Shown piece by piece: positions 1 through 64,000 of a stretch of DNA of 64,000 nucleotides. The notes under the pieces were generated by a model. It saw nothing but the letters and a program-made list of their open reading frames with translations. It had not been told where the DNA came from and did no database searches. The stretch covers positions 28,644,166 to 28,708,165 of the forward strand of contig NC_079222.1 of NCBI RefSeq assembly GCF_029633865.1, written 5' to 3'. A program made the translations under genes and the position numbers. Every line of letters starts with the position of its first letter. Within the stretch, counting starts at the first letter, position 1. Origin of the DNA: Lampris incognitus. Taxonomy: Eukaryota; Chordata; Actinopteri; Lampriformes; Lampridae.

Positions 1-229
1 ATCACTTTGCATCCTCAAAACTGTACTTTGTCCTTTATGACAGCTACACAATGGAGAAAAACTGGTTTCCACAGTCCGATCCAACTAAATTTCTCTCCCT
101 CTACTCAACCTACACATTTACAACATGGAAAAGGACGAACTAGAGCAAAACAGAAAGGTTAGTAGGCTCGGGCGATAGGACGAATATATCGGCAACTGGC
201 TGAGTCCGTTCGGTGGTTGTCGTTTTGTT

Positions 230-260
<31 letters not shown>

Positions 261-694
261 TTTGCATGATTTTGTCCTTTTATTTTGCTAATTTAACGGT
301 CGGCCTGAGAATTCAACTCGGTAAATAATTAACCTGAAACGCGCAACTGAAAGCATGCGTGAATAGGAACTGGCAGGTGGAGTGGGGCCATATGTACTCT
401 CTGGTTGCACTGATTTCCGAAGTCTTTCAAAAAACAGGGAAATGACTGCAGTTACTAAATGCCATTTAAGCCGTCTTTAGTGGTTGCTGACCAATTGATT
501 GATGCTGAAAATCAACGTCAATTCATAAATCACATTTGAGAACTAAACCAAAAACTGTATGTACAGTCAGAATCTTTTGCCGGCCCTACTCATTTGCAAG
601 GACGGAAAATTACTTCATTTAGGTCCTTCGGCTTGCCGGTTAAATCTGGTTTAAAACAAAAATAATACCTAATTTTTTATCTTTTTTGATTTAA
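1..694. other. Intergenic, no gene seen
   Basis: No coding exon or RNA gene is visible. A short ATTT tetranucleotide tract lies at 229-263. The stretch is downstream of pptc7, which is on the minus strand. Confidence 0.6.
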
Positions 695-995
695 TTTTGA
701 GATACTTAATTGATCCCCGTGGGGAAATTATGCTCTGCATTTAACTCATCCTAGCTGTGTAGCTAGGAGCAATGGGCAGCCACCCTAACCCTAGCATGCA
801 TGTCTTTTTTTTTCTTTTTTGTGATGGTGGGGGAAACCGGAGCACCCGGAGAAAACCCACCGCAGACACGGGGAGAACATGCAAACTCCACGCAGAGGAT
901 GACCTGGGATGACTCCCAAGATTGAACAACACTGGGGTTCGAACCCAGGACCTTCTTGCTGTGAGGCGACAGCGCTAACCACTGTGCCACCATGC
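695..995 (-). repeat. tRNA-derived SINE, family B
   Basis: Read on the minus strand, a tRNA-like head with an A-box-like GGTTAGCGCTGTCGCCTCA and a B-box-like GGTTCGAACCC is followed by a fixed body. The body ends in an A-rich tail after TTTCCCCACGGGGATCAATTA. Related copies lie at 3662-3738 (head only), 45125-45335 (3' part), 51173-51695 and 61480-61785. Several short ORFs across it are SINE artefacts and not genes. Confidence 0.8.
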
Positions 996-1262
996 CGCTA
1001 AATAATAATAGGGGATTTTGTATTCTTTTTTCACAAGGAGATCTTCCATGATTGCTTTCGCTGAAAATGGCTGGCAGGGGGGTATCAGCAGTTGCTGATT
1101 TTGGGGCTGATGGTGGCTGTTAGGAAAATTTTGGCATATCACCCATCCATACAGGTTAGGCTCATTAGACAGCACTACTCTCTCAAGATTCCAGACCATG
1201 GCTTAATCCTTGTACAGCATCACCATTTTTAATGAAGGCGACAGAATCTTAAAACCCTCAAC

Positions 1263-1268
1263 TTTATT
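1263..1268 (-). promoter_or_regulatory. Candidate polyadenylation signal of pptc7
   Basis: TTTATT on the plus strand reads AATAAA on the minus strand, about 390 bases downstream of the pptc7 stop codon. It would define a 3' UTR of roughly 1240-1654. This is inferred from the hexamer and its position only. Confidence 0.35.
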
Positions 1269-1654
1269 CTCGCCAGTGAGAACAAAATGCCCTTTCCTTT
1301 AAAACTGACAGTTACACAACCCCAGATGTACTGACCTAAAGCAATGAGACGTGAGGGAGACTGAAAGGCGTCCTCTGACCTGCTCTATCCAGATTCTTCT
1401 GCATCAATTTCACCATTAAAATGTCCCAGGTGTCTGCCTTACATCAGCAGTACCCACACCAGAAAATGGAGAAAGAAACCAGGAAGGAGAGAGGACTTCA
1501 GCCTCATGCCGAGGAGTGTGTGATGTACTGGTAGGCTTCCACATGTCAGCCCACAGGAAGCAGTGCATTGAGAGAGCCACAGGTGGAAGACTCAGGCAGC
1601 AGGGAAGAGAAAAAAAAATACAGACCAGAAAAGCACACACAGTCAGACACAAAT

Positions 1655-4600
1655 TTAGTCTGTATATTCAGCCACAATGGACAGCAGCACCGTGATATCA
1701 TCTGGCTTCCCTCCTGTAGAGCACACAGACAAAAACATATGAGGCATCTTCCAAACACTTGTCACCAATTGAGTGTAAAAGAGGGCTGGAATTTCATTAT
1801 TTTGCAACAAAACTGTTTGCCCTGTAGAGGGATCCCCCCTTTTTTTTCTCCCAATTGTTCTTGGCTAATTACCCCACTCCTCCGAGCCATCCCGGTCACT
1901 GCTCCACCCCCTCTGCCAATCCGGGGAGGGCTGCAGACTATTACATGCCTCCTACGATACATGTGGCGTTGCCAGCCACTTCTTTTCACCCGACAGTGAG
2001 GAGTTTCACCAGGGGGACGTAGCGCGTGGGAGGATCACGCTATTCCCCCCAGCTTCTCCTTACCCCTGAACAGGCGCCCTGACTGACCAGAGGAGGCTCT
2101 AGTGCAGCAACCAGGACACGTTCCCACATCCGGCTTACCACCCGCAGACACAGCAAATTGTGTCTGTAGGGAAGCCGACCAAGCCGGCGGTAACACGGGG
2201 ATTCGAACCGGCGATCTCCATATTGGTAGGCAACGGAATAGACCGCTACACTACCCGGACGCCCCTGGATGTAAAATGTTTAAAGACATCTCAGACTGAA
2301 CTGCCATCCTCACCACATACCTTGGGCATGTAAAATGCCATAATTCTGGTATTGGACAAATATAAACAGTTTTTGAGAGGCCAGATTTTTACCATTTTGA
2401 CTGAAAACATTAAATCTGTGAGGAGTAGGTCCATTTATATGCTGCAGATTTTGCAATGATGTTGGTGGTTTTATAAGGAGCAGTAGCAGCAGTGGCCATT
2501 TAGTCGTCACAGAATGATTCTTATAAAAATACTGTGTAAAGTAAGAAAGTAGTTTCTACACAGGGACTACACCTAACTCAGAAACCAGCATGCTTACCTC
2601 TTACATTCAGGCCATTGTCACAGGCAAACTGTGCAAAAGGGGACATATAGTTGGGGTCATAAGCTAGGTCATGAGCTTGATTTGCAATGCTCTGTGCAGT
2701 CTGCAGGATGCTGTCATAGTTGGTTGTCTACAAAAAGCAAAAATAAAAAAAAATATTACAATATTAAAGAGGTTAAAGGGTAGCTGTATGAGCCTGAAAC
2801 ATATGTGAAAGTGCATCAGATATAGCACTTTTTATTTTGGCACCTTGAGTTTTTTGAGCTCTTGCAGAATCATGTAGTCTGGCATGTTGTCAAAGAGGCC
2901 ATCCGTCGCAGTCAGGATGATGTCACCAAGTTGTACATCAAACGAGGAGCTGTCAGCTGCTTCCGGGCTACAAAGAAGAGACAGGGGGGAACAGAAAGGT
3001 CAGCCACAAGTGGAACATGAAGCATGCACAGGAAGAATCTCTTGCAAGCACCAGAACATAGTTTTACTGTGGGACAAAGTAGGTCAAAAGCCGCTTTGCA
3101 AAGTGTTGAGGGTGGTAGGGATAAGGTTGCTTAATCCAACAACATACTCTGGAACCGCTCGTCTGGTTTGTCTTTGGCAGGTCCAGCACGTCTGCTGGTT
3201 CCAGGTCCCAGACTAAGCTTAATTTTCTTTAACCCTCTGCTCTTGTTTCCCGTAAGTGTTTTTTTTTTCAGTATCACATAACACTTATTGTTCTCTATAC
3301 AAATGATTCACTCGGTTGTCAGTAACAAAACCTCAAGTTTCAGTTTTCTGAAGATGAAACAAGTGGACAAACAGAATATTGAACAAGACCTCTTCACAGT
3401 AATAGTTCCAATAGGATTGGATTAGCATACCTTTTAGCCCCACTGAACAGCCTGCTTGTGCTAGAATCAAGTATTAACACCCACTTGGGCTAGTTAGTAA
3501 AGCTGTATGCATGCTGTTAGCTTGTGTGTGCTTACTGCATATAAAAAAGAAAAGAAAAAAAACCCAGAAAAACGATTTTGGACGTGCATGAAGCTTGCTT
3601 TGAGAGTTAATTTGAATGAGAGGTAATCCTCATGACAAGAACTTAACATAAGATAAGGACCTGGAGCAACCTGGGGTTCGAACCCAGGACATTCTTGCTG
3701 TGAGGCAACAATGCTAACCACTGGGCCACCGTGCTCCCCATGGGTACACTCAGCAACATGGCTGAATAATAACAAGAGTGAAACCAAAACACAACATAAA
3801 ACAAGTGTTGAAGAGGATACAGTAGAAACTGTTGGGTTTGGCCTGTTTATCTGTTGGCTTTTGTCAATGTGTGTGTGGCTGTACACAGTCTTGTTGACAT
3901 AATAGCTTGGGGGGGGGGGGTTGCCATTATACGGCGAGTTCACTTGCAGAAAACTGCAAGCATTTGGGACATAAAATGTACCAGAGAGGACACTTTGCAG
4001 ATCGGCAATGGTTGCTATTGCCCACAAATATTAAGGACATAAATAACATAACTTGATCCAGAGTCAATCATGGTACCCATTAAGCATTTTCTCCCCAATT
4101 GTATCTGGCCAAATACCCCACTCCTCCGAGCCATCCCGGTTGCTGCTCCACCCCCCTCTGCCGATCCGAGGAGGGCTGCAGACAACCACATGCCTCCTCC
4201 GATACATGTGGAGTCGCCAGCCGCTTCTTTTCACCTGACAGTGAGGAGTTTCATCAGGGGGGACGTAGCGCATGGGAGGATCACGCTATTCCCCCCCAGT
4301 TCCCCCTCCCCCCTGAACCGACGCCCCGACCGACCACAGGAGGCGCTAGTGCAGTGACCAGGACACATGCCCACATCCGGCTTCCCACCCACAGACATGG
4401 CCAATTGTGTTTGTAGGGACGCCCGAACAAGCCGGAGGTAACATGGGGATTTGAACCAGCGATCCCCGTGTTGGTATGTAGCAGAATAGACCATTACACT
4501 ACCCGGACGCCCTCCATAAAGCATTTTCAGTTAATTATTTTAAGGTGGATAAATATAAAAATGAAACAAATATGTACTTTTCACATTCAAAAATAAAATT

Positions 4601-7600
4601 CTATTTCACATCTCAGACTTAAAGCAATTTACCTGAACACCATATAAACCACTATTTAAAAAAAAATCATCTAGACTTGAGAAATTCCCTCTTGCTGTAG
4701 TACCTCATTCTAAAAGAATTTTTACTATCCGATAATGCTGACCTGTCACTAAGCACCACCCCTTCAGCCCCTGGAGGAGCGATGGACAACTGGAAGGGGG
4801 TGTTGAAATAGTGCTGCTGCTCGTCTGACCGGTGTATCACTTCTCCTCCTCGCACAACCAGGAAGCCAGAGTCACCGAGGTTACATGTGTGAATCCGGTG
4901 ACTTCGTCGATCCAGAACGACAATACAAGCTGTACTGCTCCCTGGAGATGTAATGGGTATCAAACAAGACAATAGAAAAAGAAACATTTTTTTAACTGAT
5001 TTTTATCAACTTGGATGCATTCTGATTTGATAGCAATTATTTCAAGCCTAGAACTCCAAGTAATATCTAGTTTGACCAGTTTGAACATTGAGAAAGAGAT
5101 AACACAATAACTAGATGTGCATTTTCATCTATGGTTGTTGAAAAGACAAAACACTGAGCAACTACAATGCTATCTTTATGTTTCATGTCAGTTGTATACT
5201 TTTTAAATATCTTCTGCATGTCAGAAAAGAAACTGAAACTGAGATTACATTTAGTCTGTGCACTAGTTGAGCAGATTGGTAAATTAAGTCCTTTCCCTGC
5301 ACCAAATTCATAACACTTGCAGTGTTACGAGACATAAGTCTGGGTAACCTTGAGCTGGGTCGGTTTAAACATATACCTTCTCACAGCTTCCCAAAAAAGT
5401 AAGTCGTTTGACAAACATCATGACATGGGGGCTATTTAATGTCAACACTGGCTGTAGTCCAGAGATATTAGGTCTCAGCAGAAACGTGACCTCTGTCACA
5501 TGTAAGACATGTCTTGAGTGTTTAAAATATCTTTAAACCCTCTAGCCATATAAGTTAAAAGTAAAATGTTGTCTTGTACCTATTCTGGTTTGGGGTGAAA
5601 GTTTCACCAGCGATAAAGGGGCAATGTTTGAACCCGTGACACCCAAACGTTTTCATTTGGGGATGATGAAAGAGCAGGAATGCATTGTGATCAATTTCCA
5701 GTGCAGTCAGTCACCTCATGTTTGTTATGCCTACATCCCTAATCGGTATCTAGCCCTACTCCTCATTCACAATATTTTTAGGCCAACATACACAGAGAGG
5801 AATTGAGGAAGATACAAGTCATAGTCAAAACTGAGCGGGAGTTGTGTGCACCAAAATCCAAAAAAAAAAAATACTCCATGCAGGTAGTTTGGCCTCTCCA
5901 TAGTGAAATCATTATATGTAGCTCTTTAAACAGAGCAACTGCTGGCAGCCTATGACTTATCCTGCAGCTATATTATTTCAGTGAGCCCATGTGTATACAC
6001 GGGAGGCTTCAAGACCACCAGTAAGTTTGCGCTAAGTACTGTGTGTCGTGTGTGTATGCACTCACCGAGAAGTGGGACTTTGTTCTGTAGGAGCTCATAG
6101 TATCCAGAGGTTAGGATGCCCACTGGGTTGCTGGGTATGAAGCGGCCCTCCTTCACTAACCGCTCACAGGTCCGCATAAGTGTGGCAGAGAACTGAGAGG
6201 GGTCAACACCATAGTCACGCCAACCACCTACACCATCTGCAACCCCTGAAAAATCAGAGTAAAAACATTTTATTCAGTAGCAATGGACAATCCCCAAAAT
6301 AAACAATACTTTTAATAAATTCATTATTTTGTAAAGCTGTAATCCTAAGGATGTTGTTTGTTAGCTGGACCTGATCTATTTCACGTCACACTTATGATTT
6401 ACTTTACAAATGAGAACATACTTTCTTTTGCCTCGCACCAGTAAAAGCTCTTGAAGTTACTATGTCAAGAGAGCAGTAGCCATTAAAGGTAAGGAGAATC
6501 ACAGGGGAGGATTTGGGACGAGGCTACAATCGATATTGGCATAATAAGATATTACGACGATATGCATCAATGCAGTGCAATTCATACTTTCTATTAAATC
6601 TTTTTATTTGGCATATAGGCCTACCTGCATCAGTTCATTTGACTGCATGTAGTCTGATTCTGTTTACAAAATGCAATGGCATCAGGAGAGTACCAGGTTA
6701 TAACATTAACATTATAGATCTGACATGTTGCTGAGTCTCGAGTGTAATTTGTAATGAGACATTGCTCTGAAATCATGACTTCCAAAGATGGCTTGGCTCT
6801 TTTTCCTGTTAAGAGCTTTGGGAATTTGTGTGTCGTAAAATCACATGAAAACCACAAACAATAGCAACGGAAGACACTCCGCAGATTTAAGTGTGGCCCA
6901 ACTTCATCCTCGATCCAAAACCAATTAACACCAGACTGCTTACTATTTATACTGAGCTTTCAGTTGTAGATAAAACTGTGGCACTTATCTTTACGTAAAT
7001 AAATGGCATGATTGAGCATTGTTCTAGAGTGAATCAATACCAATACATTGTGCATCTTGTGTGCTGTTCTGCTGACCCACAAAGAGCACAATTCCAACTT
7101 TCCCTCTTTCCAACGCCACAGGAATGATCTACCTTAGGGTTCACAGGGTTTCCCTCTTCAAGCAAAACAGGGGTCATCTATCCAACGTATGTACTATTTG
7201 ATGAACAAATGGTCTATGATCAAATGAGTTGTGGTCCTTTTAACAAAAGAACTTTCCAAACTATAACAATATATTTTTGAGGGCAAATGTCACGAAAAAG
7301 CTGTGAGCCAATCAAGCAGCCCAGCCGGCCAAGGGTTCACCCAGGTGAGTGACAGGCTAGACTACTACACTGCCCCCAGCTCAGACATGTGTCACATGGA
7401 CTACACAGGGCTGCAGCAGGGAATATCTGAAAGCTGGTTGTTTATTCTACAGTGTCATTTCTAACATGAAGGTTTCAGAGCATTTTGGCTTTTTAACATA
7501 TGTTGACAGAACAACGCCATGAGATTGTCTACCACTAGGGATGTTTACCTTCCTTGCAGACAAAGCACTTACTAGCGGCTAACGTCGTTAGCAATATGGC

Positions 7601-8318
7601 TGCCTCCACGCACAACCATTCTGACCTTTATAAGACATTGTATGTGTTGGTCTAACTGACAATTTGGTCCTAAACGTCAAGTTTTGGTCGCCCATAATGA
7701 AGCACGTGTCACTCCATCTACTCGTTTCCACTGACGTTGGACTTCGGGTGGCTCTTTATGGGTTAAAGGTCGTTACGGTTCACCTCACAAAGCACCCTCT
7801 TTGTTCCACATTTAACTTTCCGTAAAGATGAGAAGGCGACATCCGCATTGTGCTACGAAACATTCAATAAGGCGTTCTGCATCCCGTAGAGAACACGAAA
7901 CCATGATATGTACAGTTGTTTTCTCAAATGAATCAGTTGTGCGTGTGTGTGGGGGGGGGGGGCTGCTGTGTTTTCATTCTAGGCGTACGCACACGTGTTT
8001 GTCAGCTCACTGAAGGTCATCCAACCGTGGCACGGACGGCGCAGTTACAGGGAAAGACAAACTTCAGTATCTGAACCGAGAAATCAACAATACAACTACA
8101 GTCGGCGCCACCTTACCTAAAACATCAGCAGTCTTGTGTCGAGCAATAAAACAGGCGTCATCCCCGTAGCACATCCCTTTCTTCAAAATCCCCTTACGAA
8201 AGTCTTTCCCAAATCCATAACTAGCCGTGACCAGGCTATAGTCCCGACCATCGGTTTGAGAGAGTCCACCTAGGACAGCCCTCGCAACCAGTCTGCCATA
8301 AGAGAGTACGGATAACAT
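1655..8318 (-). CDS. pptc7: PPTC7, mitochondrial PP2C-type protein phosphatase
   Basis: Six coding exons on the minus strand, in transcript order: 8117-8318, 6066-6245, 4743-4941, 2844-2967, 2598-2727, 1655-1713. All have GT/AG borders and phases that close to 894 nt (297 residues plus stop; the human protein is 304). The start at 8318 gives [10 protein letters not shown], matching the PPTC7 N-terminus. PP2C metal-site motifs are present: DGVGGW (Asp71), NLGDSG in exon 3 and TATDGLFDN (Asp216). The C-terminus ends [13 protein letters not shown]. In the known family this is a mitochondrial Mn/Mg-dependent phosphatase acting on COQ7 and other matrix proteins, and restraining BNIP3/NIX mitophagy. 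The last exon codes only 19 residues and is separated from exon 5 by an intron carrying a SINE. Introns 1 (about 1.9 kb) and 3 (about 1.8 kb, also with SINE sequence) are large. No break in the reading frame was seen. Fish may have paralogues, so the exact copy is not resolved. Confidence 0.95.
1834..2265 (-). repeat. tRNA-derived SINE, family A (copy 1)
   Basis: Full-length copy in pptc7 intron 5. Read on the minus strand it starts GGGGCGTCCGGGTAGTGTAG, carries a B-box-like GGTTCGAATCCC, continues through a conserved ~350-base body (GAGGCATGTAATAGTCTGCA) and ends with TTGGGAGAAAAAAAAGGGGG. Ten copies of this ~440-base family occur in the window. Confidence 0.88.
3662..3738 (-). repeat. SINE family B, tRNA-like head fragment
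   Basis: Only about 77 bases of the head survive, including the A-box and B-box (GGTTCGAACCCCAG on the minus strand). It lies in pptc7 intron 3, not far from a full family A SINE. Confidence 0.65.
4087..4512 (-). repeat. tRNA-derived SINE, family A (copy 2)
   Basis: Full-length minus-strand copy in pptc7 intron 3. It is flanked by a short direct repeat containing AAGCATTTT (left about 4082-4090, right about 4519-4527), which fits a target-site duplication. The overlapping ORFs of 95-105 codons across it are repeat artefacts. Confidence 0.88.
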
Positions 8319-8700
8319 TCCCAAACACGAACGCCGTCCTTAAGAACCCAAACCCCACTCTTGCCGTCCTACGCCGATACTGCTTCGGAACAAACCCGGC
8401 TGTTTATCCGTCCATGCGACTCGACAGCCCAGCTTCCGTAAAGGGGGCCTCGTACAGCAAAAACCGCAATGTCGAAGAAACGTCACCGTCCACTGATAGC
8501 CGTTATTTACGTTTCAGTAGATTTCATGAGCGCTGTTCCTCCGGTGCGCTTTAACCTTCCCGGCATGTTTCTACTCTACGAGACATCAGCGCTGGATACC
8601 GATTCTCCAAAGTCGCAGCCCCGACGTCGTTACACGCGTGGCCGTGTGCGCATGTGCGCCGGATAATTTCTACGTAATGACGTACCGCGCCGACCTTTCG
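8319..8700 (-). promoter_or_regulatory. CpG-rich promoter region of pptc7
   Basis: The segment just upstream of the pptc7 start codon has many CpG dinucleotides, in contrast to the AT-rich introns. It contains TGACGT/ACGTCA-type (CRE-like) words near 8480 and 8680 and CTTCCGT/CCGGAT-type words. No clear TATA box is placed to serve pptc7. Its position and composition suggest a CpG-island promoter; the transcription start was not determined. Confidence 0.5.
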
Positions 8701-10131
8701 ACGCACTGTTTCCGCCCCCCCCCCCCCCCAAGGCTTTTGTCCTTGGTCTTTGATCTGAAATGTCTATTTTATTTTTCGATGGACGAAATATTGAATGACT
8801 CCATTGAATGACTCATCCGCCTGGGGCATAGGCAGAGTCTCTGTCTTCTGATAGTCAAGTCTTGTGTTATAGACAAATAGCGTGCTAGTATGATAATAAT
8901 AATAACCCCCCCACAGGCCCGTGTCCTCCATTACCGAACAAAAAGAAAAAAATAATGTAGGATTTTCAGTTAGACAAACACATTCAAATGTTAAACTCTT
9001 AATGGCTTCATAAAGAAAACGTTTTCATTGAGCTCAAAACAAAACAAAACAAAACAAAACGGAGCAATCCGGCAATATCAGGGAATATTGACAATGATAA
9101 TTTTTAATGATCAGGGAATGTTTTCATTAGCCCGTGCTGCTGCCCCCCCCCCCTTACCGCATGACAGAATTGTACAATATAGGATCATTTTTCCAAGAGT
9201 TCAGTGGTTTTAGAAAATTGCGCTACATGGCACACAGGCCAGTAAACGGTTTTAAGGAGGAATGAAATTGTAAAATTTCAGAATGCATTAACAGCTAAGT
9301 GCTCATCGTCGTCATTGCCTTAACTAACGGGTGATGCTAATTTTTAAAGCGCGTGAATGCGTGATCCCAGCTATCTGCTGCTGATGTTCTTCAAAGACAC
9401 CGATCGTTGAGTTAGAACTAGGAACGCTGGGTGGTAAAACGAACACACCCCGTCCGGATGAACCCACCCACCCAGTACCAGAGCTCACATCACTGCGTAC
9501 CGTAGTGGAAAACATTGCGCGAAACATCCCGGATAAGACCACAAAATCGAGAGGAATCGGTATGTAAACATAAGCGAGGCAAATAGATAATGTATCTCTT
9601 GTGTGATGCTTACACAAATATAATATGATATCATTAAAAATACTATAATACTATAGTATAAACCAGACGATTGACGCCCATTGAGAGGGGCACGTAACGG
9701 GTTTCGTTTTTCGTCATCAGTGGGTATTGATCCAAACCGACATTATATAATAGATTAGCGAATACTAAGCCAGCTGCAATGGATGCTGGTTATTATGTTA
9801 CAAAGTAACCGCTTTTCTTCTTTTGTTTACATCGCCAGTGTTGCCATGCAGTAAAATCTCCCCTCATGAACATCAAATGAACAGCAACAAAGTGACCAAC
9901 ATGAATAGTTTTGAACAATGTAGTTTTTTTATTATTAAGAGTAATTAACCCATAGCTGCTTATGTTACATACAAAATAACGCAACCTGTGCAGTTCACGT
10001 TGACTGAGGGATTGTCGTCATGCTGTCGGGCTACAGTTGTTACCGGAGATTGTTGCATTGTGTTTTCGCTGCCATGTTTCCTTTTATTATTATGACATTT
10101 CTCCCATTTTTAAAACCCTTTTTTTCACCAG
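8701..10131. other. Intergenic interval between divergent pptc7 and prnp; likely prnp 5' region
   Basis: No coding ORF is supported. The prnp coding exon begins at a splice acceptor (10130-10131), so at least one non-coding 5' exon must lie upstream. A CpG-containing stretch at about 9440-9560, ending in a donor-like CG|GTATGT near 9559, is a weak candidate for that exon and its promoter. Short AAAAC and C-tract simple repeats occur near 9036, 8717 and 9144. Confidence 0.35.
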
Positions 10132-10138
10132 GGCAGCA

Positions 10139-11752
10139 ATGGGGAGATCTTATGATGTGGCCCTTGTCGCTCTTCTCATGATCACGCTTATACACGGTGA
10201 CTTATCATGGGCCAAAAGAAGTAGCAGCAGCAGTAGCAAGAAATCATCATCTTCCAGCAACAGGGGTGGGTCTTCGTCCTCGTCTCAGAAGCCGTCGAAA
10301 ACAACCAACACTCAGTCAGCGAACTACCCCAGACAGCCGCAGAGTCCAAACAGAAACCCCAATCCATATCCTGCAGGTGGCAGCTATCCCTATCCAGGGA
10401 GAGGTGGAGTCAATACTGGAGGACAGCCCAACCAGAAACCAGCGGGGGGATATCCAGGAGCAGGAAGTTACCCTGGAGTCGGTAGTTACCCCAACCAGAA
10501 TCCTGGCAGAGCTAATCCTGGAGGCTATCCAAACCAGAACCCTGCAGGTGGCTATCCACATGCAGGTGGACACCCCCCAGCGGGTGGCTATCCAAACCAG
10601 AACCCTGCAGGTGGCTATCCGCATGCAGGTGGACACCCCCCAGCGGGTGGCTATCCAAACCAGAACCCTGCAGGTGGCTATCCGCATGCAGGTGGACACC
10701 CCCCAGCGGGTGGCTATCCTAACCAAAGAAATTATCCGAATCAGTATCCAGCCGCCGGAGGCTATCCAGCAGCGGGTGGATACCCAAATCAGTACCCAGC
10801 TGCAGGTGGTTATCCAGCAGCTGGTGGCTATCCAAATCAAAGTCCTGGCAGAGGAAATTATCCAAATCAGTATCCAGCTGCTGGTGGATACCCGGCAGCC
10901 GGTGGATATCCCAACCAGTACCCTGGCAGGGGGGGCGTGAATCCAGGGGGATATCCCAACCAGTATCCGGCTGGTGGTTACCCAGTCAGAGGAGGAAATG
11001 TTGGACAGGGCTTTGGTTCAAATCCAGGTAGTTATCCAGGTGGTGGGATAGGAGGTTACCCCAACTGGAACCCAAACAATAAGATCCTCAGTCCCCGCTA
11101 TGGTGGAGGTGGCTATGGTTATGGTGGTTATGGAATGGGAGGGTCTCCCTTCTCACAAGTTGTTCAGAGTAAGGGATACTCTCCTTCTTTTAAATCTCAA
11201 AGTTTTGGGAAAAAAGCCCTAATGGCTGCAGGTGTGGGGGCTGTGGCAGGCATGGCCATAGGCTATGGAATTGGGCGCTTTCCTCGACCACATTATAGCT
11301 TTCATAATCATGAAGAAGAATATTATTATAACAACTACATGTACCGCCGTTATGGCTCCCGCTCCACCGATGAAAACGACTTCGGGCGAGATTACGCCTA
11401 CAATCCACCACCACGTGCAGAATCTTATGATAGTTTTATGGGCAGCTGCATGAATAGCACCGATCCTCTAAAAGACCAGGGTCGCAACTCACAGTTACCA
11501 GAGAATGGCAGAGATAATGAGGACGATGACGAATTAGTCAGCATTGAGGAGATTGGCTACCCAGCCCTAATAAAGCAAGTCAAAGCCCGGCGCTGTATGA
11601 ACCACTATATGGAGTACTCTGAACGCTTCTTGCAGAAACGGACTGCTGAACATCATTTCCAGCCCAACCGTAGCAACCCACTGAGCTATGGGCTTATGCA
11701 GCTTCTCACCTCTGTTCTAATGCTCTTGAGCAGCATACTCTTGCTTCAGTGA
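10139..11752 (+). CDS. prnp: Fish prion protein (PrP), GPI-anchored
   Basis: One 537-codon exon. The start at 10139 follows a pyrimidine-rich splice acceptor ending at 10131, as in other PrP genes whose coding sequence sits in one exon; an in-frame extension to 10037 is intronic. Visible order: signal peptide (about 1-25); Ser/Lys-rich basic segment (26-61); long Gly/Tyr/Pro/Asn repeat region (about 65-350), with three His-containing 21-residue repeats at 131-193; alanine/glycine hydrophobic core (about 360-381, AAGVGAVAGMAIGYGIG); Tyr-rich and acidic segments; two cysteines (437 and 486) placed to form the PrP disulfide; N-glycosylation sequon Asn439-Ser-Thr; C-terminal hydrophobic GPI signal (about 515-537). 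Function by family: a cell-surface glycoprotein linked to adhesion and signalling in fish. Length fits known fish PrPs (about 450-610). Which of the fish PrP paralogues it is was not resolved. Confidence 0.93.
   Translation: MGRSYDVALVALLMITLIHGDLSWAKRSSSSSSKKSSSSSNRGGSSSSSQKPSKTTNTQSANYPRQPQSPNRNPNPYPAGGSYPYPGRGGVNTGGQPNQKPAGGYPGAGSYPGVGSYPNQNPGRANPGGYPNQNPAGGYPHAGGHPPAGGYPNQNPAGGYPHAGGHPPAGGYPNQNPAGGYPHAGGHPPAGGYPNQRNYPNQYPAAGGYPAAGGYPNQYPAAGGYPAAGGYPNQSPGRGNYPNQYPAAGGYPAAGGYPNQYPGRGGVNPGGYPNQYPAGGYPVRGGNVGQGFGSNPGSYPGGGIGGYPNWNPNNKILSPRYGGGGYGYGGYGMGGSPFSQVVQSKGYSPSFKSQSFGKKALMAAGVGAVAGMAIGYGIGRFPRPHYSFHNHEEEYYYNNYMYRRYGSRSTDENDFGRDYAYNPPPRAESYDSFMGSCMNSTDPLKDQGRNSQLPENGRDNEDDDELVSIEEIGYPALIKQVKARRCMNHYMEYSERFLQKRTAEHHFQPNRSNPLSYGLMQLLTSVLMLLSSILLLQ
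10529..10717 (+). repeat. Three 63-bp tandem repeats inside prnp
   Basis: Copies start at 10529, 10592 and 10655, with a partial fourth at 10718. They are almost identical (an A/G difference at the CCACATGC/CCGCATGC position). Each encodes 21 residues containing YPHAGGHPPAGGYP, so each adds two histidines. Near-identity suggests recent expansion by slippage or unequal exchange. Confidence 0.9.
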
Positions 11753-14384
11753 GATATTAAAATGGCACTTGAAACATGTCCCAGTTTTTCACATTAGGGT
11801 AATTTGTTCCTCATAAATAATGGTCACTGAGTGTATATGTCATCACAGACGCTTCCCTTATATTACATTGCAGCTCATATGCCCTTTAAATAGCCTTGTT
11901 TTTTGTCAGGACTGAAGAATTCCTTAGGGATGCTGATCCATGCTTGCTCTCATAGTCTCAAAAAATTGCATTGAGTTGACTGATGGTAAATCTTTTCTTT
12001 AAATATCTTGTGCCATCTCATCACACAGTTGTTCAATCAAATTGAGATCCTGTGTCAAAACAGCTCACTGCAACTATGCTGCTTTCATTTCCATATTTGC
12101 GGAATCTCATTGCAAAATCTTGGCCATGGCCATAATTGTGCTGGAAAGAAAACATTTGCCGATTAATGAACTGTTGCCATAAGAAAAGATTAACCTGGAT
12201 TGCAATAGTGCTCGAGTATCCTGCAGTGAATAGACTTGCTCCACTATCATCAAGTGTCCCAATGTTTGCAAGATAAACATCTTCCACTCCATGACTCGTA
12301 GTGTTGCAGTTCTTGACAAACAAAAACCACCATGTCTGGCATCTACAATCTTTCTTACTCTCGTACCCCTCTCCATCCCTTCGTGTGCACTGATAGCAAG
12401 GGATTTAACAGGTGGATCACAACCTTAACTGGAACTCACCTAATCAGGCTAATTCATGGAAAGTTTGGAAAGTTGTTTTCTCAATGTATACAGTTCATAT
12501 TAAATAAAACAATAACAGCTCTCTTGGAGGCAAATTTAGTTATGCTAAACAACGTCTCTAGGCCAAACTTATTCCACGGGAAAATAGGATGAAATGAAGG
12601 GATTTCATGGCTTTGCTTTTAATAATCAGACATTTGTCTAGAATTATATTGGCAGCCCATTTTCTTTGTGTTCTTAATCTCGAGGTGTGTCTACTAACTG
12701 TAGCTGTGATTGTAATTGTGTTTTATTTTACAACTTTGCACTATTATTTTCCTTTGACAGCGCAATATTCAGCACTCAGTGTTTGAAGAAAAAACGTCAT
12801 GTTTGTGCATGTTTCAATTTCAATAGTTTAAAAAAAATTTGAGCAAGTTACCCTGACTTGAAGAGTTTTGTGTGTGTAAAGTATATAATGTGATCTAATG
12901 ATCAGTTAAGCAATGCACGTTTTAACAAATGTTTAACACAACAACTTGGAAGATTTTTCTGTTGTTATGAGATACCACCCAAGATGCAAGATTAAAACCG
13001 GCCGTCTATCTCCATAGAAAGATGCTTTGGGGAGCAGAGGGACGAGGGGTGGGCTCGAGTTGGGATTTCAGTTGCTTTGCTGAGTCAGCACTGCCGTGTA
13101 GATAAACTCTTCCAAAAACCTTGAAATCATTTAAATCTCAGAATTAAATCTGACGATACCTGCTGTAAACTGCTGTCCTATTTCCTGATATTTAGCTTTT
13201 CTCAGCTGTCCTAACTTACCTTTTTGATTATGTGGTAAAAAAACAACAACTGGTAATTCCAACAATCAAATAGTAAATTGTGTTCAAGTTCTCTTTCCAA
13301 GCCTTTTGCATTTAAGTACATCTTTATGAGAACTGATCTGGAAGCTAAGGTGAAGTAAAATACTTTGAAGCAGGATAATTTAGACCATATTAATAATAAT
13401 GATAAAAAAACCCAGAAAAAGAGCAAAGTAATCAGAAATGGCTTTGAATCGTCGTATTCCTGCAAGAGCTTTAAGAGTTGACATTTACAACTGTTGCAGT
13501 TATTCAGCTTTTTTATTATTATTATTTTGGTGAAATATAAAAGCATAAATTCTCCAGTACATAGAATGAAAATTAAAAATGGCTGAAACTTGACTTTTGA
13601 TATCAAAAGTCTGGTGCTCACATATATAGAAGTCATTGCAAATCCAGATTGCAGTTATATCATATAAGTGATTACTCACTATATTAGCAAAGCAAAACAA
13701 AAAGTTTATGGCTGGCCAATTGCTTGTTTAACTGATTTTATTTGGAACTGACCATATGAAACCTTCCGTATAGAAGTTCTTTGTTTTGTAAATTATTATT
13801 ATTATTATTGTTGTTATTATTATTATGGTGTTCCAGACAATCTATCAACTGATGTAGTGTCATGAAATGTTATTTTATAACATAAAACGAAATGTTTTGT
13901 TCTTTTCATAAATATGTTTTCATGAAGAAAAAGTTATTAAACTGTGTTTTATAACCTGGTTCATTATGTACAATATAATGACGGAGGGAGAATGTTCAAT
14001 AGTTTAACGATTAACTATTTCTACCCCCAAGTCCACCAATTTCATGTCAATTCAGAATTGAATTCTGCTTTTAATGCCCACCCCTGTGGTCTCACTTGTA
14101 GAATATCTGTGAAGTGCACTTATTTCTCTTTAACTGTGGATATTCTGTGTATTCTCTGACTGTATATTATTGCTCTATTATGAATGGTAATAAAAACTAA
14201 TATTAAATTAAATCATGTTTTAATTTTGAAAGTTTACTGTATATTAAAATAAGATTAATTTTAATATAGCAGTCCACAGCTTAGTCTTTGCCAGAGCATA
14301 TTTAAGGTTTCAAGCCTGAAAGGCTGAAACTCTGTTGTTTTTTTGTGTAGGTTTATTATTTTTCTTCTTCAGAAATGTTCGCGC
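11753..14384 (+). other. prnp 3' UTR and downstream flank
   Basis: No further coding exon is seen. AATAAA hexamers lie at 12503-12508 and 14189-14194, either of which could end the transcript. About 11930-12400 has broken minus-strand ORFs and wording reminiscent of a decayed Tc1-like transposon; this is weak. An ATT trinucleotide tract lies at about 13793-13822. Confidence 0.4.
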
Positions 14385-15185
14385 AAATTCTTGTGAGATG
14401 GTAAATGGAAGAGGCATGAGATTTTGCCCATGGATTGGAAGTTCTGTGCAAGTGCTGCCCAAGTAATACGACCCCAATCGGCCAGATGGGGTCACTATAA
14501 TTAACGGTCAAAATTTTGAACTTTGAAAAGTCATAACCACTACGTCGTAAATCCAATTTACACGACATTTGGTGCAGACAGCCATCTACCCTCACGCCAC
14601 AATTTCGCCCCAAGAACCACTAAGGTCCGCCTGACTAGATTTTCCAACATTTTTAATTTTTTGAACGCCTCACTTTTGACATCTCTTAAACCGTAGGTCC
14701 AATTGCTACCAACATTTCAGGGGATCATTATTGTACAAAGCCTATTAAAATTTGTACAAAGCTTAATGATATCTTATTTAGTTTTCAATATATTGACTCA
14801 TGAACTTCAACAGGGCGTGGCTCAGCACATAAACAGACCAAAGTCAACAATCGTTGGGCCATTCATCACAAACCTTGAAGGATATGTCTAAGGATATGCC
14901 CTAAAAGTGTCATTCAAATCATCCACTAGGTGGCGCTACAAATGGGAAAAAATTGACATGGCATAACGCAAATCAGACTATAAATCAGAAATTGTTTGTG
15001 CAATCATTACAAAACTCGCAGGATAGCTTTCATAACAACATTGAACCATGTGTGTAAAAGCATCATGAAATCGCTCAATAGAGGGCGCCACCAGTTCTAA
15101 AACACGTTCATAGGCCTGGAGCAAATTTGGCCATAAATCAATTACAGTTTGTCCAAACATCATCAAACTTGGTGGATATTTTTAA
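14385..15185. repeat. Unclassified interspersed repeat
   Basis: A non-coding stretch containing phrases typical of fish interspersed repeats, such as AGGTGGCGCTAC (about 14927) and AGAGGGCGCCACC (about 15080), with internally similar sub-blocks such as repeated ATAAATCAGA/ATAAATCAAT contexts. It has no recognisable terminal repeats or ORF. The class is not recognised. Confidence 0.4.
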
Positions 15186-15236
15186 TTAAGCTGTTGAAGC
15201 TTTCAGCACCGCTTGTGGCTATATTACTATTTATAT

Positions 15237-15242
15237 TTTATT
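15237..15242 (-). promoter_or_regulatory. Candidate polyadenylation signal of the PrP-like gene
   Basis: TTTATT on the plus strand reads AATAAA on the minus strand, about 205 bases downstream of the PrP-like stop. If used, the convergent prnp and PrP-like transcripts would end about 1 kb apart. Confidence 0.35.
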
Positions 15243-15446
15243 TAGGTTATTTTTAAAATATGGGACTTGGACTTTTGCATCATAATGGCTTATCTCAGAC
15301 AAAATGAAAAAAAGGACTTTCACAGGAAAATTTTTGAGAGAACTTTAATTTAAAAATCAATAACTTTTTGGCCTGTTTTTGAACATTTGTATCTGTAATT
15401 GATGGGGTAAATCCTCCTCCAGCTCGTGATTTTTATGGTAAAAGTC

Positions 15447-15902
15447 CTATATCCATGCTCCAACAAGGAAAGGTACCACTGGTCCAAGTGTAAGAAAAAT
15501 GTTAACCATTAGAGCAGGGGAAGATGCACGTATGTAGACTTTCCAGTCAGAGTGGTTGCGAAACCGTTGGCCTTCATGATAGTATTGCTGGTCTTTCTCG
15601 GAGGAGTGTTTCTTAGAATCGTAACCATGCCAGTAACCATACCTTGGCCTACCAAGTGAGCCCAACCCATACCCAATGGCAGAGCTTCCCATTGCACCAG
15701 ATGCTGCTGCTGCTGCCCCTGCCAACTTCAGCCCTTGTTTAGAGAAACCACGGCTCTGGGAGGGGGACGCTTTGTCACTGGGCCCATAACTTTTTCCCTT
15801 ACCCCGGAAGCCAATTCCAAGCTTAGACTGTATAATTGGGCAAAATACTGCCATAAGTAACATCCAGGCCCAGAGGATGAGACACTTCTTTTGTCCAGTC
15901 AT
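15447..15902 (-). CDS. PrP-like / Shadoo-like GPI-anchored protein
   Basis: A 151-codon single coding exon. The start at 15902 (MTGQKKCLILW) lies 17 bases after a splice acceptor (TTTTTACAG, ending at 15920), so a non-coding first exon lies upstream; the longer in-frame ATG at 15944 is on the intron side. Domains: signal peptide (1-26); Gly/Lys/Arg/Ser-rich basic segment (27-57); alanine-rich hydrophobic core (58-83, LKLAGAAAAASGAMG then AIGYGLGSLGRP); Lys/His/Tyr-rich hydrophilic segment; sequon Asn116-His-Ser; C-terminal hydrophobic GPI signal (about 130-151). Both cysteines (7 and 21) are in the signal peptide, so the mature protein cannot form the PrP disulfide. The core is close to that of the neighbouring PrP (AIGYGLGSLGRPRY against AIGYGIGRFPRPHY). 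It fits the PrP-like genes described in fish, or a Shadoo relative; the symbol is left open. Confidence 0.85.
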   Translation of the reverse strand: MTGQKKCLILWAWMLLMAVFCPIIQSKLGIGFRGKGKSYGPSDKASPSQSRGFSKQGLKLAGAAAAASGAMGSSAIGYGLGSLGRPRYGYWHGYDSKKHSSEKDQQYYHEGQRFRNHSDWKVYIRASSPALMVNIFLTLGPVVPFLVGAWI

Positions 15903-17492
15903 GAGTGGAGATTCTTGTCCTGTAAAAACAAATGTTTGTTTCATGTTTATTATATGACAGATGAGAGTCTATATTTCTGACTTAATGTTCAATTAGATTA
16001 ATCGATTATGATGAGAAGACATTTTACTTCATTTGGAATCACATAAAAAGCAGTTGTTCTCTATGTTTCTAAAATGGCATTACTGATAGCTCAGTGCACA
16101 TGGTCACACGCTTACCAAAATAAACCTCTTCAACTATCTCTCCATTCTGGTGACACTAGGATTAGTCAGGCATTTGGTGGGAAATGAAATGTTTCTCCTA
16201 TAGTTTAATATTTGTTTTCTGTTTTGGCACATTTGTCTTATATCCAAATCCAATATACCCGATCAATGTGAAAAATATGCATTAAAACTTAAGTTTAGAT
16301 GTTGTATAAAGTTATATAATGATCAATGCAAAGTATTTGTAAGAATGTAATTAGTCGTTATTCATAAATAATACTGTTGATAAATAAACATTAGATTCAG
16401 TAAGTTATGACTCAACAACACCAGTGTTCATATCATTCATTTCAGGTAATGAAAATCACATTTTTCATTAATCAAAAATTTCTCACTAAATAATGAATGT
16501 ACTGTCAAAGGCTTGGTCACTAATAACATGAAAATAATGTCAAAATGACTGATTTAATTCAAGAGTTTTTTTTCTAATCATTTCACTAAAATAAATGTGT
16601 GTTTTCATTACCTTTGTGTCACGATAAGGGGAAACGTTGCCTGGTGTAATGATGCTGGAGTAACAGTCTTTACACAATACTGCTCAAAACACAACACTGT
16701 ATCATGCTGGTTTTCAGCGGCATTGTTAACAGACAGTAAAGCTCCTCCCCAAACCTCCATTTGCTATTGGTCCAACAGCAACAATACAGTATGAGTGAAT
16801 GATATTTGCTGATGGTGGTCTTTCACACGCAGATGTGAGACCTCTTTCTCCTCCCATTGTTTAGCAAGTGCAGTGTCTATTACAGTGAATATGAGAGAAT
16901 GGCAACCGATCTGTTTTTGTCACAAAGTGCATTCTTTGCTTATTCATTATTCTCAATCGGTTTCCTGCCAACTCTCCAGAATACAGCTCAGTGTATCCCT
17001 CAGATAAATAATGGCTTTTATGCATAGCTCATATTGATCTGCAACAGTGAAAGGCCTCACTCTTTTTGCTAACACATTTATTGCACTTATTTTACACTTA
17101 ACACCTATCACCATTCAAATTTCACATTATGCACCATGCACAAAACGTCATTTGTTGATTTACCTCATTTCAGGTTAGCCATACAGCTTAAAGGGAAAGT
17201 CAAGAGATGGAAAAACAGAAAAGTACCTGGCCCAGACTGTCTCTTAATCCACTCAGAAGCACTGAATTGACAAACTGGCTGCCCTTTTCAAAGCCATTTT
17301 GAAACCAGACACAGCACATCTGCATTACTTCCTTGTGCTTAAAAAGCACTATCATTATTATATTCCTAAAAAAAAAGCACAGGTTTAAGTTGGAAAATAA
17401 TTTCACCCTGACATCTGTGGTTCTGAAACGCTTGTGTTTGTCCATGTAAAACTTATCGCTGAGGCCCTTTTGGACCCCTACCATTATTATTA
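15903..17492. other. Upstream region of the PrP-like gene
   Basis: AT-rich non-coding sequence without a supported gene. It should contain the non-coding first exon and promoter of the minus-strand PrP-like gene. The open frames at 16597-16794 and 17200-17484 have no family resemblance. Confidence 0.4.
16740..16800 (-). promoter_or_regulatory. Candidate promoter of the PrP-like gene
   Basis: On the minus strand a CCAAT box (16766-16770) is followed about 20 bases downstream by a GGGGAGGAG GC-box-like word (16742-16750). The position, 840 bases upstream of the coding exon, suits a first exon plus short intron. This rests on motifs only. Confidence 0.25.
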
Positions 17493-17507
17493 TTATTGTT
17501 ATAATTT

Positions 17508-20202
17508 CTTTCGTGTTTCCTGTTTTACATCCTGTAGAGCTGGGTCCAAACTATGGACCTGAGGCACTATAGGGCAGATGTCACTTGATTGACAGAACTC
17601 GTCATAATGTGTGGGCTGTTCCAAGTAGGGCGATCTTCTGGACTCCACAGATGTTGATGTTGCCTGAGATATGGTTGGTGAACTTTTCCATCCCCTTCTT
17701 CATGAGTCCTAAAGCTCCGAGGACCACCGGTGTTGTTTCAGCCTTCATTCCCCACATCCTGTTGATTTCAATCTCCAGGTCTTTGTACTTGGTCAACTTC
17801 TCTGTGACTTTCACTGAGGGTTTTTTTTTTCGGATGGTATTGCCATGTCGATGAGCATGCACCTCTTTTGCTTCCTGTCCTTGATAATGATGTCGGGCAT
17901 GTTGGCTTTTATCTCTCTGTGGTTGGTTTCTTCGTACATTCCACAGATACTGCATTTTCGGTCTGTTCCATCTTTGATGATGTGGTGGTGATAGGATCTG
18001 GTTGCCAGGCTCTGGTCTTGTGCAGCAATTATCAGGCCCTCCGTCTCAGCTTTCAGCTTGGTGCTACTCAGCCGCTGGTGTGTCTTTTGATGGTCCACGT
18101 CTGCGTCTTTCATTCTTTTTGGGTACGTCCCATGCATTGCTTTGTCCTCCCAGGTTTTTTGTTGTTGCCGCTGGCAATGGTGTTTTGCCTTCTCCTTCAC
18201 TCATTTGGCGTAGATGGTAGTTGCCCCATTTTCTGTTGGTGGGGTTTCTGGGACATCAAGCTCTTTCTTGAATTGTGCAGCTTCTTTATTGATGGAGTAG
18301 ATCTGGTGTTTTACTATTCGGAGGAGTGGTTCATCTGTTTTTGTCAGGTATGCATCCAGCCCTATTGTGGTAGTCTTGAAGGTCAGTTCGAGTTGGACTA
18401 GGCCTCGTTCTCCTGAAGCTCTTAGTAGGTACAGCCTGTCGACATCTGCTTTCGCGTGGTGCATCTTCTTCATGGTCAGCATCTTTCTTGTCTTGGTGTC
18501 TAGTCTCTTGATGTCGTTCAGTTTGCGATTGATGATGTTGAAGCTGTACATCACTACAGGTATCATTAGGGTGTTGATAGCTTCAGTTCTGTTAGCCGCA
18601 CTGAGTTCGCTTTTCAGTACGATACGCACTCTCCTGTGGTACTCCTCCTGGATCTTCTCCTTCATGGTTGAGTGTTGTATGCTGTCTCCTTCGTTCAGTC
18701 CTAGGTACTTGTATGTGCTATCTTGGTCTAGCTCTTTGATTACGGTGTCAGTGTCAAGGTCTAAGTCTGCAGTCTTGGTAAGTCTTCCTTTCTTGAAAGT
18801 GGCTTTGGCACACTTGTCGATTCCGAATTCCATCTTGATGTTGTTGCTGAAGGTCTTGACGATGGTGAGTAGACCCTTCTGCTGATTGTCATCCTTGGTA
18901 AACGTCTTGAGGTCATCAATGTACAACAGGTGGGTCAGTTTGCCATTCTGTGATTTGTACCCATAGCTGCTGTTGTTCAGTAGATTACTGAGTGGCGCTA
19001 GTGCAGGGCAAAAGAGCAGTGGTGATAGTGAGTCCCCTTGGAAGATTCCGCTTCTGATGTTGATCGGTCTCAATGTTAACGACCCCTCTGCATTTTGGAG
19101 ATTCAGGGTGGTCTTCCAGGTCTTCATGCTCTCCGTGATGAATTTGATAGTTGTTGGGCATACGCTGTAGATCCTGAGGCTCTTCTCTATCCAGGAGTGT
19201 GGTATGCTGTCAAGGGCCTTCCTGTAGTCAATCCATGCTGTTGAAAAGTTCTTTTTCTTTGATTTGACCTCTTGCAATGTGGCTTTATTGATGAGTAGCT
19301 GATCCTTGAATCCATAGCTACCTTTCTTACATCCCTTCTGTTCTGCTGGCAACAAGCTATAGGTCCTTTCTGTGATGATGGAGGTGCTGATCTTGTACAT
19401 TGTTGGTAGGCAGGTGATCGGTCTGTAATTCTTTGGGTTCTGTGTCTCCTCTGTCTTCAGGAGCAGATACGTGGTTCCCCATGTGAGCCATTTGGGACAT
19501 TTTTGGATTCTTGATGATATCATTGTAGGCCCATGCGAGGTCTTTGTGGATGCTGGGCAGGTTCTTGATCCAAAAGTTGGCAATTCTGTCTATCCCTGGT
19601 GCCTTCCAGTTGTTGGTCTTGTTGATGGCAGCAGTGGTCTCAGTGGTGTTGATGTCTGACCATTCTTGGTTCTGTATGCATTTGTATTGATCCTGTTGTT
19701 GCAGGATCCATGTAGCTCCCTCATTATGTCTTTTGTTGTTCTCCCAGATCTTACTCCAGAACTACTCGACTTCTTCGATTGTAGGCGGTTCGTTGACATC
19801 TATCTTCTTCCTTGCCCAGCTCACGACATAATTATTTTTGGCATCTTCGTTGAAGATCTTGTTTTGCCAAAAGAACTTGCTCCTCTTGTCGAATCTCCCG
19901 AGTCTGTGCGCCTTTGCTTGAATCTGTTGTTTCAGTATCTCTTTGACTATTGGTACATCATTCTTCTGTTTGATGTTGCGCTTTCATTCCAGTTGTTTCC
20001 TTTTTCTTTCTTTGATGTTGGAGTTTTTCTCGACTTCACTCAGGAGTGATAGTTGTCTCCGCAGTTTCCTAATCTCCTTCTAAATTTTCTCCTTCCAAAC
20101 TGGTTGTTTTGTTTTCCGTTTCTTTTGTTGTCTTGGTCTTTTTCCTACTGTGTCTGCTATGGCTGAAGCGGCCGCATATATGAGCTGGTTGATTTCTGTT
20201 CG
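17508..20202 (-). mobile_element. R4/Rex6-type LINE with restriction-like endonuclease, 5'-truncated and damaged
   Basis: The largest open frame (18201-19583, 460 codons) is a reverse transcriptase. It has PKNYRPITCLPTMYK, AEQKGCKKGSYG, GIFQGDSLSPLLF and the catalytic YIDD, then a thumb region ending near RKMLTMKKMHHAKADVDRLY. Further 3' (17600-18200) are a CxxC zinc-knuckle start (CSICGMYEETNH) and an endonuclease-like block (MPDIIIKD, LLIDMAIPSE-like, then EIEINRMWGMK and VVLGALGLMKKG). Between the zinc knuckle and endonuclease some tens of residues expected for the family are missing, and frameshifts separate the blocks. N-terminal remnants extend to about 20200. RT followed by a C-terminal restriction-like endonuclease is the R2/R4 layout, as opposed to the AP-endonuclease layout of L1/L2. 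Perfect 15-bp direct repeats within TTA-rich tracts flank it (17493-17507 and 20203-20217). Confidence 0.8.
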
Positions 20203-20279
20203 TTATTGTTATAATTTGTATTATTGTTATTATCATTATTATTATTATTATTATTATTTTAGCCACAAATGACAATTAA

Positions 20280-20960
20280 TGGGGTCATAGCAGTTTCAGA
20301 CAAGTGACACTTATAGGCAGATTCTGACCAAATGTTGTAGGCTTGTATCTGGAGTGTACATGGACATGATTTGGCATGACCCAAGGGTTCAGAAGGAGCA
20401 CAACATTTTGATGCAAGACCAAGCATTTCTTTTCTTTCTTTTAATTAGATGCCAAACCATAAAGTGGGTTGCAATCACCACCATCAGGCCGATTCTGACC
20501 CAATGTTGTAGGCTCACATCAGTCATACAAAATTGTCTGTGTTGGCAGCTGAAATTTGATTGGCTGACGGCAACCATGTTGTTTCCATGGTCAATCTGTA
20601 ATTAGCATGATTGACAAACACGCAGCATACCACATTTAAAAATCGGGAAAAGGGTTCAAGAGTTATTAACATTTTGGAAAAATCTCCGGAAATTTGGAGG
20701 GGGGGGGCATGTTTGTTAGCCTCTAGTTATACAGTGTGCTAAGTTTGTGAAGATCGCACTTTGCCCTATCTCACAAGATAGGGCTCATTCTGTCAAGATA
20801 TACCACGCCCAAAACTGATTTGCCTGTACGGGCAAATGGTTTGGCCTATCAACTTTCTTTGGATAACTTTTTTGTGATGAGCCTCTGAGGATGATACTTG
20901 CCAAATTCTGTGAAAATCAGATCAATGGTCTACGAGGAGTTCGAACAAGTTGTTTTTTGG
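20280..20960. repeat. Unclassified interspersed repeat
   Basis: Non-coding. Two similar sub-blocks read CAGATTCTGACCAAATGTTG (from about 20319) and CCGATTCTGACCCAATGTTG (from about 20489), each followed by TAGGCT. The 3' part carries an imperfect palindrome around GCCCTATCTCACAAGATAGGGC (20763-20784). No ORF or terminal repeat is recognised. Confidence 0.4.
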
Positions 20961-21040
20961 TTTGTTTTTTTGTTTTTTGTTTTTTCAGAAAATTCAAAAT
21001 GACAGAAAATTCAATTAATATTATTATTTGGGGGGGTACT

Positions 21041-21454
21041 TCCCCCCCTTTTTTCTCCCCAATTGTATCTGGCCAATTACTCCACTCTTCTGGGCCTTCC
21101 CGGTCGGTGCTCCATCCCCTCTGCTGATCCGGGAAGGACTACATGTATCGCAGGCTGCATCCCCCGATACATGTTGAGTTGCCAGTCATTTCTTTTCACC
21201 TGAGAGTGAGGACTTTCGCCAGGGGGACGTAGCACGTGGGAGGATCACGCTATTCCCCCAGTTCCCCCTCCCTCCCGAACAGGTGCCCCGACCGACCAGA
21301 GGAGGCGCTAGTGCAATGATCATGACACATACCCACATCCGGCTTCCCATCCGCAGACACGGCCAATTGTGTCTGTAGGGACGCCCGACCAAGACGGAGG
21401 CAACACGGGGATTCGACCCGAGATCTCCGTGTTGGTAGGCAACGTAATAGATCG
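21041..21454 (-). repeat. tRNA-derived SINE, family A (copy 3)
   Basis: Minus-strand copy with the complete body, but the first ~20 bases of the tRNA-like head are missing: it breaks off after the TTACGTTGCCTACC segment. Confidence 0.82.
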
Positions 21455-22334
21455 CGCAGAAAATGCAATTAGACAGGAGAAACATCGGAATGTACGTCAG
21501 TTCCGGCATGAACCAAGTACTCTATAGACTGCGGGCTTGCAGTGCCACTGCCTATTTGTCCATTGCTGAGCACATATTTTGATTTTCCAAGAAATCTTAA
21601 CTGATGCACAGAAGTGACGTCAATTACATATTAACAGACAAGCAATTTTATTATTAATGTTATATTCACACCATTTAAATTGAAATAACTTACCTTGATT
21701 TTGTTGTCTATACACAACGAAATCAGGGTCAGAATTAAGTTTATTGAATATACAGGGTGAGTATTGTAAAATTGGAACACCTGGCAAATTGGGATAGTTA
21801 AGCTTTGCAATTAATATTCTTTCAAAGAATAAAGTGTCGTTCTCAGTTTGGGGCTCTCAGACTACATCCAGATCCATTTATTTCATGCCCATGGAAAAAA
21901 ATGATTTGGGCTTTAGGATCTTATTCGCCAGTCATTTTGCTTTAAACATATATTGAATAATATCATTATGATGGCTGTGTAAAACTGAATGAGGAGGAGT
22001 TTTTTATTTTTTGAATTTTTTTAGTTGCCTTAGAAAAAGCAGTCTTTGCTGCTTTTTTAATTTATTTATTTTTCTTTTTTCTTTCTTATTTATTCTCATT
22101 TATTTACTTATTATCATTTATCATTATTTCATTATAGACATTTATTATTGTTATTATTTTATTGTATAAAGATTGAATAATATTATATATTTTATTATGT
22201 ATTATTTATTCGTTTGTTTATCTTATTTATTCTATTTCGGATTTATTTATTTTTACCAAAAAAAAAACCCAACCCAGTAAAGACTTTTTTATATGACGAC
22301 TCAAATTTAAAAAAAAAGTTAAACAAAGCCCCCT
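21455..22334. other. AT-rich intergenic stretch
   Basis: No gene is seen. 22000-22260 is very rich in TTATT/ATTTATT-like runs. Confidence 0.5.
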
Positions 22335-22665
22335 CCTTCAGTTTTACACAGTCATCATTGAGAGCATACTCACCTCATCCATAACAGTTTGGTAAGGTAG
22401 CACGGACAGTCACACATGCAAAAAACTGCAGCGTATAGTCAATAAACCATCATCAGCACCCCTCTCCCATCAGTTGAATCTACTGTATCACAAACGCGTG
22501 ATCAAAAGAGCAAAAAAAAAACAAAAACTCTGACCTCTCTCACCCTGTTCACCACCTCTTCCAGCTGATTCCCTCTAGGAGGTGCTGGTCTCTGCCCACC
22601 AAATCATCCCGTTTTAAAAACTGTTTTTCCGCACTGCAATAAGGACCCTGAAGACTTCTCACTAA
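22335..22665 (+). mobile_element. 3' fragment of a Jockey/CR1-type LINE
   Basis: The text parallels the 3' coding end of the LINE at 46.7-46.9 kb: CAGTCATCATTGAGAGCATA, then GGTAAGGTAGCACGGACAGT, then CTCCCATCAGTTGAATCTAC. It is broken by stops. At 22670-22720 a fish repeat fragment (AAGTCAAGTCAAG then TTTTATTTGTATGGCCCAAT) follows; its relative is inverted at about 53140-53200. Confidence 0.6.
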
Positions 22666-22955
22666 GTCAAGTCAAGTCAAGCCAATTTTATTTGTATGGC
22701 CCAATATCACAGATTACAACCCTGACAGATGTACCTGCACTTAAAAGTCCCGTATCAACTCCTGTATCAATGTTGTAAATATTGTCAGTGAATTTTGTCT
22801 CGTGGCAATCTGTGAATACTGTCTGTTATGTTAGTCATTGTATCTAATGTGATGCTGGTATTTGCCTATGTTTCATGTTACTGATACTGTTGAACTGAGC
22901 TTCTTGCCATGCTAAGCAAATTCCACCGACCTCGATCGCATAGTCATTGATAAAT

Positions 22956-22970
22956 GATCGATCGATCGAT

Positions 22971-23022
<52 letters not shown>

Positions 23023-23023
23023 A
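22956..23023 (+). repeat. ATCG/ATTG tetranucleotide microsatellite
   Basis: About four ATCG units run into roughly a dozen ATTG units, and the tract ends at the following ATAAATAC. It could be the 3' tail of the LINE fragment upstream. Confidence 0.85.
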
Positions 23024-23239
23024 AATACAAATGGCATACATACTATGAGGTGATTACATATCTTAACATGGTAGTGATTTTTCAAGAATTATTTTGCCAA
23101 CATTAATGATGCAATTGTTGCATCACTGGGCTATGAGAGGAATGACTAGTGTCATGCACATGCCGCCTTTAGATGTCTGGGACAAATACAAATGCTAGTG
23201 ATGTCTTAATGCAGTTTCAAAACTGACCAGAATCCATGC

Positions 23240-23342
23240 AACCAATCTAAAACATATGAGAGCAATCCTCAAGAAGAATGGGAGAGAAATCCTCAGGAAA
23301 GAGTTCTTCTTGAGGATTGCTCTCCTATGCATTAGATTGGTT
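23240..23342. repeat. Long imperfect inverted repeat (hairpin)
   Basis: The arms are 23240-23277 and 23305-23342 (38 bases each, about 35 pairing) with a 27-base loop. The inner arm sequence AGAGCAATCCTCAAGAAGA pairs perfectly. No ORF or terminal repeat explains it. It could be a foldback MITE core or an expressed hairpin; nothing in the sequence decides. Confidence 0.7.
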
Positions 23343-24068
23343 GATCTTGAGGCTCTTGAGTGAGTATTAGTAGAGGACATAACGTAAAGAGATTGTTTCA
23401 AACCCCTTTGCATTTTTACAATTGACTTAAACAGGATGAGCAAGCCTTAATCCTTAATTTGGTCTTGAAATTTATGTCAGCTTTTAGAAGTTAATTTTGG
23501 CAGTGTTTTATAGACACAGAAAACTGCTCAGTATTAGGACTGCTAATGGACTCTTATCCCTACTACACATTTATAGAGATAATAACTGGTGTAGTGGAGA
23601 GTAAACAAAGCTAAACATGGCCAACCCACCTTTTCATTTGCAGGTTATAGTTGGCCAAATTTCATTACATAAATTTATATTACACATCAAAGTTAATAGC
23701 ATCCAAATGATATCAATTCTAGAGAACAACGTATTTCAGTGGGAAAATATATTGATAAATGCTTTTCTAAAAATATTGCCCATATTGACTGTTGAATTCC
23801 CAATGACTGAAAATCAAACTGTAGTTTACTCACTTTTTTATTCACTACTACATTATTGGAGATCATTTTTAAAAATGGGGATTGTTTCCCTTTCATGTTT
23901 ATTTCAGTAGACACATCATCCACAGGACTAAGGGTGGCCTGGAAGGGGCTGAGCTGGCCTGAAAAGGATATAATTCCATGGACCACTGGCCGCCTGTCTT
24001 CCCTCAATTTGTACAGTTTGTTTGTGTTTTAGGTGCCAAAATAAACACCAGCAAAAGCAGCAACCTAA

Positions 24069-24540
24069 TGAGCAGGGCCCTATTCCAGAAAGCCAGTTTA
24101 GCCAACTCTGAACCTAACTCTGAGCTGTGAATTGATGAACCCTGAGCTGGGAAACTCCCAGTTTTCGGTTCCAGAACGAGTAACTTCAGTCAACTCTGAG
24201 TACGTTCACTCTGAGTTAAGCGCGTGCATGAGGACTATAAAAAGCCATCATCAACGGAGCGCCAATACTAAGATTTACCATGGCAACTGGTGAGGAATAA
24301 AAGGTCATCCTACTTCACCCCAACGGAGTTAGACGTTCTAATGCGTGCTTATGGCAAGCATGAGCATAATTAAAAAAGAAAAGAAAAAGCAATACAGCTG
24401 CAGCAGCAAAGCAGAGAGAATGGGCGTGGGAGACAGTGGCAGCTCCTGCCAAATCTCTCGGGGAGGGGGGGGTTGTTAATGTGATGGCTAAGGTGACCCG
24501 TTCAATGGGTAAATTAAGCAAAGTCAGCTAGTTAAGTTGG
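24069..24540 (+). mobile_element. PIF/Harbinger remnant with Myb/SANT-like ORF start
   Basis: It begins with the Harbinger-type terminus GGGCCCTATTCCAGAAAGCC. After the initiation-like ATGGCAACTGGTG at about 24278, a frameshifted reading gives SSYFTPTELDVLMRAYGKH and then KSNTAAAAKQREWAWETVA, characteristic of the Myb/SANT-like protein of Harbinger elements. The transposase and the other terminus are not found, so it is truncated. Confidence 0.6.
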
Positions 24541-24835
24541 CATTGTCACATTGCATTGTACAATTTGTTTTGTTATGGTCATCTCACGTAGCAATACCAC
24601 TAGTAACCACTAGACAGAGACATAAGACAAGGATTGTTCTTTAGCCTACAATGTGGACAGTTACATTCAGGAGCTCATTGTAAATGTCCTGAAAATTATT
24701 TTGGCTCTATAATGACAACAATCCACTGTGGTCATCAACATATAGACTGTCATCTATCAGTTTGCCCTCACAAATACCTTTGAATGTGAAAAGAGAGAGA
24801 AATTGCCATTAATCAAATACAATTGAGTAAAGGCT

Positions 24836-25515
24836 CTGGTCATCTCCCGGCTGGACTACGGCAACTCCCTCCTTGCCGGCATCGGCCATCAGACCTCTGG
24901 AGCTTGTTCTGAAAGCTGCAGCTCATCTGGTGTTCAACCGCCCTAAATTCTCCCACACAACTCCCCTTCTCATGTCCCTACACTGGCTCCCAGTAGCTGC
25001 TCGCATCCAGTTTAAGACTCTGGTGCTAGCCTACAGGGCAGTGAAAGGAACAGCTCCTTCCTATCTCCAGGCCATGGTCAAGCCCTACACCCCCGCCCGA
25101 CCACTTCGCTCTGCTGCCTCGGGACGCCTGGTTGCCCCGTCGCTCAGAGGCCCCTACTGCCGATCGACCTGGTCACGGCTCTTTTCTGTCCTGGCCCCAC
25201 AGTGGTGGGATGAACTCCCCACTCATGTCAGGACAGCAGAGTCGCTGCCCATCTTTCGGCACAGGTTGAAAACTAACCTCTCTAAGAACTACCACCCTGT
25301 TACTTGTTCTTAGCACTTATTGTATTCACTCATTTAAAAAAAAGCCTCTTTCTTGCACTTTTATTTTAGCACTGGTTTTGCTCTTAGATGCTTGTTTAGA
25401 TGCACTTATGACCTCTGATGACTAATAGTTCTCCTGATTTCCTACGTTAAATACACTTATTGTAAGTCGCTGTGGATAAACGCGCCAGTTAAATGACTGT
25501 AATGTAATGTAAAGT
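24836..25515 (+). mobile_element. L2-type LINE, 3' end
   Basis: A 146-codon open frame (24873-25313) encodes the C-terminal end typical of fish L2/CR1 LINEs: AAAHLVFNRPKFSHTTPLL, LHWLPVAARIQFKTLVLAY and LRTAESLPIFRHRLKT-like text. Upstream LVISRLDYGNSLLAG is in another frame, marking a frameshift. The end has the L2-like tail of short TGTAA repeats (about 25498-25512). Confidence 0.8.
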
Positions 25516-25559
25516 CTCCACTCTCACAATAATCGCATTCAGTCTTCATCAGATAGGCT

Positions 25560-25800
25560 TGCTTTCACCAGCTAGCGCTCAACCACTCTACAAAACTTCA
25601 CACAGTCGATAAGACAGGCTAGAATGTGACGGTTCTTGCTCAGCTCATTGTTAACACGATGCACAGCTATCCTGTAGCTCTCGTCCGACTGGGTGGCAAT
25701 TATGACCCTCCTGAAAGCTAAAGTTTCAGGCAACTGTCCATATGCATCTTCGATATTTCGTGCATTTTCACCTTGCATGTCGGTGACACCCATAGTTGTC
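25560..25800 (-). mobile_element. hAT transposase fragment (DUF4371/ZMYM1-like)
   Basis: The minus-strand open frame 25572-25793 ends with ELSKNRHILACLIDCVKFC. This matches the conserved NRHIL-LIDCVKFCG block of hAT-type DUF4371 transposases. Only about 70 residues survive, and the transition to neighbouring repeats is abrupt on both sides. Confidence 0.5.
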
Positions 25801-25847
25801 CAAGTAACCAGGCGGCTTTATAACAATATAATAGAAATCTCATATCT

Positions 25848-26040
25848 CTCATCATCAGCCGCTTCTCCGGGGTCAGGTCACGGCGGCAGCAAACTAAGTA
25901 GGGCACTCCAGACGTCCCTCTCCCCAGCAATGCCCTCCAGCTCCTCATGGGGGATCCCAAGGCGTTCCCTGGCCAGAATGAACATGTAGTCCCTCCAGCA
26001 AGTTCTGGGTCTACCCCGGGGTCTCCGCCCAGTTGGTCCT
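25848..26040 (-). mobile_element. RTE/Rex3-like LINE, extreme 3' coding end
   Basis: On the minus strand the reading [19 protein letters not shown]...RLGIPHEELEGIAGERD matches the C-terminus of the larger LINE copy at 47045-48350. A short GATG-like tail lies at 25848-25855. It directly abuts the Gypsy remnant. Confidence 0.65.
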
Positions 26041-28320
26041 CCTGGACCAGTCTGTGATGGCGGAAGTCGGCACGCTACTGTCACCCATGGCCCCAACAAC
26101 AGGCGGAGCAAGGGGGTGGTATGGAGAGAGTCTGTCCTGGTGCAGCACCACCATGTGCCCCTGGCTGGGCATGTGCACCCGGTACACCACCTCAGACAGT
26201 CAGTCCATGACCTCTCTGGGCCCCTGCCAGTGTGGGGGGGGATCCCTTTGTGCGAAGAGGACAATACACCCATACCTTGTCCCCTCACATGAAGGCCTAC
26301 CCAAGGCACCAGGTGTCATAGGCCCTCATTTGCTGTACCCCGGAGTTGGCCTGGATCTGGCAGGTGTAGTCATGGACCACTTGCAGGCAATCCATCAGTC
26401 CCCGGAGGTAGTCCATCTCTTTTCCCCCAGTAATCTCAGGTTCAGGCGGGGTCCCAAACATCAAGTCAACCGGTGTCTGGAGTTCCTGTCAAAACATTAG
26501 GGCAGCAAGCATGCACTGGCTGGATTCCTGAACAGCAGTCCGGTATGACCACAGGGCCAAGGGCAGGTGACAGTCCCAGTCCCGCTGATGATGGCTGGTG
26601 AGAATGTGGCCAGGGTATGACTGAACTGATCCACCAGCCCATCACTTTGAGGATGGAGTGGTGTCGTCCTCATCTTCTTCACCCCCAGCCACTGGGAGAC
26701 GTCACTGAAGACCTGGGACTTGAAGATCCAACCCTGGTCACTGTGGAACTCGGCGGGAACTCTGAAGCGGGCGAACATCTCTTCCACCAGCCTCTCCGCT
26801 GTTGTGGTAATGCTCTGATCTGGCACCACATATGCCTCTGGCCACTTTGCCAGAATTGGTGATGGAGAAAGGTGCAAGCATGTCCACACCTACCCACTGT
26901 ATTTGGGCTCCCACCAAGTACTGCTGAAGTGGGGTGTGGGAGCGCTGGGTTGGTCCCTTCTGGGTGGTGCAGGAGTCGCAGCAGTGCATGTGTAGCTCCA
27001 CGTCTCATTGTCATAAATGCCAGTAGAACTGCCCCCTGAGGTGGTGGAGGGTCTTACCATTCCCATAGTGTCCCATCCCCACCAAGCCATGGACCATCTA
27101 GAGAACCTGGGGACAGAGCACATGGGGCACCAATAGCTACAGGAGGTCATTTTCTTATCTGGGAGCTTGCCACCTCCGATACGCTAACCTGTTGTGTATA
27201 GCTCAAAGATGCCCCATTCAGAGTGGTAAGCCTTTACCTCGGGCCCCAGCAGTGTTACTTCTGTCCACTTTGGGTGCTGCCCCATCTCCAGCCAGCCCCT
27301 CATCAGCACCAGGGTCACATCTGCCTCCTGCTGCTGCCCCGGTTGCTGCATGGTCAACGGGAACCACTTCTCCTCATTGCTGGTGGTCTGGACAGCTTCA
27401 TCTGGCCTCATTCCTCTTGCCGCTGGCAGTAGCAGCACTCCAATGCCACACAGGGGTGCTGGAAGAGCATGTTGCCATGATGTCGTGCCATCTGATGCTG
27501 GATTTCAAAGTCATACCCTTGACGGGCATCCAGCCATCAGGCCACTGGCTTTCAGGATAGTTACATTTCAGGAACCAAGTAAGTGAGGCATGGTCGGTGT
27601 GGATGAGGAAGTGTGTGCTGTGCAAATACAGCCGGAAGTGCCGAAATTTGCATTGGGTGATGCAGTAGTTCTTTACTGCCTAACTCAGGGCATGAATGAA
27701 GTAGGCCACGGCATGCTCCCCATCTCCTCCCCACTGGGAGAGGACAGCCCCAATTCCCACATTGTGAAGACTGGCATCAGTGTCCACGATGAAGGACTTT
27801 TGGACATCGAGGTAGGCCAAGACTGGGGCTTCAGTGAGAGCTGCCTTGATGAGTTGGGTGAAGGCTGCAGCACAGGCGTCGTCCCCACTGAATGGTCGGC
27901 CCTTGTCGGTCAAGCAGTGGAGTGGACTGGCGATGGTGGTGAAGTCCCGGATGAAACGGTGGTAGTATGACGCCAGGCCCAGGAAGCTTTGCAGCTCATT
28001 GACGTTAGCAGGAGTTGGCAAGTCTCAAATGGCAGCCACCTTAGCTGGGTTGGCCGGTGCTATACCACGCGCATTATGTGGCCCAAGAACTTCATCTCCC
28101 TCGTCAGCAGGTGACACTTTACAGTGTTAAGCCGCAGCCCAGACTGACGGATGGCAGTGAGGACCTCACACAGGTTGGACAGGGCATGTACCAGCAGGTC
28201 GTCGAGGTAGATGACACAACGGTACATTGCAACGGTACGTGGCTCAAACATGTATGGCTGAATCTTTGCGATGTTTGCTCTAATGCTAGCGCGCCACTCT
28301 TTCACTGGTCAACCTAGAGC
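26041..28320 (-). mobile_element. Ty3/Gypsy-type retrotransposon, degraded pol remnant
   Basis: Minus-strand order: reverse transcriptase tail with catalytic YLDD (in 28060-28305) and LLTREMKFLGHI; connection with NELQSFLGLASYYHRFI (27680-28021); RNase H (VDTDASLHNVGIGAVLSQ); then integrase zinc finger region with CCDSC and KGPTQRSHTPLQQYLVG, and the integrase core with KWPEAYVVPDQS, EFHSDQG and TTPLHPQSDGL (26497-27001). Many frameshifts and stops interrupt it. No gag, protease or long terminal repeats were found, so it is a dead internal fragment. Confidence 0.75.
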
Positions 28321-28526
28321 AAGCAGCGGTGGTGGGTGGAGTGCGAGGCCTGTGATATTTGCATATTCATTGATCCTGAATTACTCAATGAGGGAGAAAG
28401 AGTAGATGTGTTTCCAATCCCTTTTCAGGCGTTTTATTCATTTTTTGTTTTCCTTTTTAAGTGGGAAAACCATGTTAAACAATGTATTAATCATCTCAGA
28501 GTATTTCTAAACTTTAAAACGTGTCT

Positions 28527-28690
28527 GGGGTGTCCAGGTTGCATGACGGTCTATTCCGTTGCCTACCAATGCATTCGAACCCCCTTGTTACCTCTGGCTC
28601 GGGCGTCTGTTCGGGGGGGAGGGGGAACTGGGGGGAATAGCATGATGCTCCCATGCGCTACAGCCCCCTGGCAAAAAAGTGGGAAAGGTC
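28527..28690 (+). repeat. SINE family A, internally deleted (copy 4)
   Basis: The tRNA-like head (CGGTCTATTCCGTTGCCTAC) is joined directly to GTTCGGGGGGGAGGGGGAAC, skipping about 100 bases of the consensus body. It stops after CCCCCTGGCAAAAAAG. Confidence 0.75.
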
Positions 28691-28800
28691 AGAGAAAAAA
28701 GAAAAAAAATGAGGCAGATGCTGCAAAGTTAACTTATTTAAAAATGCCAAGGCCAGTGATGAGCACACTGGTGAGACGTCTTCTCGCCACCTAAGGCAGG

Positions 28801-28853
28801 ACATGCTATTCTGTTCTATTCTATTCTGTTCTATTCTATTCTATTCTATTCTA
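28801..28853 (+). repeat. TTCTA pentanucleotide microsatellite
   Basis: About ten imperfect TTCTA/TTCTG units. Confidence 0.85.
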
Positions 28854-29829
28854 GTCGCTGCTTAAGGCTGTTTTCTAAACGATGTCAAGGCGAGGGTTGT
28901 ATCATGGCTCAGCTGATAGTCACTCTGGGTCTGCTGCTATAGGGTGCAGGCATGCTGCTTCTCACAGCCTGACAATAGCAGTGAATGGAGCCATTTAAAT
29001 AGTGTCGGTAGCACGAAATCTTGACTTTTAAACCTGATGAGTGAATTGCATCAGATCAGCTGCAAACAACGATGATGATTGACTATAAACAGAGCGCGGT
29101 TAATTAATGTCCAATGTCAGACACATTTCCAGATCACTAGGCCAGGCCTACATTAAGGAAAGCTTTTGTCTAGTGTGAAAATTGAGTTTGGCTATTTTGT
29201 GTCATGATGACAGCATTTCATTTTGTCATAGACTACATTCACGACATATGATTCTGTCGTATTTGTTTTATTTCAATTGCAGATTGGAGTATAAGTGCGC
29301 CGAGAATTGGGTTGCCCACTGTCAAATGAATAAAATCCTAAGTGCGCCTCTTGTGGTGCCAACTTTTCCTTAAAGCTGTTTCTTGGCTATTTATTTATTA
29401 TATTATTTTATGAAACCCTGTAAGTGCCCTTGTTGTTAGGGTACTAACTTGATAGCTATCGCTTACCCTATATGTTATGAATTACCTGATATTGTTTTAT
29501 CCAACTCATAAGTGCGTGTATTGGGGAAAAGAGAGGCTGGTCAAGAAGAAATTTGCCAGGGCTGATTTTTTGTCCCCAGTCCAACCCTGCAGATGTCTGT
29601 CAAACGTGTCTTTGTGTGAGTGTCTTAGTTTTTAGATAAATTCTAAGGAGTTTGTTTTGTTTTGTTTTGCTTTGTTTTGCTGTTTTTGCCAACCACAGTT
29701 CTTTCAGCTGGTTTTTAGGACTAACAAGAATATGGCTGTTTATTCCACGTTGCATTGCTCTCCACGCAACGAGCTCCCAGATTACAAATATTGGGATGAA
29801 ATGGAATCATGGTTTTTTGAAATTATAAG
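28854..29829. other. Intergenic, no gene seen
   Basis: Non-coding sequence between the transposon field and the bmp1 upstream region. The short open frames at 29182 and 29657 have no family resemblance. Confidence 0.5.
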
Positions 29830-30179
<350 letters not shown>

Positions 30180-30380
30180 CGATAACCCACCTGTCAGTCT
30201 ATCTAGACGTGGGTTTACTCCCGCAGTATCTCCGCCTCTGCCAGTGAAATGATCGATCTCGGTTTTGCGGCAGGTTGCCTGCGCGAGGCGAGCTGGGCTT
30301 TTGGCTGTGCGCCCGGTCCTACAGTATGTCAGCGAATCACTGAACCAGAATGAAGACATGCGGAGAAGTAGCGCCGTGTT

Positions 30381-30386
30381 TATAAA
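30381..30386 (+). promoter_or_regulatory. TATA-like box upstream of bmp1
   Basis: TATAAA lies 98 bases upstream of the bmp1 start codon in a CpG-containing segment (30200-30440). It is a plausible core promoter element if the 5' UTR is short. The start site was not determined. Confidence 0.4.
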
Positions 30387-30483
30387 GCCGTTTTCACCGT
30401 CGCTCTCCCGAAACCGTGCGCGTCCACATTTCATGCCGTAGACTCACACCAGCCTACCTTTCCTAAATATGTGATCGTAAGTC

Positions 30484-33400
30484 ATGGCAGTCGTTCACAA
30501 CTACCTGTTCTTACTCTGTGGTCTGCGCGTTTTACTCTCGGTTGATCTGGAGTTGGTGGACACAAGCAATCCCATATACCACCTAGGTGCCCCAGATGTA
30601 ATCGACTACAAGGATCCTTGTAAAGCTGGTACAGTGTTTTTGTTTTCACTTTTTCTTTTTTTTAACCCATCTCGGTGTTTTTAATTGTCTTTATACTCAT
30701 TGTGTGTTTCAAGCAAATGTATAATTTTCACTGCTTAAACGGTCATCCACAACCCTCCGAGGCCTGGTCTGTGGTGGGCAAGGGTAATTTACAGGGTAAT
30801 TTTAATTTGTTATTATGTTTTGTGAGATTTTGATTGCGGTAAAAAACAAATAAAGGTGATGCTTAATTGGAGATTATATGTTGCATCATTTCCAAGTGAT
30901 GCAAATCATTTTATCTACTCAGTCCTATTCTAGACGGGCCCAAGGAATAAAACCCTGTTGTAAACGCTGTCCAAGAAGTTGGTATAGCGAATTTTGAAAG
31001 TTTTTGATAGTAGTTCATGTGGATTCATGTCCCTGTCACCTGCTGATTAAAAATTAGTACATTTTAAAAGCTTGTTCTCGCGTGTTAAACCGTGATCACA
31101 CGGAGTAGCTCACATTTTCTGAGACAACCATCAAATATGAGAACTTTGCAATTCAAATTTCAATTTGCTCAGACCTCATCAAATTACATGGTCAGATCTA
31201 TCCTGAGCACCTATAAACAAGAGTGGCGTGCAAGTGAAATGTGTTTTGCGTGTGGGTGCCACTACACAGTCCAGTTGTTGGTATTTTGTTGTTGTCAGTG
31301 CGACCATCAGATAACCATCAGATAACTGCATCTTAGCTGTTTCACTTGGCATGCCTGGATTACTGCAACGTTGTTATTCGGTTAGATTCAGCCATCCTTA
31401 ATTCACAAGTTGACCTCAATTTATGATGTCCGGCTTTCAAGTTCAGTCATAACTCAAGCGTCAGGTTTTAATTCATTTGTTAAGTTTCTAAAATGGCACA
31501 CCAAGCTGAAAGCAAGGAAAGACTAATTGTCCTGACTGTTCACACTGGAATACTTAATATATTAGATATATTTTGAATGACAAACAGAAGTTCATTTAAA
31601 AGAACATTTCTAAAAAATTTAAAAAAGTGATTTTTTTAAAAGTAAATAGAAGTATGATTCCAGTCTCGATTCTTAGAGACATGAATTCAAGTTGTGCAAA
31701 GCAGTTATATCTTTATCATGTTTCATGTTATGCACGTTCCTCTGTATAGCTGTTGAAAATTCACCATTTTCTAAAAAGTTCAGATAATTCTTTTAGTAAC
31801 TATGGGGGTCTCCGGCTGATTAGGCCCCATTTCATTTGAGACTGTTAAAACTTCCAAAACACACCACTCCTCCTTGAGGCCGTTGCCTGGAGACTAGAGG
31901 TCATTGAGGCCATGCCAGAGCAGTCCTCGGCTGGACGCTGGTGAAATCCCTCTGGCTGCAGGGCATGCGGTATGCACTGCAGGGGTGACAGTCATTTACA
32001 GTCACCCTTTGCATGAGTGAGTCCACTTCAAAGGCCAGTACAGGGCCTGCAGGGTCGTTTTAGTTGGATTTTTTTGGCCTTCAGAGAGTCTTACATCACA
32101 CGAGGAAATAGGATTTAATGGGGGAATACTGATGTGTGGCAGTTTGCTTTACCTGTTCAATGCAAGATGCTGAACCATGCCTTATGTGAAATCAAAATAG
32201 TGGAAATCAAGGCTTGAAAACTCCCCTCAGTGACAAACACTTTACCTGCATGGGATTGATGATATTATTTCTTTTTAAGCCACTGATGGCAATGCTAGTG
32301 ATTATCACTACCAAAGATAGAAATATTGAGATATAGTGTCTGCTATGGCATCTTAGTAGGAGCCAGCATTTGACTGGCTCATTAAGCATTTAGGCATGCA
32401 ACAGAATTATCTGAAGTCCATACAGCTTCATTATGATGAATTCTTCAACAGCATGTTGTCAGACATTTACGTCTCTGCCAGCATAATAGAGTATATATTA
32501 TACCAGCATGTCCTAATAGAAAAGAAAACCGCTATTTAAAACAAGATTCGGTGCTGTCTCTTAATTAGACTTGCACATAATTGTTTTTTAATGCCAGTAC
32601 TTCGAGAAATTTAGAGATTTGAGAACTTTAAAACTTCTGTCATAGATCTAGTCAGGCTATACATTTACTTCCAACAGTCTTAGTCTGATTTGTACTAATC
32701 CTAATGGGACAAACTAATTGTGACCTTGTATATTGGTAACTATTAATCACTATTTAACTTATAGAGAAACAGTCAAAATGTCATTGATAGTGATATTTGG
32801 TTGGGGAATTAATAAAGAAATCTATGCAGGTTTCAGAAATGTAATACAGCCACTGTTTAGCACTACATGTGCTACTGTTAGCTAGTTAGCAGAATTACGT
32901 TGATCAGCACTGTGCACCCACAATCCTCTAAAATATTCAGTAGTCATGGCTAACCTTTGAAATTACATAGGCAGTCTGAAGCACCAACACGTTAATGTTT
33001 ATGGGGAAATATGTAGTGTAGATTGTGCTCAGGAGGTTTGTGTGCTGATCAAACTCTGCATGAGACCAACAGGGACGTATGTTGAACTCCATTTGGGGTA
33101 CAGACATGCATGAACAAGGAGACAATATGCATATAGGAAAGCTGGTGGAGTGTTGGTCTTTGTCTATCATGAAATTAGTTTTCTCAGCATGAATGTATCA
33201 ACTGTCCAAACAGGAAATCAGTAGCATACTCCAATGTTGGTTCAATCCATGAAGCCCAGTCTGACCTGCAGTTCATTTACCCTTAGTTCATAGCAGTTCA
33301 TGTTCATATGTATAGAGCAGCAGATCCTTAAAGTCCTGTAAGTTGCGACGTGGGGCCTCCATGGATCGGACTTGTTTTTCCAGCTCATCCCACAGATGCT

Positions 33401-36400
33401 CGATCGGATTGAGATCTGGGGATTTGGAGGCCAAGGCAACATTTTGAACTCTTTGTCATCTTCCTCAAACCATTTCTGAACAATTTTTGCAGTGTGGCAG
33501 GGCAGATCATCCTGCTGAAAAAAGGCCACTATCATCAGGGATTATCAAAGAAGGTTGAATCAGTTCATCTAGATGCTGTAATGTCCACAAATACATGGGA
33601 CGACTGTGTGAGCGAATAACTGGGGCTTTTTTTTATCACTCTCGTTCTGTCATTCATACATCCATGCTGTGTGTCCTGCATACATGCTTGTTCCTCCTTC
33701 CTACTTCTGTACTCACCCCATAACCCCTTGCTTCTCTTAAAGAGGTATTCTCTATTAAAGTCTGAACATCACAGATACGTTTTTTGACAGATATGTTTCA
33801 CCACTCAACTAAGTGACATCTTCAGTCTAAACTGACTGCAGGTATCCCCACCCCTTATACACAACACAGTTGCATAACGACCAAATATGAGTGTGACCAT
33901 TAACTAGAATTTCAAAGGCCACGTGTACAATTCGCAGAGGATTTGGGAATGTTTGCAATCAAAGCATTATAAGATGGCAACAGATGTACTCTTAGTCCAC
34001 CCCCCCCCCCACTCTCTGGTTCAGGGAAGGTTGTTCCCTCTTAACATAGATGGCCTCTTTGACTCCCCATTCAAACCATCGTTCCTCCCTATCAAGGATG
34101 TGCACATCCTCATCCCTGAAAGAGTGGCCACTGGCCTTTAGATGGGTGTAGACTGCGGAGTCCTGGCCTGACGTGTCAGCTGTCCTGTCTTGTGCCATTC
34201 TTTTGGCCGGCGTCTGTTTAGTTTCCCCAATGTAGAAGTCACAGCAATCCTCCTTGCACTTAACCGCACACACTATACTGCTCTGCAGCATGTTTTTGGG
34301 GTTTGAAAGCAACTGAGACACGGATTTTTTAAAATATGCGTCTCAGCTTTTCCAACACTCCCGCCACATACAGAATCACCACTGGTTTACGCTTAGGCAG
34401 CTGCTGTCCTCCTCTCTTCGATTAGCTGGTGCACTGTTTGGATGTCTTCCTGGCTTTGACAAACACACAGTTAGGATAACCACGCTTAACCAGGGCCTGT
34501 TTAATGCAGGGTTTCTCCCCTTCCCCAGCCACTGTGTCAGTGGGGACATTGTCAGCTCAGTGGTACAATGTCCTAATGACTCCTAGTTTGTGCTCCAGTG
34601 GATGATGAGAGTCAAACTTTAAGTACTGATCAGTATGTGTTGGTTTACAGTAAACATCAACAAACCAATGTCCCCCATCAGCAATTGCAATTCCACAGTC
34701 TAAGAAGGCTAACCTGTCATTTTACATATCCTCCCTGGTGAACTTGATGTGGTTGTCCACAGAGTTAATGTGGTCAGTGAAATGTGGTACATCCGGAGAT
34801 TTAATTTTAACCCAGGTGTCGTCCACAAATCTGAACCATTGGCTAGGTGGTGTTCCTGGATAGGACATCAGAGCCCTTTTCCACTTCTTCCATATACAAG
34901 TTGGCCACTACAGGGGAGACTGGGGAATACATAGCATACTCATGTCTGCCTATAGTACTGTCCCCTGTGTGTGAAGTATGAGGACTGAAGATATATTACA
35001 GGAGCAGACACACTTGGTCAGTGTTAGGGTGGTCATATTGTTAAGGGTGGGGTCGTTTTGTAATTTCATATGGCTTACCTCCACTGCTTCATCAGCAGGA
35101 TGTGAAGAGAAACTTAACATCATACTAAGAGACCATTGTTTCACCCATCTCCATACTAGCATCCCTCACCTTATCCACAAAATCCATAGTGTTCTGAATG
35201 TGATGTTCATTACTGCCTACCAACAGGTTAATAATAGACGCAAGAAACTTAGAGATGTTATAGGTCAGAGTTAATCATACAAACAATAGGATGTAATGGC
35301 ACATCCTGTCGATGTAGCTTAGGTAAACCATTCAGACTAGGTGTAGCGTCCCCCAGGTATAATCTGTGGTACAAAATTATGTCAATAGCATTGTCCTGTT
35401 CTAACAGCTTCAAACAACCTATCACCTTTTTCTTGTAACCACTGCCTGGATCTTGTTTCAGGGGCTCATAAGTATTTGTGTCACTAACACAATTGTCATA
35501 CCTTTCTCATGATAGACTGTCTGGTTTAATACAAAAGTGCATCTGCCTTTGTCCGCTGAAATGATGATGCTGTTATTGTCCTTACTGAGAGTTGTGAGAG
35601 CTTTCCTCTCGTCTCGCATTGCTCAGACAGGCTGAATCTTTCGTCTGCAGTTGCTCCGCTTCCGGGTCCGCAATGTTGTTTCCTCGGATCGCTGATTCCG
35701 TGGCTGTGATCAGTTCCACTAGTGGGATTTCCCTCGGCATAACAGCAAAATTCAGCCCCTTAGCAAGGATGTCTTTCTGCCCCTGGGTGAGTTGCCTGTC
35801 GGACAGTTTCTTCACCCACGTGTCCGCATCGCCGGCGTGTGTCCGGCGTCCGTCTCTCTGCCTGCCGATGTCTCTGGCGTGCAGCAAGTAGGTCGAACTT
35901 CTTTTGCTGCCTGGTTTTCAACTTTTCGTGTTGAGCTAGACGAGCCTTCTCCGTGAACTCAACCGCACATTGGAAAGTGGTCTCATCTGGACGCGACACG
36001 AGTCTCCGTTTGATCTGCTCCTCTTTGGCATTCAAAGCGTCGATAGTAAAATTGGTTTGTCTCACCCGTTTCGTTCAACAGCTGGCTCTGTGCCTGCTGG
36101 AGGATCTGCTTAGCTCGGTGGCCCTTGACCGAAGATGTCATTTGCAGGCTCTTGGGCGTAACTCCGCTGTGTCTCAGGTGGTTCCTGTAGTCTGCCATTT
36201 TACGTGCTGTTTGCTCGTACTCACGTACAAGTTTAAGGCAATCCTCGCCGAAACGAGTGGCAATGTCTTGATACATGCTCCATAATCTAGGTAAGAAAAT
36301 CAAAGAAGGTTTATTCAGTTCATCTGGATACAACGTTTAATGACAGATACGTTGTATCCATCATGTGCCCAGGGGCCGTCCGCAATGGGATAAAAAAAAA

Positions 36401-39400
36401 AAAAAAAGTATGCAGGTTTTTTTTATGTCGGGGTCCACACATATATGACACAAGGTGTTATGTATGCACACATCGACAGTGCTGCATTTGATTTGGTGCT
36501 GTTCTATTGTGCTGGGATCGATTGGTGATGCCTGCGGGCTCTGGGTTGTTTGATCGGGTTTGACCCATTCTCTTGATAATTATCCAATCAGAATGAAATA
36601 AAAGTTGTTTCCAAGAAAATTAAGTCTCATGATTGACTATTATGGTGAGATGGCTGGGCAGGTGGTGACAGGTGAGCAAGCGGCAATCGATAGGCTAACG
36701 ATCAAGGTGGGTGGGCATAGCGAGCAGGTGGTTTACATTGCACAGATTCAAGATCAGTTTTTCTTAAACTAAGTCAAGGTTAAAACAGTTGAATTATTAT
36801 TATTATTATTTTTAACCTGACCCACTATCAGTTAGGTTTTATGAATGTGTGGGAAAAATTGTCAAGCAGCAGAAAATGGACGGCGTTAACCAAAAGCCCA
36901 GCGGGGCTGCCAAAAGAAAGTAAAGAATAGAAAAGGAAGTGAAAGAAGCGACCACAATAAAAAATGTTCCGCTAATAAGTTGGGGTTTTTTTCTTCTTCA
37001 AAAAACCTAAACAAAGTGAAGGAGAGGGCGTTCCGATGGAGGATGTTGGATTGCAGCAGCAGCCTCAGCTAGCTAGTGTAAACTACTAATAAGACACGTT
37101 AGCCCCCTAGCTAGCGGGTCTGACCCTTTAGCCGAGCGGTTAGTGATGTCGCCTTGTGGTGCAGTACACCTCGTATCGAATCCCGCACCGGGCAAGAAAA
37201 TAACCGATTACACTAGCTAGCAACGAATACGTTAGCCCGGAAGTCTTTAGCTGCAGCAGCGACACACTGCCTCTGTCAGGGTAGGGGTACAACAAGATAT
37301 GGAAAACGGCGAAAAAACGGGAGAAGAAACGGGACAACGATGGGGTTGATCAAACAATGGAGAGTAACCTTACTTCAAGCTCATCTGCAGTCTGAAACTG
37401 ATAATTAAAAAAAGGAACTCAGAACAACCATGGGTCAGAAAAGGCTCTCAGCGCTTTCTCTGATGGCCATCGAGTCTGAGCTTGTGAGCGAGAGAGCTGG
37501 ATTTGAGGACTTGATCACAGAGCTTGCAAAGAAAAAGTCAAGAAAGAAGAACTTCTAAAGGTAACAGTCATTCCATTATGTTGCCTGTGCACTGAGTAGC
37601 ATTATCTGTTGTGATTGTGTGTTGCTGTACATTTTGTGGATGAGTTTATTTGATATGCTGTTTTTGGAGTTCTGTGTGACGTTGCCAAGCCCACTTAGTG
37701 AGCCTTATTTTGAAACCTGCTTTCAGCTTTGCTCATTATCCAGTCACACTGGATAATGGATGGATGGAAGTAATAGCTGGTGTGCTGTCTGCTCGGGTGG
37801 TTTTCCATGAACACAAACATTGCCATAGTCTAGAGTCATGCACTGCCTTGGGATGGTTTAATCCATTGTTTCTTTGTCTTGTGATTTGTGAGTGAAATGG
37901 CACAGTACTTGGTCTATTGAACTGTATAGGCATGCTTGCTCAGCTGGACTGGTTATTCAGCCTTTGACCAATAAGTGTGTGATTATGGTCTGGTGGATTT
38001 GACATGCCAGGTTGACTGGAAGCTCAAAATAATTAAGGTGGGGTTTAATGGCTGAGGCGTGGTGTTTGTGTGTTGGGGGGGGGGGTGTGAGCTTCAGTGT
38101 CCAGGGGCCCCTAGGTACTAATCCAGCCTTGACTAGGTGACATCTTCAGTCTAAACTGACTGCAGGTATCCCCACCCCTTATAAAAAATATAGTTGCATA
38201 ACGACCAAAACCAACGACCAGTTTCAAATACAAATATGGGTTTGATAATTAATTAGAGCTTCAAATGCTATGTGTACTATTCACAGAGGACTAGGGAATG
38301 TTGCAATCACAGCATTGTAAAATGGCGACAGATGTATAACGACTGAAACCAACGACCAGTTTCATATGCAAATATGGGTGTGACCATTCCCAAATCCTCT
38401 GTGAATAGTGCACATGGCCTCTGAAACTCTAGTTAATGGTCACACCCATATTTGTACATGAAACTGGTCGTTGGTTTCGGTCATTATGCCACTGTAATGT
38501 ACTGTATTGCTTATAAGGGGTGGGGATACCTGCAGTCAGTTTAGACTGAAGATGTCACTTAGTTGAGTGATGACATGTATTGGTCAGTAAACGTTATATC
38601 CAGATGAACTGATTCAACCTGCTATGGTTTTCTTACCTGGATTATTGAGCATGCATCAAGACATCAGGGAATATCGTTACCATGAAAGGGTCAGCAAGGG
38701 CACTCTGACTGGTCTGTGGCTATGCAGCCCCATATGCAGCAAGCTGAGATGCACTGTGTGTTGTGATACCTGTCGATCATAGCCAGCATTAATTTTTGCA
38801 ATTTGAGCTACACTAGCTCTTCTGTCGATCAGACCAGAGGGGCTAGCCTTCACTCTCCATGTGCATCAATGAGCCTTTGGTGCCCATGACCCTTTCTCCG
38901 GTTCAACGGTTGTCCTTCCTTGGATTATTTTTGGTAGGTACTGACCACTCCATACCAGGAATACCCCACAAGACCTGCCATTTTGGAGAGGTTCTGACCC
39001 AGTCGTCTAGCCATCACAATTTGGCCTTTGTTAAAGTTGCTCAGGTCGCTTGCCCAGTTTTCCTGCGTCTAACACATCAACTTCAAGAACTGACTGTTCA
39101 CTTGCTGTCTAATATATCCCACCCCTTGACACATACTTTGTGACAAGATAATCAATGTTATCCACTTACCTAACATTAAAACCAGTGGTTTTCATGTTTT
39201 GGCTGATCGGTGTAGTGTGACATGCTTGCTCACTTAGGTTTTTCTGGGCAGTTATTTCAGGTTCGATACATACTGAAAATACTGAACAAACCTGTCATGC
39301 CAATGCATATAACCAAACAAGGGAAGGAGATAAACGACGGTTATATTCCCCATGATTTGTTCAGGTGCCACTGTAATGAGATAATCAATGTTATTATATC

Positions 39401-42400
39401 AGTGGTTTTAATGTTTTGGCTGGTCATATATATATATAACTTTTTTGTCTCTTCCTCAGTATGAATATAATTAGTTTAAATGCATTACTTTTTTATTTTT
39501 AAGAATTTTCATTTTGTTTCTCAACTTTCAGATTATTTTTCTAGTTCTCTGAGTACGTTTTTTTTTTCAGAAATGCCCTTTCTCTAATGCTACTAGAATG
39601 GATTTTTAGATACTTGAATAATGATATATAATATTCATAAATGCATTGTTAGTATATGTTTGTCTGAACGTTCTTACATGTTAATGTTAAGAACTCCGTC
39701 CCTTGTTTGTTTTCAACTTGCTTTTTTTGGGTCTTATTTTCATGTCATTGATATTTAAATTCTTTAAAACCTGTTATCATTTAAATTCATTAAAACTATC
39801 TATCTAATAGTTGCCTTTTTGGGAGATATTGCCTTGGATGAAGAAGACGTCCTTGTGTTTGAAGCTGCCCGCAGCGGAGAAACTACACAGCACGCCACAC
39901 CGACTCTCAACCGAATGGACGCAGGTTGGATTTAAAAAAGTTGGATTTAAAAAGTTCCTGAATTAAGTTTGATTCACATCATAAATACAAAAATGCTGCT
40001 GAATGGTAAGTGTCTTAAGAGTGGTTTCTGCTAACTGTTCACTGTATTTGCTACAGTGAACAGTTCCACCTCTAAAGACAACAGCAGGATTAAGGGGACT
40101 GCAGGTAGACAGGGTCTGCTTCGTAGGAGGAGGGCCGCCACCTCCAGACCTGAGCGTGTATGGCCGGATGGTGTCATTCCATATATGATCAGCGGCAATT
40201 TCAGTGGTGAGTTTTGAGCAAGGAGGAGGAAATTCCTTCACCAGCAGCAGCAGGTACTACATGTTGTCATGTGATCCTTTAAGAGAGATGTATGTTACAT
40301 CATAGCTAATGTGCTTTTATTAATCAAAAAGAAAATGCAGGGCATCCGGGTAGTGTAGCGGTCTATTCCGTTGCCTACCAACATGAGGATCGCCAGTTCG
40401 AATCCCCATGTTACCTCCGGCTTGGTCGTGCCTCCCTACAGACACAATTGGCCGTGTCTGGGGATGAGAAGCCAGATGTGGGTATGTGTCCTGGTTGCTG
40501 CACTAGCGCCTCCTCTGGCCAGTCAGGGCGCCTGTTGGGGGGGTGGAACTGGGGAGAATTGCGTGAGCCTCCCATGCACTACTTCCCGTTGGTGCAACTC
40601 CTCACTGTCAGGTGAAAAGAAGCGGTTGGCGACTCCACATGTAGTATCAGAGGAGTCATATGCTAGTCTGCAGCCCTCCCTGGATTGGCAGAGGGGGTAG
40701 AACAGCAACCGGGATGGCTCGGAAGAGTGGGGTAATTGGATGGGGAGAAAAACGGGGGGAAAAAAAGCAATGTCATGCTCTGTGCACAGTTCTTCGTTGT
40801 ATTCAGAGAAACAGGTGTAGTTGTTCTTATTTTTTCATCAAAGATAATTTTTTTCTCTTTCAGGCAGTCAGCGAGCCATCTTCCGCCAGGCAATGCGTCA
40901 CTGGGAAAAGCACACTTGTGTAACATTCATTGAGAGGACTACTGAAGAAAGCTACATAATTTTCACCTACCGACCTTGTGGGTAAGTTCAGTGCTCTCAA
41001 TGATTTCATGCAAGAAAATGAGTCATTTTGAAGTTTCAGTTAGATATATGTTAATTTAAGGGCAGATGTCCATTAGTTCATTTAGAAAAAGTGTAGCAGA
41101 TCAACAAAAATGCACGCAGACATGTAAGGAGCCAGTATGCCAACATTTCAAGGCCTTCGGTTCTTCTCAGCAAATTTTCTTTTTGTGGTGGGAGTTGACA
41201 AGAGTGTCATTGCTTTTGATAGAATTTAGAAAATAATTTAATAATCCCCTAAAATAATTATTCTTGAAAGCTTTTTTTTTTTTTACATGTAATTACATCA
41301 ATAGTAACAGGACAGCAGAGGAAGAAACAACTGAAAAATGTAGTCATTTATTAACCTCAATTTTGTATGTTTTAAAAGTCTTTGTGGTCTTTTGAAAGTC
41401 TCTATGGGGGCATCCGGGTAGTGTAGCGGTCTATTCCATTGCCTACCAACACGGGGATCGCCACTTCGAATCCCCATGTTACCCCCGGCTTGGTCGGGCG
41501 TCCCTACAGACGCAATTGGCTGTGTCTGCGGATAGGAAGCTGGATGTGGGTATGTGTCCTGGTTGCTGCACTAGCGGCTCCTTTGGTCAGTCAGGGCGCC
41601 TATTCGGGGGGGAGGGGGAACTGGGGGGAATAGCGTGAGCCTCCCACTTGCTATGTCCCCCTGGTGAAACTCTTCACTGTCAGGTGAAAAGAAGTGGCTG
41701 GAGACTCCACATGTATCGGAGGGGGCATGTGGTAGTCTGCAGCCCTCCCTGCATTGGCAGAGGGGGTGGAGCAGTGACTGGGATGGCTTGGAAGAGTGGG
41801 GTAATTGACCAAGTGTAATTGGGGAAGAAAAGGGGGGGGAAATCCCTAAAAAAGTCTTTGTGTGATTAGCAAATTAGCAAGATTCACCCTCTCTTCCTTT
41901 AGGACCCAGTGAGATCAAATTGCCTCATCTTTTTTTACTGTTGACCCACATTTGCCACGTGCAATACAGTCATTTATTTTCAAAATTAATTGTTTTGATC
42001 CACCTTGCTATAAAACTATTTATCACAGCCACAGTTTTCAATTTCATATACATAAAAAAGGAACAAGGGAGCATCATTTTTGGTTGCACAACCTCAAGGT
42101 TTGTACCTGATTCTGTGACGTAGTATTACACTCCACAGGTGTTGCTCTTACGTGGGGAGGAGAGGTGGAGGACCTCAGGCTATCTCCATAGGAAAAAACT
42201 GTGATAAGTTTGGTATAGTCGTACATGAACTTGGCCATGTGATTGGTTTCTGGCATGAACACACCCGTCCAGACCGTGATGAACATGTGAGCATCATCAG
42301 AGACAACATCCAACCAGGTAACGTTTCTGCATTTCTGTACTGTGGCGTCAACTAGGTATACAAAACATGAGTGTGCAAGGATAAACATATGTGTACTTCC

Positions 42401-45400
42401 AAAAAGGCAACTGTGGCTGATCACAGTCATATTTACACTTTTACTTTTACATTTACAACTTTATATTTACCTGCAGGTCATAAGCCTTACTTCATAAAAC
42501 ACGTAAATCAGCATTTACTAGCATAAGCAAACTTCATTTAAATTGAACTTACCATTGAATGAGATACACACTGAACTTTCTGATGTTTTTAACATCCAGT
42601 TTGCTTCCTGACTTTATGTATATCAATAGGACAAGAATACAACTTCTTGAAGATGGAGCCAGGTGAAGTTGATTCCCTTGGAGAGGTGTACGACTTTGAC
42701 AGCATCATGCATTATGCAAGGAACACATTTTCCAGGTTAGTGTGAAATGTTTGCTTGTACTTAACAGTTGTTTTGCTTTCAGTAGGCTTCCTAATTCCGG
42801 CTTCTTTTTTAGGGCAGTACGCTTTTTAGCTTTTTTATTTTCCAGGGAAGGGTTTTACTTGGCAAACATGGTTTCTGCTCCACCATAGTTCACATAGTGT
42901 TACACATTCAAAATGGTGGGACACGTGGCAAGAGCTCTGCTACTGATCTCTAAGCAGCACCACTTGGGCTTTTAGTAGTTAAATATTTTGCTCTAGGGTG
43001 CCCCATTAGTGCTGTAGGGGAGAGCATTGCTCATTTACTTCCCCTAAATAATTAATTAATGTCAGTCCGTATATTTGCACTGGCAACATTCAGCTCATAG
43101 CCCCGCTTCTTTTTTTTTGGTTTGGATTTTTCCCCCTTTTTCTCCCCAATTGTACTTGGACAATTACCCCACTCTTCCGAGCCATCCCGGTCACTGCTCC
43201 ACCCCCTCTGTCGATCCGGGGAGTGCTGCAGACTACCACACACCTCCTCCAGTACATGTGGAGTCGGATGTAGCGCATGGGAGGATCACACTATTCCCGT
43301 CAGTTCCCCCTCCCCCCCGAACAAGCGCCCCGACCGACCAGAGGAGGCGCTAGTGCAGTGGCCAGGACACATACCCACATCTGGCTTCCCACCCGCAGAC
43401 ATGGCCAATTGTGGCTGTAGGGACGCCCGACCAAGCCGGAGGTAACATGAGGATTCGCACTGGCAGTCCCCGTATTGGTAGGCAACGTAATAGACCGCTA
43501 CGCTACCTGGACACCTATAACCATTAATTCACTGTGACCGTTTTGATGATTAGGTAACCCTATAGTTTATAGGCCATTAATTAGGTAGTAACTGTGAAGA
43601 AGTTGCTATGAAATTATGTAGTAATGTGAAGAAATTGGTAAGAAATAACAAAGTAAAATCAGTATAATGATAAGTTGTAGTGGTAGAATTACCAGGAAGT
43701 ATTGTGTAATTATAGAGTAAAATCAAAGCAAAATAAAGAAGTTTGGTTGGTAATTATATAGGAATTAATCGTTATAGTGAGTGGTATAGCCCACATACAG
43801 AGTAAGAGAGGTGGGTTGTTTCTTCATATTGCTATGTCATATCTTAGCAGTTTCTTCACAATTAATGTGTAATTAATGCCCTGTAAATTATAGGGTTACT
43901 GATGATTACATAGTATATCCCCAAAGTTTGAAACATTGATTCATCATATTGTTTTGTGTGCTACTCACTGTGCTTTAATAGTGTTTACAATCTTATCTCA
44001 ATTTAAAAGCTTAAGAAATGACTGGATGTGCTGTTTGAAGGCCTCTGATGTTAAATAATATTATCCTTGTTATTGTTATTTTCATGCTGCGTTAATACCA
44101 TTACCTCTGGTGGGCTGGTCTTGAACAGCACTGTACTATCCTCTACACGAGGCCCGTGGGAATCCTCAGGGGATTCAGTCTTGATTGTAATATGAATGGT
44201 TTCACAGTAGCCTTCTTTTCATTTCTGTCTCGTGCATGTTGTTACGCTGTTGCTTTTTCCGTGTTTTGCTTTTTTACCTCCATCACCACTTTGCCGGTCT
44301 GGGTCATGGACGGAAGCCAAGCTAAATAAAAGCCTGCCAGTTTGGCCTTTGTTAAACAATTTGGGCTAGAGTGGCCTTGTTCTCTGGCATTCAAGAGTGG
44401 GCTCCACTGAGCCGGCTGGCATAGTGTAAAGCCCTCATTCAGACCGCTCTGTTTGCACATGCTTATCATTCATGGGTGCATCACCATGGGAACTGTCCAA
44501 AAATGAGCCCCCAACTCAGAGAGAAAATCAAAAATCGCTAAATCAATTGAGTGTTTTATACAGCAGTACAGTGATAAATACTGGTGCATAATGAGATATC
44601 ATAGTCTAGACAGTCTTTTATGTGTTAAATTTAGATAAACATTTTTCAGGTAAATATATTGTCCACATCAGGTGCTATTAGGTGATGCTTTCACCTTTTA
44701 TAAGCAATTATTTCTATATTACAATATTTCTAAGATGGCATTAAACCTGGCTGGGTTCATTAAGCTAAATTTATGGTTTGTATTAAACAGAGGCATTTTC
44801 CTGGATACAATCTTACCTCGGTATGATGTCAATGGAGTCAGGCCACCCATTGGACAGAGGACCAGGCTTAGCAAAGGGGACATTGTGCAAGCCCGCAGAC
44901 TCTACAAATGTGCAAGTAAGAGCATTTGATTAAATAATATACTTTTATTTAATAATTCCAAAACAAATTTTTGCTGAGTGAGTCCTCTGTTTTTTAAAGA
45001 AATTTAGGTATTGAAAATCACAGCTAAATATGCCGTAAACAGAGTCATAATTTTACACGTATGTCATCTTTGCCATCTTAAAGTGATGATCTGAAAATTT
45101 ATTGAATAAACAAATATCTGTTTAGTTACTCCAGTTTCCTCCCACCATCAAAAGACATGACGGTTAGTGTTAATATTAGTGTTAGTGTTAGTTTTATGTT
45201 TAATACCCCTGTCTGTTCCCCTTACCAAGGCAATGGAAAGAAGAACTGGAGTTGGTCCCCGGGTGCTGCAGCTGCCCACTGCTCCTATACAATAAGATGG
45301 GTTAAATGCAGAGAACTAATTTCATTGTAAGAATACAATTTGTCGTAAGGTATGTTGCGGCAATTATTTAATTCCACTCTGACATTAAATGAGGAGTGAG

Positions 45401-45835
45401 ACAAAAAATCTCTTACAGTATTGTCACACTTTAATATGTTCATGAACAGACGCACAAGCCTAGATGCTTGAATGTGCACCGATCAGTACAGTCTCTCTTG
45501 TAGGGCAGTTGTCTGTTCTTCTCCTTACCTCATGTCTTCCAGCTCACATCCCACCAAGGCCATTCCTCCAATTACTGTGTACAGACTTTGCTACACTCTG
45601 TGAGTTTCCAACACCCCCCTGCGATCGACCAACAGTTAACTATAGGCCTTTATTTGTTCACATGGAGAATACACCTTATAAGACTACCTTTGTTCTGTTA
45701 CATATGAACTTTAAGCATCTAGCTAAGCAATATAGACTAAAGTTAAACACGGTATAGGTCATACATGGTCACAGAGTAAAAGTAAACAAACTTCATATGA
45801 ATTGCTTTCACAGGTGCAATGACAAAATAAAGTGG

Positions 45836-45871
<36 letters not shown>

Positions 45872-48800
45872 TTTGTATCATTGACTATGGTCACACAGTC
45901 ATGATTTTTCTCACTCACAGTTCATCAAAGTCTTTGCTTCTGAAACCATTTGAATGTTAAAAAATAGTGTTGGTACAACACTTACTGCAAAAAAATTAAA
46001 GCATCACATATTAATTGTGATAAGAACTAATGCACCAACACCTGGATTCATCAAACACCTACACATGCATCCTGTTCATAGACTTTAGTTCTGCCTTCAA
46101 CTCCATCAACCTACTCAAACTCTTTACCATACTCTTGGATATGAATATTGACCCAGCCACATGCCACTGGATTTGAAGCTTCATGTGGAATGGGCCAAAG
46201 AGGGTGAAGATTAATAACTTAACCTCACATCCTCTTACCCTCAGTACAGGTGCTCCTCAGGGCTGTGTTCTCTCCCCCTGGCTCTTCTCACTTTATACCA
46301 CCCACTTTACATCCACGGACAGGTCTGTGAAAATAATAAAATACGCAGACAACACAACCATCATAGGCCTCATCTCCAACAATGCTGAAACCCAGTACCG
46401 CTCTGAAGAAGACCAAGCTGTCAATCAGTGTGCAAATAACAACCTTTTGCTTAATACTGCCAAAACCCAAGAACTCATTATTGACTTCTGATGAATGCCA
46501 AATCCCAAATTACCCATACAAATGAACGGAGACCCCATCACCAACACTGACTGTTTAATTTTTTTGGAGCACACACCAGCAATAACCTGAAGTGGAAAAT
46601 TAACAGTGAACACATGATTGCAAAAGCTCAACAACGACTTTACTTTCTTATGCAGCTTAAAAAATACTGGATCAAACATCAACTTCCTGTTCTGTTTTAC
46701 TCAGCCATTATTGAGTCCATCATAACATCTATTGCAGTATGGTATGGCGGCACGGACAGTCATACATGGAAGGAACTGCAGCGGATTGTCCACAAGGCAT
46801 CCAAAATTTTTGGCAACCCACTCCCCTCAGTTGAATCTCTACATACTCACCGAACTGTAAAGTGAGCAAAGAAGATCATCTCCGACCCCTCACATCCTGC
46901 TCATCACCTATTCCAGCTCCTTCTCTCAGGGAGGCGCTACAGGTCACTGTCCTCTAAGACTAAACGCTTCACAAACAGTTTTTTCCCCTAGCTATCAGGA
47001 CTCCAAATTCCTTCCTATAGTCCCCTCCTCACACACCACTGGCATCATCTCATCATCAGCTGCTTCTCCGGGGTCAGGTCACGGTGGCAGCAAGCTAAGT
47101 AGGGCCGTCCCTATCCCCAGCAATGCCCTCCATCTCCTCCTGAGGTATCCCAAGGCATTCCCAGGACAGATTGGACATGTAGACCCTCCAGCGAGTTCTG
47201 GGTCTACCCCGGGGTCTTGTCCGAGGTCGATGTGCCCAGAAAACCTCCAAAGGAAGGCACCCAGGCGGCATCCTAATCAGATGCCCGAACCACCTCAACT
47301 GGCTCCTTTTGACATGAAGGAGCATCAGCTGTACTCCGAGCTCCCTCTGGATGTCCGAGCTCCTCACCCTATCTCTAAGGTTGAGCCCAGACACCCTATG
47401 GAGGAAACTCATTTCAGCCACTTGTATCCGCAGTCTGACCCTTTCGGTCACTACCCAAAGCTTATGACCATAGGTGAGGGTTGGAATGAAGATTGACTGG
47501 TAAATTGAGAGCTTTGCTTCTGGCTCAGCTCTCTCTTCACCACAACAATCCAGTACAACGTCCGCATCACTGCTGATGCTGCACCAATCCGTGTGTCAGT
47601 CTCCCACTCCATCCTTACTCGTGAACAAGACCCCGAGATACTTGAACTCCTTCACTTGAGGCAACAACTCATGCCCAACTCGGAGGAAGCAATCCACCAT
47701 TTTCTGGTAGAGAACCATGGCTTCAGACTTGGAGGTGCTGATTCTCATCCCAGCCATTTCACACTCAGCTGCAAACCGCCCCAGTGCATGCCGGAATTCG
47801 TGCTCTGATGAAGCCAACAAAACCACATCATCTGCGAAGAGCAGAGAGCAATGCCGAGGTTCCCAAAACAAACACACTCTTCACCTTGGCTGCGCCTTGA
47901 GATCCTGTCCATGAATATCACAAACAGAATCGGAAACAAGGGACAACATTGGCAGAGTCCGACACCCACCGAAAACATGTTTGACTTTGTGCTGAGAATG
48001 CAGCCACAGCTCTTATTTTGGTTATACAAGGACCGGATGGCTTGTAGCAACTGCCCCGGTACCCCATACTCCTGCAGTACCACCCACAGAGCGCTCCGGG
48101 GTACATGGTCATAAGCCTTCTCCAAATCCACAAAACACATGTAGACTGGCTGGTCAAACTCCCATGCCTCCCTCAGCACTTCCACAAGGGTAAAGATTTG
48201 GGCCATTGTTCCATGGCCAGCACGGAATCTGCATTGTTCCTCCTGGATCCGAGGTTCGACAATCGGTCGGAGCCTCTTTTCCAGCACCCTAGAGTAGACT
48301 TTCCCAGGGAGGCTGAGCAATGTGATGCTCCAATAATTAGAACACACCCTCCGGCATGCACACTCTCATTCACCTAATTGTTGTGCAATGTATGTTTTTT
48401 TTTGCTATTGTGTAGCTGTATTGTTCATGATAATATACAGGGTGTCTGCTGTTGTCCATGGATGTATTGTACTGTGGAGGTTACCGTGTACCGAAAATAA
48501 ATTCCACCAGCCTTGTTGATGTGGCTAATAAAACAATCTATCTATGCATTTTAATTCAGTCAGGAGTGGTTAATCCAACAGAGAAGATAAGTGGAACATC
48601 CTGTCTCATGGACCAACTGGAGAGAAGCTCTGTTTGGTCCAACAAAGATGGTCTGTCAACACAAGATGATAATGGACATTTCCTTATTTAGCAAGCAGTG
48701 CCCACTAGAGAGAATAGGGTAGAATTTCCTCTCTGGTGGACCAACCAGAGAGACATATCAAAGACGGTCAGCAACTGAAAGATGACCATTTAATGGATAG

Positions 48801-51800
48801 TGGACTTCAATGCTGTTACAGAGAAAATCTGTATCATAGGAGCAAAGATTTTCCTTGCAAGTGACAACAGCCTAAGGTTACAGCAAGACATGGTCATGGT
48901 CAGTTGCGTAAGTGCCAATCTGTTCAAGACCTGACACTGGATGATGCTCCAATAGTTTCAAACATTTTATGGCGTACTTGTGCAGGGTTACAGGTGTTAA
49001 AGGTGTTACAAAACTCTTCTGCTGTATGACTAATAGCAAAGCAGGGACAACATGCTGGCATATCGGTATGGATGTTAAAAGCAAACAAATACAGCTACAA
49101 TTTTTACTTGTGTTTCATTGTGCAATCTGATATGAAGTGAATGTAAAGAGTTCACTTGTTTTAAGTCTGTCACAAATTTAGCGCTAATACCACCACCTTG
49201 TCAAGCAAGATTTTTCTCAATGCGTATTCAGCCAAATAAGAGAAGCTACAGCTGCTCGCCCTGTTCTTCATCATTGCGGGATGGAAAATTGACTGCATTT
49301 ATATAGCACTTTTCCAGCTGCTACAGCCAATCAAAGCACTTTTACAATTAAGCCTCACATTTACCCATTCATACAAACACTCATACATCGATGGGATGTC
49401 AGCCATGCGAGGCAACAACCAGCTCATTGGGAGCAATTAGGGGTTATGTGTCTTGCTCAGTGACACCTGGGCAATTTAGCCAGAAGGAGCTGAGGATCAA
49501 ACCAGCAACCCTTCAGTTGCCAGACATCCTGCTCTACCTTCTTTGCTACTGTCACCCCAATATCAAGGGCGGCCTGGGATATCAGTATAGTGATGGTGTC
49601 CCAGTATAGTTAACTGACTGGACCTTACTCATGTTATGATGTGTTGCACAACAGGATGTGGGGAAAGTTTACAAGACAGCAGTGGAAACTTCAGCTCTCC
49701 TGGTTTTCCCAGTGGCTATGCAGCCTATTCTCACTGTGTCTGGAAAATTTCTGTCACACCTGGAGAAAAGGTGGGTGAATAACAAATAAGCATCAGGCAA
49801 GAAGTGTTATTAACACAAATGCTATGTTAGAGCTATAGTCCTGACAATTATATTTCCTTTGTAACACCTACATTGCCTTGAAAAAAAAGTATTTACCCCT
49901 GTCCTGATTTCCTCTATATTTGCACATTTGTCACAGTTAATTGTTTCAGATCTTCATACAAAATGTAAAATAAGATGAATCCGAGTAAACACAAAAATCA
50001 GTTTTGACATTATAATTTTACTTATTTAAGGAAAAAGGTTGCTAACACCTACTGACCGTGTGAAAAAGTAATTACCCCCTTAGTTACTCAATCAACAAAT
50101 TAAACAAATTCTAATTGATTATTATATTCAATTAGAGCAGACACACCCAGGTGTGATTACTGCCAGCCCTGCTGAATCTAAACAGACTTGTATAGACTTT
50201 ACCATCATTGTGAAGTAGGCTATAAGGTCTCAACAAGCAGCACACTATGTTGCGATCCAAAGAAACTCTGGAAGAGATGAGAAAAAAGGTTGTTGCAATG
50301 TATCAGTCTGGAAAGGGTTCCAAAGGCATTTCTAAGGCTCTGGGACTCCAGCAAACCACAGTGAGAGCCATTTTCTCCAAATGGACAAAACTTGGTACTG
50401 TGGTGAATCTTGCCAGGAGTGGCCGGCCTACAAAAATTCCTCTAAGGGCGCAGTGACAACTCATCTAGGGAGTCACAAAAACCCCCAGGACCACATCTAA
50501 AGAACTGCAGGACTTTTTAGCCTTAGCTAAGCTTGCCGTTCATGATTCGACAATAAGAAAGAGACTGGGCAAAAATGGAATTCATGGGAGAGTTGCACAA
50601 ACAACTACTAACAAAGAGAAACATTAGTGCTCATGTCACATTTAAAAAAAACAAAAAAGCACATTGACGACCCCCAAGCCTTTTGGAATAATGTTCTGTG
50701 GACAAACAAGTCAGAAGTGAAACTTTTTTGAAGACATGGGTCCCATTATGTCAGGCATAAAGCAAACACAGCATTTCACAATAAGAACATCATACCAACA
50801 GTCAAACATGGTGGCAGTAGTGTGATGGTGTGAGGATACTTTGTTGCGTTAGGACCTGGAAAACCTGCCATCATTGAAGGAACCATGAATTCTGCTCTAT
50901 TCCAGAAAATTTGGAGGGAGAATGTCTGGTCATCTGTCCCTGAGCTGAAGCTGAAGTGTAATTGGGTTATGCAGCAGGACAATGATCTAAAACACAAGAG
51001 TAAGTCCACCTCAGAATGGCTCAAAAGAAACAAAATTAAGGTTTTGGAGTGGCTAGTCAAAGTGAACCCCAACAAGATGCTGTGGCAGGACTTCAAATGA
51101 ACAGTTCATGTTCGAAAACTCTCCAATGTTGCTGAATTGCAGCAATTCTGCAATGAAGAGTGGGTCAATTTTGGGCGGTACAGTGGTCCAGTGGTTAGCA
51201 TTGTTGCCTCACAGCAAGAAGGTCCTGGGTTCGAACCCTGGGGTTGTCCAACCTAGGGGGGGTCATCCCATCCCAGGTCGTCCTCTGTGTGGAGTTTGCA
51301 TTTTCTCCCTATGTCTGCTGTGGGTTTTCTCCGGGTGCTCCAGTTTCCCCCACCATCAAAAAGACATGCATCCATCCATCCATTAGCCAAACCACTTATC
51401 CTCCTCTCAGGATTGTGGGGATGCTGGAGCCTATCCCAGCAGTCATTGGGCGGCAGGCGGGGAGACCTCCTGGACTCCCCGCCTGCCAGTCCAGTAAAAA
51501 GACATGCATGCTAGGGTTAATACTCCTGTCTGTGCCCCTGACCGAGGCATGGCAAGACGAACTGTAGTTGGTCCCCAGGCTCTGCACAGTGGCTGCTCAC
51601 TGCTCCTAGCTACACAACTAGGATGGTTAAATGCAGAGCAAAATTTCCCCACAGGGATTAATAAAGTATATCAAAATAAAATAAAAAATCAAAATCAAAA
51701 CTCCACCACAGCAATGTGAAAGACTGTTCTCCAATTATAGAAAGCGTTTGGTTGCAATAGTTGCTGCTAAAGGTGGCACGACCAGTTATTAAGTTATTTT

Positions 51801-54800
51801 TTACATAGGTGATATGGGTATTGGGTAACATTTTTCCTTCAGTAAATGAAATGATAATTTAAAAGCTGTATTTTGTGTTTACTTGTATGAACATCTGAAA
51901 CCAGTGTGATAAATGTGCAAAACCATAGGAAATCAGGGGGGTAAAATTCTTTTTCACAGCACCGTATGGTCATATGTGATCATCATGTTGGTGTTTGACT
52001 GCTGCTATTTCCAAACAGGTTTGAAATAAATGTTTGATGATTGTGCTGTTGTGCCAGCACCTTCGCTACTGTCCCCACAAAAAAAAAACAAAAAAAAACC
52101 CAAAGCCTAATATGAACAAAATTTGAAACTAGGTTTTAGCTACTAATGTTATAGTAAATATTAATAACAGTATTCTATAAAATTGGTCTGCTAGTTATCC
52201 AAAACAACTTTGGTTCCTTAAACATACCATTGCCTCCTCTATTTTTCTGCATTTAGCTGCATGCATAGACAATGGAATTGGGGGTGCTGCACCCCCCTCC
52301 TTACTTTTGAGTGGGGTGAAATAGTTTTCACACTTAATAGCCAAACAAATAAATAAAACAATAATCATGTCTTCGAATTTCAAAACAATCATGAAGTAAC
52401 TTGTTTTTTTTATGTAAATATAACAAAACATTTCGTGTGTTCATGTAATGCTTTGGCTACTGTTTGAGTTTGTGTCCTGGCCATATTCACACACCTTAGT
52501 GTTGTGTAGTTCAGGTAGTAGCTATAGGCAATGGCATGAAAGATCTGGTTCTGTTGCTTTTGTTTCTTTTAAGTTCAGGTCATGGTCACCATATTATTGT
52601 ATGAATGCAATGGCTAATCAACCCTACCCAGTGTATATTAGCCACCATCTAGGTGATGAGGGAAGTCTGTACAGCGGCTACGCTGCAGATTAGCTTGTTA
52701 CAGCCTCTAATATCTCCAGTATTGCCAGGCTAAATCTAACCTACTTTTAGCTCAGGCAATTTGATTCAATATGGAAGTTGGCTCTTTTGTAATCGTGTTG
52801 CACAGATGTCTTACAAACTGAACTGAATGAAATAAATTAGGCTAAAACTCCTCACTGTCAGGTGAAAAAAAAGCAGCTGGTGACTCCACATGTACTGGAG
52901 GAGGCATGTGGGAGTCTGCAGCCCTCCCTGGATTGGCAGAGGGGTGAAGCAGCGTCAGGGACGGCTCGGAAAATAGGGTAATTGGCCAAGTACAATTGGG
53001 GAGAAATTGAGGAGAAAAAAAAGGGGGGGGGGTCAAAAAGAAAAAAGAATGAAATCAAGCTAAAGATGTTCACATGGACAAAGACATCAAAAGATCGACC
53101 CACAGTCTAAATGTAAATCTTGGTTTAACTAGTAAGTAATTTGTAATTTGTGATGTTGGGCTATACAACTATAATTGACTTGACTTGACCTGACTTAAAT
53201 AATCAAGTACTATTTAAGTATTGCCTTCATCAGTGTAAGACCAACTCATCACAGTGCATGCGCATTGTAATTCTCACCAGTCCTTTGAACAAGCATTTCA
53301 TTGAAATGGCGTGTAATTGCGTGTTTCTTGCAGATTGTCCTGAATTTTACGTCCATGGACCTCTTTAGGAGTCATTTGTGCTGGTATGACCATGTGGAGG
53401 TTCGAGATGGTTTCTGGAGAAAAGCTCCACTCAAAGGTCTTCATATGAATAACATTTATATCTACACACAGAAAATTATCTCAGACTATTAAAAAAATAG
53501 TTACCAAGTGTAAACAAATGTTTAATTTTCACAAGTGGATAATTGCTCTTGTTAGTAGATTAATATGTGAAATATTAGTTCCTGGCTGGCCATTTGCCTT
53601 ATATTGTAGGTTTATGTTACATTTGTGCTGCTAGTTTAAAGGCATTGTCGTTGTATTTAAATGTATTTCAACAGGGCGATTCTGTGGTGACAAGCTTCCA
53701 GAGCCCATCGTCTCATCTGACAGTCGACTGTGGATTGAATTCAGAAGCAGTAGTAACTGGGTGGGCAAAGGCTTTTCTGCAGTCTATGAAGGTACACTAA
53801 TGCTTGGGGGGCCACAGGTCTGTGTAATACTTATCAGTTCAATATTTTTATTTCAAATTTATAACAGAAAGGGTTGATGAAGTTGTATAGAAAATTATTG
53901 TTATTATTGTTATAGTAATCATTATCATCTTCATGATTTTTTGATGTAGTATTCATTTTTATTGTTTAGCTAAATGGTAATGGACTGCATTTTTCAAGGC
54001 ACACCTCAACATTTTTTTAACCGGATGATCCGAGGATTGAACTGGCAGGCCTTCAGTTACCAAATGACTTGCTGTACAGGGGGTCAGCAAGTCATTTGGT
54101 AGCTACTACCACCCCGTTAGTTGATTGATGATATGACATACTATAAAAGTTAAACAATTGATAATTGTAAATGTCGATAATTGGTCAGCAATCATTGTTA
54201 TTCACATTACATCACATTATCAGCACAATACTTTTAATATCAGATCCTGTTTATTAATCAACTGACAAAAATGATCAAACCTGCTTTTAATATTTAGAGG
54301 CAAAAATGTGTGTTGTAAATACCATGTCTATTGGTTAAAATGTTATCTATAAATTTTACCACATATTTGTGTTGCCTTGCAAAATTTGGATGCGCACATT
54401 TGATATGCACGAAAAAGGGCCCTTTCATTGATATTTGCATTGTTGGCTTACATAGGATATGTAAATGACTCACAGTGTGGGCCTCCAGGTGGCTTGGCGG
54501 TCTATTCCGTTGCCTACCAACACAGGAATCACCGGTTTGAATCCCCGTGTTACTTCCGGCTTGGTCTGGCGTCCCTACAGACACAATTGGCCTTGTCGGC
54601 GGGTGGGAAGCTGGATGTGGGTATGTTTCCTGGTTGCTGCACTAGCGCCTCCTCTGGTCAGTCGGAGTGCCTGTTTGGGGGGAGGGGGAACTAGGGGGAA
54701 TAGCATGATCCTCCCACACGCTATGTCCCCCTGGTGAAACTCCTCACTGTCAGGTGAAAGGAAGCGGCTGACGATGCCACATGTAACAGAGGAGGCATGT

Positions 54801-57800
54801 GGTAGTCTGCAGGCCTCCCCGGATTGGTAGGGGGGGGTTGGGTGGAGCAGAGACCGGGGTGGCTCAGAAGAGTGGGGTAATTGGCTGGATATAATTGGGG
54901 AGAAAAAGGAGGGAAAAAAAAGGACTCACAGTGCTTGATCGTTTACAAGACCACTGTGGATTGTGCTTAAAGCTAGGCAACACTAGATAAGTGAGCAATT
55001 TTGACATAACACCCCCCCCCAGAAAAAAAATCTGCTTCTCCCCTCACTCTGCTTCCTCCTGTCCCTCCTGTAACCCCTTCCTCCCAACCAGGGTTCACAC
55101 GCATGCCTGAGTTTGGCTGACAGGCATTAGGACTGCCCTGTCACAGAGAGCGCCCCTGATTGGTTGACGACTATGGCAGTGGTGAAGTCTCAACCAGTCA
55201 GGGGAGCTCAGGTGAGATTTTGAGACCCTGAATACAGATGCAGGGTTAAACACAGAGGCTTGATTTTCTCTGAGACCACTTGAACTACTCATAGTTGTAA
55301 GAAAGGTGTGCAATTTTTCATAAATGACATTGAAAGAAAGTTGCCTACCTCAGTTTTAATCATGATCAAGATTTATCAAATAAAATCTCAGTTAGTCTTC
55401 AGGTGTAGTTGACCTCCAGAAAAAAGTATTTGCATAACAAAATGAAGAGTGCTGTGCTGAGTTTGAAAAAGAGAGAAAGAAAAAGAAAAAGAAAAAAATA
55501 ATAAATTATTTAAATTTTAGGAAAACTGAACTGAAGACTGGACACTGAATTGGAAATAAAATCTTAGAAAAACTGAGTTGATTTCTACGGAGAAATGGTC
55601 AGAACAAGCCAGTCCAGTACTTGCAGCTGCAGTACCAGCACATCTCCACTACTTACAGTGGCTTCAAGCTGGAAGTAAACCCTAGATCCCTGCATGTAGG
55701 TGGGACCAACCGACTCACAGACCAATAAGGATGAAGCTTTGCTTTCTGGCTCCCCCTGTGGAAGTGTTTTAGCCAATGGCCTCTTGTGGAAAAAATACAA
55801 ATACCTAATTTGTATCTCGGGTAATCTAAACTAGAGAATTGAAAAAATGGGCCCAAAATCTCGATTCTGTATTTATTTGGGGAGCAGGTTTATTGACATT
55901 TTGAAATATTGGTTTCAATGTTCTAATTTTCTATTATTGATTTGAAAAAAAGGATATTGAACTGATAAGCATTGCACAGACTGATAGACACCCATTTCTT
56001 TTATGTAGCCTATATATTGAGCTCATTTTACAAATAAACATCTCAAAAATTGGAAAGGATATATTAATGGAAGAAATATTAAAAGAAAACAAAAAAAAAA
56101 CACACATACAAGACACAACTCTGGGCCCTGCTCGGAGCTGCATCCGAAGGGGCAACACCAAAGGCAGTCTGACAGGATGCAGAAATGGGGCAGGCTAAGC
56201 TAAGTGCTAACCCATGCAGACCAGCAGTTCCGATAACACTGAGGGCGGTCTGGCGGCAGCCTCGCCTAGTGTTGACTGTGTTTTTGATGTCTTCGTGTGG
56301 AGTGCGGGGAGGTGTGTTGAATGTGTCTGGCTCGGTGAGCTAGCGTTGGATCAGCTGGGGGAGCCTGGTCTGCTGTGTCTGGTGGCCCCAGGGACTACAG
56401 CCCTGCCTGGAGCTGTGCCCAAAGAGGAAACACCGAGGGCAGTCTGACAGGATGTGGACGCGGGGCAGGCTAAGCTAACTGCTAGCCCATGCAGACCAGC
56501 AGTTCCAACAGTCATCCTGGCTGGCGTTCGTTCTCTTGGACAGTGATTTTTTTGTAGTTTGATATGTGTTCTTGTAATTTTTGGATATGTGTTTTTGTCT
56601 TTGTGTTGCACTGCTGTGGGCTGGGGAAACGATATTCCATTTATTTTCATGTACACAAATACATTAACACAATGTCATGTACATAAGTACATGAAATAAA
56701 ATGACAAATAACATATTCCTGATCCTAAGCTGTCTTCCATGTTCCAGTGCATCTCTTTCTCTCTTTTCCTATGAAGCCATCTGTGGTGGAGAGGTGAAGC
56801 GGGACAATGCCCAGATCCAGTCTCCCAATTACCCTGATGATTACCAACCCAACAAAATATGTGTGTGGAAAATCACAGTAGCGCAGGATTTCCATGTTGG
56901 CCTCTCCTTCCAGTCATTTGAGGTGAAGTCACCCTTGCTTTGTCAGAGTCAGGCAATGTGAAGAAATGGACACTGTCATTTTGGCCCAGTTAATTTGCTT
57001 TTCTGTGGCCTTGGTGGTGCATTAACATAGTTAGTTGGCCAGTGCCTACCGACTGGCTCTGTAAAGAGCTGAAAAGATGGTTTCATTTCCAAATTTGGTT
57101 TTCTTGACGAATGGTAGAGTAGTTTCTAGCGCTAGAAGCTAACCCTGTCATAACTTTGTCCTCTAAAAACTCAAAACAGCATAAAGGAAGTTTATTTCAA
57201 CTTCACATTTTTAAAATGGGTCAGCTGAAAAAATGATACAAGGACATATCAAACCACCTCTGGGTCTACCGTGTTCTGATGGAGAAATAAACCCTCACCT
57301 TGTCTTGATGTAGTAATCACGGCAATTTGCATATGAATTTGGTCATTGGTACGGCTGTTATGCAACTGTGTTGTTTGTCTAAGGGTGGGGATACCTGCAG
57401 TCAGCTGAGACTGAAGAGGTCACTTAGTTGAGTGATGAAACATTTCTGTCAATAAACGTTGTATCCAGATGAACTGATTCAACTTTCTGTCAAAACACCC
57501 TCCTTGCCTCCACTTTAGATTGAGCGACATGACAGTTGTGCCTATGACTACCTTGAAGTGAGAGACGGCAGCTCTGAGGTCAGCCCCCTGCTGGGTCACT
57601 TCTGTGGCAGTGACAAACCAGATGACATCAAAAGCAGCTCCAATCAGCTGTGGCTGAAGTTTGTGTCTGATGGGTCAATCAACAAAGCTGGGTTTGCTGC
57701 CAACGTTTTCAAAGGTTAGTGGTAGTTTTAACATGGACTGCTTATAGTGATGAAAGGCTTTTTTACACAAAAAACCCTTTTCTCGCCACAAGGTAACAAA

Positions 57801-59023
57801 CGCTAGAAAAATAGCTGATTAAAAGGAGAAGCTTCGGTATTATACACTGCAGTGTGTCATTGTCAGACCACTGGAACAGTATATTCAATTTTTCAGCTAC
57901 TCCAGTGCATGGACAAAATAACCTAATCTCTAATATTCACCACACAAGTAATGAAAGAATACAGATAACAAGCAGAAATGGAAATTCCGAGCGTCTGGGA
58001 GGTGTGGCGGTCTATTCCGTTGCCTACCAACACGGGGATCAGCAGTTCGAATCCCCGTGTTACCTCGGGCTTGGTCAGGTGTCCCAACAGACACAATTGG
58101 CCATGTCTGCAGGTGGGAAGCCGGATGTGGATATGTGTCCTGGTCGCTGCACTAGCACCTCCTCTGGTCGGTCGGGGCGCCTGTTGGGGGGGGGACTGGG
58201 GGGAACAGCGTGATTTTCCCACGCTCTACGTCCCCCTGGAGAAACTCCTCACTGTCAGGTGAAAAGAAGCGGCTGGCGACTCCACATGTATCAGTGGAAG
58301 CATGTGGTAGTCTGCAGCCCTTCCTGGATCGGCAGAGCAGCGACCAGGACGGCTTGGAAAATAGGGTAATTGGCCAAGTACAACTGGGGAGAAAAAGAGG
58401 GGGGAAAAGCCACAAAAAAAAAAAGACTGGGGTTTGAAGTTGATACACCCAGGGTCTTAAAAAATCTTGACATTTCACAAGTTTTACTTCTCAACAATCA
58501 AACATTAAGAGGATAGACATCAACACTAGCACAGTCCAGCAATTAACCATGGTGAGCACCGGTATTACATGAATGAAACAATACAAGTTTACTTGCAAAG
58601 ATCTCAGTGGGAAAAAAAGCAAAACTCTGGACTATGAACGTAATGCAAGTTTAGCATACAACTTTTACATTCATCTGTTGACTTTTATGTTAAGCTTAAA
58701 CTGGAATATGTTCTGTGAAATGTCTTAATTTAATGCTGTTTTAACTCAATTCTAGAATTATCAGTTTGGTTTGATTTTTTTTAAATGTTGTATGTTTTTT
58801 GCATGTATTGTGCCTATTATTGTAACTATATAAGCACTCTGACTGGTAACTTTTCAGTAAACACTCTAATTCAGTGACTTTGCTGTTTAATTTCTAGAGA
58901 TGGATGAGTGTGCCAAACCTGACAATGGTCGCTGTGAGCAGCGCTGTTTGAATACTTTGGGCAGCTACAAATGTGCTTGTGATCCTGGCTATGAGCTGGC
59001 ACCTGACAGACACAGTTGTGAGA
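30484..59023 (+). CDS. bmp1: BMP1/tolloid-type astacin metalloprotease, 5' part (incomplete)
   Basis: Thirteen coding exons: 30484-30628, 39811-39924, 40057-40206, 40864-40981, 42139-42317, 42630-42735, 44791-44915, 49655-49770, 53334-53436, 53675-53791, 56777-56922, 57519-57714, 58898-59023. All have GT/AG borders and continuous phase (1741 nt, about 580 residues); the gene continues past the window. Order: signal peptide (1-20); prodomain with furin site RRRR (109-112); astacin domain (113-312) with zinc motif [13 protein letters not shown] (205-217), Met-turn SIMHY (260-264) and [14 protein letters not shown]1 (314-424); CUB2 (425-538); calcium-binding EGF (539-580, DECAKPDNG). CUB3, EGF2, CUB4 and CUB5 would follow. 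[12 protein letters not shown] and [12 protein letters not shown] point to BMP1 over TLL1/TLL2 (which have RTERIWPGG). The family cleaves procollagen C-propeptides and Chordin outside the cell. Which fish bmp1 paralogue this is remains open. Confidence 0.93.
30629..33243. other. bmp1 intron 1, first part
   Basis: No exon or recognised repeat with clear limits. The sequence is AT-rich and single-copy in appearance. Intron 1 is about 9.2 kb in total, and most of its size is explained by the nested insertion downstream. Confidence 0.5.
33244..33541 (-). mobile_element. Tc1-like transposon, C-terminal half (split copy)
   Basis: On the minus strand: [19 protein letters not shown], then [12 protein letters not shown], matching the DDE end of a common fish Tc1 transposase. 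The frame is damaged. The copy breaks at 33541, and the matching upstream half resumes at 38662 after the Penelope-like insertion. No 3' terminal inverted repeat is recognised. Confidence 0.8.
33542..38661 (-). mobile_element. Penelope-like element (Neptune type) with GIY-YIG endonuclease
   Basis: The minus-strand coding order begins in its terminal repeat ([20 protein letters not shown] near 36330), followed by a helical N-terminal region (35577-36330). The RT comes next ([36 protein letters not shown], catalytic FVDDTW at about 34815-34829). A GIY-YIG endonuclease ends it ([16 protein letters not shown] with [19 protein letters not shown], 33992-34321). The RT is frameshifted. Terminal repeats in direct orientation lie at 33542-33990 (itself interrupted at about 33575-33770) and 36275-36360 plus 38131-38300. 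An inverted copy (about 38377-38661) closes the right side. The 9-bp duplication CATCAGGGA (33533-33541 and 38662-38670) marks insertion into the Tc1 copy. Confidence 0.85.
36361..38130 (+). mobile_element. hAT-like insertion inside the Penelope terminal repeat, internally deleted
   Basis: The Penelope repeat stops after TGACAGATACG and resumes near TTGACTAGGTGACATC. The inserted DNA begins near CCCAGGGGCCGTCCGCAATG, contains ATGGACGGCGTTAACC (36876), and ends near GGGCCCCTAGGTACTAATCC. A short open frame at 37431-37557 reads [19 protein letters not shown] and then [14 protein letters not shown], like the C-terminal dimerisation end of DUF4371 hAT transposases. A tRNA-like stretch (about 37105-37195; AGCCGAGCGGTTAGTGATGT, then TATCGAATCCC) is a SINE-like piece within it. 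The exact ends are uncertain. Confidence 0.55.
38662..39216 (-). mobile_element. Tc1-like transposon, N-terminal half (split copy)
   Basis: The minus-strand reading starts at the terminus CACTACACCGATCAGCC (39200-39216). It runs through transposase coding text for the paired-like DNA-binding region, with phrases such as GGGTGGGATATATTAGACAG and CTAGACGACTGGGTCAGAAC, then stops at the Penelope insertion. An internal deletion already removes the middle of the transposase (around 38690). A further fragment of the same terminus lies at about 39360-39428. Confidence 0.8.
39360..39428 (-). mobile_element. Tc1 terminal fragment
   Basis: GCCACTGTAATGAGATAATC with TCAGTGGTTTTAATGTTTTG repeats the terminal region of the Tc1 copy ending at 39216. 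It is short, non-coding and in bmp1 intron 1. Confidence 0.6.
40341..40766 (+). repeat. tRNA-derived SINE, family A (copy 5)
   Basis: Full-length copy in bmp1 intron 3, between astacin exons 3 and 4. It starts GGCATCCGGGTAGTGTAGCG and ends near GGGGAGAAAAACGGGGGG. Confidence 0.88.
41408..41842 (+). repeat. tRNA-derived SINE, family A (copy 6)
   Basis: Full-length copy in bmp1 intron 4, about 300 bases upstream of the zinc-motif exon. It is in the same orientation as copy 5, about 1 kb away. Confidence 0.88.
43131..43515 (-). repeat. tRNA-derived SINE, family A (copy 7)
   Basis: Minus-strand copy in bmp1 intron 6. It lacks about 50 bases of the body, the segment that elsewhere reads CCCTGGTGAAACTCCTCACT and its surroundings. 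Confidence 0.85.
43516..44790. other. bmp1 intron 6, remainder
   Basis: AT-rich intron sequence with no recognised element or exon up to the acceptor at 44790. Confidence 0.5.
45125..45335 (+). repeat. SINE family B, 3' part
   Basis: It starts in the middle of the body (CTCCAGTTTCCTCCCACCAT) and keeps the tail region (GCTGCCCACTGCTCCTAT, then GGTTAAATGCAGAG). The tRNA-like head is missing. It lies in bmp1 intron 7. Confidence 0.7.
45838..45871 (+). repeat. CTTT tetranucleotide microsatellite
   Basis: Eight to nine CTTT units, following TGACAAAATAAAGTGG. Confidence 0.9.
46030..47044 (+). mobile_element. Jockey/CR1-type LINE reverse transcriptase, interrupted copy
   Basis: The plus-strand reading has [29 protein letters not shown], a catalytic motif altered to YADNTT (expected Y/F-A-D-D), and further on [22 protein letters not shown]. 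Frameshifts and stops show it is dead. Its 3' end appears to resume at 48376 after the opposing RTE-like LINE. Confidence 0.75.
47045..48350 (-). mobile_element. RTE/Rex3-like LINE, 5'-truncated
   Basis: Minus-strand reading from 48347: [47 protein letters not shown], then the catalytic FADDVVLLA (in 47596-47877), [13 protein letters not shown] and a C-terminus with [22 protein letters not shown]-like end lies at about 47045-47055. It lies tail-to-tail against the Jockey/CR1-type copy. Several frameshifts are present, and the endonuclease half is missing. Confidence 0.78.
48376..48545 (+). mobile_element. Probable 3' UTR of the interrupted Jockey/CR1-type LINE
   Basis: AAATAAATTCCACCAGCCTT and GGCTAATAAAACAATCTATC resemble the tail of the second LINE fragment of this family at 22.8-22.95 kb (GCAAATTCCACCGACCTC). 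If so, the RTE-like copy split this element. Confidence 0.45.
49270..49560 (+). repeat. Common fish interspersed repeat, unclassified
   Basis: The sequence runs TATATAGCACTTTTCCAGCT ... CAGTGACACCTGGGCAATTT ... GATCAAACCAGCAACCCTTC, ending in a list-like GCTCTACC. A related fragment lies at about 53990-54110. It lies about 100 bases upstream of bmp1 exon 8. Confidence 0.5.
49871..51964 (+). mobile_element. Tc1/mariner transposon with both ends, inactivated
   Basis: Bounded by TA (49869-49870 and 51965-51966). Imperfect terminal inverted repeats correspond end to end (left GTATTTACCCCTGTCCTGAT, right read inward TTTTACCCCCCTGATTTCCT). The transposase start is at 50247: [20 protein letters not shown] with the helix-turn-helix [15 protein letters not shown] and an AT-hook-like GRPTK, then a stop at 50456. 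DDE text follows in broken frames ([10 protein letters not shown] at about 50973). A family B SINE is inserted near the transposase C-terminus. The element lies in bmp1 intron 8. Confidence 0.88.
51173..51695 (+). repeat. SINE family B inserted in the Tc1 element, itself carrying a 124-base insertion
   Basis: It starts GGGCGGTACAGTGGTCCAGT, with B-box GGTTCGAACCC, and ends in an A-rich CAAAATCAAAA tail. The Tc1 sequence resumes at CTCCACCACAGCAATGTG (51701). Inside it, 51372-51495 is a foreign block (CCATCCATCC ... GGATGCTGGAGCCTATCCCA) flanked by the 14-bp repeat AAAAAGACATGCAT. Confidence 0.85.
52844..53033 (+). repeat. SINE family A, 3' half (copy 8)
   Basis: Starts at AAACTCCTCACTGTCAGGTG and keeps the rest of the body and the GGGG-rich tail. 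The tRNA-like head and first half are absent. It lies in bmp1 intron 8, about 300 bases upstream of exon 9. Confidence 0.85.
54058..54101. repeat. Perfect 17-bp inverted repeat
   Basis: Arms TACCAAATGACTTGCTG (54058-54074) and its complement (54085-54101) have a 10-base spacer. It lies in a fragment of the repeat also found at 49270-49560, in bmp1 intron 10. Confidence 0.85.
54478..54922 (+). repeat. tRNA-derived SINE, family A (copy 9), with perfect target duplication
   Basis: Full-length copy flanked by the 11-bp direct repeat GACTCACAGTG (54467-54477 and 54923-54933). It defines the ends of the family: TGGGCCTCCAGGTGGCTTGG at the start and an A-rich GGGAAAAAAAAG end. Confidence 0.92.
54934..56160. 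other. bmp1 intron 10, middle part
   Basis: No exon seen. A short purine-rich stretch lies at 55468-55500. No recognised transposon boundary. Confidence 0.45.
56164..56515. repeat. Unclassified repeat with two spaced direct copies
   Basis: GGCAGTCTGACAGGATG ... GGGGCAGGCTAAGCTAA ... CCCATGCAGACCAGCAGTTC occurs at about 56163-56229 and again at about 56427-56510, offset about 264 bases. The flanking text CTGGAGCTG(T/C)GCCCAAAG also recurs. It looks like a tandemly arranged 5' region of an unknown retroelement. Confidence 0.5.
57310..57489 (+). mobile_element. Solo Penelope-type terminal repeat
   Basis: GGGTGGGGATACCTGCAGTC ... CACTTAGTTGAGTGATGAAA ... CGTTGTATCCAGATGAACTG matches the terminal repeats of the element in intron 1. 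It lies in bmp1 intron 11 and ends about 30 bases before exon 12, so it abuts the splice acceptor. Confidence 0.8.
57991..58410 (+). repeat. tRNA-derived SINE, family A (copy 10)
   Basis: Near full-length copy in bmp1 intron 12: head GCGTCTGGGAGGTGTGGCGG, B-box GTTCGAATCCC, end GGGGAGAAAAAGAGGGGGGA. Confidence 0.88.
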
Positions 59024-59177
59024 GTGAGTATAGTGAGAGCCGACTCGGCCATCCTCAGCACACTTTCCATACTCATACATCTTGCTCAGACTTTTAGACT
59101 GAAATGAGACTTATTAACACTACCTGTCTAAAAAAAAAAAAAAAAACTATTATAGAACAAATATCCATGTCCTAACA

Positions 59178-59956
59178 CAGGGGCGTTTCTAGGCATAGGC
59201 AACCTAGGTGGTCTAGGTGGTCCACCCCTTGCCCCTTAAAAAAAAAAGTTTTGGGGGAAATTCAATCAATATTTATTTTTAATGATTATAAAATAAAATA
59301 AACAACACAGGTATTGAGACTTATTCATTTGTTATGAACGAGATGATGAGAGCAATGTATAGTTGGCTGCATATTAGTGAATATTTTGTGCTATTTTTTA
59401 TTTATGTTATATGTCATATTTCTTATATTTTTAATTATTTTATAATTTAATAATTGTATAATATTTTAATTTCATAATATATTGTGTAATTTATTTAATA
59501 ATTTAATAATGTAATAGTTATTTTATGATTTTATAATTTATTTTCTAACATTCTAAGTTTAAATTTTATTTTATATAATATTTGGATAATCTTAATTATT
59601 TTATAATAATTTTATAACCGCCAATGTGAAACGCTTTGGGTGTCTAGAAAAGCGGTATATAAATGTAATCCATCCAAGCCGCTTATTCAAATCTCCAGGT
59701 TGCGGGATGCTGGAGCCTATCCATTATTATTATTATTAATACTAGTATAACAGCACACAATATGTTGGGTTTTTTGTTCACTTTTTTTGCACACCTGCTG
59801 TTGCACTTTTATTTATTTCGTATTTATAATAGTAAAATCAAAAAGTGTTATTTCCCCTGAAGATGGCTTTTTCTTGGGGGGGTGGGGGGTGGGTTGGGGT
59901 TGGGTTCGGGTGTGTCTGTGAAGATCCCGGTGCCAGAATGGCCAGAAACGCCACTG
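59178..59956. mobile_element. Non-autonomous hAT element
   Basis: Termini CAGGGGCGTTTCTAGG and, inverted, CAGTGGCGTTTCTGGCC. Imperfect 8-bp target duplication: TCCTAACA at 59170-59177, TCGTAAGA at 59957-59964. The interior is AT-rich and non-coding. It includes a fragment GGATGCTGGAGCCTATCC (about 59706) shared with the block inside the SINE at 51372-51495. Confidence 0.7.
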
Positions 59957-59964
59957 TCGTAAGA

Positions 59965-61475
<1,511 letters not shown>

Positions 61476-61479
61476 ACCC

Positions 61480-61785
61480 TTTAGTTGACTGGTTAGCGCA
61501 GTCGCCTGTAGTCCAGGCTACCCGAGTTCGGTCCCTGGGGTTGTCCAACCATGGGGGGTCATCCCAGGTGATCCTCTGTGTGGAGTTTGCATATTCTTCC
61601 CATGTCTGCAGTGGGTTTTCTCCAGGTGCTCCGGTTTCCTCCACCATCAAAAAGACATGCATGTTAGGGTTAACACTCCTGTCTGTGCCCCTGACCAAGG
61701 CATGGCAAAACGAAGCGGAGTTTGTACCCGGGTGCTGCATGGCGGCTGCCCACTGCTCCTAGCTACACAGCTAGGATGGGTTACT
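61480..61785 (+). repeat. SINE family B
   Basis: Head CTTTAGTTGACTGGTTAGCG with B-box GAGTTCGGTCCC and body GATCCTCTGTGTGGAGTTTG. It ends within the tail at CTACACAGCTAGGATGGGTT. The head differs from the other copies, which suggests a distinct subfamily or a chimera. Confidence 0.75.
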
Positions 61786-61930
61786 AGCATACTAGCTAGT
61801 ATTTTAAGTTCAGATATTGATTGGAGACCATATTTTGAATGCCACATACAAGTCATTTCTGGTATAAAAATATTTCATGATATTGACCTGGTGTCTTTCG
61901 CCATACATGCTTATATCTGGCAAACTTTTA

Positions 61931-62037
61931 GTGAGTGAGTGAGTGAGTGAGTGAGTGAGTGAGTGAGTGAGTGAGTGAGTGAGTGAGTGAGTGAGTGAGT
62001 GAGTGAGTGAGTGAGTGAGTGAGTGAGTGAGTGAGTG
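61931..62037 (+). repeat. GAGT tetranucleotide microsatellite
   Basis: About 26 uninterrupted GAGT units. The minus-strand ORF through it is only a Ser-Leu-Thr-His repeat artefact. Confidence 0.95.
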
Positions 62038-62257
62038 GCCACATTTTGCAGCGTATAGCCCAGGGCGGCAGTTGTGCGTGTGCTGTGGGAAAAACCAGAG
62101 ATGGGCAGTATTTCAATTAAATGTATTTAAAATATACATTTAATTACTTTTGAGTATTTTGTAATTTTTTTAAATTTTTTTTGCTGGACCGGAAAAAAAT
62201 ACGATGTGATTTGTAAAAAAAAATACTTTAAGGGCCTGTATTTTTGTATTTAAAATA

Positions 62258-63398
62258 CAGTAAGTCCCTGGGTTACGAATGCCCACACTTATGAACCGAC
62301 CTCTGTAAAGCCTGCTATTGTGAAAAATCGAGTTACACACAATGGTTCGCACTAATGAGTGGATGGACTACTTTACACGATGCTCAAAACACTGGGCATT
62401 TTGGGCAGCTCGTCAGCCTGAGGGAAAACAACACCACGCCACCATCGCTGTTTTACGTCAGATGACATCGTGTAATCATTGTTGTTTTTTGACTTAAATT
62501 TTTCGTGTGTTTATCCTCATAATCATGGCTTCAAAGCTTAAATCTGTTGCAAGTGATGGTGATGCATCGAAGAAAAGGAAAACGATCATGACTGAATTGA
62601 AAGTTGTAATAATAAAGTGTTCAGAGAGAGGTGAAACGCCAGATGATAGCATTTGAGGAAGAAGGCTGGGACCTGGAAACCCTAGAATCCGAGAAGTTTT
62701 TGAAGAAGTTAGCTAAGGTCTTTCATCTCATTGAAGCAGGGGTGGCAAAGTTAGAGGAGCAAGATCCTAGCGCAGAGAGGTTTGCCAAAGTTTACCAGAT
62801 AGTTACCGACAGTCTCAGCTGCTACATGGCCATTTATAATGAGAAAAAGAAAAGCTCTGTTCAAGCCACCCTTGATGTTTACTTTAAGAAATTGACTTCA
62901 GAAGTTAACCTTCACTCTGCAGCAGCAGAATCAGGCTCTGACTCACCAGTAGCAGTATCAATCCCTGATTCTCCAGCACCAAGTCCATCCTCTACAACAC
63001 AAGGCCCATCCTGTCCAACACCAGGCCCTTCATCCAATTAATAAAGTCATTTTAATTGTTAATTAAGGCTCCTTCCAGTATTCAATAAATCAATTGGAAT
63101 GAGAGTAAGTGTTTACCTTCAATAATCTTTTCTTTTTTAAGTTTAGGAAATGTCTCTTTAATGTTTTTTATAAACATACACACTTTCTCTCTCTCGGTTT
63201 TAAATACTGTACTGTAGTTACATTTATTTTTATTACTGCATTATTATATTAATGACGTTTTAGGTAAAATATAATAAGACAAACATTTGACTAATTGACA
63301 CTAGGTGTGAACTGTGCATAACTGTTTCGATTTACATACAAATTTGACTTACGAACAGACTCAAAAATGGAACTCGTTCATAATCTGGAGACTTCCTG
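62258..63398 (+). mobile_element. Tigger (pogo-type) transposon, internally deleted
   Basis: Flanked by the target duplication TA (62256-62257 and 63399-63400). Left end CAGTAAGTCCCTGGGTTACG; right end, inverted, CAGGAAGTCTCCAGATTATG. A start ATG at 62525 opens MASKLKSVASDGDASKKRK and the first helix region (ELKVVIIKCSERG), then hits a stop at 62656. In another frame an ORF to 63041 gives a Tigger-type C-terminus (TDSLSCYMAIYNEKKK, LDVYFKK, then Ser/Pro-rich). The catalytic DDE core between them is missing. It appears inserted into an AT-rich repeat (GATGGGCAGTATTTCAATTA from about 62101). Confidence 0.82.
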
Positions 63399-63400
63399 TA

Positions 63401-64000
63401 CTTAAATTACATTATTTAATATATCATTTTATTCTCAAATAAAACACATTTTCATCCCCAGGTTTAAACTGCAGGGGGGAAAAAACTGTACAACAATCAG
63501 CCTAATCACAGTCTTTGGCTAAAGGCAAGTGAATTACGTTACATGTCCTGTCGAGTCCAGCAACACACTCATTGTGAACTACCGTATCTCATTTGTGTTC
63601 CTTATGACCAGTAGCTTGAGGAAAGAAGCTGCTTTGGTGTTTGGTGCAAATTTCCCCTAAGATAAAGGTATGTATTCAAAATATGATCAGATATTGCATG
63701 CTATGACTCTAAAATACAACAGAAGAAAGGGGTAATTAATAAACACATGTGCTCTATCTAGTACTGGCAAATATACTAACTAGCTAGTAACGTTAGCATA
63801 CAGCTAACATCACAGACACACTCAGGCAGCCTGGAACAGTGGCATCTCGTAGTTACTCATCATTTGCGAAGCTTCATTAGCGAGATAAATTGTTAGCAAC
63901 TTCAGGAAAAAAATAATTTCTAGCATAGCTACATTCAGACATTTTATAGTGGCCACTCTTAATCGTTGTTAGGGAAATAGTTTACACAGTCCTCTTGAGG
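63401..64000. other. bmp1 intron 13, end of window
   Basis: No exon or recognised element. The next bmp1 exon (CUB3) is expected beyond 64000. Confidence 0.5.

What the first reader, a model, noticed from the sequence alone, without database searches (positions are those of the whole stretch)
10139..15902. Convergent pair of prion-family genes
A full-length fish PrP (plus strand) and a short PrP-like/Shadoo-like gene (minus strand) face each other tail-to-tail, with 3.7 kb between their stop codons. Both have a single coding exon entered by a splice acceptor 7-17 bases before the ATG. They share an alanine/glycine hydrophobic core, with AIGYG followed by an RP pair and Tyr/His. This suggests an inverted duplication followed by loss or gain of the repeat and globular domains. 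Convergent 3' ends could also allow transcript overlap.
Basis: partly seen in the sequence, partly recalled or inferred. Interest (0 to 1): 0.75.

Follow-up and report, generated by a model that had tools for sequence, protein, structure and literature searches.

The report
Known fish PrP1–Shadoo2 gene pair
This is a fish prion-protein gene facing a small sister gene of the Shadoo type, a neighbour pair already described in other fishes, and the same fish carries a second such facing pair on another chromosome, so the arrangement is probably old rather than strange.

Summary
A 537-residue PrP (10139-11752, +) and a 151-residue relative (15447-15902, -) face each other, stops 3,694 bp apart, each an intact coding exon with an acceptor-like site just before the ATG. 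The short gene is an ortholog of teleost 'shadow of prion protein 2' (Sho2/SPRNB); the long gene falls in the acanthomorph PrP1 clade (97/95). SPRNB beside PrP1 is in print (PMC1781936, passages), so the pair is known. New here: the genome's other PrP (C1, next to Rassf2) also faces its short partner, PrP-like, stops 6,382 bp apart. The simplest reading is that the facing pair predates the PrP1/PrP2 duplication. The short gene matches PrP over only 56 columns around the hydrophobic core, but PrP-like over 147 and Shadoo over 100; it is not simply a trimmed PrP. Transcript overlap is possible but unsupported; about a quarter of the gap is an interspersed repeat. A further instance of a known locus; low interest.

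The parts
10139..11752 (+). PrP1 coding sequence, 537 residues, single coding exon
   Evidence: homologs; tree
10119..10131 (+). likely 3' splice site (polypyrimidine tract and AG), 7 nt before the ATG
   Evidence: sequence; splicing not tested
10523..10725 (+). tandem array, 63-bp unit, 3.2 copies, 98% matches; carries six histidines of the PrP1 repeat domain
11216..11275 (+). hydrophobic core of PrP1 (residues 360-379), followed by the RP pair
11447..11596 (+). stretch from C437 to C486, the two cysteines (both invariant in the 30-row alignment); glycosylation motif at N439
11753..15446 (.). interval between the two stop codons, 3,694 bp; AATAAA on + at 12503 and 14189, on - at 15242, 14357, 13742, 13517 and 12727
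14353..15207 (.). interspersed repeat, about 855 bp; longer copies elsewhere in the genome at 74-82% identity
15447..15902 (-). Sho2 (shadow of prion protein 2) coding sequence, 151 residues, single coding exon
15660..15722 (-). hydrophobic core of Sho2 (residues 61-81), with two extra residues against the usual Sho2 core
15920..15933 (-). likely 3' splice site, AG 17 nt before the Sho2 ATG
   Evidence: sequence; splicing not tested
4670..8318 (-). neighbour: PP2C-type phosphatase exons, read by eye as pptc7-like (ATG near 8318)
   Evidence: and recall; only a weak match to a PP2C in the PDB (E 0.068), no Pfam match in two exons tested
30481..59094 (+). neighbour: tolloid/BMP1-type gene (astacin, CUB, EGF exons)
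   Evidence: Astacin 5.1e-29, CUB 6.6e-16 and 5.2e-21, EGF_CA 1.2e-9; start and the name BMP1 read by eye

Best explanation
This is the PrP1-Sho2 locus of a teleost that looks like an acanthomorph: two separate protein-coding genes on opposite strands whose 3' ends face each other. PrP1 encodes a protein with a signal peptide, a Pro/Gly/Tyr repeat domain, a hydrophobic core, a two-cysteine helical domain and a hydrophobic C-terminal tail as expected for a GPI signal; Sho2 encodes a short protein with signal peptide, basic segment, hydrophobic core, one N-glycosylation motif and a similar tail. Each is expected to be transcribed from its own promoter, spliced from an upstream non-coding exon into a single coding exon, and displayed as a GPI-anchored surface protein. 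The facing arrangement is most simply inherited from before the duplication that gave PrP1 and PrP2. Shown: reading frames, orthology, facing arrangement at both loci. Inferred: splicing, GPI anchoring, expression, and age of the arrangement.
For: Short gene: 48 hits at E<=1e-3 with the single sequence, 20 of them named 'shadow of prion protein 2', 15 without a name, 13 with other names such as 'shadow of prion protein' or hypothetical; 25 invariant columns in 20 rows. Long gene: 213 hits, 120 listed; in a 27-row tree it sits with 7 other acanthomorph PrPs (97/95) and its C1 paralog with 7 others including Scophthalmus 'PrP2A' (100/100). Second locus: Rassf2 exons (+), PrP-like C1:100899486-100900016 (+), PrP2 C1:100906399-100907853 (-), stops 6,382 bp apart. 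The four genes have an acceptor-like site 7 (PrP1), 17 (Sho2), 21 (PrP2) and 10 (PrP-like) nt before the ATG. PMC1781936 (passages): SPRNB between calsenilin and PrP1 in medaka and stickleback, as known for pufferfish; PrP-like adjacent to PrP2 in all fish.
Confidence: 0.92

Rival explanations
1. Local inverted duplication: the short gene is a copy of the neighbouring PrP, turned round, that lost the repeats and globular domain within this lineage.
For: Opposite strands, shared core and an acceptor-like site just before both ATGs.
Against: The short gene has end-to-end orthologs from Albula and Megalops to percomorphs and a relative facing PrP2; it matches Shadoo over more columns than PrP; no blastn match between the two coding regions.
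Confidence: 0.05
2. Ancient version: before the PrP1/PrP2 duplication a Shadoo-type gene and a PrP gene came to lie tail-to-tail, by inverted duplication of a common ancestor or by insertion of a Shadoo-type copy beside PrP; which protein form came first is open. (This adds an age to the best explanation and does not compete with it.)
For: Same facing pair at two paralogous loci of one genome.
Against: Only one genome was examined for orientation. The tree was rooted on gar by choice, so it does not date the duplication. Independent rearrangement at each locus is not excluded, and the short-protein tree is poorly resolved.
Confidence: 0.7
3. The convergent ends are functional: PrP1 and Sho2 transcripts overlap at their 3' ends and regulate each other (antisense pairing or transcriptional interference), which keeps the arrangement.
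For: Facing ends at both loci; distal poly(A) signals, for example + 14189 against - 13517 or 12727, would give overlap.
Against: The first AATAAA after each stop (+ 12503, - 15242) would leave about 2.7 kb between the ends; the interval has taken up an 855-bp repeat; no transcript data.
Confidence: 0.08

Closest known systems
Teleost PrP1 (stPrP-1) / SPRNB (Sho2) locus
   Same: Same two genes side by side; orthology by search and tree; adjacency described in PMC1781936 (passages).
   Different: Calsenilin not seen within 60 kb by motif search; neighbours here are a pptc7-like and a tolloid gene. Orientation in published loci could not be read here (figures not held).
Teleost PrP2 / PrP-like (PrP-rel-2, PrP3) locus beside RASSF2
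   Same: Same layout in this genome: PrP and a short Shadoo-type gene facing each other.
   Different: Different clade of PrP and a distinct short protein, next to Rassf2 rather than the tolloid gene.
Shadoo (SPRN)
   Same: Signal, basic segment, Ala/Gly core; 100-column profile match, P 3.3e-17.
   Different: SPRN lies elsewhere, next to GTP and PAOX (PMC1781936, passages); GTP is tail-to-tail with SPRN (PMC4324250, passages).
Doppel (PRND) beside PRNP in tetrapods
   Same: A PrP-family gene near PrP on the RASSF2 side (PMC1781936, PMC3203146, passages).
   Different: Doppel keeps the globular domain and lacks the core (recalled); the short fish genes are the reverse.

Membership tests
Teleost PrP1 | Signal peptide, repeat domain, hydrophobic core, two cysteines, C-terminal hydrophobic tail in one coding exon | tested here: met
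   Sequence, repeats, invariant core residues and cysteines in 30 rows; signal and GPI tail judged by eye, no dedicated predictor
Teleost PrP1 | Groups with PrP1, apart from PrP2 | tested here: met
   97/95 for the window clade, 100/100 for the C1 clade with 'PrP2A'; among acanthomorphs only, other teleosts not cleanly sorted
Teleost PrP1 | PrP globular fold | tested here: inconclusive
Teleost PrP1 | Next to SPRNB | tested here: met
Teleost PrP1 | Calsenilin beyond SPRNB | tested here: inconclusive
   Four recalled KCNIP motifs gave no match in the window plus 60 kb each side; motifs may miss split or diverged exons
Sho2 (SPRNB) | End-to-end homology to named Sho2 proteins | tested here: met
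Sho2 (SPRNB) | Nearest relatives are Sho2 proteins, not PrP-like, Shadoo or PrP | tested here: met
   five nearest rows are Sho2; joins three percomorph Sho2s at 92/76. But Sho2 rows are not one clade there: PrP-like and Shadoo rows fall among them on long branches
Sho2 (SPRNB) | Core of the usual length (a common trait, not a definition) | tested here: not met
   13 residues here, 11 in 52 of 56 proteins that matched the pattern (62 examined, window included; 6 unmatched); the counter also shows one each of 12, 10 and 7
PrP1 and Sho2 | GPI anchoring, glycosylation, expression | not testable with these tools
   Needs cells or RNA data

The most novel reading that the evidence does not exclude
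The facing arrangement has been kept at both duplicated PrP loci because convergent 3' ends couple the expression of PrP and its short Shadoo-type partner, so that each fish PrP is under local antisense control by a family member.
Probability: 0.07. Interest if true: 0.6.

Novelty: new member of a known kind. Interest (0 to 1): 0.22.

Why it matters
It adds one more teleost to a known locus. The useful point is the second facing pair in the same genome, which suggests that a PrP gene and a Shadoo-type gene were already tail-to-tail neighbours before the duplication that made PrP1 and PrP2. That makes gar and bowfin the place to ask whether Shadoo-type genes came from PrP or the other way round.

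Tried and rejected
Recent inverted duplication: rejected. blastn at E<=1e-3 finds no match between the two coding regions or their near flanks, and orthologs span teleosts. The 19 inverted-repeat pairs in 9000-17500 were not tested against shuffles, except one pair, I14 (10200-10222 with 15884-15906), tested after it was picked: 18 of 23 bases against 13-16 in 30 mononucleotide shuffles. It sits at the Sho2 ATG but near the end of the PrP1 signal peptide, in a different frame, so I do not count it.

Histidine-bearing repeats as a novelty: six histidines lie in the three 63-bp repeats, but histidines there are common: of 121 PrPs examined 120 had a findable core, and 55 of these 120, the window protein included, have two or more in the stretch counted (the stretch is crude and in some rows holds fused or non-repeat sequence, for example the Rassf2 part of P0089). 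Copper binding by pufferfish StPrP repeats is cited in PMC4101497 (passages).

Shadoo (SPRN) of this genome: a turtle Shadoo query gave 6 weak matches, best E 5.4e-4; I read translations of the best two of six and saw no Shadoo frame. Not found is not absent.

Rfam: no match at gathering score in the window. Tree (38 rows) was replaced (27 rows, C1 PrP added; P0161 dropped by the script because its core pattern did not match). In one search, midpoint-rooted, gar fell on the window protein's side; one search was rooted on gar by choice. The third protein search scored only the 7,996 candidates sharing most words.

Literature: searches were seen as listings; passages were read in PMC1781936, PMC11711791, PMC3203146, PMC2745754, PMC2735946, PMC4101497, PMC1899180 and PMC4324250, plus outline and figure legends of PMC1781936. 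None of those passages states the orientation of a fish PrP and its short neighbour; Premzl 2004, Cotto 2005 and Rivera-Milla 2006 were not read.

Full report
What is there. The window is part of a 1.48-Gb fish assembly (G000, C15:28644166-28708165). On the plus strand, 10139-11752 encodes 537 residues; on the minus strand, 15447-15902 encodes 151. Stops are 3,694 bp apart. Both frames begin just after an acceptor-like site (7 and 17 nt before the ATG).

What the long gene is. The search with residues 300-537 gave 213 proteins at E<=1e-3 (120 listed). The top rows are fish PrPs at about 66-72% identity under varying names ('prion protein b', 'calcium-binding protein P-like', 'prisilkin-39-like'). 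In a tree of 27 PrPs, rooted on gar by choice, the window protein is with Diretmus (88/91) inside a clade of 8 (97/95), and the other PrP of the same genome, on C1, is in a clade of 8 with Scophthalmus 'PrP2A' (100/100). With the last 193 residues as query these were the only two PrP copies found at E<=1 (5 candidates scored). Pfam has no match for either gene; a profile of 30 fish PrPs matches frog PrP (1xu0) at 3.8e-6. I therefore call it PrP1, noting that database names do not separate the paralogs and that non-acanthomorph PrPs sort less cleanly. Which taxa count as acanthomorph, and that 1xu0 is from frog, is recalled.

What the short gene is. It matches teleost Sho2 end to end: 48 hits with the single sequence, 20 of them named 'shadow of prion protein 2'; the 20-row profile gave 60 hits, the last five of which I read as PrP-like or Shadoo. 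In a 29-row tree its five nearest rows are Sho2s and it joins three percomorph Sho2s (92/76). That tree does not make Sho2 one clade: PrP-like falls with Electrophorus Sho2 (94/84) and Shadoo with Denticeps (90/83), on long branches. The genome holds one match to it at E<=1e-3, itself (10 candidates scored). Its core has two extra residues: 13 against 11 in 52 of the 56 proteins that the pattern matched, out of 62 examined.

The second locus. C1 holds, in order, Rassf2 exons (+), a PrP-like gene (+, 100899486-100900016, 176 residues) and PrP2 (-, 100906399-100907853, 484 residues). PrP-like and PrP2 face each other with 6,382 bp between stops, with acceptor-like sites 10 and 21 nt before the ATGs. 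Profile comparison gives Sho2 to PrP-like P 2.3e-25 over 147 columns, Sho2 to Shadoo 3.3e-17 over 100, Sho2 to PrP 2.7e-9 over 56, PrP-like to PrP 6.2e-5 over 36. The simplest account is that a PrP gene and a short Shadoo-type gene already faced each other when the locus was duplicated. This rests on one genome and on synteny; the short-protein tree neither confirms nor refutes it, and independent rearrangement at each locus is not excluded.

Transcript overlap. The first AATAAA after each stop (12503 on +, 15242 on -) leaves about 2.7 kb between ends; distal ones would overlap. About 855 of the 3,694 bp (14353-15207) is an interspersed repeat with many copies elsewhere (51 match rows, itself included, from 40 scored of 343 candidates), so the present spacing is partly made by that insertion.

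What is known. PMC1781936 (passages, outline and figure legends) places SPRNB between calsenilin and PrP1 in medaka and stickleback, as known for pufferfish, and PrP-like adjacent to PrP2 in all fish, and clusters Sho, Sho2 and PrP-like together. PMC11711791 (passages) says duplicated short genes lie downstream of each fish PrP. The adjacency is thus in print; in the passages I read I found no statement of orientation, but key papers were not read and figures could not be seen. Verdict: a further instance of a known locus, with a modest inference about age.

Noticed in passing
window 10523-10725: Three near-identical 63-bp repeats give PrP1 six regularly spaced histidines, a candidate metal-binding array that looks recent (98% matches).
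   Followed up: partly
window 15660-15830 (-): Sho2 here has two extra residues in the hydrophobic core, and lacks the RGG or KGG triplet near the mature N-terminus that 44 of 62 proteins show by a crude pattern.
   Followed up: partly
window 8200-9000: CpG-rich stretch (observed/expected up to 1.44) at the 5' end of the pptc7-like gene, which runs away from PrP1; it could be a shared two-way promoter.
   Followed up: no
window 18204-19589 (-) and 26500-26889 (-): Retroelement fragments (reverse transcriptase 1.9e-21, integrase 1e-7) between Sho2 and the tolloid gene.
   Followed up: no
window 14353-15207: Interspersed repeat of about 855 bp between the two genes, with many copies in the genome; family not identified.
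   Followed up: partly
P0089 (Silurus meridionalis): A catfish protein model carries Rassf-type domains and a PrP in one entry, probably a fused gene prediction, which suggests PrP beside Rassf2 on one strand there.
   Followed up: no
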